NCBI GenBank assembly: GCA_002784045.1
Contig: PFJX01000017.1
Span: 1-43,861 of the forward strand
DNA: 43,861 bases
Direction: 5' to 3'
Source: Hydrogenophilales bacterium CG_4_10_14_3_um_filter_63_21
GTDB taxonomy: Bacteria; Pseudomonadota; Gammaproteobacteria; Burkholderiales; Thiobacillaceae
Position numbers and translations under genes: made by a program. Under the pieces are notes generated by a model that saw only the letters and a program-made list of their open reading frames with translations, ran no database searches and was not told the origin of the DNA. Positions 1 through 43,861 of the stretch are shown here, in pieces; the first letter of the stretch is position 1, and each line of letters opens with the position of its first letter.

Positions 1-129
1 TTGAGCGAAATGCCCGTGGTGACAGGGATTGCGACCAGCTACCTAGTCTCATCACTACTTAATGCGAACTGAGCCTTTTTCTTTGCCTCCGACTCTACCC
101 CGGCCAAGCGTTGGCGGATGGCGGCTGCC

Positions 130-342
130 TCACTTTCCGTCCGCGCCCGCCTCCAGTGCTTGCAGCCTTTGCTGTTCCAACAGCGCGGCCGCGTCCATCT
201 GCTGCTTGATCGATTCCTTGAGCTGCCTTCCCTGCTCGATCTCCTGCTTTTTTGCCGTCGCCACGACGGCAGCCGTTCCCACCGTTTCCACGCCACAACC
301 GAACAGCGCCAACGGCAGCAGCAGAATGGAAAATCTGAACAT
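130..342 (-). CDS. Small lipoprotein with coiled C-terminal half, unknown function
   Basis: A 70-residue protein with a hydrophobic leader ending in a lipobox (ALFGC), so it is predicted to be exported and lipid-anchored. The rest is a charged, Gln/Glu/Lys-rich helix. I start it at the ATG at 342, which follows a G-rich ribosome-binding stretch, rather than at an upstream in-frame codon, because this places the signal peptide at the N-terminus. It is divergent from the DUF4124-type gene at 448. The reading frame stops at 130, but a neighbouring frame (about 140 down to 39) continues with similar helical, Ala/Glu/Lys-rich composition, so the gene may once have been longer and be frameshifted. 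No specific function is recognised. Confidence 0.55.
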   Translation of the reverse strand: MFRFSILLLPLALFGCGVETVGTAAVVATAKKQEIEQGRQLKESIKQQMDAAALLEQQRLQALEAGADGK

Positions 343-447
343 GATTACCCCCCGGAATGACGATGGCGATGTGCCCGATGATAGTGCCGCCGCCGATGTT
401 CGGGTGAAGGCTTCCTTATAATGGCGGCCAATTCCAGAGGGTTCCCC

Positions 448-939
448 ATGCTCAAACATTCGTGCCCAATCCCTCGCACCCCCGCCGTCCTGCTGCTGGC
501 CTGTCTAACACTGGCCTGGAGCGGTTGGGTTTGCGCCGAAATCTACAAATTCGTCGACGAAAATGGGCATGTCACCTACACCAACATGCCCCGACCCGGT
601 GCCAAGAAACTCGATCTCGGCCCGGCACCGCGAACCCCCGCCGGCAAATCTGCCACGGCAGAGATGAGAAGTGGAAAAAAACGTAGCGCGGCGAGCAATC
701 GCACCCCTGACACCTTCCCGCGCGTCGATCCTGGCACCCAGAGAAAGCGCGATGACATGCGCCGGCAACTCCTGTTGGAAGAACTGGGCAGCGAGCAACA
801 CAACCTCAACGCGGCCCAATCCGCCTACGCCAGCGGCCGCCGACAACCCGGCGCCGAACTCAATCATCTGATGGACGCCGTGCGCCTGCACGAAAAGAAC
901 ATCGAAATGCTTAACAAGGAGTTGGCGCATATTCGGTGA
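448..939 (+). CDS. DUF4124 domain-containing exported protein
   Basis: 163 residues. A signal peptide ends at about VCA/EI. Immediately after it is the DUF4124 signature, an Ile-Tyr-Lys-Phe-Val-Asp-Glu-x-Gly segment followed by VTYTNMP. The C-terminal half (from about residue 95) is a charged predicted coiled coil. DUF4124 proteins are common in beta- and gammaproteobacteria and are presumed periplasmic; their role is unknown. I prefer the ATG at 448, preceded by AGAGG, over an earlier in-frame ATG at 421, because 448 puts the hydrophobic leader near the N-terminus. It lies 65 bp upstream of ntrB. In these bacteria DUF4124 genes often sit next to glnA/ntrBC, so the context fits, although glnA itself is not seen here. 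Confidence 0.75.
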   Translation: MLKHSCPIPRTPAVLLLACLTLAWSGWVCAEIYKFVDENGHVTYTNMPRPGAKKLDLGPAPRTPAGKSATAEMRSGKKRSAASNRTPDTFPRVDPGTQRKRDDMRRQLLLEELGSEQHNLNAAQSAYASGRRQPGAELNHLMDAVRLHEKNIEMLNKELAHIR

Positions 940-1004
940 GGCGGAGGTCGAGTAAGTGGCCCGCTTCTTGCTAAACAGGAAGCACCTCCCACTCCACTAC
1001 GCCC

Positions 1005-2036
1005 ATGGACTTCGCCGCACCGAGCCTCGATCTGCTTGCCACCGCCGTGCTCATCCTCGATGAGCGGCAGATCGTCCGCTACCTCAACCCGGCGGCGGAG
1101 AATCTGCTGGGGGTATCGGCTTACCACGCGCTGGCACGCCCGCTGTCGGCCACGCTAGGCGAATGCACCGATCTGGTGCGCGTACTGGATTCCGCCCTGC
1201 ATGAGGGCGTCAGCTTCACCGAGCATGACCTGACCCTGCATCTCCTCGGCCAAACGCTGACCCTGAGCGCCACTGTCACCCCCCTGGATACCGCGCCCGG
1301 TTCCGCCGTGCTGGAACTGTGCGCGGCCGGTGGTAGCGGACGCATTGCCCGTGACGAACAGGTCATGTCGCAGACCCAGGCCAGCCAGACCCTGCTGCGC
1401 CAGTTGGCCCACGAAATTCGCAACCCCCTGGGCGGCATCCGCGGCGCGGCGCAATTGCTGGAAGAGGAACTGGAAGAGAGCGAACTGAAGGAATACACCC
1501 AGGTCATCATCCAGGAGACGAACCGCCTGCAAAGCCTGCTCGACCGCCTGCTGGCCCCGGCAAAGCGGCCGGTGGTGCAGGCGGTGAACCTGCACGAGGT
1601 CCTGGAGCGGGTGCGCAGCCTGCTCATGGCCGAATACCCGCGCCTGGAAATCCGCCGTGATTACGACATTAGCCTGCCGGAGCTGGAAGGCGACCCGGAA
1701 CAACTGATTCAGGCCGTGCTCAACATCGCCCGCAACGGCGCCCAGGCGCTCGAAGGCTCAGGCCGCATCGTGCTGAAAACACGCATTGCGCGCCAGGTGA
1801 CCCTGGCGATGAAGCGCTGGAAGCTGGCGTTGCGCGTGGATGTCATCGACAACGGTCCTGGCATCCCCGAAGAAATGCGCGACCAGGTGTTTTTCCCCCT
1901 GATTTCGGGGCGCGAGGGCGGCAGCGGCCTTGGCCTCACCCTGGCGCAGACCCTGGTACAGCGCCACGAAGGCGCCATTTACCTGGACAGCCAACCGGGG
2001 CGCACCTGTTTTTCCATTTTTCTTCCAATTAAATAG
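1005..2036 (+). CDS. ntrB: Nitrogen regulation sensor histidine kinase NtrB
   Basis: 343 residues, cytoplasmic, no membrane segment, matching the NtrB (GlnL/NRII) family length. An N-terminal PAS domain (about 5-110) is followed by a HisKA domain with the phospho-acceptor His136 in LAHEIRNPLGG. A HATPase domain follows with an N box (ARNGAQAL), a D box (DNGPGIP, about residue 282) and a G box (GGSGLGLTL). NtrB phosphorylates or dephosphorylates NtrC under control of the PII protein, which reports nitrogen status. Its stop lies 9 bp before ntrC, so the two are co-transcribed. All catalytic motifs appear intact. Confidence 0.93.
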   Translation: MDFAAPSLDLLATAVLILDERQIVRYLNPAAENLLGVSAYHALARPLSATLGECTDLVRVLDSALHEGVSFTEHDLTLHLLGQTLTLSATVTPLDTAPGSAVLELCAAGGSGRIARDEQVMSQTQASQTLLRQLAHEIRNPLGGIRGAAQLLEEELEESELKEYTQVIIQETNRLQSLLDRLLAPAKRPVVQAVNLHEVLERVRSLLMAEYPRLEIRRDYDISLPELEGDPEQLIQAVLNIARNGAQALEGSGRIVLKTRIARQVTLAMKRWKLALRVDVIDNGPGIPEEMRDQVFFPLISGREGGSGLGLTLAQTLVQRHEGAIYLDSQPGRTCFSIFLPIK

Positions 2037-2045
2037 GCCGGCCAC

Positions 2046-3443
2046 ATGAAACCTGTCTGGATCATCGACGACGACCGTTCCATCCGCTGGGTGTTCGAAA
2101 AAGCCCTGGCGCGCGAGAACCTGCCGCACCGCATCTTCGACTCGGCCGCCGCCGCCCTGCGCGCGCTGGACAAGGAAACGCCGGGCGCGGTGTTGTCCGA
2201 CATCCGCATGCCCGGCATGAGCGGCCTGGAGTTCATGGAGCGTCTCAAAGCCGAGCAGCCGCGCCTGCCCATCATCATCATGACCGCCTATTCCGACCTC
2301 GATTCGGCCGTTTCCGCCTTCCAGGGCGGCGCCTTCGAATACCTGCCGAAGCCATTCGACGTGAATCATGCCCTGGAGCTGATCCATCGCGCGCTAGAGG
2401 AAGGCAACCGGGTCGAGTCATGCAGCGGCCTGGAAGCCGGCCCGGCAGGCGAAGCCATGCTCGGCCAGGCACCCGCCATGCAGGAGGTGTTCCGCGCCAT
2501 CGGCCGCCTCGCGCAAAGCCATACCACCGTGCTGATCACCGGCGAGACCGGCACCGGCAAGGAACTGGTCGCCCATGCCCTGCATCGGCACAGCCCGCGC
2601 CGCGACAAACCGTTCATCGCGCTGAACACCGCCGCCATCCCGAAAGACCTGCTGGAATCGGAACTATTCGGCCACGAACGCGGCGCCTTCACCGGCGCCA
2701 CCGCCTCACGCCGCGGCCGCTTCGAGCAAGCCGACGGCGGCACCCTGTTCCTGGACGAAATCGGCGACATGCCCTCCGACCTACAAACGCGGCTGTTGCG
2801 TGTACTCGCCGATGGCGACTTCTACCGCGTTGGCGGCCATGCGCCGGTGCGCGTCGACGTGCGGGTGATCGCCGCCACCCACCAGAATCTGGAAGAGCGG
2901 GTGCGCAGCGGCCAGTTTCGCGAAGACCTGTTCCACCGCCTCAACGTGATCCGCATCAAGCTGCCCTCCCTGCGCGAGCGGCGCGAAGACATCCCGCTTT
3001 TGGCGCGCCACTTCCTGCAAAAAAGCGCGCAGGAACTCGGCGTGGAAATAAAACAGGTCTCCGACGAGGCGATGCAGGCGATGGCCGCCCTGCCCTACCC
3101 CGGCAACGTGCGGCAACTGGAAAACCTGTGCCACTGGCTCACCGTCATGGCGCCTAGCCAGGTGGTCGAGGCCAAGGACCTGCCGGCGGAAGAGCATCCG
3201 GAAACGGCCATGGCCGCACTGGACTGGGCCGAAGCCCTCGCCCACACCGCCCAGGCCCGCCTCACGCGCGGCGAATCCGGCATTCTCGGCGACCTCACCG
3301 GCGAATTCGAACGCACCCTGATCCGCGTCGCCCTGGCCCACACCGGCGGTCGCAAGATCGAAGCCGCCAACCTGCTCGGCTGGGGCCGCAACACCCTCAC
3401 CCGCAAGATTCAGGAACTGGGGATGGAAGCGGGCGAGGAGTAG
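2046..3443 (+). CDS. ntrC: Sigma-54-dependent nitrogen response regulator NtrC
   Basis: 465 residues. The receiver domain (1-120) has Asp9/Asp10, the phospho-acceptor Asp52 in LSDIRMPG, and a Lys in LPKPFD. The AAA+ domain has Walker A GETGTGKE (about 166), the sigma-54 contact loop GAFTGA (about 213) and Walker B LFLDEIGDMP. The C-terminal Fis-type helix-turn-helix is at about 425-460. Phosphorylated NtrC binds enhancers and opens sigma-54 promoters of nitrogen-assimilation genes. It forms an operon with ntrB, and the sigma-54 gene rpoN is also in this window (37453). The TAG stop codon is the first three bases of a perfect palindrome (3441-3465). Confidence 0.95.
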   Translation: MKPVWIIDDDRSIRWVFEKALARENLPHRIFDSAAAALRALDKETPGAVLSDIRMPGMSGLEFMERLKAEQPRLPIIIMTAYSDLDSAVSAFQGGAFEYLPKPFDVNHALELIHRALEEGNRVESCSGLEAGPAGEAMLGQAPAMQEVFRAIGRLAQSHTTVLITGETGTGKELVAHALHRHSPRRDKPFIALNTAAIPKDLLESELFGHERGAFTGATASRRGRFEQADGGTLFLDEIGDMPSDLQTRLLRVLADGDFYRVGGHAPVRVDVRVIAATHQNLEERVRSGQFREDLFHRLNVIRIKLPSLRERREDIPLLARHFLQKSAQELGVEIKQVSDEAMQAMAALPYPGNVRQLENLCHWLTVMAPSQVVEAKDLPAEEHPETAMAALDWAEALAHTAQARLTRGESGILGDLTGEFERTLIRVALAHTGGRKIEAANLLGWGRNTLTRKIQELGMEAGEE

Positions 3444-3465
3444 CGCCGGCGAGGCGCCGGCGCTA
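3441..3465. repeat. REP-like palindrome overlapping the ntrC stop
   Basis: TAGCGCCGGCG and its exact reverse complement are separated by AGG, giving an 11-bp GC-rich stem with a 3-nt loop. No T-run follows, so it is a poor intrinsic terminator. The outer sequence (TAGCGC...GCGCTACA) is the same family as the long inverted repeat at 25060-25122, which points to a dispersed REP-like element. Confidence 0.7.
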
Positions 3466-3527
3466 CAAGTGCGCCGGTTTCATCATCCGGGTTGGCCTCA
3501 ATCCATGCCCGTTAGACTTTCATTCAC

Positions 3528-3543
3528 GTGTAACTGTGTAACT
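3528..3543 (+). promoter_or_regulatory. Tandem 8-bp repeat upstream of the antitoxin gene
   Basis: GTGTAACT occurs twice head-to-tail, ending about 12 bp before the antitoxin start. Ribbon-helix-helix antitoxins usually autoregulate by binding short repeats over their own promoter, so this is a plausible operator. Only the repeat itself is seen in the sequence; the role is inferred. Confidence 0.4.
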
Positions 3544-3555
3544 TTGAGTATGCGA

Positions 3556-3795
3556 ATGAAAAACCTGACCCTCTCCCTGGACGATGAAACTTATCGCCAA
3601 GCCCGTATCGCGGCGGCGGAGCGGGGCACTTCAGTCAGCGCCCTGGTACGCGACTATCTGCAAACCTTTACCCGCGCTTCGAGTGCCGCGCCCGATCACA
3701 GGGTCGCCCTGTTCGCCGCCCTGGACCAGGCAGGAACGTTCCGTGCAGCGGATCGACTGAATCGGAACGAAGCCCATGCCCGCCGCCCTGCTTGA
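3556..3795 (+). CDS. VapB-type antitoxin, ribbon-helix-helix
   Basis: 79 residues. The N-terminus MKNLTLSLDDETYRQAR is a typical ribbon-helix-helix strand and first helix. It continues with AAERGTSVSALVRDYLQ, the usual second helix of CopG/VapB-like antitoxins. The C-terminal part is charged and would wrap the toxin. ATG 3556 is chosen because GAG lies about 7 nt upstream; ATG 3550 (two residues longer) is possible. It overlaps the PIN-domain gene by 20 bp, the antitoxin-first order usual for vapBC. The pair sits between ntrC and a permease gene. Confidence 0.8.
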   Translation: MKNLTLSLDDETYRQARIAAAERGTSVSALVRDYLQTFTRASSAAPDHRVALFAALDQAGTFRAADRLNRNEAHARRPA

Positions 3796-4195
3796 TACCA
3801 ATATCCTGCTTTACGCCATTTCGTCTGCCCCAGACGAGGCCGACAAGCGGCTTACCGCCCGGTCACTGTTGAGTGGCTCCGACTGGGGGTTGTCCTTCCA
3901 GGTCTTGCAGGAGTTCTACGTCAACGCCACACGCGGCGCCACACCGGCCATGAGCCATGAACTGGCCGAGGCGGCCATCCGGCAATTCCTGCTGCGTCCG
4001 CTAGCCATCAATGACGCCGCGCTCATGCTGAATGCCCTCGGCATCAGGCAGCGCTATCCGTTGCCTTTCTGGGAGGCGGCCATCATCGCCGCCGCCCTGG
4101 CGCTTGGCGCGAGCGTGGTGTATTCCGAAGGCCTCACCCACGACCAGGATTACGGAGGCGTGCATGTCGTCAACCCTTTCCTGACCCTTCCGTGA
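3776..4195 (+). CDS. PIN-domain toxin, VapC-like
   Basis: 139 residues, a full-length PIN domain. Visible features are LLDTNILLYA with catalytic Asp7, Glu46 in LQEFYVN, and a C-terminal WEAAIIAAALALGASVVYSE block followed by GVHVVNPF, which is typical of this VapC subgroup. PIN toxins are Mg2+-dependent RNases neutralised by the partner antitoxin. Two positions differ from what I expect for the subgroup: the usual Trp-Asp-Ala is Trp-Glu-Ala (Glu100), and the usual Ser-Glu-Asp is Ser-Glu-Gly (Gly119). Two of four acidic ligands may therefore be altered. Its stop overlaps the GTG start of the following permease gene. Confidence 0.82.
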   Translation: MPAALLDTNILLYAISSAPDEADKRLTARSLLSGSDWGLSFQVLQEFYVNATRGATPAMSHELAEAAIRQFLLRPLAINDAALMLNALGIRQRYPLPFWEAAIIAAALALGASVVYSEGLTHDQDYGGVHVVNPFLTLP

Positions 4196-5139
4196 CCCCC
4201 GACTTCCTGCTCCAACTCCTCCTGCAAGTCTGGCTGCCCATCGCACTGCTGGTCGCGGCCGGTGGCGCCTGGGTGCGCTTCCGCCCGGAATTCCCGGCCG
4301 ACGCCCTGCGCGTCAACCTCAACCGCCTGGTGATCGACGTGTTCGCGCCGCCCTTGCTGTTCGCGCTGTCGGCGCAGGCGACGATCAGCCGCGAACTGCT
4401 CACCATCCCACTGCTCACCCTCGCCGGCATCGGCTTCAGCTTCGCCCTGCTCTACCCGCTGCTCTGGCATACCCGTCTGGGACGCGATCTCAAGCGCGAG
4501 ACGCGCGCCGCCATCCTGCTTGCCGGCAGCTTCGGCAACGTGCTGTTCATGGGCTACCCCACCCTCACTTTCCTCTACGGCGACCTCGGCGGCAGCTACG
4601 CCGCCTTCGCCGACGTCCTCGCCTCCACCCCCTTGGTGTGGACCTTCGGGGTCTGGGTCGCCACCCGCCTGGGGCATGAGGGCGGCCACGGCCACAGTCT
4701 GTTCCGCACCGTGCTGTCGCTGCCGCCGATCTGGGGTTTCGTGCTCGGCTTCGCGGTCAACCTTTCCGGCCTCGAAGTCGCCCCCCTGATCAAGGCTGCC
4801 AAGTTCATGGGCCAGGCCACCATCCCGATCATGCTGTTCACCCTCGGCCTGTCGATCCCCTGGGGCAACCTCAAACCCACCCGTCCGGTGCTCGCCGCCG
4901 TCGCCGTGAAGCTGCTGATCGCCCCGCTCCTGGTCTACGCCCTGGCGCGCGCCAGTTTCAGCGAACTGCGCCCCGCCCAAGTCGGCGCCATCCTGGAAAC
5001 CGCCATGCCCACCATGCTCATGGCTGCCTCCTTCGCCGACCGTTTCCACCTCGACGTGCGCGCGGCGGCGCTCACCGCAAGCTGGAGCAGCCTGCTGTTC
5101 CTGCTTACGCTACCGGGGTGGATCGCGTTATTGCGGTAA
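4192..5139 (+). CDS. AEC (auxin efflux carrier) family transporter
   Basis: 315 residues, about ten hydrophobic segments. Family hallmarks include GNVLFMGYPT in the middle and a C-terminal half with the typical LFTLGLSI and AMPTMLMAASFADRF segments. AEC proteins are inner-membrane secondary carriers for organic or amino acids; the substrate cannot be told from sequence. The GTG start at 4192 overlaps the toxin stop codon (GTGA). Shared transcription with the toxin-antitoxin pair is therefore possible, though a functional link is unlikely. Confidence 0.85.
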   Translation: MTPDFLLQLLLQVWLPIALLVAAGGAWVRFRPEFPADALRVNLNRLVIDVFAPPLLFALSAQATISRELLTIPLLTLAGIGFSFALLYPLLWHTRLGRDLKRETRAAILLAGSFGNVLFMGYPTLTFLYGDLGGSYAAFADVLASTPLVWTFGVWVATRLGHEGGHGHSLFRTVLSLPPIWGFVLGFAVNLSGLEVAPLIKAAKFMGQATIPIMLFTLGLSIPWGNLKPTRPVLAAVAVKLLIAPLLVYALARASFSELRPAQVGAILETAMPTMLMAASFADRFHLDVRAAALTASWSSLLFLLTLPGWIALLR

Positions 5140-5326
5140 GCGGCCTGGAAATGAGCGTGCCTGGATGAATATCCACGCTTATCATGGGAAACAAGTTGGG
5201 ACAGAACCCCTGTTTCACCGCGACTGAGTGGACACGAACTGGCCTCTTCCAACCCACCCTGGCCGCCGCTGCGCCGCAGCCGGCCTCTTTCCAACGGCCA
5301 CCAGGCCGAAATTTCAGGAGCAGATG
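5140..5326. other. Intergenic region, no gene seen
   Basis: 187 bp between the permease gene and the small Lys-rich ORF. It contains an ATG-initiated frame (from about 5228) that runs into the Lys-rich ORF, but its N-terminal part has no protein-like character. I see no clear promoter or terminator here. Confidence 0.5.
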
Positions 5327-5434
5327 ATGAAAGGCCAAGAAGGCAAGAAAACCGCGAAGAAAGAGCCCGCCAAGACCATGAAGGAAAAGAAGGCGGCGAA
5401 GAAAATCAAGAAAGAGGAAAAACAGCGGCAATAA
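5327..5434 (+). CDS. Small lysine-rich basic protein
   Basis: 35 residues, nearly half Lys, with alternating KK/A/E runs (for example KEKKAAKKIKKEEK). The start at 5327 has AGGAG 6 nt upstream (5316-5320); an ATG three bases earlier is also possible. The composition suggests an unstructured or helical nucleic-acid-binding peptide such as a histone-H1-like tail, but no family is identified. It precedes the coiled-coil membrane protein gene by 56 bp. Being short, it could be spurious, but the ribosome-binding site and biased composition argue for a gene. Confidence 0.5.
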   Translation: MKGQEGKKTAKKEPAKTMKEKKAAKKIKKEEKQRQ

Positions 5435-5490
5435 ATGCGCGATTCGGCGGAACCCCTGTCGGGGGACCGCCGCATTCGCAGGAATAACCC

Positions 5491-5943
5491 ATGGCCGCCT
5501 GGCTTCCCATCCTGAAGGCTGCGCTGCCCTACCTTGGCAACATCGTGGCGGCGGCACTTCCCGTATTCACCGCGCGCCAAGCGGATGCCTCCGCCGAACT
5601 GGTTTCGCAGCAGATTGCCGAACTTCAGGAAGCGGTCACCTGCAACGCCGAAACGGTGAAGGGGCTCGCGGCGCAGGTCGAGCAGACCCTCACCGCCCTC
5701 GACGCGGGCGAGGCCGACCTGGCGCGGCGATTCGCCTCCCTGCAAGAAGCCCTCACGCGTTGCGAAAGCACCGCCAGCCTGGCGCAAACCCAGCGTACCC
5801 GGATGGAAGGCGTGGCCGCGGCATTGCAAAACCGCGCTGATGAATTAGAACGGCGGCTCACCGGCGCCCGCCGCCGCGAGGTTGCCATCGCAGCCGCCGC
5901 CCTGCTCGCGTTGCTCGTCGCCTGCCTCGCATTGCTGCGCTGA
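5491..5943 (+). CDS. Coiled-coil membrane protein, unknown function
   Basis: 150 residues. The N-terminus has a hydrophobic helix (about 4-27, LPILKAALPYLGNIVAAALP). A long heptad-like Ala/Glu/Gln-rich coiled coil runs from about 30 to 125. A strongly hydrophobic segment (about 130-149) ends the protein with a lone Arg. This resembles small membrane-tethered coiled-coil proteins of unknown role. A GGA-containing ribosome site precedes the ATG. It lies 230 bp upstream of nosZ, beyond the FNR-type box, so it is probably not part of the nos transcript. Confidence 0.6.
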   Translation: MAAWLPILKAALPYLGNIVAAALPVFTARQADASAELVSQQIAELQEAVTCNAETVKGLAAQVEQTLTALDAGEADLARRFASLQEALTRCESTASLAQTQRTRMEGVAAALQNRADELERRLTGARRREVAIAAAALLALLVACLALLR

Positions 5944-6080
5944 GGGCGAACAAAGTTGTAGCGCCGAATGGGTTGGCACAGGCGCCGTAATCCGTCGCCC
6001 CTACAATTTTCCACTCCCGATCAGTAGACATCCGTACCGCCTTCCGGCCTGTGGCCGTCGTCGCCACTTTTCCCCGATTC

Positions 6081-6094
6081 TTGATAATCATCAA
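6081..6094 (+). promoter_or_regulatory. FNR/DNR-type box upstream of nosZ
   Basis: TTGATAATCATCAA is an exact match to the FNR/ANR/DNR consensus TTGATnnnnATCAA. It is centred about 86 bp before the nosZ ATG. If it acts as a class II site (centre at -41.5), transcription would begin near 6129, with a TAAACA-like -10 at 6117-6122. This predicts induction under oxygen limitation, with or without NO sensing, depending on which Crp/FNR family regulator the host uses. Confidence 0.85.
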
Positions 6095-6173
6095 TATCAA
6101 GATGTCCACAAAGGGCTAAACAGTCGGCTGCGGCATTTTGTCGCACACCTATCTCTTCATTTCAGGAGGCATC

Positions 6174-8468
6174 ATGAAGCGCGCTACCCTCCACGCCCTG
6201 TCACTGCTTGTGGCGTCTGCGTTGGGACTGTCGGCCGGACTCAGTTGGTCTGCCGATTCCCTGCAAGACGTCATGAAGAAGCGCGGGCTATCCCAGCAAG
6301 ATTTGCTCGCCGCAGCCAAGACTTATGTGCCCACCGGCAAACGCGATGAGTTCCTCGCCTTCAGTTCCGGCGGCCACAGCGGCCAGGTCATCGTCTATGG
6401 CATCCCGTCCATGCGTATCCTCAAGTACATCGGCGTGTTTACGCCGGAACCCTGGCAGGGCTACGGCTACGACGAGGAATCCAAGGCCGTGCTGAAGGGG
6501 GGCTGGATCAATGGCAAGGAACTAACCTGGGGCGACTCGCACCACCCGGCGCTTTCCGAGACCAAAGGCAACTACGACGGCCAGTTCCTGTTCATCAACG
6601 ACAAGGCCAACCCGCGCATCGCGGTCATCGACCTGCGCGACTTCGAGACCAAGCAGATCATCGCCAACCCGGTGTTCATGTCCGAGCACGGCGGCGCCTT
6701 CGTCACCAGCAACACGGAATACGTGATCGAAGCCTCACAATACGCCGCACCGCTGGACAAGAAGTTTGTGCCGCTGGAGGAGTTCAACGACAAATACCGC
6801 GGCGGCATGTCGTTCTGGAAGTTCGACCGCAAGAAAGGCCGCATCGACATGGGAAAGTCGTTCTCCTTTGAATTACCGCCCTATAGCCAGGATTTGTCCG
6901 ATGCCGGCAAGGGACCGTCGGATGGCTGGGCGTTCACCAATTCGTTTTGCTCCGAGCGTTATGTCGGTGGCATCGAGCGCGGCCGGCCACCGTTCGAGGC
7001 GGGCTGTTCCGCCAAGGACACCGACTACATGCACGTCCTCAACTGGAAAATTGGCGAGAAGTTGGTCGCCCAAGGCAAGGCCAAGACCATCAACGGCCAC
7101 AAGGTCATTCCGATGAACGTGGCGATCACGGCTGGCGCACTGTTCCTGATCCCCGAACCGAAGAGTCCACATGGCGTCGATGTCACCCCGGACGGCAAGT
7201 TCATCGTCGTCTCCGGCAAGCTTGACACCCACGTCTCTGTGTATGGCTGGGACAAGATACAGGCCGCCATCAAGGCCAGGCGCTTCGAGGGCAAGGATGC
7301 CTATGGCATTCCTATCCTCGGCATGCGTGACACGCTGTATACCCAGGTTCAGGTTGGCCTGGGGCCGCTGCATACCCAGTTCGATTCGGAGAAATGTGTG
7401 GCTTATACGTCGCTCTACGTCGATTCCCAGGTGGCCAAGTGGGACTACTGCAAGGGCAAGGTGCTGGACAAAATATCGATTCACTACAACATCGGCCACC
7501 TGATGACCATGGAGGGTGATTCGGCCAGTCCCAAGGGGCATTATCTGGTTGCGCTGAACAAGCTGGCGATCGACCGCTTCAACCCGGTAGGCCCGCTGCA
7601 TCCGCAGAACCATCAGTTGATCGACATCGGCAACGACAAGATGCAGTTGATCTACGACATGCCGATCGGCCTGGGCGAGCCGCACTACGCGGTTGCCATC
7701 GCCGCTGACAAGCTGAAGCCCGGCATCCGCTACAAGTTAGGCACCAACAGCCGCACCGACTCCAAACACCCCGGCGCGGTCAGAGGCGGCGAGGAGAAGA
7801 CCGTCAAGAAGGGCAAAAAGGTGACGGTCTACGGCACCCTGATCCGCTCGCACATCACGCCCGAGATCATCGACAACGTGAATGTAGGTGACGAAGTGAC
7901 CATCTATCTCACCAACCTCGAACGCGCGCAGGACGAGACCCACGGCTTCACCGTCGGCGGGTTCAACATCCACGCCTCTGTGGAACCTGGCAAGACCGTG
8001 ACGTTGAAGTTCAAGGCCGACCGCGAAGGCGTCTTCCCTTACTACTGCACTGAGTTCTGTTCTGCGTTGCACCTGGAAATGCAGGGTTACATGCTGGTCA
8101 AGCCGAAGGGCTGGAAGGCCGGCAAGATGGCCAAGGCGGAAGCCAAGGTCTACACCAAGGCCGATTATGAGAAGCAGCACAAGACCAACCTGGACACCCA
8201 GGCGGTCATCGACTCGGTCGTAGCCTACATCACCAGCGTCAACTACAAAGACTTCCCGGATGTCGTGGCGTTGGTTGACGACGCCTTCGACCAACTGAGC
8301 AAGACCAAGGACGTCAAGATCAAGATGGATGCCGCGGTGAAGGCGCAGGATTGGCAGAACGCCACCCTGTGGGCCGGCCAATGGTGGCAGTATCAAGTCA
8401 AGGCGGCCGACATCGGTCTGCGCGCCAAGACCTATCTGGAGCAACACCACGCCAAAAAGGTGAAGTAA
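6174..8468 (+). CDS. nosZ: Nitrous oxide reductase, Sec-dependent clade II type
   Basis: Periplasmic enzyme reducing N2O to N2, the last step of denitrification. 764 residues. The leader (1-27, ending SWSA) is an ordinary Sec signal without a twin-arginine motif, which marks the clade II (atypical) enzymes. The seven-bladed propeller includes the CuZ ligand pair His123-His124 in DSHHPALSE. The C-terminal cupredoxin carries the CuA site: Cys625, Cys629, His633 and Met636 in CTEFCSALHLEM. There is no C-terminal haem c domain, unlike the Wolinella enzyme. I chose ATG 6174, which follows AGGAGG by 4 nt, over an upstream TTG. It has its own FNR-type box and is followed by a strong terminator, so it is probably monocistronic. 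Accessory genes follow from 8640. Confidence 0.97.
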   Translation: MKRATLHALSLLVASALGLSAGLSWSADSLQDVMKKRGLSQQDLLAAAKTYVPTGKRDEFLAFSSGGHSGQVIVYGIPSMRILKYIGVFTPEPWQGYGYDEESKAVLKGGWINGKELTWGDSHHPALSETKGNYDGQFLFINDKANPRIAVIDLRDFETKQIIANPVFMSEHGGAFVTSNTEYVIEASQYAAPLDKKFVPLEEFNDKYRGGMSFWKFDRKKGRIDMGKSFSFELPPYSQDLSDAGKGPSDGWAFTNSFCSERYVGGIERGRPPFEAGCSAKDTDYMHVLNWKIGEKLVAQGKAKTINGHKVIPMNVAITAGALFLIPEPKSPHGVDVTPDGKFIVVSGKLDTHVSVYGWDKIQAAIKARRFEGKDAYGIPILGMRDTLYTQVQVGLGPLHTQFDSEKCVAYTSLYVDSQVAKWDYCKGKVLDKISIHYNIGHLMTMEGDSASPKGHYLVALNKLAIDRFNPVGPLHPQNHQLIDIGNDKMQLIYDMPIGLGEPHYAVAIAADKLKPGIRYKLGTNSRTDSKHPGAVRGGEEKTVKKGKKVTVYGTLIRSHITPEIIDNVNVGDEVTIYLTNLERAQDETHGFTVGGFNIHASVEPGKTVTLKFKADREGVFPYYCTEFCSALHLEMQGYMLVKPKGWKAGKMAKAEAKVYTKADYEKQHKTNLDTQAVIDSVVAYITSVNYKDFPDVVALVDDAFDQLSKTKDVKIKMDAAVKAQDWQNATLWAGQWWQYQVKAADIGLRAKTYLEQHHAKKVK

Positions 8469-8486
8469 TCGCCTGATGGGCAACAC

Positions 8487-8511
8487 GGGGGAGCTGCGGC
8501 TCCCCCTTTTT
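8487..8511 (+). terminator. Rho-independent terminator after nosZ
   Basis: A perfect 8-bp GC-rich stem (GGGGGAGC / GCTCCCCC) with a TGCG tetraloop is followed directly by five T residues, 18 bp after the nosZ stop. It separates nosZ from the accessory operon, which has its own boxes. Confidence 0.9.
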
Positions 8512-8526
8512 CATTCGCGGAAAATA

Positions 8527-8540
8527 TTGATGTTGGTCAA
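8527..8540 (+). promoter_or_regulatory. FNR-type box (distal of tandem pair)
   Basis: TTGATGTTGGTCAA matches TTGATnnnnATCAA with one mismatch in the right half. It lies 18 bp centre-to-centre upstream of a second box at 8545, on nearly the same helix face, suggesting paired Crp/FNR-family binding ahead of the nos accessory operon. Confidence 0.6.
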
Positions 8541-8544
8541 CGAA

Positions 8545-8558
8545 TTGACGTTCATCAA
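8545..8558 (+). promoter_or_regulatory. FNR-type box (proximal of tandem pair)
   Basis: TTGACGTTCATCAA matches the FNR/DNR consensus with one mismatch in the left half. Its centre is about 88 bp before the cytochrome gene start, almost the same distance as the box before nosZ. The two units are therefore probably induced together by the same regulator. Confidence 0.7.
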
Positions 8559-8639
8559 TGCCACGCGGCGTGCTTTGGCTTTCCATGCACGGCAGGCGCC
8601 CTGCCAATCCCCCTTTTCCCCAATTCAAGGAGTTTGAAT

Positions 8640-9278
8640 ATGAAAACCAGCAAACTACTCGCCCTCTGTTTCGCCCTGGCCTCCGCTTCTACCTGGGCGG
8701 GGATTCCCGCCGCGGGCGGCGGCGACCCACTCAAGCTCAAGGGCAATGCCAAGCAAGGCGAAGAAGTCTACGAAGTCTGCTCCGGCTGCCACCTGGCCAG
8801 CGGCATCGGCCGCCCGGATGGCACCCTGCCGGTGGTCGCCGGCCAGCACACGGCGGTACTGATCAAGCAGATGGTGGACATCCGTAGCGGCCACCGCGAC
8901 AACCCCACCATGTACCCGTTCGCCCAGTCCATGACCGCGCAGGAGATGGCCGACAGTGCCGCCTACATGCACACCCTCAAGCTCTCGCCGAAGAACGGCA
9001 AGGGTTCTGGCAAGACTGTCAAGCAGGGCAAAGCACTGTACGAGAAGGACTGCAAGTCTTGCCACGGCGCCAATGGCGAGGGCAACGAAGCCAAGTTCAT
9101 TCCCATGCTGAGCGGCCAGCATTTCAAGTACATGCAGCGGCAACTGGGCGAGATGCGCGCCGGCAAGCGCAAGAATGCTGACCGCGACATGGTCAAGGTG
9201 ATCAAGGCCTACAGTGATGCCGATATTGAAGCGGTAAGCGACGCCATGTCACGTCTGCCTACGCCCAAGAAAAAGTAA
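8640..9278 (+). CDS. Dihaem c-type cytochrome of the nos cluster
   Basis: 212 residues. A signal peptide (about 1-20, ending TWA) is followed by two class I haem c domains with CSGCH (47-51) and CKSCH (138-142). Candidate axial Met residues lie in the downstream halves (for example around Met91-Met98). The size and two-domain layout resemble cytochrome c4/c553 proteins that ferry electrons in the periplasm. Its place just after nosZ and before nosB suggests it carries electrons from the NosG/NosH quinol-oxidising module to NosZ; this is inference from context. ATG 8640 has AAGGAG 7 nt upstream. First gene of the second nos transcript. Confidence 0.9.
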   Translation: MKTSKLLALCFALASASTWAGIPAAGGGDPLKLKGNAKQGEEVYEVCSGCHLASGIGRPDGTLPVVAGQHTAVLIKQMVDIRSGHRDNPTMYPFAQSMTAQEMADSAAYMHTLKLSPKNGKGSGKTVKQGKALYEKDCKSCHGANGEGNEAKFIPMLSGQHFKYMQRQLGEMRAGKRKNADRDMVKVIKAYSDADIEAVSDAMSRLPTPKKK

Positions 9279-9344
9279 TGCCTGTGGCGGGCGCGCCGGC
9301 GCCCGCCCTCCTTTATCCACATTCCCCACTATCAGGATTCCGAA

Positions 9345-10298
9345 ATGACCCGCACGCCCGTCCAGGCCACCCGGCTACTCACCCTCGCCGCCCTGCTGGT
9401 GCTGCTGGCGACTTATTTCGCGCCGATCTGGTGGGTTTCGCTCACGGCCCCGAATTACCCGCCCGAGGCCTTCCCGGATGGCATCCGCATCCATTTCCAT
9501 TTCAACGGTGTGTTCAATGGCTGCAAGGGGGCGGTTATCAAGAAAAACGAGATCTACCAGGGCGACCTGGGCGATGAGCGCGAAACCGAGATGCGCGGCC
9601 AGAGCACGCAACAGCAACAACTGGACTGTGTGCATGAGATGAACACCATCAACCATTACGTCGGCATGTACCCCATCGACGCCGGGGCGCCGGTGGAGCG
9701 CGGCCTGTCGCGCTATTTCTTCGGCTTTTTCGCGGCCATGCTGGCGGCTTTCGCCTTTCCGACACGAAAAACGCAAATCATGGTGCTGGCGGCCGGTTTC
9801 CTGGCGACGGCGGCCTGGATGGGCGGCGAAATGCTGGTCGCCGGGCGCATGAACGAACTGTTGGAACACTACCGTACCGCCGCCGGCGCCTATTTCAACG
9901 AACCAGCGGTCATCGCGCGCTGGACCGACAATCTGGAACTCGCCCTGAAGCTGACCATGGGCGGCCTGGTGGCAGCCATGCTGGTCGTGCTCGCCGGCGT
10001 CTGGGTCTCGCGCCCATTCTCCCTGTTGCTCGCCCTGGTTCCAGCCCTGCTGCCGGTGTTCTTCCTCATCGACTACGCCGGCTGGCTCTGGTTCTTCGGC
10101 CACAACCTGCACCCCTGGGGCGCGTTTACCGTGAAGGCCTTCATGCCCACGGTGTTCGGTGAGGGCAAGGTGGCGCAGTTCTCCACCTATTCCTACCCCT
10201 ACATCGGCTACGGAATGCTGCTGCTGGTGACCGGCCTGCTGTTGCCGGCGATCCTGCTGCGGCGCAAGGCGATGCGAGAAGAAGCCGGCGGCGTCTGA
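9345..10298 (+). CDS. nosB: NosB-like membrane protein of clade II nos clusters
   Basis: 317 residues. One N-terminal transmembrane helix (about 11-30) is followed by a periplasmic stretch of about 90 residues containing two Cys. Five or so further hydrophobic segments run to the C-terminus. The position between the cytochrome and nosD, and the size and topology, fit NosB, a membrane protein characteristic of clade II clusters that lack NosR. Its biochemical role is unknown; involvement in NosZ activity or electron supply is presumed. The name rests on context and topology rather than a strong motif. Confidence 0.75.
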   Translation: MTRTPVQATRLLTLAALLVLLATYFAPIWWVSLTAPNYPPEAFPDGIRIHFHFNGVFNGCKGAVIKKNEIYQGDLGDERETEMRGQSTQQQQLDCVHEMNTINHYVGMYPIDAGAPVERGLSRYFFGFFAAMLAAFAFPTRKTQIMVLAAGFLATAAWMGGEMLVAGRMNELLEHYRTAAGAYFNEPAVIARWTDNLELALKLTMGGLVAAMLVVLAGVWVSRPFSLLLALVPALLPVFFLIDYAGWLWFFGHNLHPWGAFTVKAFMPTVFGEGKVAQFSTYSYPYIGYGMLLLVTGLLLPAILLRRKAMREEAGGV

Positions 10299-10310
10299 TC
10301 CATTACCGAG

Positions 10311-11672
10311 ATGCGATTCACGCGCCTGTCCCTGGTCGCCGCTCTGGCCCTGTTCGCCACCGCGTCAGTCGGCTTCGCGCCCGAGCAGGAGGCCGCGCAC
10401 GGCGCCTCGGAGCACCTCCCCGTGCGGGTCGAATTGAACGCGCCTAAACCGACCTACCCGCTCTATATGCGGGACAAACGCATCCACGGCCTGAAGCCGT
10501 TCCAGGCGCTGGTGGATGCCGCGCCCGCCGGCTCGCTGCTGCGCCCGCCGCCCGGCACCTATGCCGGGCCGGTGAATCTGGCCAAGCCGCTCACCATCGA
10601 TGGGGCGGGGCGCGTCACCATCGACGCCGGCGATAAGGGCAGCGTGTTCACCGTGGCCTCCGATGGCGCCGTGTTGCGCGGCCTGCATCTCACCGGCTCG
10701 GGCGATTCGCACGACACCGAGGACACCTGCCTGGAAATACGCGGGAACCGCAACGTGGCCGAAAACCTGGTCATTGACAACTGCCTGTTCGGCATCGACC
10801 TGCGCCAGTCCAACGAAAACATCGTGCGCAACAACCGTATCTCCTCCAAACCCGCCGACCTCGGCGTGCGCGGCGACGGCCTGCGCCTGTGGTACAGCAT
10901 GAACAACCTGATCGAGGGCAACAGCCTGGTCGATACGCGCGACTTCGTGGTCTGGTATTCCAACGGCAACCACATCCGCAACAACCTCGGCCGGCGCAGC
11001 CGCTACTCCATGCACTTCATGTTCGCCCAATCCAACCTGGTGGAGGGCAACCGCTATTACGACAATGCCGTGGGTATCTACGTCATGTACACGGAAGGCA
11101 TCACCCTCCGCAACAACGTCATCTCGCACGCCACCGGCGCCACCGGCATGGGCATCGGCTTCAAGGAAGCGAGCAACACGGTGGTGGAGGACAACGACAT
11201 CATCTATTGCGCCACCGGCATCGCCTCCGACCTGTCGCCCTACCAGCCCGACAGCAAAATATGGATCCGCCGCAACCGCATCGCCTACAACGGCATCGGC
11301 ATGTTGTTCAACAACGAGCGCACCGGCAACATCGTCACCGACAATGTGTTCGAGGGGAATCTCACCCATGTTGCGGTGAACGGCGCCGGCACAGTGCGCA
11401 GCAACACCTGGCGGGGCAATTACTGGGATGACTACCAAGGCTTCGACCGCAATAACGACGGCCGTGGCGACAGCCCCTACGAGGCTTACGCCTATGCCGA
11501 CCAGATCTGGATGGAACAGCCGCATGCCCTGTTCTTCAAGAACGCGCCGCTGATGGAGGCCCTGGATTTTCTCGAACGCCTCGCTCCCTTTTCCAGCCCC
11601 AACCTGATTCTGCGCGACGACGCGCCGCGCTTCACCAAACCCGCACGCCATGGCTCCCATCCCCCCTCCTAA
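10311..11672 (+). CDS. nosD: Copper-site maturation protein NosD (copy 1)
   Basis: 453 residues. A signal peptide (1-23, ending GFA) precedes a right-handed parallel beta-helix of CASH-type repeats, visible as recurring Asn-rich rungs (for example RNNVISHATG, VEDNDIIYCATG). The C-terminal RGNYWDDYQGFDRNNDG and a final FLERLAPFS block are typical of NosD. NosD is periplasmic and, with the NosFY ABC transporter, is needed to build the CuZ centre of NosZ. It starts 13 bp after nosB, and its last 23 bp overlap nosG. A second full-length homologue lies at 16152-17384. Confidence 0.93.
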   Translation: MRFTRLSLVAALALFATASVGFAPEQEAAHGASEHLPVRVELNAPKPTYPLYMRDKRIHGLKPFQALVDAAPAGSLLRPPPGTYAGPVNLAKPLTIDGAGRVTIDAGDKGSVFTVASDGAVLRGLHLTGSGDSHDTEDTCLEIRGNRNVAENLVIDNCLFGIDLRQSNENIVRNNRISSKPADLGVRGDGLRLWYSMNNLIEGNSLVDTRDFVVWYSNGNHIRNNLGRRSRYSMHFMFAQSNLVEGNRYYDNAVGIYVMYTEGITLRNNVISHATGATGMGIGFKEASNTVVEDNDIIYCATGIASDLSPYQPDSKIWIRRNRIAYNGIGMLFNNERTGNIVTDNVFEGNLTHVAVNGAGTVRSNTWRGNYWDDYQGFDRNNDGRGDSPYEAYAYADQIWMEQPHALFFKNAPLMEALDFLERLAPFSSPNLILRDDAPRFTKPARHGSHPPS

Positions 11673-12471
11673 GGTCACCCCTCATAAGGCGGCACAGGCG
11701 CGCCGCCACTTTTTGCGCTCCCTCATTGGTGGTGGCGCCCTGCTTGCCGCCGGCGGAGCCGCCTGGCTGCCGCTGGCGCAGGCCGGCACGGTGCGACTGC
11801 GCCCGCCCGGCGCCCTGGAAGAGGACGACTTTCTCTCCTCCTGCATCAAGTGCGGCCAATGCGTCCAGGTCTGCCCGGTCAGCGCCCTGAAGCTCGCCGA
11901 TCTGGATGACGGCTACGGCGTCGGCACCCCCTTCATCGAGGCCCGCGCCCAGGCCTGTGACTTCTCTTGTGACGCGGTGCAGTGCATCCTGGCCTGCCCC
12001 ACCGGCGCCCTGACCTACACAAAACCCGCGCACCTGGCCACGCGCGCCGCCATGCGCATGGCCAGCGCCCCCATCCTGCTGGCAAAGGAAAAAGACCCGG
12101 AACCCAGCCTCAACCTGAAGGAGCGCATCGGCGTAGCGCGTCTGGCCCGGCCCGATCTGTGCCTGGCACGGCAAGGCAAAGGCTGGAAGGGCGCGGCGCG
12201 CGGTTCCGGCTACGACGGGCACCTGCGTTTCATGGACGTGGACCGCTGGCGGCCGATCCCGCTCAACGATCACCCATTTGACGTGCCGGTCTGCGACCTG
12301 TGCGTGCGCACCTGCCCGATCAAGGGCGCCATCAGCCTGGAGCTGCTGCCCGATGGCAACAAAACCCCGGTGGTGCATGAAGCCTGCGTCGGCTGCGGGG
12401 TGTGCGAGATGGCCTGTCCGACCGAGCCGGCCGCCATCGTCATCGATCCGCGCCGCGGCTGGGAGGCATGA
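11650..12471 (+). CDS. nosG: NosG, NapG-like periplasmic 4Fe-4S ferredoxin-type protein
   Basis: 273 residues. A twin-arginine signal (ARRHFLRSLIGGG, Arg18-Arg19) shows export in folded form. Four cluster-binding regions are visible: CIKCGQCVQVCP, a CDFSCDAVQCILACP segment, CDLCVRTCP and CVGCGVCEMACP, as in NapG/MauM. With NosH it is thought to form a quinol dehydrogenase that delivers electrons toward the periplasmic cytochrome and NosZ, replacing NosR in clade II systems. It overlaps nosD by 23 bp, and its stop overlaps the nosH start region. Confidence 0.9.
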   Translation: MAPIPPPKVTPHKAAQARRHFLRSLIGGGALLAAGGAAWLPLAQAGTVRLRPPGALEEDDFLSSCIKCGQCVQVCPVSALKLADLDDGYGVGTPFIEARAQACDFSCDAVQCILACPTGALTYTKPAHLATRAAMRMASAPILLAKEKDPEPSLNLKERIGVARLARPDLCLARQGKGWKGAARGSGYDGHLRFMDVDRWRPIPLNDHPFDVPVCDLCVRTCPIKGAISLELLPDGNKTPVVHEACVGCGVCEMACPTEPAAIVIDPRRGWEA

Positions 12472-13439
12472 TGTCGATCAAGGAATCCGCGCGCATCCTG
12501 CTCGGCGGCGAAGTGCGCAAGCCCGCCGCCGCGGACTACACCCCCGGCGCGAACCGGGTGCATGAACTCAAGCGCATGGATGGCGCCAACCGCCGCGCGT
12601 TGGCGGAGGAGATGCACCAGCAGCACGGCCATAGCCATACCTGGCGCAACCGGCGCTGGGCGGTGCTGATCGCGGTCAACCTGCTATTCGTGCTGTCGTT
12701 CTGGCTGGACATCCAGCTCCTTGAAGGCTCACTCACCGCCTCGCGCTTCCTCGGCTTCCACCTCATCGACCTCAATTCCGCGTTGCAGGTGATGCTGGCG
12801 CACAAGCACATCCTGGTGAACCTGGTGATCGGCACCGCCACCGTGTTCGTGCTCTGGGTGCTGCTGGGCGGGCGCAGCTTCTGTTCCTGGGTCTGCCCCT
12901 ATCACCTGCTCGCGGAATGGGCGGAAAGCCTGCATCTGTATCTGGTGGACAAGAAAAAAGTCAGCGGCCACGCCTTCCACCGCGGCCTGCGCGGCGTGCT
13001 CTGGCTGCTGTTCGCGGTGCTCGCCTGGGTGACCGGCTACACCGTGTTCGAGACCCTGTCGCTCACCGGCATCCTGTCGCGCGCCCTGATCTATGGCCCC
13101 GGCCTTGCCCTGTTGTGGGTGCTGTTCTGGCTGTTGGTCGAGGTGTTCTACTCGCGCCGCGCCTGGTGCCGCTATTTCTGCCCGATCGGCCTCACCTACG
13201 GTGTCGTCGGCCTGCCCTCCCCGGTGCAGGTGGGCTATCGGCTGGAGCATTGCTTCCATGAAGGCGATTGCCGCAAGGTCTGCCTGGTGCCGCATGTGCT
13301 GGAATGTGTCATCAAGGGCCGCGCCACCGCCGAAACGATGGCCATCGGCGCCGACTGCACCCGCTGCGGCCTGTGCGTGGACGTCTGCCCGAGCGGCGCC
13401 CTGCATTTCGAGGTCAAGGGCATGAGCCAATGGTTATGA
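12471..13439 (+). CDS. nosH: NosH, NapH-like membrane quinol dehydrogenase subunit
   Basis: 322 residues with about four or five transmembrane helices. Two cytoplasmic CxxxCP motifs (CSWVCP and CRYFCP) are the hallmark of NapH. A C-terminal 4Fe-4S site (CTRCGLCVDVCPSGAL) and an extra Cys-rich loop (CFHEGDCRKVC) are also present. NapH/NosH oxidises (mena)quinol with NapG/NosG. ATG 12471 is preferred because GGAGG lies 4 nt upstream; the adjacent ATG at 12468 would add one Met. The next gene is 91 bp away, across a palindromic spacer. Confidence 0.9.
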   Translation: MSIKESARILLGGEVRKPAAADYTPGANRVHELKRMDGANRRALAEEMHQQHGHSHTWRNRRWAVLIAVNLLFVLSFWLDIQLLEGSLTASRFLGFHLIDLNSALQVMLAHKHILVNLVIGTATVFVLWVLLGGRSFCSWVCPYHLLAEWAESLHLYLVDKKKVSGHAFHRGLRGVLWLLFAVLAWVTGYTVFETLSLTGILSRALIYGPGLALLWVLFWLLVEVFYSRRAWCRYFCPIGLTYGVVGLPSPVQVGYRLEHCFHEGDCRKVCLVPHVLECVIKGRATAETMAIGADCTRCGLCVDVCPSGALHFEVKGMSQWL

Positions 13440-13450
13440 ACCGCGACGTA

Positions 13451-13490
13451 GAACCGCATCGCACCTCGACCACAGCGGATGATGCGGTTC
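13451..13490. repeat. Inverted repeat in the nosH-nosF spacer
   Basis: GAACCGCATC (13451-13460) and its perfect complement GATGCGGTTC (13481-13490) are separated by 20 bp. CGTAG to the left and CATCCTACG to the right resemble the repeat near 43623-43673, which also has TGCGGTTCGC and CATCCTACG. It is probably a REP-like element that could attenuate transcription or stabilise the message between nosH and nosF. Confidence 0.55.
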
Positions 13491-13530
13491 GCAAGCTCAC
13501 CACATCCTACGCAATCTCCGAGGCAACTCT

Positions 13531-14379
13531 GTGATCGAACTTCGCCACGTCACCAAGCAATTCAAGAAGAACGTCGTCCTCGACGACCTGAATCTCAGCG
13601 TCGCCGCCGGCGAGCGCATCGCCCTGATCGGCTCCAACGGCGCCGGCAAGACCACCCTGATCCGCTGCCTGCTGGGTGAATACGTCCATACCGGCGAACT
13701 TTCCATCCTCGGCCTGAACCCGCGCCGGAACCGCGCCGACCTGTTGCGCCGCATCGGTTTCGTGCCGCAACTGCCGCCGCCGCTGCGCATGAGCGTGGGC
13801 GATCTGCTGCGCTTTGCCGGTGAACTCTCGGGTATCGAAGCGGCCCGCTTCGATACCGTCGCCGCGCAATTGGGGCTGGATGTGGCGAAGGTGCGGCATC
13901 TGCCCTTCGTCAAACTGTCCGGCGGCATGAAGCAAAAGATTCTCATCGCCGTCGCGCTAGGCCGTGATTGCGAGCTGCTGATCCTCGACGAACCCGCCGC
14001 CAACCTCGACCCGGAAGCGCGCCACGCCTTCTTCGACCTGCTCGCCGAGCGCCTTGGCAGCGCCACCATGCTGATCTCCAGCCACCGTCTCGACGAGGTG
14101 GCGCCCCTGGTCAACCGGGTGCTGGAACTGGACACCGGGCGCATCGTCCTGGACGACCGGGTGGCTGACGACGTCGCTCTGGCCGGCCGGGTGCTCTGCC
14201 GCCTGGTGTTGCGCCGCACGGAACCGGCCATCGCCAAGACGCTCGCCGAATGGGGCCTCGTCGGCGACGGCCTCGCCTGGCAAGGCGCCATCGCCGGCCC
14301 GGACCGGCTGCGCTTCCTGGGCATGTTGGCCCGCTATGTCGGGGTGCTGACCCATATCGAAATGGAGGAACAGGCATGA
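13531..14379 (+). CDS. nosF: ABC transporter ATP-binding protein NosF
   Basis: 282 residues. Walker A GSNGAGKTT (about 34-42), signature LSGGMKQK and Walker B LLILDEPAANLDPE with a switch His (SSHRLDE) are all present. NosF energises NosY in the inner membrane. The NosDFY complex supports copper-sulfide centre assembly in NosZ. It has a GTG start at 13531. Its stop overlaps the nosL ATG (ATGA), the first of a run of overlapping junctions that continues to 17833. Confidence 0.93.
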   Translation: MIELRHVTKQFKKNVVLDDLNLSVAAGERIALIGSNGAGKTTLIRCLLGEYVHTGELSILGLNPRRNRADLLRRIGFVPQLPPPLRMSVGDLLRFAGELSGIEAARFDTVAAQLGLDVAKVRHLPFVKLSGGMKQKILIAVALGRDCELLILDEPAANLDPEARHAFFDLLAERLGSATMLISSHRLDEVAPLVNRVLELDTGRIVLDDRVADDVALAGRVLCRLVLRRTEPAIAKTLAEWGLVGDGLAWQGAIAGPDRLRFLGMLARYVGVLTHIEMEEQA

Positions 14380-14822
14380 CTTCTAAACCACAACGCGATC
14401 GTCTGCGACTGCTCGCCGCCCTCACGGTTTTCCCTTTCCTGCCCGCCTGCTCACGCGACCCCGGCCACGGCCCCGGCGAGGTGCATTGGGACCGCGACAC
14501 CTGCCAGCGCTGCGGCATGGCCGTGAGCGACCGCCATTACGCCGCCCAGGTGCGCGGCGGACCAAAGCGCGAGGCGTTCAAATTCGATGACATCGGTTGC
14601 GCGCTGTTCTGGCTCAAGGAGCAACCCTGGGCGGAGGCGGCGGAAACGGAAATCTGGGTCAACGACTTCCGCAGCGGCGAATGGCTGGATGCCAGGAAAG
14701 CGCATTACCTGCCCGGCAAGACCACGCCGATGGCCTACGGCTTCGGCGCTATGGCGAAGCCCGAGGCCAGCAGCGTCGATTTCGCCACCCTGAAGGCGGA
14801 CATCCTGGCCAGGGGCAAATGA
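14376..14822 (+). CDS. nosL: Copper chaperone lipoprotein NosL
   Basis: 148 residues. A lipoprotein leader ends in FLPAC (Cys near residue 25). The DTCQRCGMAVSDRHYAAQV segment is the conserved Cys-x-x-Cys-x-Met motif of NosL that binds Cu(I). The protein is anchored to a periplasm-facing membrane and supplies copper to apo-NosZ with NosDFY. It lies between nosF and nosY, with 4-bp overlaps on both sides, indicating translational coupling. In many clusters nosL follows nosY, so the order F-L-Y is a small rearrangement. Confidence 0.93.
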   Translation: MTSKPQRDRLRLLAALTVFPFLPACSRDPGHGPGEVHWDRDTCQRCGMAVSDRHYAAQVRGGPKREAFKFDDIGCALFWLKEQPWAEAAETEIWVNDFRSGEWLDARKAHYLPGKTTPMAYGFGAMAKPEASSVDFATLKADILARGK

Positions 14823-15658
14823 TGGCAAAGACCAACGATTTCTGGCCCACCCTGCGCCTGGAGGTGAATACCTCGCTGCGCGCGCGCTGGTTCGCCGTGC
14901 ATTCATTGGTATTCGGCGGCATCGTTGCCCTGCTGTTCGTGTTCGGCCTGACCGAATCGCGGGTGTTGGGCTTCATTGGCCTGTCGCGCCTGCTGGTCAC
15001 CTACATCCAGTTGGCGATGGCGATCCTGCCCATTTTCGTGCTGATCACCACGGTGCGTTCGGTAGCCGGCGACCGCGAGGCGGGGGTGTTCGAGTACCTG
15101 CTGGCCCTGCCGGTGTCGCTCGCCGCCTGGTTCTGGGGCAAGTTCCTCGGGCGCTATCTGATGGTGTTCGCGCCTGTTTTTCTGGCCATGCTGGGCGCCT
15201 CGCTGTGGGCCTTGGTGCGTGACATCCCGGTGCCCTGGGGCATGTTCGGCTATTACACCGCCCTGCTCGCGGCGATGACCTGGTGCTTCCTCGGTATCGC
15301 CATGCTGATCTCCACGTGCGCGCGCTCCACCGACGTGGCGCAGGGCGCGGCCTTCCTTGTTTGGCTGGTGCTGCTGCTGTTTCTCGACCTGATCCTGCTC
15401 GGGGTGATGATCCAGGAACACGCTCCGGCCGAAGTGGCTGTCGCCATCGCCCTGTTCAACCCGCTGCAATCTTTCCGCACCGCCGCGCTGATGCTGTTCG
15501 ATCCACAACTCATCGTGCTGGGGCCGGCGGCCTACGTCATCTTTGACCTGTTCGGTGCCCTCGGTTATCAGATTTTTGCCCTGGCCTGGCCGACCCTGAT
15601 CGGCACAATCTGCGCCGCCTGGGGGTATCGGATGTTCCGCAAGGGGGACTTGCTGTGA
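14822..15658 (+). CDS. nosY: ABC transporter permease NosY
   Basis: 278 residues with six predicted membrane helices. The EYLLALPVSLAAWFWGKFLGR segment, just after a cytoplasmic SVAGDREAG stretch, is typical of NosY/ABC-2 permeases. It pairs with NosF and docks NosD. I use ATG 14822, 6 nt after AGGGG; ATG 14819 would add one residue. Its stop overlaps the GTG start of the TlpA-like gene. Confidence 0.92.
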   Translation: MAKTNDFWPTLRLEVNTSLRARWFAVHSLVFGGIVALLFVFGLTESRVLGFIGLSRLLVTYIQLAMAILPIFVLITTVRSVAGDREAGVFEYLLALPVSLAAWFWGKFLGRYLMVFAPVFLAMLGASLWALVRDIPVPWGMFGYYTALLAAMTWCFLGIAMLISTCARSTDVAQGAAFLVWLVLLLFLDLILLGVMIQEHAPAEVAVAIALFNPLQSFRTAALMLFDPQLIVLGPAAYVIFDLFGALGYQIFALAWPTLIGTICAAWGYRMFRKGDLL

Positions 15659-16155
15659 AACATTGGTTACTCATCGGCTTGCTTGCCGCATCAGGCGCAA
15701 TGGCGGATGAGCCGGTCAATTTCTTCGCCACCCCGAGCGCGACCTTCGCGCAACCGGGCGGCGGCAAGCTTCAACTTGACAGCATCAAGGGGCGCCCGGC
15801 GGTGGTCAATTTCTGGGCCACCTGGTGTCCGCCCTGCCGCGAGGAATTGCCGCTGCTGGCCAAGATTCACGCCCGCTACGAGAAAAAATACCGTGGCAAG
15901 GTCGGCTTCCTCGGCCTGGCGGTGGAAGACAACGCCGAATTCGTCGGCGAATACGCCCACGCCTACGGTCTCACTTATCCCATTGCTGTCGGCCGCGAGC
16001 CGGCCATCGCGCTGATGCAGGCGCTGGGCAACACGCAGGCGGGCATGCCCTACACCGTGGTGCTGGATAGCGAGGGCCGGGTGGTCTACAGCAAGCGCGG
16101 CATGGTTAAAGACAAAGATCTGGACCGCGCACTGGCGCAGCTATTGCGGCCATGA
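15655..16155 (+). CDS. TlpA/ResA-like periplasmic thioredoxin of the nos operon
   Basis: 166 residues. A signal peptide (about 1-17, ending AMA) is followed by a thioredoxin fold with the active site WCPPC (Cys58, Cys61) and a cis-Pro at AGMPYT. Members of this family reduce cysteines in periplasmic copper-site proteins and cytochromes. Inside the nos operon the likely targets are the CuA Cys of NosZ, the NosL Cys pair or the haem-binding Cys of the cytochrome; the target is inferred. GTG start. Both ends overlap neighbouring genes (nosY and the second nosD) by 4 bp. Confidence 0.85.
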   Translation: MKHWLLIGLLAASGAMADEPVNFFATPSATFAQPGGGKLQLDSIKGRPAVVNFWATWCPPCREELPLLAKIHARYEKKYRGKVGFLGLAVEDNAEFVGEYAHAYGLTYPIAVGREPAIALMQALGNTQAGMPYTVVLDSEGRVVYSKRGMVKDKDLDRALAQLLRP

Positions 16156-17384
16156 GCACCGGAATGGCCTGGCGGCACGCCTTGTGCTTCTGGGTCATCT
16201 GCGGTTGGACCTGCTTCGCCGAAGCGGGGCTGCCGCCACTGCAACCGCTGATCGACGCCAGTCCCGCTGGTTCGATCTTGCGCCCGCCCGCCGGGCGCTA
16301 CGCCGGTCCCGCAGTCATCGACAAAACCCTGACCCTCGACGGCGGCGGCCATGTCACCCTGGACGGCGGCGGGCGCGGCACGGTGCTCTCCGTGCGCGCC
16401 GACAATGTCAGCGTGCGCGGTATGCACCTGACGAACTCCGGCGCCAGCCACGACGGCGTCGATGCCGGCCTGCTGATCGACACGGCGGATCGCGCGCGGG
16501 TGGAAAACAACGTCATCGACCAGGTGCTGTTCGGCCTCCACCTGAAGCAAGCCAATCGCGCCTTGGTGCGTGGCAATACGATTCGCGGCCGGACGGAGGA
16601 ACTCAATCTGCGTGGCGACGGCATCCGCCTGTGGAACAGCCATTTCAACCGACTGGAAGGCAACCGAATCAGCGAATGCCGCGACCTCACCGTCGCCAAC
16701 TCCGCCAATAACCTGTTCCTCCGCAATACGGTGAGCAACGGACGTTACGGGATGCAATTCATTTTCTCGCCGCGCAACCGCATCGAAGGCAACCTGGTCA
16801 GCCACACCACCACCGGCATCGCCGTGCTCTATTCGGATCAGGCCACCCTGCGCGGCAACCGCGTCGAACATGTGCGCGATGTCGCCGGCGCCGGGCTGGC
16901 CTTCAAGGGCAGCAGCGAGGCCGAGGTCGTGGGCAACACCGTCCTGCACTGCACGGTGGGCGTCCAGGCCGATGACCCGCCTTACCCCGAGGCGCGCCAC
17001 CGCTTTCGTGGCAACCGTTTCGCCCACAACGTCACCGGCATGTATTTCTATGGTGAGAAAGGCGGCCATATCGTGCGGGACAATCGCTTCGAGAAGAACC
17101 TCATGCAGGTCGGCGTATCCGCGCCGGTCAGCGCGCGCGACAACGACTGGCGCGGCAACGAATGGGACGATTACGAGGGTTTCGACCGCAATGGTGACGG
17201 GATCGGCGATACGCCCTACGCCCTCTACTACTATGCCGACCGGATCTGGATGGAGACGCCCAAGGCGCGTTTCTTCCGCAACTCGCCGGCCCTGGAACTG
17301 CTCGATTTCCTCGAACGTCTGGCGCCGTTCTCGGCACCGGAATTGATCCTGCAAGACCCGCAACCACGCTGGCCACGAAAATGA
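16152..17384 (+). CDS. Second NosD-like beta-helix protein (copy 2)
   Basis: 410 residues. A signal peptide (about 1-25, ending AEA) precedes CASH-type beta-helix rungs. The C-terminal block RGNEWDDYEGFDRNGDGIGD and FLERLAPFS closely parallels that of copy 1 (10311-11672). Copy 2 lacks about 40 N-terminal residues found in copy 1 but looks complete. Two intact paralogues in one operon could act together or service different clients. It overlaps tlpA (ATGA) and the next gene. Confidence 0.88.
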   Translation: MSTGMAWRHALCFWVICGWTCFAEAGLPPLQPLIDASPAGSILRPPAGRYAGPAVIDKTLTLDGGGHVTLDGGGRGTVLSVRADNVSVRGMHLTNSGASHDGVDAGLLIDTADRARVENNVIDQVLFGLHLKQANRALVRGNTIRGRTEELNLRGDGIRLWNSHFNRLEGNRISECRDLTVANSANNLFLRNTVSNGRYGMQFIFSPRNRIEGNLVSHTTTGIAVLYSDQATLRGNRVEHVRDVAGAGLAFKGSSEAEVVGNTVLHCTVGVQADDPPYPEARHRFRGNRFAHNVTGMYFYGEKGGHIVRDNRFEKNLMQVGVSAPVSARDNDWRGNEWDDYEGFDRNGDGIGDTPYALYYYADRIWMETPKARFFRNSPALELLDFLERLAPFSAPELILQDPQPRWPRK

Positions 17385-17833
17385 ATCTGGAACGCAGCAA
17401 CCCCATGAAAAACCAATGGCTAGCGGCCGGCCTGCCGCTGCTCATTGTCGCCATCGCCGCCGGCGTGCTCTGGCGCGAGTCCGAGGCGCCGGCGCCCACC
17501 ACTATCGACCTGCCCTGCCCCACTCCGGCCACCGGCTGCACCGCCCGGATCGGCCAGCACGCCATCACGGTCGGCCTGGCTGGCCAAATCAAGACGCTGA
17601 AACTGTTGCAGGTCTGGGTGCGGGCCCCCGGCGCCGACCAGGTGCGGGCCAGCTTCGCGATGGTGGGCATGGACATGGGCTTCAACCTCTATACCCTGCG
17701 CCAAGACAAAGACGGCGTGTTCCGCGCCCAGGCCACCCTGCCTGCCTGCGTCAGCGGCCCTCGCGACTGGATCATGACCGTGGACATCGACCAGGCCACC
17801 CGCCTGGTCGTGCCCTTCGCCACCGAGTTGTAG
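17381..17833 (+). CDS. Membrane-anchored periplasmic protein of the nos operon, unknown
   Basis: 150 residues. A single N-terminal transmembrane helix (about 13-28) is followed by a predicted periplasmic domain with three Cys (PCPTPATGC and LPACVSG) and a Met-rich MVGMDMGFN motif. The layout (short anchor, beta-rich domain, Met cluster) is reminiscent of FixH/YtkA-like and copper-handling proteins, but I do not recognise a specific family. It is the last gene of the nos transcript, coupled to the second nosD by ATGA, so a copper or NosZ-maturation role is plausible. An internal ATG at 17405 is an alternative start. Confidence 0.7.
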   Translation: MNLERSNPMKNQWLAAGLPLLIVAIAAGVLWRESEAPAPTTIDLPCPTPATGCTARIGQHAITVGLAGQIKTLKLLQVWVRAPGADQVRASFAMVGMDMGFNLYTLRQDKDGVFRAQATLPACVSGPRDWIMTVDIDQATRLVVPFATEL

Positions 17834-17982
17834 ACATCGAAGAGGTGTTTACCCTGGGAATGAGCATTCACCGAGGGGGGGAAGCCGGCAATGTTCAGAC
17901 AGGCTCGGTTCAAGATGAGAACCTCCCTCGGAAAGGCGAATCCGAGTGGCCCACAATCCCACCACGGGACCAACATCCCCGC
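17834..17982. other. Intergenic region between the nos operon and higBA
   Basis: 149 bp. No terminator with a T-run is visible after 17833. It must hold the higBA promoter unless that pair is read through from nos, but I see no confident -35/-10 pair. Confidence 0.4.
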
Positions 17983-18288
17983 ATGAGAATCGTCGCGATC
18001 AAAGTGCTGCGTGATTTCTGGGTATGCCACCCAGACAGCAAGGCTCATCTGGAGGCCTGGATCGACGAAGCGCGCAAGGCGGACTGGAAACAGCCAAGCG
18101 ACATCAAACAGATGTTCCGCAACGCCAACATCCTGAAAAACCGCCGTGTGGTGTTCAACATCAAGGGCAACGATTACCGCTTGATCGCTGCCGTGGCCAA
18201 CCGCTTTGGCGCGCTTTACATCAAGTTCATCGGCACCCACGCGGAATACGACGGCATCGACGCCGAGACCATCGAAATGGAGTTATGA
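17983..18288 (+). CDS. higB: HigB-type mRNA interferase toxin
   Basis: 101 residues, the usual size. The sequence pattern (MRIVAIKVLRDFW..H.DSK..LEAW near the start, FNIKGNDYRLIAAVAN in the middle, IKFIGTHAEYD near the end) is that of the HigB toxin family with a RelE-like fold, which cuts mRNA on translating ribosomes. The toxin gene precedes the antitoxin gene, the order diagnostic of higBA. The start at 17983 is the first ATG giving the canonical N-terminus. The stop overlaps the antitoxin ATG. It lies in accessory DNA between the nos and rnf loci. Confidence 0.9.
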   Translation: MRIVAIKVLRDFWVCHPDSKAHLEAWIDEARKADWKQPSDIKQMFRNANILKNRRVVFNIKGNDYRLIAAVANRFGALYIKFIGTHAEYDGIDAETIEMEL

Positions 18289-18671
18289 ATATAGAAATCC
18301 GCCCCCTTCGCAGCGAAGACGACTACCGCGCCGCCATGCTCGAAATATCCACTTTTTTCGAGAACGAGCCCGAGCCCGGCACCCCCGAAGGCGACCACTT
18401 CGACATCCTCCTCACCCTGGCCGAAGCTTATGAGGCCAAGCACTTCCCCGTAGACCTGCCCGACCCGGTGGAAGCCATCAAATTCCGCATGGGACAAGGT
18501 GGCCTGACGCCCAAGGACTTGCAGCCGATGATCGGGCGGATGAACCGGGTGTATGAAATCCTCAACCGGAAACGGCCATTGACCCTGGCGATGATTCGGA
18601 AACTGCATACGGAGCTGGGGATACCGGCGGAGAGTCTGATAAAACCGACCAGTGAAGCAAGATTGACTTGA
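18285..18671 (+). CDS. higA: HigA-type antitoxin with helix-turn-helix
   Basis: 128 residues. The N-terminal half is acidic, and the C-terminal half has a Cro/C1-type helix-turn-helix (about 70-120: GLTPKDLQPMIG..NRVYEILNRKRPLTLAMIRKLHTELGIPAESLI). It neutralises HigB and represses the operon. It is translationally coupled to higB (ATGA). A hairpin follows the stop. Confidence 0.88.
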   Translation: MNIEIRPLRSEDDYRAAMLEISTFFENEPEPGTPEGDHFDILLTLAEAYEAKHFPVDLPDPVEAIKFRMGQGGLTPKDLQPMIGRMNRVYEILNRKRPLTLAMIRKLHTELGIPAESLIKPTSEARLT

Positions 18672-18674
18672 GAA

Positions 18675-18694
18675 CGCTGGCGCAAGCGCCAGCG
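18675..18694. repeat. Hairpin after higA
   Basis: CGCTGGCG and CGCCAGCG, with a CAAG loop, form a perfect 8-bp stem starting 3 bp after the higA stop. There is no T-run. It may be a REP-like unit or a Rho-assisted end. A second short inverted repeat (GACAGG / CCTGTC) lies at 18713-18732. Confidence 0.5.
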
Positions 18695-18750
18695 AATACC
18701 TGAAGTGATGAAGACAGGCGCCAGAACCTGTCCCATGTGGAGGCATCATC

Positions 18751-19959
18751 TTGGCTGCTCAGCCATTCACCCCTTTCCAAGACTGGAAACGGGATTTGCT
18801 TCATCACCGGAATCTGACTCGACCGGATGGGCGCCCGCTCTATCGCTACCGCCTGTCCGAGGGAGAGTTCAGCCTAGGTTCAAGCTTCGTCTGGCCCGTT
18901 ACGCCGCCAGGCTGGAGAAAAGCGGTGGCGATATCGGCCTCGGCAAACTGGATGGACTTACGCCAGAAGCACTTGCGGCCTTGCCAGTGCTGGCCCTGCG
19001 CCTGGAGCGGCCGGGTGATGAAGCCATTGCCTTGCCCAGCCGTGACTCAGAAGGCGTAGCCAGCGGCATGTGGGATTTCTCAACGGCCACCCGCGAGCCT
19101 GGCGCCTGGCTGATCTATCCCGGCGCGGAAGCCGCTTTGCCCTTCCGCCCCACGCTGTGGACGGTGGCGGGTGAAGTGGACACCGACAGCCCCCTGGCCC
19201 AGGCCATCGGCATTGCCGATCCAGGTGAACGGGAAGCTGCCCTTGACCAGGTTGTTGCCGCGATGGCGGCCGATTTTCTGGAACCCTGCTGGCTGGAACT
19301 GGAGCGTTTGGCGGGGCAGATCGGCCATTTACCCCTCACCACGCTCGACTTGTGGCGTCGTCTGGCGCGTAGCCCACAAGGCATGGCGGCCCTGGCCTTG
19401 CGTTTCGGCACTTTGCCGCAAGGCTTTCTCGATCGTTTCGAGCAGGAACTTCCTTTTGCCTGGGAAACCATTTCCTTCGTCACTTGGCGACGGGCGATGG
19501 AATTCCTGCTGAGGCAATGCAAGGAAAGCTTTGGCGATGATGCAGGCGCTGGCCTGTTCCCTATTCATCTGGACGCCCGGATCAAGGACTTGTCGGCAAA
19601 TCATGGCGCCCTGGCCTTTCTCCTCGGCATCGCCAGCGCAGATTTCCTGCCAGATGCGAAGCAAAAAGCCCAACTCCTCGCTTATGCAGGCCGGTTGTCC
19701 GCACACGGATATTCGCGACCAGGCGTTGCTGGCGGCCTTCCGTTATCTCGGCCTCGCCACCTCACTTCACCTGGCCGATGGCGCGACCACAGGCCATGGC
19801 CGGCTACTGGAAGTGGAATGGGCTTCGGGCAGAAAACTGGCCTTGCGCCTCGATCAAGGCGTTTCCTATTGGCGGGCCGCACCTTCCAACAGCCGCCAGG
19901 CATGCAACTTCAATTTGAATCCAGGTGAAGTCGAACTACGGGGCAAGCAGTTGGCGGAA
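18751..19959 (+). pseudogene. Frameshifted, truncated gene remnant (about 400 codons)
   Basis: The coding signal moves through three frames. Codons from TTG 18751 to about 18870 (WKRDLLHHRNLTRPDGRPLY...) continue, after a shift near 18868-18881, in the frame running to about 19700 (EKSGGDIGLGKLDGL...). After a second shift near 19700 they continue in another frame (TDIRDQALLAAFRYLGLATS...) to the MITE at 19960. At the first break TTCA is repeated 11 bp apart, so an 11-bp insertion could explain the shift. The 3' end runs into the repeat and stops at 20040, so the native C-terminus may be lost. The N-terminal pattern vaguely recalls STY4851/ECs_52090-type accessory-island proteins, but I am not certain of this. 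GGAGG precedes the TTG. Confidence 0.65.
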
Positions 19960-20128
19960 CTAGCAGCCTGTCGGACTTTGGAATCGTCGGCTGCGAAACG
20001 ACCGCGACGGCCCATTTTTCACCTGCTTCTTGCCCCATAGTCCGACTATGCGGCGGCGAATCAGGCAAAAACTGCGCTCGTCGGGGCCGCTTCTCGCTAT
20101 CGACGACCAAAGTCCGGCAGGCTGCTAG
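19960..20128 (+). mobile_element. 169-bp MITE-like element, copy A
   Basis: The element is bounded by terminal inverted repeats CTAGCAGCCTGTCGGACTTT at the left and the complement of CTAGCAGCCTGCCGGACTTT at the right (one mismatch over about 22 bp). It encodes no transposase. An inverted copy of exactly the same length lies at 31893-32061; hand alignment gives 18 mismatches and no gaps (about 89% identity). It cuts the end of the pseudogene at 18751-19959. I find no convincing target-site duplication. Confidence 0.85.
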
Positions 20129-20240
20129 CGGTTCGCATCGAAGGTGCGCGGCTGCCGACCCAGTTGTTTCTCAAAGTTCGATAGGCTCGGGCAGTGGTAG
20201 GAGATGCCACATACGGCCTCCAGCCACTTCACTCCTGTTA
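20129..20240. other. Spacer between MITE copy A and the rnf operon end
   Basis: 112 bp downstream of the last gene of the minus-strand rnf operon. No gene and no T-run terminator are seen on either strand; the MITE palindrome beyond it may serve as the transcript end. Confidence 0.4.
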
Positions 20241-20426
20241 TCACGAGTGGCAGCTTCCCCCGCTGCACCCGCTCCCCCCCGAACACGAACCGCAGCCCCG
20301 CTCACCATCCCGGAACGGGCCGAGTTGCGGGTTTTTCCGGGCGAAGCCACGGTAGAGGCGGTCGACACCGATGCCGACCAGGGCGATCCCCAGGATCAGC
20401 GCGATGGTGATCAGATAAGTACTCAT
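20241..20426 (-). CDS. Small Cys-rich single-span membrane protein at the end of the rnf operon
   Basis: 61 residues. An N-terminal transmembrane helix (about 3-21) leads into a short basic linker. The C-terminal tail is rich in Gly, Ser and Cys, with four cysteines (45, 48, 54, 59) in GCGSCSGGSGCSGGSC. The start codon overlaps the rnfA stop (ATGA), so it is translated with the Rnf subunits. The layout (one helix plus four Cys) resembles NqrM, the small membrane protein needed to mature the membrane Fe site in Na+-NQR, an enzyme homologous to Rnf, but the sequence is not NqrM itself. A metal-delivery or assembly role for Rnf is my inference. Confidence 0.7.
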   Translation of the reverse strand: MSTYLITIALILGIALVGIGVDRLYRGFARKNPQLGPFRDGERGCGSCSGGSGCSGGSCHS

Positions 20427-21007
20427 TCCCCCGCTCCCAGGCCGGCGAAGCCCATGAAGGCGAGGGAGAGCAGGCCGGCGAGCAGCAGCGACAGGGCGGT
20501 GCCCTGGACCACATTGGGGATGTTGGCAAGACTGAGGCGTTCGCGCAGGCCGGCCATCAGCAGCAGCGCCAGGGTGAAGCCGAGGCCGCCGGCCAGCGCG
20601 AAGGTCAGCGACTGGATGAAACGGTATTCGCGCGCGGTCTGGAACAGCGCCACCCCCAGCACGGCGCAGTTGGTGGTAATCAGCGCCAGGTAGATGCCGA
20701 GGGCGCGGAACAGCACCGGGCTGGTTTTCTTCAGCACCATTTCCACCAGTTGCACCGCCGCGGCGATGATCACGATGTAGGCGATCAAGCGCAGGAATTC
20801 CAGGTGAAGCGCGGTGACCAGCCAGTTGAGGCCGAAGGCGCAGAGGCTGGCCACCAGCATCACAAAGGTGGTCGCCGCGCCCATCGGCAGCGCGGTATTC
20901 AGGCGCGCCGAGACGCCGAGAAACGGGCACAGCCCGAGGAACATGGCCAGCACGAAGTTGTTGGCCAGCAAGGTGCCGATGAAGATTTGCGAGACCGATT
21001 CAGACAT
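20423..21007 (-). CDS. rnfA: Electron transport complex subunit RnfA
   Basis: 194 residues, the standard RnfA size, with six transmembrane helices. LGLCPFLGVS in the first third and TTNCAVLG in the middle supply the Cys residues that, with those of RnfE, hold the intramembrane Fe-S centre. Rnf couples electron transfer between ferredoxin and NAD+ to Na+ or H+ translocation. The start overlaps rnfE by 8 bp, and the stop overlaps the Cys-rich mini-gene. Confidence 0.95.
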   Translation of the reverse strand: MSESVSQIFIGTLLANNFVLAMFLGLCPFLGVSARLNTALPMGAATTFVMLVASLCAFGLNWLVTALHLEFLRLIAYIVIIAAAVQLVEMVLKKTSPVLFRALGIYLALITTNCAVLGVALFQTAREYRFIQSLTFALAGGLGFTLALLLMAGLRERLSLANIPNVVQGTALSLLLAGLLSLAFMGFAGLGAGE

Positions 21008-21665
21008 GGGCGTGGCTCTCGGTGGGCTTGGCGGGCGCGGCCTTGCGGCTATCCAGCCAGTTGAACAACAACAGCCAGGCGCCCAGCACGAAAAAACCGC
21101 CGGGCGGCAGCACCATCACGACCCAGGGCTGGAAATCCGGCCCGAACAGACTGACGCCGAACAGCTTGCCGGCGCCGAGAATTTCCCGCACCGCGCCCAG
21201 CGCGAACAGGCCGATGGTGAAGCCGGCACCCATGCCGATGGCGTTGAGCACGGCTTTCACCGGCCGGTTTTTTGAGGCATGAGCTTCGGCGCGGCCAAGG
21301 ATGATGCAGTTCACCACGATGAGCTGGATGAAAGCGCCAAGCGCGTCGTACAGGGCCAGGCTGATGGCCTGGATGGCGTAGTCCACCACCGTGACAAAAG
21401 TGGCGATGATGAGGATGTAGGTGGCGATGCGCACTTCCTTGGGCACCAGGTTGCGCATCAGGGAAACCAGCAGGCTGGAGCCGACCAGCACGAACGCCGT
21501 CGCCAGGCCCATGCTCATGGCGTTCATGGCCGATACCGACACCGCCAGGGTCGGGCACATGCCCAGTACCATGACGAACACCGGATTCTGTTTCCAAACC
21601 CCTTCCAGCAATTCTTCCAGGTTGGAGCGGGGTTTTTGTCCTGGAATCAAAGGCGCGGTGGCCAT
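21000..21665 (-). CDS. rnfE: Electron transport complex subunit RnfE
   Basis: 221 residues from ATG 21665, which has GGAGGG 8 nt upstream; ATG 21671, overlapping the rnfG stop, would add two residues. Six hydrophobic helices. LGMCPTLAVS and VVNCIILGRAEA are the RnfE/NqrD signature, with the Cys ligands of the membrane Fe-S site shared with RnfA. The C-terminal tail is hydrophilic and ends SHAHV. Part of the continuous rnf operon with overlapping junctions. Confidence 0.95.
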   Translation of the reverse strand: MATAPLIPGQKPRSNLEELLEGVWKQNPVFVMVLGMCPTLAVSVSAMNAMSMGLATAFVLVGSSLLVSLMRNLVPKEVRIATYILIIATFVTVVDYAIQAISLALYDALGAFIQLIVVNCIILGRAEAHASKNRPVKAVLNAIGMGAGFTIGLFALGAVREILGAGKLFGVSLFGPDFQPWVVMVLPPGGFFVLGAWLLLFNWLDSRKAAPAKPTESHAHV

Positions 21666-21667
21666 GT

Positions 21668-22342
21668 TCATTTCCCTCCTTGCAGCGTATCGAGATGCGG
21701 CACCAGCAGCGGCAGCAGCTTTTGCGCGCTGTCATTGATGCCCTTGCCCACCGCTTTCGAAGTCACCGTGGCGCCAGCGATGGCGTCGATTTCCCAGGGG
21801 TTCTGCTTGGCTCCGTGTTTCATCACCTTGATGGCATGGGCGAGCGATTTGAGATCGGCGGCCAGTTGCGCATCGAGCGCCACAAAATTTTTCAGGAAGG
21901 CCGGATCGCTATGGATCTTGTCGCCGATGCCGGGAGTTTCCCGCATCGACACCACGCCTATGCCGGTGATGGCCTGTTTTTCCGGGTCGTAGGCATAGAG
22001 CACGCGCACCGTATCGGCATAGCCCTTGGCGGCGCCCTCGGCGGCGATCCCCTTGAGCGCGCCGGCCTGGTCATAGGCGGCATAGAACTTCACCGCGCCT
22101 AACGGTGGCGTGGCGCCGGCGGGCTGCACGCCAGCCGTGCCGGCGACGAATTCCTTGACGCTGGCGGCACCCGGGATGACCTTGAACACGGCACGTTCCA
22201 GGGCGATTCTTTTGTTGGCGGCAACCGCTTCCCGGGTGCTCTGATAGGCGGAGACGATGAGGATGCCGCAGACCGTGGCCACCAGCCCGAGGGTGCGGAT
22301 CATGGCGGCGCTGGAGGGGGTGGGTTGGGTGAGAACGTTCAT
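21668..22342 (-). CDS. rnfG: Electron transport complex subunit RnfG, covalent FMN
   Basis: 224 residues. One N-terminal membrane helix (about 14-32) anchors a periplasmic FMN-binding domain. The ETPGIGDKI motif and the AGATVTSKAV motif near the C-terminus are typical; the Thr of GAT (about residue 192) is the expected covalent FMN site. RnfG relays electrons on the outer face of the membrane. It overlaps rnfD by 4 bp and rnfE closely. Confidence 0.94.
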   Translation of the reverse strand: MNVLTQPTPSSAAMIRTLGLVATVCGILIVSAYQSTREAVAANKRIALERAVFKVIPGAASVKEFVAGTAGVQPAGATPPLGAVKFYAAYDQAGALKGIAAEGAAKGYADTVRVLYAYDPEKQAITGIGVVSMRETPGIGDKIHSDPAFLKNFVALDAQLAADLKSLAHAIKVMKHGAKQNPWEIDAIAGATVTSKAVGKGINDSAQKLLPLLVPHLDTLQGGK

Positions 22343-23394
22343 GCCTTCTTCCCCTTCACCGCCCCGAACACCTTGGGTTGCGTCACCTGGTCGATCAACG
22401 GGCTCAATGCGTTGCCGATCAGGATGGCGTACATCACCCCTTCACTGAGGCCGCCGAAATAGCGAATCATCACCGTCACCACCCCGATCAGGGCGCCGTA
22501 GAGCCACACCCCTTTCGGCGTCACCGGCGAGGTCGCCATGTCAGTGGCCATGAACACCGCGCCCAGCATCAGGCCGCCGGAGAGCAGCACGAACAGCGGG
22601 TCGGGATAGCGCGCCGGGTCGATCATCTGAAACACCAGGGCGGTGAGCGCGGCGCTGCCCAGGTCGGCCACGGGAATGCGCCAGTCCATGAACTTGCGCG
22701 CCGCCAGATAGGCGCCGCAAAGCAGGATCAGGAGGGCCGAGGTTTCGCCCGCGGAGGCGGTGACAGCGCCACTGAGGAGATCCGCCGGCGTGGCCAGCAC
22801 GTTCTCGAACTTCCAGCGCGCCAGGGGCGTGGCGCCGGTGAAGCCGTCCAGCACCGATTTTGCCTGTAGCGCCCAGGCAGCGATGTCCGGCGGCGTCATC
22901 AGTGGCGCGGTGAAGGTAGTCGGCACGAACTCGCTGAAGCGCCGCGGCGCGAAGGCCGGCACCCAAGTGGTGATCGCGACCGGAAACGCCGCCTGGACAA
23001 AGGCGCGTCCCACCAGAGCCGGGTTGAGCACATTGCAGCCGATGCCGCCGAACAGCGCCTTGCCCAGGGCGATCGCGGTAAAACTGGCCACCGCGCCCAT
23101 CCACAGTGGGAAGGAGGGCGGTAGGGTCAGCGCCAGCAACAGGCCGGTGATGGTCGCACTCCAGTCCGACAGGGTGCTTGGCTTGCCGCTCAAACGGTTG
23201 AACAGGCGTTCGCTGGCGATGCAGGCGAGCGTCACCACGACGATCAAGGCCAGCGCGGAAAGCCCGTATTGCCAGACCGAAAAAGTGGCAATCGGCAGCA
23301 GGGCGAGCACCACGTGGAACATGATGTGCTCGACGCTGGCGCCCTTCACCACATGGGGTGAAGGGCGCAGTTCAATGCGGGGGGTCATGGTCAT
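22339..23394 (-). CDS. rnfD: Electron transport complex subunit RnfD, covalent FMN
   Basis: 351 residues with about nine or ten membrane helices. The flavinylation motif GFTGATPLA is present, with the target Thr at about residue 189. GGIGCNVLNPALVGRAF and a C-terminal MATDMATSPVTPKG block are conserved in RnfD/NqrB. It carries the ion-translocation path with RnfA/E. The ATG at 23394 has no clear ribosome site, and ATG 23388 is equally possible. It follows rnfC by 30 bp. Confidence 0.94.
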   Translation of the reverse strand: MTMTPRIELRPSPHVVKGASVEHIMFHVVLALLPIATFSVWQYGLSALALIVVVTLACIASERLFNRLSGKPSTLSDWSATITGLLLALTLPPSFPLWMGAVASFTAIALGKALFGGIGCNVLNPALVGRAFVQAAFPVAITTWVPAFAPRRFSEFVPTTFTAPLMTPPDIAAWALQAKSVLDGFTGATPLARWKFENVLATPADLLSGAVTASAGETSALLILLCGAYLAARKFMDWRIPVADLGSAALTALVFQMIDPARYPDPLFVLLSGGLMLGAVFMATDMATSPVTPKGVWLYGALIGVVTVMIRYFGGLSEGVMYAILIGNALSPLIDQVTQPKVFGAVKGKKA

Positions 23395-23424
23395 TTAGTT
23401 GGCGGTTGGCGGTTGGCGACTAAA

Positions 23425-24762
23425 TCAAGCCGCCTTCCCCCGCAGAACCCCCTTGGCCACGCGGAACTGCTGGACCAGGGGGATATGGGAGGGGCAAACG
23501 TAAGTACAGCAACCGCACTCGAAGCAGTCGCCCAGGTGGTAGTGGGTGCCCATTTCTTCATATTCGCGCTGGACGGCGAGCATGCCCAGCATGGAGGGGT
23601 TGAGGCCCATCGGGCAGGCGTTCACGCATTCGCCACACTTGATGCAGGGCCAGACTTGGCGCGCGGCTTCGATCTGAAGCTGGTCGAACACCAGGATGCC
23701 GGGCACCCCCTTGGTGACCGGCACCTCCAGCGAGGCGACGGCCTGGCCCATCATCGGGCCGCCCAGGATGATCTCGCGCTCGCCGCTGTCGGCGGCGCCG
23801 GCCCACTCCAGCACAGTGCGCATCGGCGTGCCGATCGGCACCCAGTAGTCGCCCGGCTTCTTGATACCGGGGCCGGTGACGGTGACCACCCGCTCGGTGA
23901 GCCCCTGCCCGGCCGGCAGCAATTGGCCCAATTGCGCCAGCGTGCCGATGTTATTGACCACCACACCGACCTGCATCGGCAATTTTCCGGGTGGCACTTC
24001 CAGGTCGAGCAGCGACTTGATCAGCATCTTCTCGGCGCCTTGCGGATACTTGGTCGGCACCACCTGGACCGTGATGCTGCTATCAGCGGGTAGGCATTCG
24101 CGGATGGCCGCCACCGCATCGAGCTTGTTGTCCTCGACACCGATGATGGCGCGCTCGGCGCCGATGGCCCGCATCGCCAGCCGCACCCCGACCATCAGAT
24201 CGGCGGGATGCTCAAGCATCAGGCGGTGGTCGCAGGTCAGATAGGGCTCGCACTCGCAGCCGTTGACGATCAGGGTGTGAATCTTGTGCTCGGCCGGCAC
24301 GCTGAGTTTGGCGTGGCTGGGGAAAGTGGCGCCGCCCAGGCCGACCATGCCGCTGTCCTGGATGGCTTGCAGGATTTCCTTGGGCGAAAGGGACTCCACG
24401 TCGCAGGGATTGGCCCAGCGCACTTCCTGGGTGGAGGCCTCGTACACGCGCAGGACGAGGGATTCGACCCAGGGGCCGCGCGCCGAGGGTTTCAGTTCGA
24501 TGGCTTCGATGACGCCATCGGCTGGGGCGTGAAGGGGGACCGACAGAAACCCGTCGGCCCGGGCTATGGGTTGGCCGCGAACGACCTCCTCGCCGGCCCG
24601 AACGAGGGGCACTGCCGGCTTACCGATGTGCTGCGCGAGGGGGAGGATCATGCGCGACGCAAACGGCATCCGACGAATCGGACTGCCGGCAGTGCGCTTG
24701 TTCGCGTCGGGGTGCACCCCACGCGAGAAGGTTTTGCGGCGGAAGAAGGGGAAGAGGCTCAT
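23425..24762 (-). CDS. rnfC: Electron transport complex subunit RnfC
   Basis: 445 residues. The N-terminal RnfC barrel-like region begins with a GVHPD motif. An NADH/flavin-binding (Nqo1-like) segment has GLGGATFPSHAKL and NGCECEPY. Two 4Fe-4S motifs are at the C-terminus (CIKCGECVNACPMGL and CFECGCCTYVCPSHIPL). It is the cytoplasmic subunit that meets NAD(H). It is short compared with gammaproteobacterial RnfC, which has long repetitive tails, and closer in length to clostridial or Bacteroidetes forms. It starts at ATG 24762, 47 bp after the oxidoreductase gene; that spacer contains a small GGGTGC/GCACCC palindrome. Confidence 0.95.
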   Translation of the reverse strand: MSLFPFFRRKTFSRGVHPDANKRTAGSPIRRMPFASRMILPLAQHIGKPAVPLVRAGEEVVRGQPIARADGFLSVPLHAPADGVIEAIELKPSARGPWVESLVLRVYEASTQEVRWANPCDVESLSPKEILQAIQDSGMVGLGGATFPSHAKLSVPAEHKIHTLIVNGCECEPYLTCDHRLMLEHPADLMVGVRLAMRAIGAERAIIGVEDNKLDAVAAIRECLPADSSITVQVVPTKYPQGAEKMLIKSLLDLEVPPGKLPMQVGVVVNNIGTLAQLGQLLPAGQGLTERVVTVTGPGIKKPGDYWVPIGTPMRTVLEWAGAADSGEREIILGGPMMGQAVASLEVPVTKGVPGILVFDQLQIEAARQVWPCIKCGECVNACPMGLNPSMLGMLAVQREYEEMGTHYHLGDCFECGCCTYVCPSHIPLVQQFRVAKGVLRGKAA

Positions 24763-24809
24763 GGTTGCTTGGTCGTAGGGTGCACGGCGCACCCGACGAC
24801 GGCGCTCCC

Positions 24810-27800
24810 TCAGTTGTACTTCGCCGCCCGGGCGATCAGCTTGTCGACATTCGGCTCGGCCATGTTCCAGGGCGTGCCGGGGTGGATGATGCCGGCGGTG
24901 CACTTCTCCGCCGCCTTGACGAGGTTGACGAAGGAGGTGCCTTGCGGGTTGATGACCGTGGCCTGCTTGTTGCCGTTGTAGGCGAACACCTTGGGCGCAA
25001 GGGTGGTGCACTCGTCGCAGGCGGTGCATTCCGGCGTGTCGATGTAAACCGCATCGCCCTGTAGCGCAGGCGTCTCGCCTGCCTTCGCGGCGGTGGATGC
25101 AGGCGAGGACGCCTGCGCTACAACACCGTCGCCGAAGTTGGCCAGGCTGGCGCTGATCTGGCCCAGCAACTCGGCACGCGCCCGGTCGGCGATGGCCTGC
25201 TCGTCCACCACGGGCGTATCCATGCCGGCGACATCCTTCAACTGTTGCCAGAACTGCTGGCGTTCCTCGCAGGCGTTGACCAGTTCCGCCGACACGATCA
25301 CCCGCATCAGTCGCTGCTTTTTGTCCACCGCCCAGATGTAAGGGAACTTGCCGTCGCGATCGTCGGCATCGAGTTTCAGGAAGTCGGCCAGGAGCACCAT
25401 GCTGTTGCCACCCTCATCGTTCCAGGTATCCGGCGGCGCTTTCTTGAATTGCTTGGCGAAGCGGCCCTCACCCAGCGCGAAATCGGCGAAGGTCATGGGC
25501 AGTTTCATCGTCGCGAGGGTGCCGTCTTCCTCCTGGTAGGCCAGGGTGTAGCTGGGCCATTCGGCGTCCATCTCCGGGTTGCCTTCCAGGCTCACGCACT
25601 CGCTGAAGGTGGTGCCCAGATCGGGGTCGTAGCGGAACAGCGGGTAGGCGCGCGATTCCACCGCCAGCTTGGAGCGTTCCACCGCCATGTCGTCGCCAAC
25701 GCCATGTTCCGGCGGGCACACGGCGTAGATGTTGAACAGGGCCGGGCGGCGGCTGTTGAGGCCATCGATGTAGCTCTCGATCAAGTGGGTCGGATTGGAA
25801 ATGGCGCTCTGGGCGACGAAGGCGGTGCGGTGCGCCATGCCGATGACGCTGATTTCCTTGCGGATTTCCTTCTTGCCGTGGCGCTGCTTGCCATAGGGCG
25901 ACATGTCCGCCACCTGGCTGACAAAGCCGGAGGTGCAAGCCTGGCCGCCGGTATTGGAATAGACCTGGGTGTCGACCACCAGCACCTTCACCGGCATCCC
26001 GGTCATCAAGGCGCGCGAGAGGTTCTGGAAGCCGATGTCGTACATCGCGCCGTCGCCGCCAATGGCGACCACGGGCGGGCTCAGGTGCCACTCTTCTGCC
26101 GAGAATTTTTCCCAGTTGTAGTAGGTGAACTCGGCGTCGTGCACGGCCGGGTTATAGCCGCCGTTGAGTTCAATCTGCGCCATCCGAACCGCCTTGAAGC
26201 CGTCCGCCATCTTCGCCATGTGGCCCTCGAACAGGCCCATCGCCACCGAGGGGGAGTCCTGGAACAGGTGCGAAGTCCAGGGGAATGGGTACGGATTGAA
26301 CGGGAAGGTGGAGGCCCACACCGAGGTACAGCCGGTCGAGTTGGCGATGCCCATCACGGCGCGGCCACGCTGGGTCGGACCTTCCACATAGCGCCACTTG
26401 AGGTCTTTCAGGCGCGCCAGCAGTTGCGTCACCCACTTCAGCCACTGCGGGTCGATGGGCTGGGCGTGGGCATCCCCCTTGAGGCTCTCGGACAGGTTGG
26501 CGAGGGTAAGGTCGTGGCCCTGGCTGGCTTCAACGGCGGCCAGCACGGCGCGAGTATCGGACAAGTCCACGGTCTCGGTGAGCTTCATCCGGAGATGCTT
26601 TTCCAGTCCGTCGATCAGGCCGTCAAGCTTTTCCACGAAGGCCGCCACACGCGGCTGCATCAGCGCGGTGACGGTGGATGTGAACAGGTGGATGGCGGTC
26701 TTCTCGCCGCAACCCAGGCAGGCGCCGTCGCCGCAGGCCATGCTGTTGTAGTTGTGTTTGTCCAGCAGCAGGGTTTCCAGCGCGCCGATCTTCTCGTCGA
26801 GATCGTCGATGCGGCGGTAGTCCTTCGGCGTGCTGGGCAGGTCGAGCCAGAATTTCCAGTCGCGCCGCAGTTGCGCGACGCTGTCCTCGTTCTGGGTGAC
26901 CATTTTCAGGGCGTTGTCCTCGCAGACCTCCACGCACAACGCGCAGCCCTTGCAAGTGTAGGGGTTGACGGTAATGGAAAAGAGGCCACCACTGCCTTTG
27001 CCTTTCTTCTCCTTGTTGGTCCAGTAGGGCTTGGTGGTGGCGAACTGGAATTCACCGATCTGTTGTTCCAGGAGGTGGTATTCCTCTTCCATCGCCGCGT
27101 TGCCCTGGTTGGGGTCTTCGTGAATGGCGTCCTCGATCGCCTGGCGCATCAGGGCGCGCACGTCGAGGCCGTCCTTCTCCAGCGCCCCGCGCAGCTTCTT
27201 CTCGATGACGCGGGAACCCTTGCGCAGGAAGCGGGTGATGCGGCCGCCCATCTCGATATTGCTGATGGCGGTACCCAGCACATCGCCCACCGTCGAAACC
27301 AGGCCGGGAATTGCCGAGTCCGGGCACTGGGTGTAGCAGTTGCCGCAGGCGGTGCAGTTTTCCGCGATCCACACCGGGTGTTCAAAACGAATCTGGGCCA
27401 TGTCGCGATAGACGCCGGTGACCGCGGGGATCAGGGCCATGCCCATGAACGGATCGGCGAGGTTGTCGGAGCCCTTGCCGGAAAGGTAGAAGCTCCCGGT
27501 CTGTTCCCAGAAGCGGTGCAGGTCGGCGGACTTGGCCAGCTTGCCGGCGTTTTCCGGTTGCCGCTTCAGCATGATGGGCAATGCGGGCAGGGGCTTCGCC
27601 CCTGACGGCTGGCGCGCGCCAATCTGCTTCACGGCGGTGGGAATCTCGTGAATCTCCGTGTAACCGCGCTTCACCACGCGCAGGTTGTCATCGACCACGC
27701 GCTGGCCCTTCTTGCCGAACTTTTCGTTGAGCTGATTTTCGATGGCGCGGAATAGGGTTTCCTCATCCAGGCCGGCGCGCCGCCGCACATCCGAGGCATG

Positions 27801-29816
27801 GAAAAAGGCGCCCTGGAAGGCGTTGCCCTGCATTCTGAGTTGCAGATCGGGGTTGGAGGATTCCTCGCGGGCGATGCTGAAGGCATCCAGATAAAACACC
27901 TGGATGTCGTTCTCGACGATGGTTTTCTGGACGTGCGGCGGGAAGGTCGCCCACAGCGCCGCGGCATCCGGCAAATTGCTCTGGATGATGAACACGCCCG
28001 CTTTCTTGAGGCCGGTTACCGCATGGGTGTGCAGGAACACCTGTGGGTCGGGCGAGAGCACCACATCCACTTCCGAGTATTCGCAGTTGACGCGGATCGG
28101 CTCGGGCGCGGCGGACAGGTAATAGGTGGTGGGCTGGCCCTTCTTCTCGGAGCCATACTTCGGGTTGGCCTTGATGTCCCAGCCCAGCAGCTCGAACAAG
28201 GTCATCGCCAGATTCTTGCCGGTGGTCACCGCGCCCCAGCCGCCCACCGAGTGCAAGCGCACGGCGATGGCGCCCTTCGGCATCAGGTTGGGGTTCTCGG
28301 AGCCGTGGAGCGCCAGCTCCTTGATCTTCGGGTAGGCGGCGAGGATTTCCTGTTGATGGATTTCCTGCTTCGGGTTGGCCGCCTGGTCGTGGATGAAGTC
28401 GATGGAGAGGTAATAGAACTTTTTGTGCGCACCTTTTTCCGTCATGTTTTCGATGGCGGCGATCAGGGCTTCCGGTTGCAGGTCGCGCGAGCCGAGACCG
28501 TAACAGCCGGAATACAGGCGCGGCAGGTCGGTCAACTTGGCGTAAGCCGCGTAGCCTGGGTAGGCGCCGGCGTCTGGAGAGTTCTGGCTGCGCCGAAACT
28601 CTGCATCCACGCCGTTTTCCAGGCACTTGCTCACGGTGGCGCGCACTTCGCGCATCAGCGGCAGATCTTCCGCCATCGGCTGGTCGGTGCGCTCCAGCAC
28701 GGCCACGCCCTTCTTGCCCTTGAGCACATGGCCCAGCAGGTCGCCGGGGAAGGGACGGAAGCAGGTCAGGTTGACCACGCCCACTTTCACTTTGCGGTTC
28801 TCGCGCAGCCAGTCGGCGACGGCGGCCGCCTGCACAGTCATGCTGCCCTGGCCGAGGATGAGGTAGTCGGCGTCGTCGCAGCGATAGGCATCGACGCGGC
28901 GGTAGCGGCGGCCAGTCAGCGCGGCGAACTCGGCCATGCACTGATCCATGAGTGCCGGGATGTGCTGAAAGAAATACGGGCGCTGCGCGGCGGTGGCCTG
29001 CATGTGCGCGTCCTGGTTGGCGACGCCGCCGGACACCAGCGGGGAATCCACATCCCAGATCGCCGGCACGCGGCGGCGCTTCGGGCCATAGATGATTTCC
29101 TGCGCCGGCGTCGGGGTGTCGATGAGGTCGTCCGGGCGGCCCAGGAAATCCACCACCAGCCCCTTTTCCGGCGTCAACACCGGCTCGATCAGGTGGGTGG
29201 TGAGGAAGCCGTCCATTCCCATGATGGCCGGGGTCAAGGAGAGTTCGGCGGTCTTGCGCGCGATCATGTTGAGGTCGGCGGCTTCCTGCGCGCTCTTGGC
29301 CATCACCTGGATAAAGCCGGTGTCGTCGGCGCAGTGGTAGTCGTCATGGCCGCAATGCACGTTGAGGGTCGCCTTGGTGATCGCGCGGCAGCCCAGGTTG
29401 AGCACATAGGGCAGGCGCTTGCCAACGGCGCCATAGAGCGATTCGTGCATGAAGGCCATGCCCTGGGAGGAGGTGAAATTCACCGCGCGCAGGCCGGTCA
29501 TGGCCATCCCGGCGGTCACCCCGGCGGCGGCATGTTCGGATTCCGGTTCCAGGAAAATCAACGGGCGGCCCGACATATTCACCTGGCCGGCGGCCACCGC
29601 CTCGGACCAGTACTCGCCCATGTTGGTGGACGGCGTGATGGGGTAAGCACCGGCGGCATCGGAAGCGACGCGCTCGACCAGGATCACGGCGGTGTTGCCG
29701 TCGATGGCATCACGCACGCCGGGGTATTTCACGTTCCTGGCGGTGGTTTTAGAAGACGTGCCCGGCTCCATCAGGTGCATCTGGCCGAGCAGTTGGGTGA
29801 TGGGGTTTTTGATCAT
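24810..29816 (-). CDS. Large pyruvate/2-oxoacid:ferredoxin oxidoreductase-like protein fused to a ferredoxin domain
   Basis: 1,668 residues, against about 1,170-1,200 for ordinary NifJ/PFOR. Domain order: PFOR I/II with AYPITPSTNMGE near residue 45; the gamma domain with SVGGWGAVTTGKNLA (about 510-740); 4Fe-4S motifs CTACGNCYTQCP (about 817) and CKGCALCVEVC (about 954), with an unusually long, charged insertion of about 130 residues between them; the proximal cluster CGDGACLGCGE (about 1024); a helical insertion; and the TPP site GGDGAMYDIGFQ (about 1250) with SNTGGQ. A C-terminal ferredoxin-like domain (about 1595-1668) has CTACDEC and a distal Cys before IIHPG. Such enzymes convert 2-oxoacid plus CoA to acyl-CoA, CO2 and reduced ferredoxin, reversibly; pyruvate is likely but not proven. 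ATG 29816 (GAGAGG 9 nt upstream) is preferred to TTG 29837. It lies between rnfB and rnfC. Confidence 0.9.
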   Translation of the reverse strand: MIKNPITQLLGQMHLMEPGTSSKTTARNVKYPGVRDAIDGNTAVILVERVASDAAGAYPITPSTNMGEYWSEAVAAGQVNMSGRPLIFLEPESEHAAAGVTAGMAMTGLRAVNFTSSQGMAFMHESLYGAVGKRLPYVLNLGCRAITKATLNVHCGHDDYHCADDTGFIQVMAKSAQEAADLNMIARKTAELSLTPAIMGMDGFLTTHLIEPVLTPEKGLVVDFLGRPDDLIDTPTPAQEIIYGPKRRRVPAIWDVDSPLVSGGVANQDAHMQATAAQRPYFFQHIPALMDQCMAEFAALTGRRYRRVDAYRCDDADYLILGQGSMTVQAAAVADWLRENRKVKVGVVNLTCFRPFPGDLLGHVLKGKKGVAVLERTDQPMAEDLPLMREVRATVSKCLENGVDAEFRRSQNSPDAGAYPGYAAYAKLTDLPRLYSGCYGLGSRDLQPEALIAAIENMTEKGAHKKFYYLSIDFIHDQAANPKQEIHQQEILAAYPKIKELALHGSENPNLMPKGAIAVRLHSVGGWGAVTTGKNLAMTLFELLGWDIKANPKYGSEKKGQPTTYYLSAAPEPIRVNCEYSEVDVVLSPDPQVFLHTHAVTGLKKAGVFIIQSNLPDAAALWATFPPHVQKTIVENDIQVFYLDAFSIAREESSNPDLQLRMQGNAFQGAFFHASDVRRRAGLDEETLFRAIENQLNEKFGKKGQRVVDDNLRVVKRGYTEIHEIPTAVKQIGARQPSGAKPLPALPIMLKRQPENAGKLAKSADLHRFWEQTGSFYLSGKGSDNLADPFMGMALIPAVTGVYRDMAQIRFEHPVWIAENCTACGNCYTQCPDSAIPGLVSTVGDVLGTAISNIEMGGRITRFLRKGSRVIEKKLRGALEKDGLDVRALMRQAIEDAIHEDPNQGNAAMEEEYHLLEQQIGEFQFATTKPYWTNKEKKGKGSGGLFSITVNPYTCKGCALCVEVCEDNALKMVTQNEDSVAQLRRDWKFWLDLPSTPKDYRRIDDLDEKIGALETLLLDKHNYNSMACGDGACLGCGEKTAIHLFTSTVTALMQPRVAAFVEKLDGLIDGLEKHLRMKLTETVDLSDTRAVLAAVEASQGHDLTLANLSESLKGDAHAQPIDPQWLKWVTQLLARLKDLKWRYVEGPTQRGRAVMGIANSTGCTSVWASTFPFNPYPFPWTSHLFQDSPSVAMGLFEGHMAKMADGFKAVRMAQIELNGGYNPAVHDAEFTYYNWEKFSAEEWHLSPPVVAIGGDGAMYDIGFQNLSRALMTGMPVKVLVVDTQVYSNTGGQACTSGFVSQVADMSPYGKQRHGKKEIRKEISVIGMAHRTAFVAQSAISNPTHLIESYIDGLNSRRPALFNIYAVCPPEHGVGDDMAVERSKLAVESRAYPLFRYDPDLGTTFSECVSLEGNPEMDAEWPSYTLAYQEEDGTLATMKLPMTFADFALGEGRFAKQFKKAPPDTWNDEGGNSMVLLADFLKLDADDRDGKFPYIWAVDKKQRLMRVIVSAELVNACEERQQFWQQLKDVAGMDTPVVDEQAIADRARAELLGQISASLANFGDGVVAQASSPASTAAKAGETPALQGDAVYIDTPECTACDECTTLAPKVFAYNGNKQATVINPQGTSFVNLVKAAEKCTAGIIHPGTPWNMAEPNVDKLIARAAKYN
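25060..25122. repeat. In-frame REP-like inverted repeat inside the oxidoreductase gene
   Basis: TGTAGCGCAGGCGTC-TCGCCTGC (25060-25082) and the complement of TGTAGCGCAGGCGTC-CTCGCCTGC (25099-25122) form a 23/24-bp inverted repeat with one indel and a 16-bp spacer. On the minus strand it is translated without interruption as a low-complexity linker (ASSPASTAAKAGETPALQ, about residues 1565-1586) just before the C-terminal ferredoxin domain. Same family as the palindrome at 3441-3465. Confidence 0.85.
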
Positions 29817-29829
29817 TTCGAAATGCCTC

Positions 29830-30714
29830 TCAGACAACGTTGGCGCTCACCGGGAGCGCTTCCATGCGGATGATCTTCTTGGCCTCGCGTCCTTTCGCCG
29901 GCGGCTTGCCATCCAGCCAGACAATGGCCCCGGTGGGGCAACGCTCGATCGCCACGGCAGACGCCAAGGGGTTCTTGGCGTAGTCGATCACCGCCAGGTT
30001 GCGGTCCAGGCGGATCAGGCCGGGGGCGGCATCCATCACGCACTTGCCGCAGGCGGTACAGGCCACCCCGCATTGCGCTTCGGCGATATCGCCATCCGCC
30101 CGGCTCTTGCAGGCCACCCAGAGCTTGTGGCTCAGCGGCTGCAAGGAAAAAAGGTCTTTCGGACACACCGCGACGCAGTCGCCGCAGGCCGTGCACTGGT
30201 CGGCATCCACCCGCGGGAGGCCGTATTGATCCATGGCGATGGCGTCGAAATCACATGACACCTCACAATCGCCCAGCCCCAGGCAGCCCCAGGCGCAGGC
30301 CTTGCCGCCCCCGGAAACCGTGGCCGCCGCGCGGCAGGTGGACAGCCCTTGGTAACTGGCGCGCATCCTGGCGACATGGCTGCCGCCGGCGCAGGCCAGG
30401 CGCGCCACCTGCTTCTCGACTTCACCCATGGCCACGCCCAGAAAACTGGCGATAGTGGCGTTCATGTCCGGAGAGTTCACGGTGCACCTGGCCGGAACCC
30501 TCTCACCCGCCACCACCTGTTCCGCGAAGTTGCGGCAGCCCGCCGTGCCGCAAGCGCCGCAATTGGACTTCGGCAACATTTCCTCGACCTCATCGATGCG
30601 CGGATCCTCGTAGACATAGAAACGCTTGTTGGCCAAGGACAACAGCCAGGCCAAAGCGCCACCCAGGACCGCCATGAAGACCCCCGCCACCGCCACATCT
30701 GCAATCGTCTCCAT
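29830..30714 (-). CDS. rnfB: Electron transport complex subunit RnfB
   Basis: 294 residues. A transmembrane helix (about 6-28) leads into the CGACGTAGCRNFAE motif, the 4Fe-4S site of RnfB. Next come Cys-rich segments, a ferredoxin motif CTACGDCVAVCP and a second site built from CTACGKC and a later RCPTGAI. RnfB is the cytoplasmic entry point that takes electrons from ferredoxin. ATG 30714 has AGGAG about 5 nt upstream; a GTG at 30717 is too close. First gene of the rnf operon, 13 bp before the oxidoreductase start and divergent from the LysR gene. Confidence 0.94.
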   Translation of the reverse strand: METIADVAVAGVFMAVLGGALAWLLSLANKRFYVYEDPRIDEVEEMLPKSNCGACGTAGCRNFAEQVVAGERVPARCTVNSPDMNATIASFLGVAMGEVEKQVARLACAGGSHVARMRASYQGLSTCRAAATVSGGGKACAWGCLGLGDCEVSCDFDAIAMDQYGLPRVDADQCTACGDCVAVCPKDLFSLQPLSHKLWVACKSRADGDIAEAQCGVACTACGKCVMDAAPGLIRLDRNLAVIDYAKNPLASAVAIERCPTGAIVWLDGKPPAKGREAKKIIRMEALPVSANVV

Positions 30715-30725
30715 CACCGCTCCTT

Positions 30726-30748
30726 TACCTGATATGGATAGTCAGGTA
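30726..30748. promoter_or_regulatory. Inverted repeat in the rnfB leader
   Basis: TACCTGA and TCAGGTA, separated by 9 bp, lie just upstream of the rnfB ribosome site. The symmetry and spacing would suit a dimeric regulator or a small leader hairpin. The regulator is not known from sequence; the divergent LysR protein is a candidate. Confidence 0.4.
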
Positions 30749-30814
30749 TGCCAGGACCATCATGTCCACAAATGTTGCAGTGCACAGTGTATTGATATGG
30801 CAAACAGGTCATCG

Positions 30815-30842
30815 GCCAATAATTTCAATCTTGAACATTGGC
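30815..30842. promoter_or_regulatory. Candidate LysR operator between rnfB and lysR
   Basis: GCCAAT and ATTGGC are separated by 16 bp in the AT-rich middle of the divergent intergenic region (30715-30956). LysR-type regulators usually bind interrupted dyads in such regions and control the divergent gene. The dyad is seen; its function is inferred. Confidence 0.35.
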
Positions 30843-30884
30843 AAATTTAATGATGCAATGCACAAACCCCGCGTTTTTACGTAG

Positions 30885-30933
30885 GTCGGGTTAGCGGCTT
30901 TATCGCGTCATCGTCCCCGAAGGGGAACCCGAC
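30885..30933. repeat. REP-like palindrome upstream of the LysR gene
   Basis: GTCGGGTT (30885-30892) pairs with AACCCGAC (30926-30933), with CCCC-GAA-GGGG inside. Preceded by GTAG, it resembles the spacer at 39258-39300, which also has GTCGG followed by GCGGCTTTATCGC. It ends 23 bp before the lysR ATG and may fold in the leader. Confidence 0.5.
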
Positions 30934-30956
30934 GACACGCCCACAAGAGCGATCCC

Positions 30957-31883
30957 ATGCCCTCCGACGCCCAGCTTTACTACAAGAACAATCGTCTCAA
31001 GCAGTTGCGCGCCTTCCATCAGGTGGTGCGCTGCGGCAGCATCTCGAAGGCGGCGGAAAAGCTGTTTCTGTCGCAGCCTTCCGTGTCGCTACAGATTCAG
31101 GCGCTGGAACGGGAACTGGAAGTAGTGCTGTTCGAGCGGCGCGGCCCGCGTCTCAAGCTCACGCCGGAAGGCGAGGTGCTCTATCAGCTTGCGGAACCGC
31201 TGGTCGATGGCATCGACAAATTGCAGGAAACTTTCTCCGCCCACTTCGGCAAACTGGAATCAGGCGAACTGAACATCGGCGCGGGCGAATCCACCATCCT
31301 CTATACCTTGCCGGAACCGGTGAGCCGTTTCGTGGCGGCGTATCCCAAGGTGCATCTGAAAATGCACAACGTCACCGGGCGCGACGGCCTCAAGATGCTG
31401 CGCTCCGACGAGATCGACTTCGCCGTCGGCTCGATGCTGGAAGTGCCGGAAGACATTGAATACCAGCCGGTGGTGAGCTACGACCCGATGCTGATCACGC
31501 CCATCGGCCACCCGCTGGCGAGGCAGTCGGCAATGGGCGAGGAAGTCACTCTGGAAGACGTCAGCCACTACGGCCTGATCCTGCCGCCCGCGCATCTGTC
31601 CACCTGGCGTATCGTCAAATACGTGTTCCAGCAGCACAACCTGACCTTCCAGGTCACCCTGGAAGCCGGCGGCTGGGAAGTCATCAAGAAATATGTGGAA
31701 CTCGGCATGGGCATTTCCATCGTCACCGACATCTGCCTCACCGGCACGGAAAAACTGGTGAGCATTCCGCTCACCCAATACTTTCCGCAACGCAGCTACG
31801 GCCTGGTATTACGCCGTGGCCGCTTCCTGTCGCCGCAAGCGCGGCGCTTCATCGAGATCATGCAAGAGGTCTATCGGGTGTAG
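30957..31883 (+). CDS. LysR-family transcriptional regulator divergent from the rnf operon
   Basis: 308 residues. The N-terminal winged helix-turn-helix (about 14-75) contains the LRAFHQVVRCGSISKAAEKL and SQPSVSLQIQALERELEVVLFERRG segments. The C-terminal part is a periplasmic-binding-protein-like effector domain. Its sensed ligand is unknown; CysB/Cbl-like or CbbR-like assignments are not justified by sequence alone. Divergent placement makes rnfB and the oxidoreductase the likely targets. The stop lies 9 bp before MITE copy B. Confidence 0.88.
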   Translation: MPSDAQLYYKNNRLKQLRAFHQVVRCGSISKAAEKLFLSQPSVSLQIQALERELEVVLFERRGPRLKLTPEGEVLYQLAEPLVDGIDKLQETFSAHFGKLESGELNIGAGESTILYTLPEPVSRFVAAYPKVHLKMHNVTGRDGLKMLRSDEIDFAVGSMLEVPEDIEYQPVVSYDPMLITPIGHPLARQSAMGEEVTLEDVSHYGLILPPAHLSTWRIVKYVFQQHNLTFQVTLEAGGWEVIKKYVELGMGISIVTDICLTGTEKLVSIPLTQYFPQRSYGLVLRRGRFLSPQARRFIEIMQEVYRV

Positions 31884-31892
31884 GCAAGGCGG

Positions 31893-32061
31893 CTAGCAGC
31901 CTGTTGGACTTTGGTCGTCGATAGCGAGAAACGGCCCCAGCGAGGCCAGTTTTTGCCAGATTTGCCGCCGCATAGCCCGGCTATGGGGCAAAAAGCCGGT
32001 GAAAAATGGGCCGCTGCGGTCATTTCGCAGCCGACGATTCCAAAATCCGACAGGCTGCTAG
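31893..32061 (-). mobile_element. 169-bp MITE-like element, copy B (inverted relative to copy A)
   Basis: Same length as copy A and about 89% identical when reverse-complemented, with CTAGCAGCCTG termini on both sides. It fills the space between lysR and the antiporter gene. Its right terminal CTAG provides the stop codon of the antiporter gene, which reads toward it. It has no coding capacity. Confidence 0.85.
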
Positions 32062-34016
32062 CCTCCCGCCAATCGCATTTCCGCCGCGGCCAGGGTTTCC
32101 GGCCCCCCCCGCAGAATAAGGATGTCGCCGGTTTCCAGGTAGGTTTCCGGCGTGAATTCAAAGCCGTGGGCGCCACGGCGGCGGAGGTTGACGACGGTCG
32201 CTCCAAGGCTTTCCAGATCGAGTTCGGCCAGTGTTTTGCCTTGATCGCCGAGGCGGGCGTCAACCAGGATGGAGCTCAGTCGCTCGCCGCCGGTTTCGTC
32301 GTCGAGTTCGTCGGTGAGGCCGCGAAAGTAGCCACGCATGGCGCCGTAACGCGCCTCGCGGGTCTGGCGGATGCGTTTGAGCACACGTGCGAGTGGGACT
32401 CCTGCCATGAGTAAAGTTTGCGAGCCGAGCATGAGCGCGCCTTCCATGACTTCCGGCACCACTTCGGCGGCGCCGGCATCGCGCAGGGCGTCGAGGTCAC
32501 TGTCGTCGACGGTGCGCACGATCACTGGCGCATCCGGTTTCAGCCGCTGCACGGCGGCGAGCACCTTGTGCGCGGAGGGGGTGTGGGCGAAGCTGACCAC
32601 CACCGCGCGGGCGCGGTGCACCCCCGCCGCCATCAACACTTCGACGCGCGAGGCATCTCCGAACACCACCCGGTCGCCGGCCTGGGCGGCGGCGCGCACC
32701 CGGCGCGGATCGTCGTCGAGGGCGATGAAGGGCACGTTTTCCGATTCCAGCAGGCGCGCCAGGCTCTGCCCGCTGCGGCCGTAGCCACACACGATGACAT
32801 GCTTCTGGATGCCGAAGGCGCGCGCGGCGATTTCATGCACGCCACGCGCCTGCTCCACCCAGGCGCCGCCTTCCAGGCGCTTGGCCAGAAGGTTGCCGTA
32901 CAGCACCAGGAGCGGCGCGATCAGCATGGAGAGCACCATCGCGGCGAGCACGGTCTGATGCAACTCGGCGCTGATCAGACCGTTGCCAAGGGTGAGCGTC
33001 AGCAGCACAAAACCGAATTCGCCAGCTTGCGCGAGACCCAGGCCAACTCGCAGCAGGACCGGCCAGGCGCGGACATAAAGCCCGGCTAATAAAGCCACCA
33101 GCAGCAGCTTGCCGACGACCAGCGCCAGCAGGATGCTGAGCACTTCGCCCCAGTGCCGCGCGACCACGCCGAGGTCGAGCATCAGGCCGATGGAAACGAA
33201 GAACAGCCCCATGAGTACATCGCGGAAAGGACGGATGTCGGCTTCCACCTGGTAGCGGTATTCGGTTTCCGCGATCAGCACCCCGGCGAGGAAGGCGCCC
33301 AGGGCCAGGGAGAGACCGGCGCGGTCGGTGACATAGGCCAGCCCGAGGGTGACCAGCAATACGTTGAGCATGAACAGTTCGGCGGACTTGTGGCTCGCCA
33401 CCCACTGGAACCACGGGCGCATCAGGCGTTGCCCGATGACCAGGATGACTACCAGCACCAGGGCGGCTTTCAGGCTGGCGTGGAGCAGCGCGACAGCCAG
33501 GCTGGCGCTCTGCGCCAGGGCGGGGATGAAGATGATGAGCGGCGCCACGGCGAGATCCTGGAACAGCAATACGCCGAGAATCAGGCGACCGTGTTCGCTG
33601 CCCAGTTCGTCGCGCTCGGACAGCAGTTTGCTGACGATGGCGGTGGAAGACATGGCGAGCACGCCGCCCAGGGCCAGACCTTGCTCCCACGGCAAGGCGA
33701 ACAGCAACCCCAGGGCCATGACGATGAACATGGTGATGATGACTTGCAGGCCACCCAGTCCGAACACCGCCTGGCGCATGGTGTTCAGGCGCGCGAGAGA
33801 GAATTCCAGGCCGATCGAGAACATCAGGAACACCACCCCGAACTCGGCCAGGTGGCTGGCCGGCGACGCGTGAGCCAGGCGCGGCAGAAAGGGCGCCATG
33901 CCAGCGCCGATCAGCACATACCCGAGCAGCGCCGGAAGCCCAAGGGCTTTCAGCCACGCGACGGCGATAACGCCGCTGGCGAGCAGAATCAGAGTGAGTT
34001 CGAGGGTGCTGGGCAT
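32058..34016 (-). CDS. CPA2 cation:proton antiporter with RCK domains, KefB/KefC-like
   Basis: 652 residues. The N-terminal Na+/H+ exchanger domain (about 1-380) has around twelve helices and includes FLMFSIGLEFSL and LFQDLAVAPL. A Rossmann RCK_N domain (about 400-520) begins VIVCGYGRSGQS. A C-terminal RCK_C (TrkA-C-like) domain ends with TGDILILRGG. Such proteins move K+ (or Na+) out in exchange for H+ under nucleotide control. In betaproteobacteria it commonly sits divergently next to kdsD, as here. ATG 34016 is used because it gives a normal N-terminus. The TAG stop lies inside the terminal repeat of MITE copy B, so the last residues may have been altered by the insertion. Confidence 0.9.
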   Translation of the reverse strand: MPSTLELTLILLASGVIAVAWLKALGLPALLGYVLIGAGMAPFLPRLAHASPASHLAEFGVVFLMFSIGLEFSLARLNTMRQAVFGLGGLQVIITMFIVMALGLLFALPWEQGLALGGVLAMSSTAIVSKLLSERDELGSEHGRLILGVLLFQDLAVAPLIIFIPALAQSASLAVALLHASLKAALVLVVILVIGQRLMRPWFQWVASHKSAELFMLNVLLVTLGLAYVTDRAGLSLALGAFLAGVLIAETEYRYQVEADIRPFRDVLMGLFFVSIGLMLDLGVVARHWGEVLSILLALVVGKLLLVALLAGLYVRAWPVLLRVGLGLAQAGEFGFVLLTLTLGNGLISAELHQTVLAAMVLSMLIAPLLVLYGNLLAKRLEGGAWVEQARGVHEIAARAFGIQKHVIVCGYGRSGQSLARLLESENVPFIALDDDPRRVRAAAQAGDRVVFGDASRVEVLMAAGVHRARAVVVSFAHTPSAHKVLAAVQRLKPDAPVIVRTVDDSDLDALRDAGAAEVVPEVMEGALMLGSQTLLMAGVPLARVLKRIRQTREARYGAMRGYFRGLTDELDDETGGERLSSILVDARLGDQGKTLAELDLESLGATVVNLRRRGAHGFEFTPETYLETGDILILRGGPETLAAAEMRLAGG

Positions 34017-34039
34017 GGAGCGGGCTAGGGGTACAAGGC

Positions 34040-34045
34040 TATACT
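34040..34045 (+). promoter_or_regulatory. Possible -10 element of the kdsD operon
   Basis: TATACT lies 11 bp before the kdsD ATG in the 40-bp divergent gap with the antiporter gene. No good -35 is seen, and the leader would be very short. Confidence 0.3.
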
Positions 34046-34056
34046 CGCGGCCCATT

Positions 34057-35043
34057 ATGACATCCCCCACCGCCAGCCCTTCCGACCTCCTCCAGCTTGC
34101 CCGCCGCACGCTGGAAATCGAGGCCACCGCCGTCAGCCACTTGCAGGATCGCCTGGATCAATCCTTCCTCGACGCGGTCACCCTGATCCTGCAATGCCAG
34201 GGTCGCGTGGTGGTGTCGGGCATGGGCAAATCCGGCCATATCGGCGGCAAGATCGCCGCCACGCTGGCCAGCACCGGCACCCCCGCCTTCTTCATGCACC
34301 CGGCCGAAGCCAGCCACGGCGACCTCGGCATGATCACCGGGCAAGATGTGGTCATCGTTTTGTCCAACTCCGGAGAGAGCGCGGAAATCGCCGCCATCGT
34401 GCCGCTGATCAAGCGACGCGGGGCCCGCTTGATCAGCATGACCGGCAATCCCGATTCCACCCTGGCGCGCGAGGCGGATATCCATCTCGACGCCAGCGTC
34501 GCGCAGGAAGCCTGCCCGCATAACCTGGCGCCCACCGCCAGTACCACGGCGGCGCTGGCGATGGGTGACGCGCTGGCGGTGGCGGTGCTGTTCGCGCGCG
34601 GTTTCACGGCGGAGGATTTCGCCCGCACCCACCCGGGCGGCGCCCTCGGCCGGCGCTTGCTGGTGCATGTGCGCGACCTCATGCACAAGGATGCCGACCT
34701 GCCGGTGGTGAAGGCGAACGCCAGTCTGAAGGAAGCCCTGCTGGAAATGACCCGCAAGAGCCTGGGCATGACGGCCGTCACCGATGACGCTGGCCGTTTG
34801 CTCGGCATCTTTACCGACGGCGACCTGCGCCGCCTGCTGGACAACGATGTGGATGTGCGCGGCGTGGTGATCACCGAGGTCATGAAACGCGACCCGCGCA
34901 CCATTGCTGAAGATGCGCTGGCGGTGGAGGCGGTGCAAATGATGGAAACATTCAAGATCAACGGCCTTTTTGCCGTCAACGCGGCAGGACAACTTAGTGG
35001 CGCGCTCAACATGCATGACCTTCTCCGCGCGGGCGTGGTATGA
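34057..35043 (+). CDS. kdsD: Arabinose-5-phosphate isomerase KdsD
   Basis: 328 residues. An SIS sugar-isomerase domain (about 40-175: GMGKSGHIGGKIAATLASTGTP, SNSGES) is followed by two CBS domains (about 205-328). It converts ribulose 5-phosphate to arabinose 5-phosphate, the first step toward Kdo for lipopolysaccharide. Head of the kdsD-kdsC-lptC-lptA-lptB-rpoN-hpf-ptsN-hprK run. Its stop overlaps the kdsC ATG. All parts look complete. Confidence 0.95.
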   Translation: MTSPTASPSDLLQLARRTLEIEATAVSHLQDRLDQSFLDAVTLILQCQGRVVVSGMGKSGHIGGKIAATLASTGTPAFFMHPAEASHGDLGMITGQDVVIVLSNSGESAEIAAIVPLIKRRGARLISMTGNPDSTLAREADIHLDASVAQEACPHNLAPTASTTAALAMGDALAVAVLFARGFTAEDFARTHPGGALGRRLLVHVRDLMHKDADLPVVKANASLKEALLEMTRKSLGMTAVTDDAGRLLGIFTDGDLRRLLDNDVDVRGVVITEVMKRDPRTIAEDALAVEAVQMMETFKINGLFAVNAAGQLSGALNMHDLLRAGVV

Positions 35044-35585
35044 GCCAGCAAGACATTGAAGAATGGGGAATTCAGGAACGAGCCCGTGCCGTGCGCATGA
35101 TCGCCTTCGACGTGGACGGGGTACTCACCGATGGCAGCCTGATCTACGGCGACGACGGCCAGGAATACAAAGCGTTCAACTCGCGCGACGGCCACGGCAT
35201 CAAGATGCTGCGAGCCAGCGGCGTCGAGACCGCCATCATCACCGGGCGCAGCTCTCAGGTGGTGCTGTTGCGAGCACGCAATCTGGGCATCGCGCATCTC
35301 TTCCAGGGTGCCGACGACAAGCTGGGCGCCTTTGAAAAACTGCTCGCCAGCATGAATCTTGCCCCCGAACAGATCGCCTACATGGGTGACGATCTGGTGG
35401 ATCTGCCGGTATTGCGCCGTTGCGGCCTGGCCATCAGCGTGCCTGACGCGCCAGACGCGGTGAAGGCACGCTGCCATTACGTCACCCATACCGGCGCCGG
35501 ACGCGGCGCCGCGCGCGAAGCCTGCGAACTGATCCTGCGCGCCCAGGGCACCTGGGCCGCGCAACTGGCGCTCTACGATCGATGA
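35040..35585 (+). CDS. kdsC: Kdo-8-phosphate phosphatase KdsC
   Basis: 181 residues, a C0-type HAD phosphatase. Motif I is FDVDGVLTDG (Asp24, Asp26), motif II ITGRSS, and motif IV GDDLVDLPVL. It hydrolyses Kdo-8-phosphate to Kdo in the cytoplasm as a tetramer. Coupled by ATGA overlaps to kdsD upstream and lptC downstream. Confidence 0.95.
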   Translation: MSQQDIEEWGIQERARAVRMIAFDVDGVLTDGSLIYGDDGQEYKAFNSRDGHGIKMLRASGVETAIITGRSSQVVLLRARNLGIAHLFQGADDKLGAFEKLLASMNLAPEQIAYMGDDLVDLPVLRRCGLAISVPDAPDAVKARCHYVTHTGAGRGAAREACELILRAQGTWAAQLALYDR

Positions 35586-36157
35586 CCAGCGGCCATCATG
35601 TGAACTGGCTGCCGCTCGCATTGGCGGCCTTGGTCGCGTTGCTGAGCCTTTGGTTGAATCAGTTGGCCGAACGCCCGCAAGCGCAGGACAACGCCGGCTT
35701 CGCCCATGATCCCGACTATCGCGTCGAGCATTTCAACGCACAGACCTTCGACATCGCGGGAAGGCCACGGTACCGCCTCACCGCCGAGCGCATGATTCAC
35801 TACATGGACGACGACACCAGCGAACTGGTTCAGCCGCAATTTCATCTGACCACCGCCGGGCAGGCGCCGATCGCCATCAGCGCCCGCCGCGGCCTGATTT
35901 TCGGCGACCGCGACAGCGTGCACTTTCTCGGCAATGTCCAGGCCAATCGTGGCGCCATGCCGGGGCAGGCCGCTTTCAGCCTGACTGGCGAACACCTGCG
36001 CGTGGTGCCCGATGCGGGCATCCTGAATAGCGACAAACCGGTCACTCTACATTTGGGAAAGTCGGTCATCCACGCGGGTGGCCTATACGCGGATGAGCAC
36101 AATAAGCGGCTGGAACTCACCGGCGGCGTTCGAGGCCTTTATGAAAAAACACGCTGA
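35582..36157 (+). CDS. lptC: LPS export protein LptC
   Basis: 191 residues. A single N-terminal membrane anchor (about 9-26) is followed by a periplasmic beta-jellyroll with the LptC pattern (FNAQTFDIAGRPRYRLTAERM...). LptC sits on the LptB2FG transporter and passes LPS to LptA. It overlaps kdsC by 4 bp and lptA by 17 bp. Confidence 0.92.
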   Translation: MTSGHHVNWLPLALAALVALLSLWLNQLAERPQAQDNAGFAHDPDYRVEHFNAQTFDIAGRPRYRLTAERMIHYMDDDTSELVQPQFHLTTAGQAPIAISARRGLIFGDRDSVHFLGNVQANRGAMPGQAAFSLTGEHLRVVPDAGILNSDKPVTLHLGKSVIHAGGLYADEHNKRLELTGGVRGLYEKTR

Positions 36158-36665
36158 AACCCTTTTTCTCTTCCTGCTGCTCGCCACCAGCCTGCCCACT
36201 TGGGCGGAGAAGGCCGACAAGGACAAGCCGGTCAACCTGGAGTCGGACAACGCGCGCGTCGACGACGCCCAGAAACTCGCGATTTATGAAGGCCATGTGG
36301 TGCTCACCCAGGGCACGCTGCTGATCACCGCCGACCGCATCGACGTACGCCAGGACGAGCGGGGTTTCTCCAGCGGCACAGCGACGGGAAAGCCGGTGTA
36401 TTTCCGCCAGAAAATGGATGGCAAAGAGGACTATGCCGAAGGCTGGGCCAGCCATCTGGAGTATGACGGACACGCCGAGAAACTGAAGCTGACCGGCCAG
36501 GCACGCCTGAAACGGGGCGAGGATGATCTGCGCGGCAACCTCATCACCTACGATGGCAAGACCGAGTTTTTCCAGGCCCAGGGCAGCATCAGCGGCAGCC
36601 CGGGACGGGTGCACGCGGTGATTCGCCCAAGGAACGGCAACCCGGCGGCGGCCGCTAAACCATGA
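36141..36665 (+). CDS. lptA: LPS transport periplasmic bridge protein LptA
   Basis: 174 residues. A signal peptide (about 1-22, ending TWA) is followed by an OstA-like fold starting [21 protein letters not shown]. LptA oligomerises to bridge the periplasm between LptC and LptD. ATG 36141 lies within the end of lptC; the frame upstream of it lacks a signal peptide. Its stop overlaps lptB. Confidence 0.93.
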
Positions 36666-37402
36666 GCCAGCCGGTGTCAAAATCGGTGCTCAAAGCGGAA
36701 AACCTCACCAAGCGCTACAAATCGCGCCGGGTGGTGAACGATGTTTCGATCCAGGTGGAGAGCGGCGAGGTGGTCGGGCTGCTCGGCCCCAACGGGGCCG
36801 GCAAGACCACCTGCTTTTACCTGTTGGTGGGATTGATCAGCGCGGATAGCGGCCGCATCAGCCTGGATGCGGCCGATCTCACCCGTCTTCCGGTCTATCG
36901 CCGCGCCCGCCTGGGGCTTTCCTATCTACCGCAGGAGCCCTCCATCTTCCGCCGCATGAGCGTGGCCGATAACATCGCCGCCATGCTGGAACTCAAGGGC
37001 TATGACGACGCCGAGGCTGATACCCGTATGGAAAGCCTGCTCGAAGACCTCCACCTGACCCGGCTGCGCGATGCCAACGCCGCCAGCCTGTCCGGCGGCG
37101 AGCGGCGGCGCCTGGAAATCGCGCGCGCATTGGCCACCTCGCCGCGCTTCATTCTGCTGGACGAACCGTTCGCCGGCATCGACCCGATTTCGGTGATGGA
37201 CATCCAGAAAATCGTGCGTTTTCTCACCAATCGCGACATCGGGGTATTGATCACCGACCACAACGTGCGCGAGACGCTGGGCATCTGCGACCGCGCCTAC
37301 ATTCTCAATCAGGGCGAGGTTCTGGCGGCCGGAGTGCCCGATGAAATCATTTACAATGAAAGCGTTCGCCAGGTTTACCTGGGAGAGCACTTCCGGCTCT
37401 GA
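36662..37402 (+). CDS. lptB: LPS export ABC ATP-binding protein LptB
   Basis: 246 residues. Walker [11 protein letters not shown]-loop [13 protein letters not shown], signature LSGGERRR, Walker [16 protein letters not shown] and the switch His in ITDHNVRET are all intact. It energises LptFG to extract LPS from the inner membrane. The GDPIS-type wording of Walker B is specific for LptB among ABC proteins. rpoN follows after 50 bp, the usual neighbour. Confidence 0.96.
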
Positions 37403-37452
37403 CCCCTCCCTTCTCGATTTATCCCCACAGCCACCTCAATGCCGCTTCACGC

Positions 37453-38844
37453 ATGAAGCAGAGCCTCCAGCTCAAGCTGCATCAGCAGCTTACCCTGACC
37501 CCCCAACTCCAGCAGTCGATCCGACTGTTGCAGCTTTCGACCTTGGAACTGGGCCAGGAAATCTCGCAGATGTTGCAGGACAACCCCCTGCTGGAACGCC
37601 TGGACGGCGAAGACAGCTTTGACGGCCCCTCAGGCGATACCCCCGCCGATGAAACGGCGCGCCAGGAACGCGACGATGTCTACGAAGAAATGGCCTGGGG
37701 TGACCGCGCGGTAGGGCCGGCCCCGGATGAGGACGAGGACGAACATGGCTTCCAGCAAGCCGAATCCACCAACCTGCGCCAGCATCTGGCTGAACAACTC
37801 GGCCTGACCGCGCTCACCCACCGCGACAGCCAGTTGGTCGCCTTCCTGATCGAAGCGCTCGGCGACGACGGCTACCTCACCGCCTCACTGGAAGAACTCG
37901 CCGAGCTATTGCCGGCGGAACTGGAAGTGGACCCGGTCGAGCTGCATACCGCGCTCGGCCTGCTGCAAAGCTTCGATCCCGTCGGCGTCGGTGCGCGTGA
38001 TCTGGGTGAGTGCCTATGGCTGCAACTGAACGCCTTTCCGAAAAACACGCCCCACCTCGAAGCCGCGAAAACCCTGGTGCGCGAACATCTCACCCTGCTG
38101 GCCGACCGCGAATACGGCAAGCTGAAGAAGCTGCTCGAGCTCGACGACCACGACTTCATGCAGTTGCGCCAGCTCATCACTTCGCTGGAGCCGCGCCCGG
38201 GCGCCGTTTATACCCAGACGGATACACGCTATGTGGTGCCAGATGTGTTCGTGAAAAAAGTGAAGGGATTGTGGGTGGTCAACCTCAACCCGAGCGCCAT
38301 GCCCAAACTGCGCATCAATGAAATGTATGCCGGCATACTGCGCAACAACCGCGAGGGCGGCGCCTCACTGTCCACCCAGTTGCAGGAAGCTCGCTGGCTG
38401 ATCAAGAACGTGCAGCAGCGGTTCGAAACCATCCTGAAAGTCTCGCAGGCCATCGTCGACCGCCAGCGCATGTTCTTCGAACACGGCGCGGTGGCCATGC
38501 GCCCACTCACCCTCAAGGAAATTGCCGATACTGTGGAACTGCATGAATCCACCATCTCGCGCGTGACCACCCAGAAGTTCATGATGACCCCGCGCGGGCT
38601 CTTCGAATTCAAGTATTTCTTTGGCAGCTCGCTGGCCACCGAGGAAGGCGGCGCCGCCTCCAGCACCGCCATGCGCGCGCTGCTCAAACAGTTCATCGAC
38701 GCGGAGAATCGCGCCAATCCACTCTCGGACAACGCCCTGTCCGAGCTGCTGGGCAAACAGGGCTTTGTTGTCGCCCGGCGTACCGTCGCCAAATATCGGG
38801 AGTTGCTTAACATTCCTCCCGCCAACCAGCGCAAGTCGATGTGA
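37453..38844 (+). CDS. rpoN: RNA polymerase sigma-54 factor RpoN
   Basis: 463 residues. Gln/Leu-rich region I (1-45: LQLKLHQQLTLTPQLQQSI), an acidic region II (about 55-105), the core-binding domain, a helix-turn-helix (LHESTISRVTTQKFM) and the C-terminal RpoN box ARRTVAKYRELL, which reads the -24 element. It directs transcription from -24/-12 promoters activated by NtrC-type proteins such as the one at 2046. Followed by hpf after 40 bp. Confidence 0.96.
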   Translation: MKQSLQLKLHQQLTLTPQLQQSIRLLQLSTLELGQEISQMLQDNPLLERLDGEDSFDGPSGDTPADETARQERDDVYEEMAWGDRAVGPAPDEDEDEHGFQQAESTNLRQHLAEQLGLTALTHRDSQLVAFLIEALGDDGYLTASLEELAELLPAELEVDPVELHTALGLLQSFDPVGVGARDLGECLWLQLNAFPKNTPHLEAAKTLVREHLTLLADREYGKLKKLLELDDHDFMQLRQLITSLEPRPGAVYTQTDTRYVVPDVFVKKVKGLWVVNLNPSAMPKLRINEMYAGILRNNREGGASLSTQLQEARWLIKNVQQRFETILKVSQAIVDRQRMFFEHGAVAMRPLTLKEIADTVELHESTISRVTTQKFMMTPRGLFEFKYFFGSSLATEEGGAASSTAMRALLKQFIDAENRANPLSDNALSELLGKQGFVVARRTVAKYRELLNIPPANQRKSM

Positions 38845-38884
38845 CCTGCGCAAAATCACCCACAAACCAGAAAAGGAGCAGTCA

Positions 38885-39223
38885 ATGAACCTCACCATCA
38901 CCGGCCATCGCCTGGATGTGACCCCCGCCATTCGGGGTTATGTGGAAGACAAGATGGGCCGCGTCACCCGGCATTTCGACCAGGTGATCGACGTTTCCGT
39001 CATTCTTTCGGTGGATAAACTCCAGCACAAAGCGGAAGCCAACGTGCATGTGCCCGGCCGCGACATCTATGTGGAATCCATCGACGCCGACATGTATGCC
39101 GCCCTCGACGCGCTAACCGACAAGCTCGATCGTCAAATCGTCAAGCACAAGGAAAAAGCCGGCAACGTGCATCGCGAGTCCGGTGGCGTCAAAGGCCAGA
39201 GTAGCGAAGCAGAAGCCGAATAA
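38885..39223 (+). CDS. hpf: Short-form ribosome hibernation promoting factor
   Basis: 112 residues with the beta-alpha-beta-beta-beta-alpha pattern of HPF/YfiA (MNLTITGHRLDVTPAIRGYVEDK... LSVDKLQHKAEANVHVPG). There is no long C-terminal dimerisation domain, so it is the short form that works with an RMF-like partner or alone. AAAAGGAG precedes ATG 38885. Its position after rpoN is conserved. Confidence 0.94.
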   Translation: MNLTITGHRLDVTPAIRGYVEDKMGRVTRHFDQVIDVSVILSVDKLQHKAEANVHVPGRDIYVESIDADMYAALDALTDKLDRQIVKHKEKAGNVHRESGGVKGQSSEAEAE

Positions 39224-39400
39224 ACCTCCGACGGAATGAAAAATGGGAACCTCGCCGCAGGTCGGATTGCGGCTTTATCGCACCCTGGGCCCTCCAGGTT
39301 TCCGGTGGCCTTCGGCAACCTGGCCTAAGCCAGCCGCGATGTTCCGTGCGCCTATCGCAGTAACCGTTTTCATCCGTCGGCGCCTTTTCAAGGCCTAGAA
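39224..39400. other. hpf-ptsN spacer with REP-like sequence
   Basis: 177 bp with GTCGGATTGCGGCTTTATCGC, related to the repeat before lysR (30885-30933), and CCAGGTTTCCGGTGG/CAACCTGG partial symmetry. No ORF is supported here. It may separate ptsN-hprK from the upstream transcript. Confidence 0.45.
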
Positions 39401-39856
39401 ATGAACTTGATAGCCCCCCTGCTCACGCTCGCCAATGTTCAGGCCGAGTGCGAAACGACCAGCAAAAAGCGCCTGTTCGAACAAGCCGCCCAGCTTGTTC
39501 AGGCCAGCCAGGGCGTTACCGCCAGCGAGGTATTCGAAAGCCTGTTCGCGCGCGAGAAACTCGGCTCCACGGCGCTCGGCTACGGCATCGCCATCCCTCA
39601 TGGCCGCATCAAGCACCTGAAAGAAGCCGCCTGTGCTTTTCTCCGTCTGAAAACCTCCATCGATTTCGATGCGCCCGATGGCCAACCGGTCGATCTGGTG
39701 TTCGTGTTGCTCGCCCCCGCCGCCGCCGCCGATGTGCATTTGCAGATCCTTGGCGAGCTGGCCGCCATGTTCTCGGACGAAACTTTCCGCGCCCGTCTGC
39801 GTGCCGCCCCCGACGCCACCACCCTGCATCGCCTGATTACCGAATGGACACCCTGA
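39401..39856 (+). CDS. ptsN: PTS-Ntr EIIA component PtsN
   Basis: 151 residues, an EIIA(fructose)-like domain with the phospho-acceptor His67 in GYGIAIPHGRI. It is the regulatory phosphoacceptor of the nitrogen-related PTS, linked to K+ homeostasis and sigma-54 functions. Genes for NPr and EI-Ntr are not in the window. Overlaps hprK by 13 bp. Confidence 0.94.
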   Translation: MNLIAPLLTLANVQAECETTSKKRLFEQAAQLVQASQGVTASEVFESLFAREKLGSTALGYGIAIPHGRIKHLKEAACAFLRLKTSIDFDAPDGQPVDLVFVLLAPAAAADVHLQILGELAAMFSDETFRARLRAAPDATTLHRLITEWTP

Positions 39857-40818
39857 ACGAACCCATCACCCCGCACCCCATCACGGTCGCGGAGCTATTT
39901 CGCCAGGCCGGGGAGCGCTTGCAACTGTCCTGGGTCGCCGGCCGCAGTGGCGGCGCCAAGGTTCTCGACTCGGACACCATCCAGAAACCCACGCTGGCCC
40001 TGATGGGGCATCTGAATTACGTCCATCCCAACCGCGTTCAGGTCATGGGTTGTGCCGAAATGGACTACCTGCGCGGCCTCTCGCCCTCGGACCTGGCGCT
40101 CTCCATCACCAACCTGTTCTCCACTGAGCTGGCCGCCCTGGTGGTCGCCAATGGCGAGTCGGTGCCAGATGGCATGATCGCCGCCGCCGAGCGCAGCGCC
40201 ACCCCTTTGTTCACCTCGACCGAGCAAAGCCCGGCCCTGATGCGCCTGTTGTCGCACATCATGGCCCAAGCGTTGGCGCCCTCCACGATCATGCATGGCG
40301 TGTTTCTGGAAGTCTCCGGGGTCGGCGTATTGATCACCGGCGACCCCGCCGTGGGCAAGAGCGAACTGGCGCTGGAATTGATCTCGCGCGGCCACCGCCT
40401 GGTGGCGGACGATGTCCTGGAAGTATTCGCCGTCTCGCCCGATACCCTGGAAGGCCGCTGCCCCGTGCTGTTGCAGGACTTCATGGAAGTCCGCGGCCTG
40501 GGCGTGCTCAACATCCGCCGCCTGTTTGGCGAAACCGCCGTCAAACACAAGAAAAACCTCAAACTCATCATTCATCTGAGTCCGGCCGACACCGGGAAAA
40601 ACCCGTGGCAGGAAATCGACCGTCTCAACATGGCCGCCGGCAGCCGCGTCATCCTCGGCATCGAAGTCGCGGAAGTGCGAATCCCGGTCGCCGTCGGCCG
40701 CAACCTGGCGGTTCTGGTCGAAGTCGCGGTGCGCAACCACACCCTGAAAATGCGCGGCATCCAATCTTCGGAAGAGTTCGCTGATCGCCAGCGCATCGCC
40801 ATCGCGGCGTCAGAGTAG
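39844..40818 (+). CDS. hprK: HPr kinase/phosphorylase HprK
   Basis: 324 residues. An N-terminal HprK domain (1-130) is followed by the kinase domain with Walker A GDPAVGKSE (about 166) and the family signature in MEVRGLGVLNIRRLFG. In Gram-negatives HprK phosphorylates HPr on Ser and tunes the regulatory PTS. ATG 39844 lies within ptsN. The usual next gene, rapZ, is absent; a convergent prepilin gene follows instead. Confidence 0.94.
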   Translation: MDTLNEPITPHPITVAELFRQAGERLQLSWVAGRSGGAKVLDSDTIQKPTLALMGHLNYVHPNRVQVMGCAEMDYLRGLSPSDLALSITNLFSTELAALVVANGESVPDGMIAAAERSATPLFTSTEQSPALMRLLSHIMAQALAPSTIMHGVFLEVSGVGVLITGDPAVGKSELALELISRGHRLVADDVLEVFAVSPDTLEGRCPVLLQDFMEVRGLGVLNIRRLFGETAVKHKKNLKLIIHLSPADTGKNPWQEIDRLNMAAGSRVILGIEVAEVRIPVAVGRNLAVLVEVAVRNHTLKMRGIQSSEEFADRQRIAIAASE

Positions 40819-40873
40819 AGAGCCGGATTGGCGCGGTAATCAGCCACAAAAAATGTAGCGCCCGATAGACCAC

Positions 40874-41557
40874 TCAGAACAGCGCTGCCGCCCCGCAATT
40901 AGGATCATTATCAGCGGCGCGCCAGAGGCCGGTACTGGCGTCATAGCAGCGTTGTGCCGAGGGCGAACCGCCGCCACCGTCATAATTGCTGAAACGAAAC
41001 TGACCGCTGTCGGCACGGCCGTCGTCGATCTTGCGGTCGATATCCGCCAGCACTTTGGCGGGTATCAGGTTGCCGGTTTTCAGATTGAGTCGAGGTGAGG
41101 CCCCGGCGTTGGCGAACTGGTTGTCATACTGGAGCTGCAGATTGGCGTTGTAAGGGTTGCGCGGCCATTCGCCGTTGCGGTCGGGCAAGCTGCCCTCGGC
41201 GCGGTAGTTGCCGGCGATCAGATTGGCGTGCGAGAGGTGTACCCATAACAATAGGCTTTCCCGCGCTTGCGGGGTGTCGCGGACCACGCCATCGCCATTA
41301 CCGCCCACTTGGGGTGAAGTGATGCCGGAAAGATTGGCATACGCCAGGCTGCCCGGGTAATCGCCGGGGGCGGCGCGGTATTTGTCCTGAAAAGCGTAAT
41401 AGGCGGCCTTGATGCTATCGAGTTGCGAAATAATGTTGCGCGCGCGGGCGCTCTCGATCAATTCCTGGCCTTTCAGCACGCCCCCCAGCAGCAGGCCGAT
41501 CACCACCAGCACGATGGCGAGTTCAATCAGGGTAAAGCCGCGCGGTTCACGCATCAT
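40874..41557 (-). CDS. Type IV prepilin-like protein
   Basis: 227 residues from ATG 41557. A class III leader (MMREPRG) is cut before Phe8 in G/FTLIELAIVLVVIGLLLGG, with the conserved Glu at mature position 5 and a long hydrophobic helix. It continues with a FQDKYRAAPGDYPG segment common in betaproteobacterial prepilin-like proteins, and two Cys near the C-terminus (CYDAS...PNCGA) could form a disulfide. Longer starts (ATG 41638) would give a 34-residue leader; neither has a clear ribosome site. No pilus assembly genes are adjacent, so it is an isolated pseudopilin or minor pilin. Confidence 0.82.
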   Translation of the reverse strand: MMREPRGFTLIELAIVLVVIGLLLGGVLKGQELIESARARNIISQLDSIKAAYYAFQDKYRAAPGDYPGSLAYANLSGITSPQVGGNGDGVVRDTPQARESLLLWVHLSHANLIAGNYRAEGSLPDRNGEWPRNPYNANLQLQYDNQFANAGASPRLNLKTGNLIPAKVLADIDRKIDDGRADSGQFRFSNYDGGGGSPSAQRCYDASTGLWRAADNDPNCGAAALF

Positions 41558-41837
41558 GGGCAGTGGGCGGGGAGAATGACGTGCCGCATCCTGGACCCAG
41601 GGGCGGCTGGCGTTTTCCGGATTAGCGGTGGTTTTCATGCCGGTACGCTTGCATGCAATAAACGGGCCTTGATGTGATGCGATTAAAATCAATCGATTGG
41701 AGTCATTCTTCGGGGAGACTCTGGCGAAGCTTCGACAGGCCTGTCAGTCTGAACCCGATGGCCCAGCGGGAATGGCCGGCAGTTTATCGCATTCATCCCC
41801 GCTCAACTTTGTTTGCAATTGGCCGATAACCTTCGCC
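41558..41837. other. Divergent intergenic region between the prepilin and histidine kinase genes
   Basis: 280 bp, less if the longer prepilin start is right. It contains GATTAAAATCAATCGATT, a partly symmetrical AT-rich stretch at 41680-41697 suited to divergent promoters, and a CGACAGGCCTGTCAG-type palindrome near 41732. No further gene is supported. Confidence 0.45.
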
Positions 41838-43574
41838 ATGTCCAGCGCGAACACGCCTTTCCTCAGCGAATCCCCGCAAGTCATCACCGATATGGCGCCA
41901 TTGCGTTTGCAGCACTATGGCAACCGAATCCTGGCCCTGATGTTGCTGCTTCTACATGCCGCGTTTGTCTGGGGACAGGATGACTTGTGGGGGCAGGCCG
42001 TGGTGTTGGCGCATTACGGCGCATTCCTTCTCTGGCAACCGTTTTTCAGTGGCCAGCAACGCTTGCCCTGGCATCGCACCCTCGGGGTGTTGCTGGTGGG
42101 CGCCTCTCTGGCGGGGCTGCATAACGTCTGGGTGGCCGCGCTCTGGTGCGTGATGCTGGCCGGTCTGCTGGGTGCGGTGGCGGTCACGCTGCCGTCCGTG
42201 CGCGAACGGCTCGGCTTATGGTCGGCGGTGCTCTACCTGCTGCTGCTGCTGTTCGTCTGGTTGCTGCCGCAGTGTTATGGGCTGCCGGTGCGCCAAGTCA
42301 GCCAGGTTGTCTTTTGGCGTGACGGCCTGCTCCTGCTGCCGCTGGCGGCGGCGCTGTTTCCTTCCCCCCGTCTCAGCCGGGGCGGCTTGGCCGTGGATTT
42401 GCTATACGCCCTCATGTTCGTGCTAATCATCGGGGTGCTGGCTTTGGGCAGTTATGTCGCCATGCATCTCCGCCAGAGCGATTACGCCAGTAGCCTGCTC
42501 CTCAGTACGAGTACCCTCGCCGCGACCTTGCTGATATTCGCCTGGTTGTGGCAACCGCGTGGCGGATCATCCGGCCTGCGCAACCTGTTTTCCCGCTACG
42601 TGCTGTCTCTCGGGCTGCCGCTGGAAGAGTGGTTGAAGCAGCTATCCGATGCCGCCGAACAACAGCCCGAGCCGGATGTTTTCCTGCGTAGCGCAATGGC
42701 GGGGTTTACCCATCTACCCTGGTCCACCGGAGTCACCTGGCGGACACCGGATTGCAACGGTTCTTTGGGGCAAAAGAGCCGGTATGCCACTTCGTTCACC
42801 CACCTGGAAGTGGAGGTGACGTTCTATACGGAAACGCAGGTCAATCCCGCTTTTGCCCTGCATTTGCGCTTGTTGACCGAGATCATCGGCTACTTCTACG
42901 CGGCCAAGACGCGCGAGCGTGCCATGCGCGCCAATGCTTATACCCAGGCGATTTTCGAAACCGGATCGCGCCTGACCCATGACGTGAAGAACCTTCTGCA
43001 ATCGCTGAAAACGCTCTGTTCCGCCGCCGAGCACAGCCTGCCCGAGCAGGCCATGTCGCTGCAAAGCCTGATGCAGCGGCAGTTGCCGCAAATGGCGAAA
43101 CGCCTGGAAATCACCCTGGACAAGCTGAAAGCGCCAGAAAAGGCACTCGACACCAATCAGATTCAGGCGCGCGAATGGTGGCGGATATTGAAGGCGCGTT
43201 ATGCGCGCGAAGAATTGCGTTTCAACATGGACGAGCCCAATGCCACGGTCTGGCTGCCACAGGAATTGTTCGACAGCGTCGCCGACAACCTGGTGCAGAA
43301 CGCGCTGCGCAAGCGCGTGGGGCAGCCGGATGTGGCGGTCCGGGTCGAACTGGAAACGCAGCCCACGCCTTGCCTGACGGTGTGCGATTCCGGCGAAGCC
43401 GTGCCGCCTGAAGTCAAAGACAAGTTGTTCCACGCCCCGGTGTCGACCTATGACGGCCTCGGCATCGGCCTGTATCAGGCCACCAAGCAAGCCGCAAGCC
43501 TGGGTTACCGGCTGGAACTGAGCAGCAACCGGGAAGGCGAGGTTTGCTTCAGCCTGATGAAGGGGGAGGCGTAG
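41838..43574 (+). CDS. Membrane sensor histidine kinase, partner unknown
   Basis: 578 residues. About seven or eight N-terminal membrane helices (about 30-240) are followed by a soluble linker (about 250-365). The H box is LTHDVKNLLQSL with His381. The HATPase domain has an N box (NLVQNALRK), a D box (CDSGEAVP) and a G box (GLGIGLYQA). The multi-helix sensor recalls PrsK-like kinases, but the H-box region differs and no EPS genes are near. I take ATG 41838; the frame is open upstream but not protein-like. No response regulator follows in the window. Confidence 0.8.
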   Translation: MSSANTPFLSESPQVITDMAPLRLQHYGNRILALMLLLLHAAFVWGQDDLWGQAVVLAHYGAFLLWQPFFSGQQRLPWHRTLGVLLVGASLAGLHNVWVAALWCVMLAGLLGAVAVTLPSVRERLGLWSAVLYLLLLLFVWLLPQCYGLPVRQVSQVVFWRDGLLLLPLAAALFPSPRLSRGGLAVDLLYALMFVLIIGVLALGSYVAMHLRQSDYASSLLLSTSTLAATLLIFAWLWQPRGGSSGLRNLFSRYVLSLGLPLEEWLKQLSDAAEQQPEPDVFLRSAMAGFTHLPWSTGVTWRTPDCNGSLGQKSRYATSFTHLEVEVTFYTETQVNPAFALHLRLLTEIIGYFYAAKTRERAMRANAYTQAIFETGSRLTHDVKNLLQSLKTLCSAAEHSLPEQAMSLQSLMQRQLPQMAKRLEITLDKLKAPEKALDTNQIQAREWWRILKARYAREELRFNMDEPNATVWLPQELFDSVADNLVQNALRKRVGQPDVAVRVELETQPTPCLTVCDSGEAVPPEVKDKLFHAPVSTYDGLGIGLYQATKQAASLGYRLELSSNREGEVCFSLMKGEA

Positions 43575-43576
43575 GA

Positions 43577-43592
43577 GGCCCGCTCGCGGGCC
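43577..43592. repeat. Hairpin after the histidine kinase gene
   Basis: GGCCCGC and GCGGGCC flank TC, 2 bp after the stop. It is GC-rich with no T-run. It is followed at 43623-43673 by a REP-like stretch (TGCGGTTCGC ... CATCCTACG) shared with 13481-13520. Confidence 0.5.
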
Positions 43593-43673
43593 GAACCACA
43601 TCGCCCACGCTGGCGTTGATTGCTGCGGTTCGCTATCGCTCCGATGAAGCCCCTACCCTTCGGTAACCCCATC

Positions 43674-43861
43674 CTACGTCCTCGCCTCCAGCATCAATCG
43701 TTTCATCTCCCGCACTGCGTTTTCCCAGCCCACGAACAGCGCCTGGGCGACGATGGCCGTGGCCGATGTTGAGTTCTTGTTGATGGCGGCCAAAATCCGC
43801 GCAAATCTGGCGGCGAGGTTTCGCTTGCCCGAAAAGTGCTTGAGCGATGTGGCCAAGGCAA
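43674..43861 (-). pseudogene. Frameshifted fragment resembling the PdxJ C-terminus, cut by the window edge
   Basis: The last 30 or so codons read IVAQALFVGWENAVREMKRL and then MLEART before a stop, close to the end of pyridoxine 5'-phosphate synthase (PdxJ). The expected preceding motif ELNIGH is present, but in another frame: the DNA has one extra G right after it (GGCCACGGCC), and the codons before ELNIGH fit best in the first frame again. At least two shifts therefore lie within about 30 bp. Either this is a decayed pdxJ copy or the assembly has errors here. The 5' part lies beyond the window. Confidence 0.5.

Follow-up and report, generated by a model that had tools for sequence, protein, structure and literature searches.

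A giant PFOR-type protein encoded beside RnfB as a possible electron arm of a distinct Rnf lineage

Rnf links the flow of the lowest-potential electrons of the cell to the pumping of ions, and in most schemes these electrons are supplied by free ferredoxin; in the usual picture a soluble ferredoxin couples pyruvate:ferredoxin oxidoreductase (PFOR) and Rnf. What, then, is the role of a giant PFOR-like gene inside an rnf operon, as present in the window (the whole 43,861-nucleotide stretch of contig PFJX01000017.1 from Hydrogenophilales bacterium CG_4_10_14_3_um_filter_63_21)? The original prediction saw in this arrangement a dedicated 2-oxoacid-to-Rnf electron route. The genes lie on the minus strand in the following order.

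29830..30717, minus strand: rnfB, Cys-rich form, 295 aa from GTG 30717 (alternative ATG 30714), 20 Cys
24810..29816, minus strand: Rnf-embedded PFOR-like oxidoreductase (type 1), 1,668 aa from ATG 29816
23425..24762, minus strand: rnfC (TIGR01945, 509 bits, cut-off 246; RnfC tree)
22339..23394, minus strand: rnfD (NCBIfam score above cut-off)
21668..22342, minus strand: rnfG (FMN_bind; TIGR01947, 89 bits, under the cut-off of 102)
21000..21671, minus strand: rnfE (NCBIfam score above cut-off)
20423..21007, minus strand: rnfA (NCBIfam score above cut-off)

RnfA, B, C, D, E and G were all encoded, five of them scoring over the cut-offs and RnfG under (Pfam, NCBIfam). The coordinates bore out the predicted order, with rnfB directly upstream of the oxidoreductase, and the predicted gaps, 13 bp between the rnfB stop and ATG 29816 and 47 bp between the oxidoreductase stop and the ATG of rnfC. 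From an alternative start, TTG 29837, the oxidoreductase would comprise 1,675 aa and overlap rnfB. The genes may be co-transcribed. Terminator-like sites were listed in neither oxidoreductase junction, but the scan as a whole gave no excess over shuffled sequence (11 sites versus a shuffle mean of 9.1) and is therefore little informative on either junction.

The arrangement is not unique to the source assembly, as a search across genomes recovered the order rnfB-PFOR-rnfC widely, in loci labelled Beta- as well as Gammaproteobacteria. Hosts named among the type 1 loci include Rubrivivax gelatinosus, Rhodocyclus tenuis and Sulfurisoma sediminicola, which can be cultured. In the window's own family (30 full-length loci, its own included) rnfB was upstream in 30/30 and rnfC downstream in 29/30, the contig of the remaining locus stopping 425 bp past the giant gene. 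Among the 80 named loci listed, out of at least 578 confirmed (L233 and L234 being parts of a single contig), rnfB lay within 700 nt upstream of the giant gene in 74; four were cut by the contig end and two were exceptions, L108 with rnfB 7 kb downstream and L112 without rnfB in the stretch. For rnfC within 900 nt downstream the count was 71, the other nine being cut and none lacking it. The gene order itself is previously published: a PFOR between rnfB2 and rnfC2 was reported in 2014 for the Solemya velum symbiont, and pyruvate was proposed as Rnf donor from this position (Dmytrenko et al., PMC4287430). The likeness to the window consists of gene order and the pyruvate suggestion; it concerns one genome and is drawn by description, not by sequence. 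The survey, the domain analysis, the fused ferredoxin, the Rnf lineage and the type 2 operon described below belong to the present analysis and do not appear in the passages of that account considered here.

Pfam and NCBIfam recognized POR_N, PFOR_II, POR, Fer4 motifs and the TPP domain in the giant protein, and the succession of POR_N, domain II, POR gamma, two Fer4 motifs and TPP is that of PFOR. Its main features are given below, residues being numbered from TTG 29837.

28971..29660, minus strand: POR_N (domain I), residues 60-289 (Pfam); Thr68, Glu101 and Arg151 align with PFOR residues
27309..27377, minus strand: first CxxCxxCxxxC motif, residues 821-843 (C828, C831, C834, C838), common to type 1 and the type 2 relic
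26883..26966, minus strand: second CxxCxxCxxxC motif, residues 958-985 (C962, C965, C968, C972), common to type 1 and the type 2 relic
26388..26687, minus strand: insert of about 100 residues (1051-1150), almost missing in NifJ and two-gene relatives
25731..26075, minus strand: TPP-binding domain, residues 1255-1369, GDG...NTGGQ (Pfam, alignment)
24882..25049, minus strand: C-terminal single-cluster ferredoxin domain (Fer4_13), residues 1597-1652, with C1604, C1607, C1610 and C1646

Alignment of the window giant with the type 1 open reading frames (ORFs) recovered the PFOR active-site and cluster residues. T68, E101 and R151, whose PFOR counterparts we take to be active-site residues, were present in 125/128 ORFs (three gaps), and C1040, C1043, C1170, C1374 and N1295 in 127/128 (one gap); these are not 128 independent genes, since some genomes are included twice (two copies of one contig). 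The roles of the active-site Thr, Glu and Arg, of the TPP-motif Asn and of the four proximal-cluster Cys are presumably those in Desulfovibrio africanus PFOR. To judge from these residues, the type 1 giant is probably an active 2-oxoacid oxidoreductase, most likely with pyruvate as its substrate. The score did not support membership of the NifJ-type equivalog TIGR02176, the window giant reaching 404.6 bits at a cut-off of 911.35, so that the pyruvate assignment has the residues as its whole basis.

With homodimeric PFOR / NifJ (D. africanus 1b0p, Moorella 6cin) the giant shares the order of domains as well as aligned residues of the catalytic site and the clusters. It differs in length (1,668-1,675 aa versus 1,171-1,232 aa), in extra inserts, in a C-terminal extension and in the fused ferredoxin domain. 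Models of moderate confidence predict the PFOR fold for both halves: the N-half (pLDDT 69.1) matched PFOR 6cip (Foldseek E 5e-36, TMq 0.53) and the C-half (pLDDT 72.1) matched PFOR 6ciq (Foldseek E 2.8e-11, with a TMq of only 0.29). The ferredoxin domain resembled ferredoxin I of D. africanus (1dax, E 4.5e-4) and, by Foldseek, 1fxr (TMt 0.80, rmsd 1.6, E 0.018). The combination of intact residues with a fused ferredoxin-I domain is new here. The median number of insert residues aligned was 100 in type 1, 99 in the type 2 relic, 96 in the type 2 half-PFOR, 61 in type 3 (the free-standing giants), 11 in two-gene relatives and 8-11 in NifJ. A NifJ-sized protein (1,233-codon frame, 25-29% identical to the giant) is encoded elsewhere in the source genome.

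The Rnf that accompanies the giants is, as far as trees and gene content tell, a separate lineage, which is also new here. In the RnfC tree type 1 (28 rows) formed a single clade (100/100), as did type 2 (20 rows; 99/81), and both together were separated (100/100) from 32 RnfC without a POR, namely two from the source genome and the 30 best TIGR01945 matches in a 200-genome sample of the phylum. A POR match was found near 0/32 of these, the flank examined being no longer than roughly 1.5 kb in 30 cases. RnfB contained 20-26 Cys in 14 proteins of types 1 and 2, versus 12-15 in seven RnfB without POR. Compared with Rnf without POR, such as the two further clusters of the source genome, the six subunits are in common, whereas the window Rnf has a separate RnfC clade, a Cys-richer and mostly longer RnfB and an oxidoreductase in its operon. 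Among 369 genomes of the class, 27 had a lineage-type RnfC (31 matches of at least 569 bits, the next at 503), and a type 1 or type 2 giant was present somewhere in the genome in 27/27 (23 from the first survey, some with giants in pieces, and four added). Conversely, 27/28 giant-bearing genomes had a lineage-type RnfC, the exception being G402 with a type 1 giant and an RnfC match that was only weak; the 28 is a lower bound, because at most two candidates per genome were scored, cut at 1e-100. G195 (RnfC at 503 bits) yielded no giant when searched and was left outside the lineage group. Four candidates for a lineage Rnf without a giant, G214, G335, G435 and G218, all proved to carry giants of type 2.

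Type 2 is a sister lineage with the operon order korA-korB-[ferredoxin-tipped half-PFOR]-rnfB-[PFOR relic]-rnfC. In the POR tree types 1 and 2 were separated from the rest (99/91), the type 2 rows being long branches that were flagged with a warning. From two alignments, A2 (window row and 41 others) and A3 (window row and 40 others), antisense ORFs picked for some loci and other rows had been removed by hand. Thirty type 2 genomes (24 and 6), among further type 2 matches listed, were examined. The two Fer4 motifs retained all eight cysteines in 24/24 relics and in 6/6 more, hence 30/30. Thr68, Glu101, C1040 and C1170 were kept in 0/24, an intact GDG was found in 0/24, C1043 and C1374 were kept in 1/24 each (in different genomes) and N1295 in one; active-site residues were not all lost, since Arg151 was kept in 16/24. 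The relics of G335, G218 and G435 have lost the gamma domain, with 0-7 of its 205 residues left, and still carry the eight Cys. A relic that, by alignment, is without thiamine and proximal-cluster residues and retains the eight Cys is new here. The half-PFOR had all four ferredoxin Cys in 15/16 cases and a homologue in 9/9 type 2 genomes searched, and the active-site motifs of KorA and KorB were invariant in the covering rows (16 loci, 15 genomes). NG86 dN/dS amounted to 0.11-0.26 in six type 2 pairs and 0.17-0.19 in two type 1 pairs; both types are under purifying selection. The loss of catalytic residues together with the retention of electron-carrying parts suggests that the giant acts as an electron arm.

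Gene order is looser in type 2 than in type 1. Among 24 type 2 loci rnfB lay within 500 nt upstream of the relic in 22 and at 796 and 1,792 nt in the other two. Downstream, rnfC was found within 200 nt in 14 and at 1.0-2.7 kb in six (with sucCD between in four); it was on the opposite strand in one, not found within 6 kb in two and cut off in one. G435 has rnfC and its relic on separate contigs, and the more than 11 kb preceding rnfC contain no relic. The korAB and half-PFOR genes were missing beside rnfB in 6/24 loci, and in 9/30 genomes sucC-sucD lay in the operon or next to its rnfC or the relic gene.

The reading we prefer, at a probability of roughly 0.6, is a distinct Rnf lineage with a giant PFOR-type electron-exchange arm, an enzyme in type 1 and a dead conduit in type 2. 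The operon would provide Rnf with its own arm, made beside RnfB and perhaps in contact with it. In type 1 the arm would be fed by its own active site with a 2-oxoacid, most likely pyruvate, and electrons would pass from TPP via the proximal [4Fe-4S] cluster, two further [4Fe-4S] clusters and the fused ferredoxin domain to RnfB, and onward, with ion pumping, to RnfC/NAD; alternatively, the whole path would be reversed for reductive carboxylation. In type 2 the giant would be a catalytically dead electron conduit and KorAB the enzyme, with the ferredoxin domain on the separate half-PFOR protein; the presence of sucCD in some type 2 operons points to 2-oxoglutarate as the KorAB substrate. For the specific version, a stoichiometric PFOR-derived arm that links the 2-oxoacid site and RnfB without free ferredoxin, with a type 2 branch of a KorAB-fed pseudo-enzyme, its tip on the half-PFOR and sometimes sucCD, the chances seem even. 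The putative dedicated route of the original prediction is in this way indirectly strengthened by the 27/27 co-occurrence with one Rnf lineage and by the type 2 pattern of catalytic loss and eight-Cys retention.

It is quite possible, though we favour it less, that the same complex works mainly in reverse, the ion gradient driving NADH electrons into the arm for synthesis of pyruvate from acetyl-CoA and CO2 (for anaplerosis or the utilization of acetate or PHA) or, in type 2, of 2-oxoglutarate. The record titles of type 1 loci include organisms that we take to be sulfur oxidisers and phototrophs, which would fit such a mode. A PFOR has also been proposed, in the part of the work on Kentron considered here, as a heterotrophic carboxylase (PMC6593406). 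However, the sequence holds nothing that fixes direction, the sucCD genes of some type 2 operons are compatible with either, and the Solemya symbiont reading, as far as that source is considered here, is oxidative (PMC4287430).

Ordinary clustering, in which a soluble PFOR is expressed together with Rnf and electrons travel on a diffusible ferredoxin instead of through a physical arm, appears unlikely. It agrees with the usual picture and with the scattering of type 2 genes in some genomes. Type 3 giants (eight genes), six of which lay in stretches where neither rnf nor type 2 genes were found, also speak for it, as they carry the same ferredoxin domain away from rnf (C1604, C1607 and C1610 in 8/8, C1646 in 7/8). 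The fusion therefore did not arise for Rnf, and the domain was discarded as a mark of Rnf docking. Yet clustering leaves unexplained both a non-catalytic PFOR body with eight cluster Cys next to rnfB and the 27/27 co-occurrence with a single Rnf lineage. That the relic is kept to scaffold or regulate KorAB or the assembly of the complex, which would say little on type 1, is improbable: conservation does extend beyond the cluster motifs (mean top-residue frequency 0.71 and 0.61) to domains I-II (0.66 and 0.59), but the eight ligands persist in 30/30 genomes examined while a whole domain may go.

If the arm reading is true, Rnf with its own oxidoreductase would have a channelled electron entry point, and in the type 2 branch a TCA-cycle step would be wired into the ion pump. 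Natural catalytic loss with clusters kept would imply that the electron arm is separable from the enzyme, which makes the idea directly testable. A role could also be assigned to Rnf clusters of purple sulfur bacteria and sulfur-oxidising symbionts; that of the three rnf clusters of Allochromatium vinosum is called "entirely unclear" in the portion of its genome paper considered here (PMC3368242). Direct electron delivery linking a 2-oxoacid oxidoreductase with an electron-transfer complex has likewise been proposed for the tubeworm symbiont Flx-Hdr with KorABCD (PMC6315080), which is a bifurcating complex and not Rnf; the part of that paper considered here describes no PFOR body in rnf.

Two further genes of the window flank those listed above.

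20241..20426, minus strand: gene of a 61-aa protein, its start overlapping the rnfA stop
30957..31883, plus strand: divergent LysR-type regulator (Pfam/NCBIfam)

The 61-aa gene is probably the final gene of the operon. By eye its product is hydrophobic over an N-terminal stretch and has a tail rich in Cys and Gly; a Pfam search gave no match over the cut-off. Of the 58 named loci with rnfA, 37 have a relative no more than 400 nt behind it, two are cut and 19 gave none at E<=1e-6. The divergent LysR-type protein is a candidate regulator of the operon; 12 of the 80 named loci listed were cut at this place and 39 had none, and a relative occupied it in 29.

The original prediction had placed rnfB, oxidoreductase, rnfC, rnfD, rnfG, rnfE and rnfA in one operon. 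This order was seen on the minus strand in the gene calls of the window, and the claimed spacers of 13 and 47 bp on either side of the oxidoreductase both matched. A 61-codon gene, the start of which overlaps the rnfA stop, is probably an eighth member. The oxidoreductase is called the giant below and operons of this kind type 1. The features of this region and its surroundings are as follows.

24810-29816, minus strand: the giant, 1,668 aa (ATG 29816) or 1,675 aa (TTG 29837; residue numbering starts here).
25061-25121, minus strand: palindromic repeat, inserted in frame into the linker that precedes the ferredoxin domain of the giant; its core recurs in this gene in three relatives (L004/L033, L005 and L090).
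24777-24797: second GC-rich palindrome, filling a large part of the 47 bp that separate the giant from rnfC, without a T run after it.
30727-30747: inverted repeat ACCTGA-N9-TCAGGT, found by eye immediately before the ribosome-binding site of rnfB; it may be a LysR site.
25245-27605 and 27798-29873, plus strand: long open frames (786 and 691 aa) antisense to the giant, which GC-rich codon usage probably explains; antisense stop-to-stop frames exceed 1,500 codons in some relatives' oxidoreductase genes.
6138-17384, plus strand: nearby cluster that encodes a nos_propeller (nitrous oxide reductase) protein, a Fer4_5 protein and two members of the NosD family.
17416-18288, plus strand: frame of 290 codons that ends in a HigB-toxin-like domain (Pfam).

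The Pfam matches of the giant are POR_N, PFOR_II, POR and a TPP domain, together with Fer4 motifs and, at the C terminus, a Fer4_13 ferredoxin domain. The NifJ model TIGR02176 scored 404.6 bits on it, far below the cut-off of 911, which indicates a PFOR-type enzyme of a non-NifJ subfamily. A NifJ-sized protein (1,233-codon frame) is also encoded in the same genome, as are two further Rnf clusters, for which no POR match was found within the 13.0 and 10.4 kb stretches examined. Among solved structures, the PFORs of Moorella and Desulfovibrio are closest to the giant in sequence. In structure models the N-terminal half matched the PFOR fold with E 5e-36 and TMq 0.53, and the C-terminal half with E 2.8e-11 but a TMq of only 0.29. 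The final 60 residues matched D. africanus ferredoxin I both in structure (1fxr; TMt 0.80, rmsd 1.6, E 0.018) and in sequence (1dax; E 4.5e-4). In alignments the giant carries the active-site and cluster residues of PFOR, with roles taken from D. africanus PFOR.

Uniqueness to this assembly would have refuted the original prediction, but the arrangement recurs elsewhere. A close homologue of the giant (at least 66% identity) was present in 36 of the 117 genomes of the family, the window's own included, and was full length in 30; rnfB was upstream in all 30 loci and rnfC downstream in 29, the contig ending there in the last. A scan of named genomes, from which 80 of at least 578 loci were kept, gave rnfB at most 700 nt upstream in 74 (four cut, two lacking it) and rnfC at most 900 nt downstream in 71 (nine cut). 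These 80 include Thiobacillus, Gallionellaceae, Sulfuritalea, Rhodocyclus, Rhodoferax, Rubrivivax, Sedimenticola, Thiodiazotropha, Ectothiorhodospira, Thiocapsa and Marichromatium, and a few labels are unexpected (Rhodoblastus, an "Acidobacteria" MAG and a "PVC group" MAG). The genes of the latter two MAGs (L101 and L112) are 62% and 61% identical to that of the window; in the POR tree, from which L101 is absent, that of L112 groups with Thiocapsa (96/89), and either misbinning or transfer would account for them. For the Solemya velum symbiont, Dmytrenko et al. (2014; PMC4287430) describe PFOR genes between rnfB2 and rnfC2 and state that Rnf may be fed by pyruvate, so that both the arrangement and the underlying idea have already been published.

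A sister kind of operon, type 2, was found through distant homologues from a profile search of the class and their surroundings (L153-L155), and further loci came from relatives. In L153-L155 the order is korA, korB, an 811-840-aa protein, rnfB, a 1,511-1,564-aa homologue of the giant (the relic), rnfC, D, G, E, A. The 811-840-aa protein, here half-PFOR, aligns to the C-terminal half of the giant with 28-29% identity. The set from korA to the relic was present in 15 of 24 type 2 loci (24 genomes), korA being cut by the stretch edge in three; three other loci were cut by a contig end and six were without korAB and half-PFOR beside rnfB. All six of these genomes encode half-PFOR elsewhere (9/9 genomes searched have one). 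Six additional genomes gave the full set in three loci, one cut before korA and two in pieces. Type 2 is less tightly spaced than type 1 between relic and rnfC: at most 200 nt in 14/24 and 1.0-2.7 kb in six, with rnfC on the other strand in one, none within 6 kb in two and one cut. In G435 the two genes lie on separate contigs and are not neighbours.

In the 24 relics, numbered as in the giant of the window, Thr68, Glu101, C1040, C1170 and an intact GDG were never kept, C1043, C1374 and N1295 were each kept once and Arg151 in 16, and the C-terminal ferredoxin domain is missing. The two CxxCxxCxxxC motifs, by contrast, retained all their eight cysteines in 24/24 relics and in the six further genomes, even where the gamma domain is absent (G335, G218 and G435). 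The relics are under purifying selection: dN/dS (NG86) was 0.11-0.26 for six relic pairs, three of them with rough dS values above 1, versus 0.17-0.19 for two type 1 pairs. Half-PFOR kept all four ferredoxin cysteines in 15/16 and lost the other ligands; in the exception, L149 (14649-17154, minus strand), the gene is broken into two frames with the ferredoxin part separate. In KorA and KorB, YPITPATS, CxGCGD, GDGD and two more cysteines were invariant in the covering rows (16 loci, 15 genomes).

In the RnfC tree type 1 (28 rows) and type 2 (20 rows) each formed one clade (100/100 and 99/81), jointly split (100/100) from 32 RnfC that have no such gene and whose examined flanks, about 1.5 kb long in 30 cases, gave no POR match. 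Searched with a type 1/2 profile, the RnfC proteins of 369 genomes of the class fell into two score groups, with 31 matches of at least 569 bits in 27 genomes and the next at 503 and below. A type 1 or 2 giant was present in 27/27 of the former (23 by the first profile search, some in pieces, and four by a closer search), counted within the genome irrespective of adjacency. The reverse broke once, in G402, which has a type 1 giant and a weak RnfC match. RnfB, the entry point of ferredoxin electrons with a species-dependent cluster number according to PMC7414866, had 20-26 cysteines in types 1 and 2 (14 examined) versus 12-15 in seven without POR. In the domains I-II tree a 99/91 branch separated types 1 and 2, the latter as long branches that drew a tool warning, from NifJ and the following relatives.

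L239-L245 and L233: free-standing (type 3) giants, frames of 1,668-1,722 codons, most of which do not lie near rnf; the active-site residues are all present and a ferredoxin domain is fused.
L147, L148, L150-L152 and L248-L251: two-gene relatives without a ferredoxin domain.

In the stretches examined, six of the eight type 3 giants had no rnf or type 2 gene nearby; rnfE and rnfA lie about 3 kb off in L240, and a type 2 korA about 8 kb off in L233. Because these giants carry the same domain, an Rnf-specific docking role for the fused ferredoxin is disfavoured.

Taking the observed gene order, residues, clades and selection as a basis, the simplest reading is that a PFOR body would have been taken into an rnf operon a single time, initially as an enzyme, and would then have become an arm for electron exchange with RnfB, the genes being presumably co-transcribed and the products in physical contact. 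Type 1, including the window, would have retained the enzyme function, with pyruvate as the presumed substrate. In type 2 KorAB would have taken over catalysis, the PFOR body remaining as a two-cluster conduit and the ferredoxin tip having shifted onto a second protein; the electron path and its direction are likewise what we infer. Direct electron delivery to KorABCD by Flx-Hdr has been proposed (PMC6315080), and a study on the Riftia symbiont reports a "PFOR-like" gene and dimeric korAB, expression of both being down under sulfide limitation (PMC11636981). In the literature searched, partly in excerpt and with subscription journals thinly covered, we found no description of the type 2 operon and no publication treating rnfB, rnfC, korA, korB and ferredoxin together.

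Where the gap between relic and rnfC is larger, sucC-sucD, encoding the two succinyl-CoA synthetase subunits (Pfam), take up much of it. The pair was absent from the window and from all 80 named type 1 loci. It occurs inside or at the edge of the type 2 rnf operons in 9/30 genomes: between relic and rnfC in L149, L221-L223, L326, L328 and L330, whereas in L226 it follows the relic and in L327 it precedes rnfC. This fits KorAB acting on 2-oxoglutarate and, as judged from gene content, would tie the type 2 operons to 2-oxoglutarate oxidation or synthesis.
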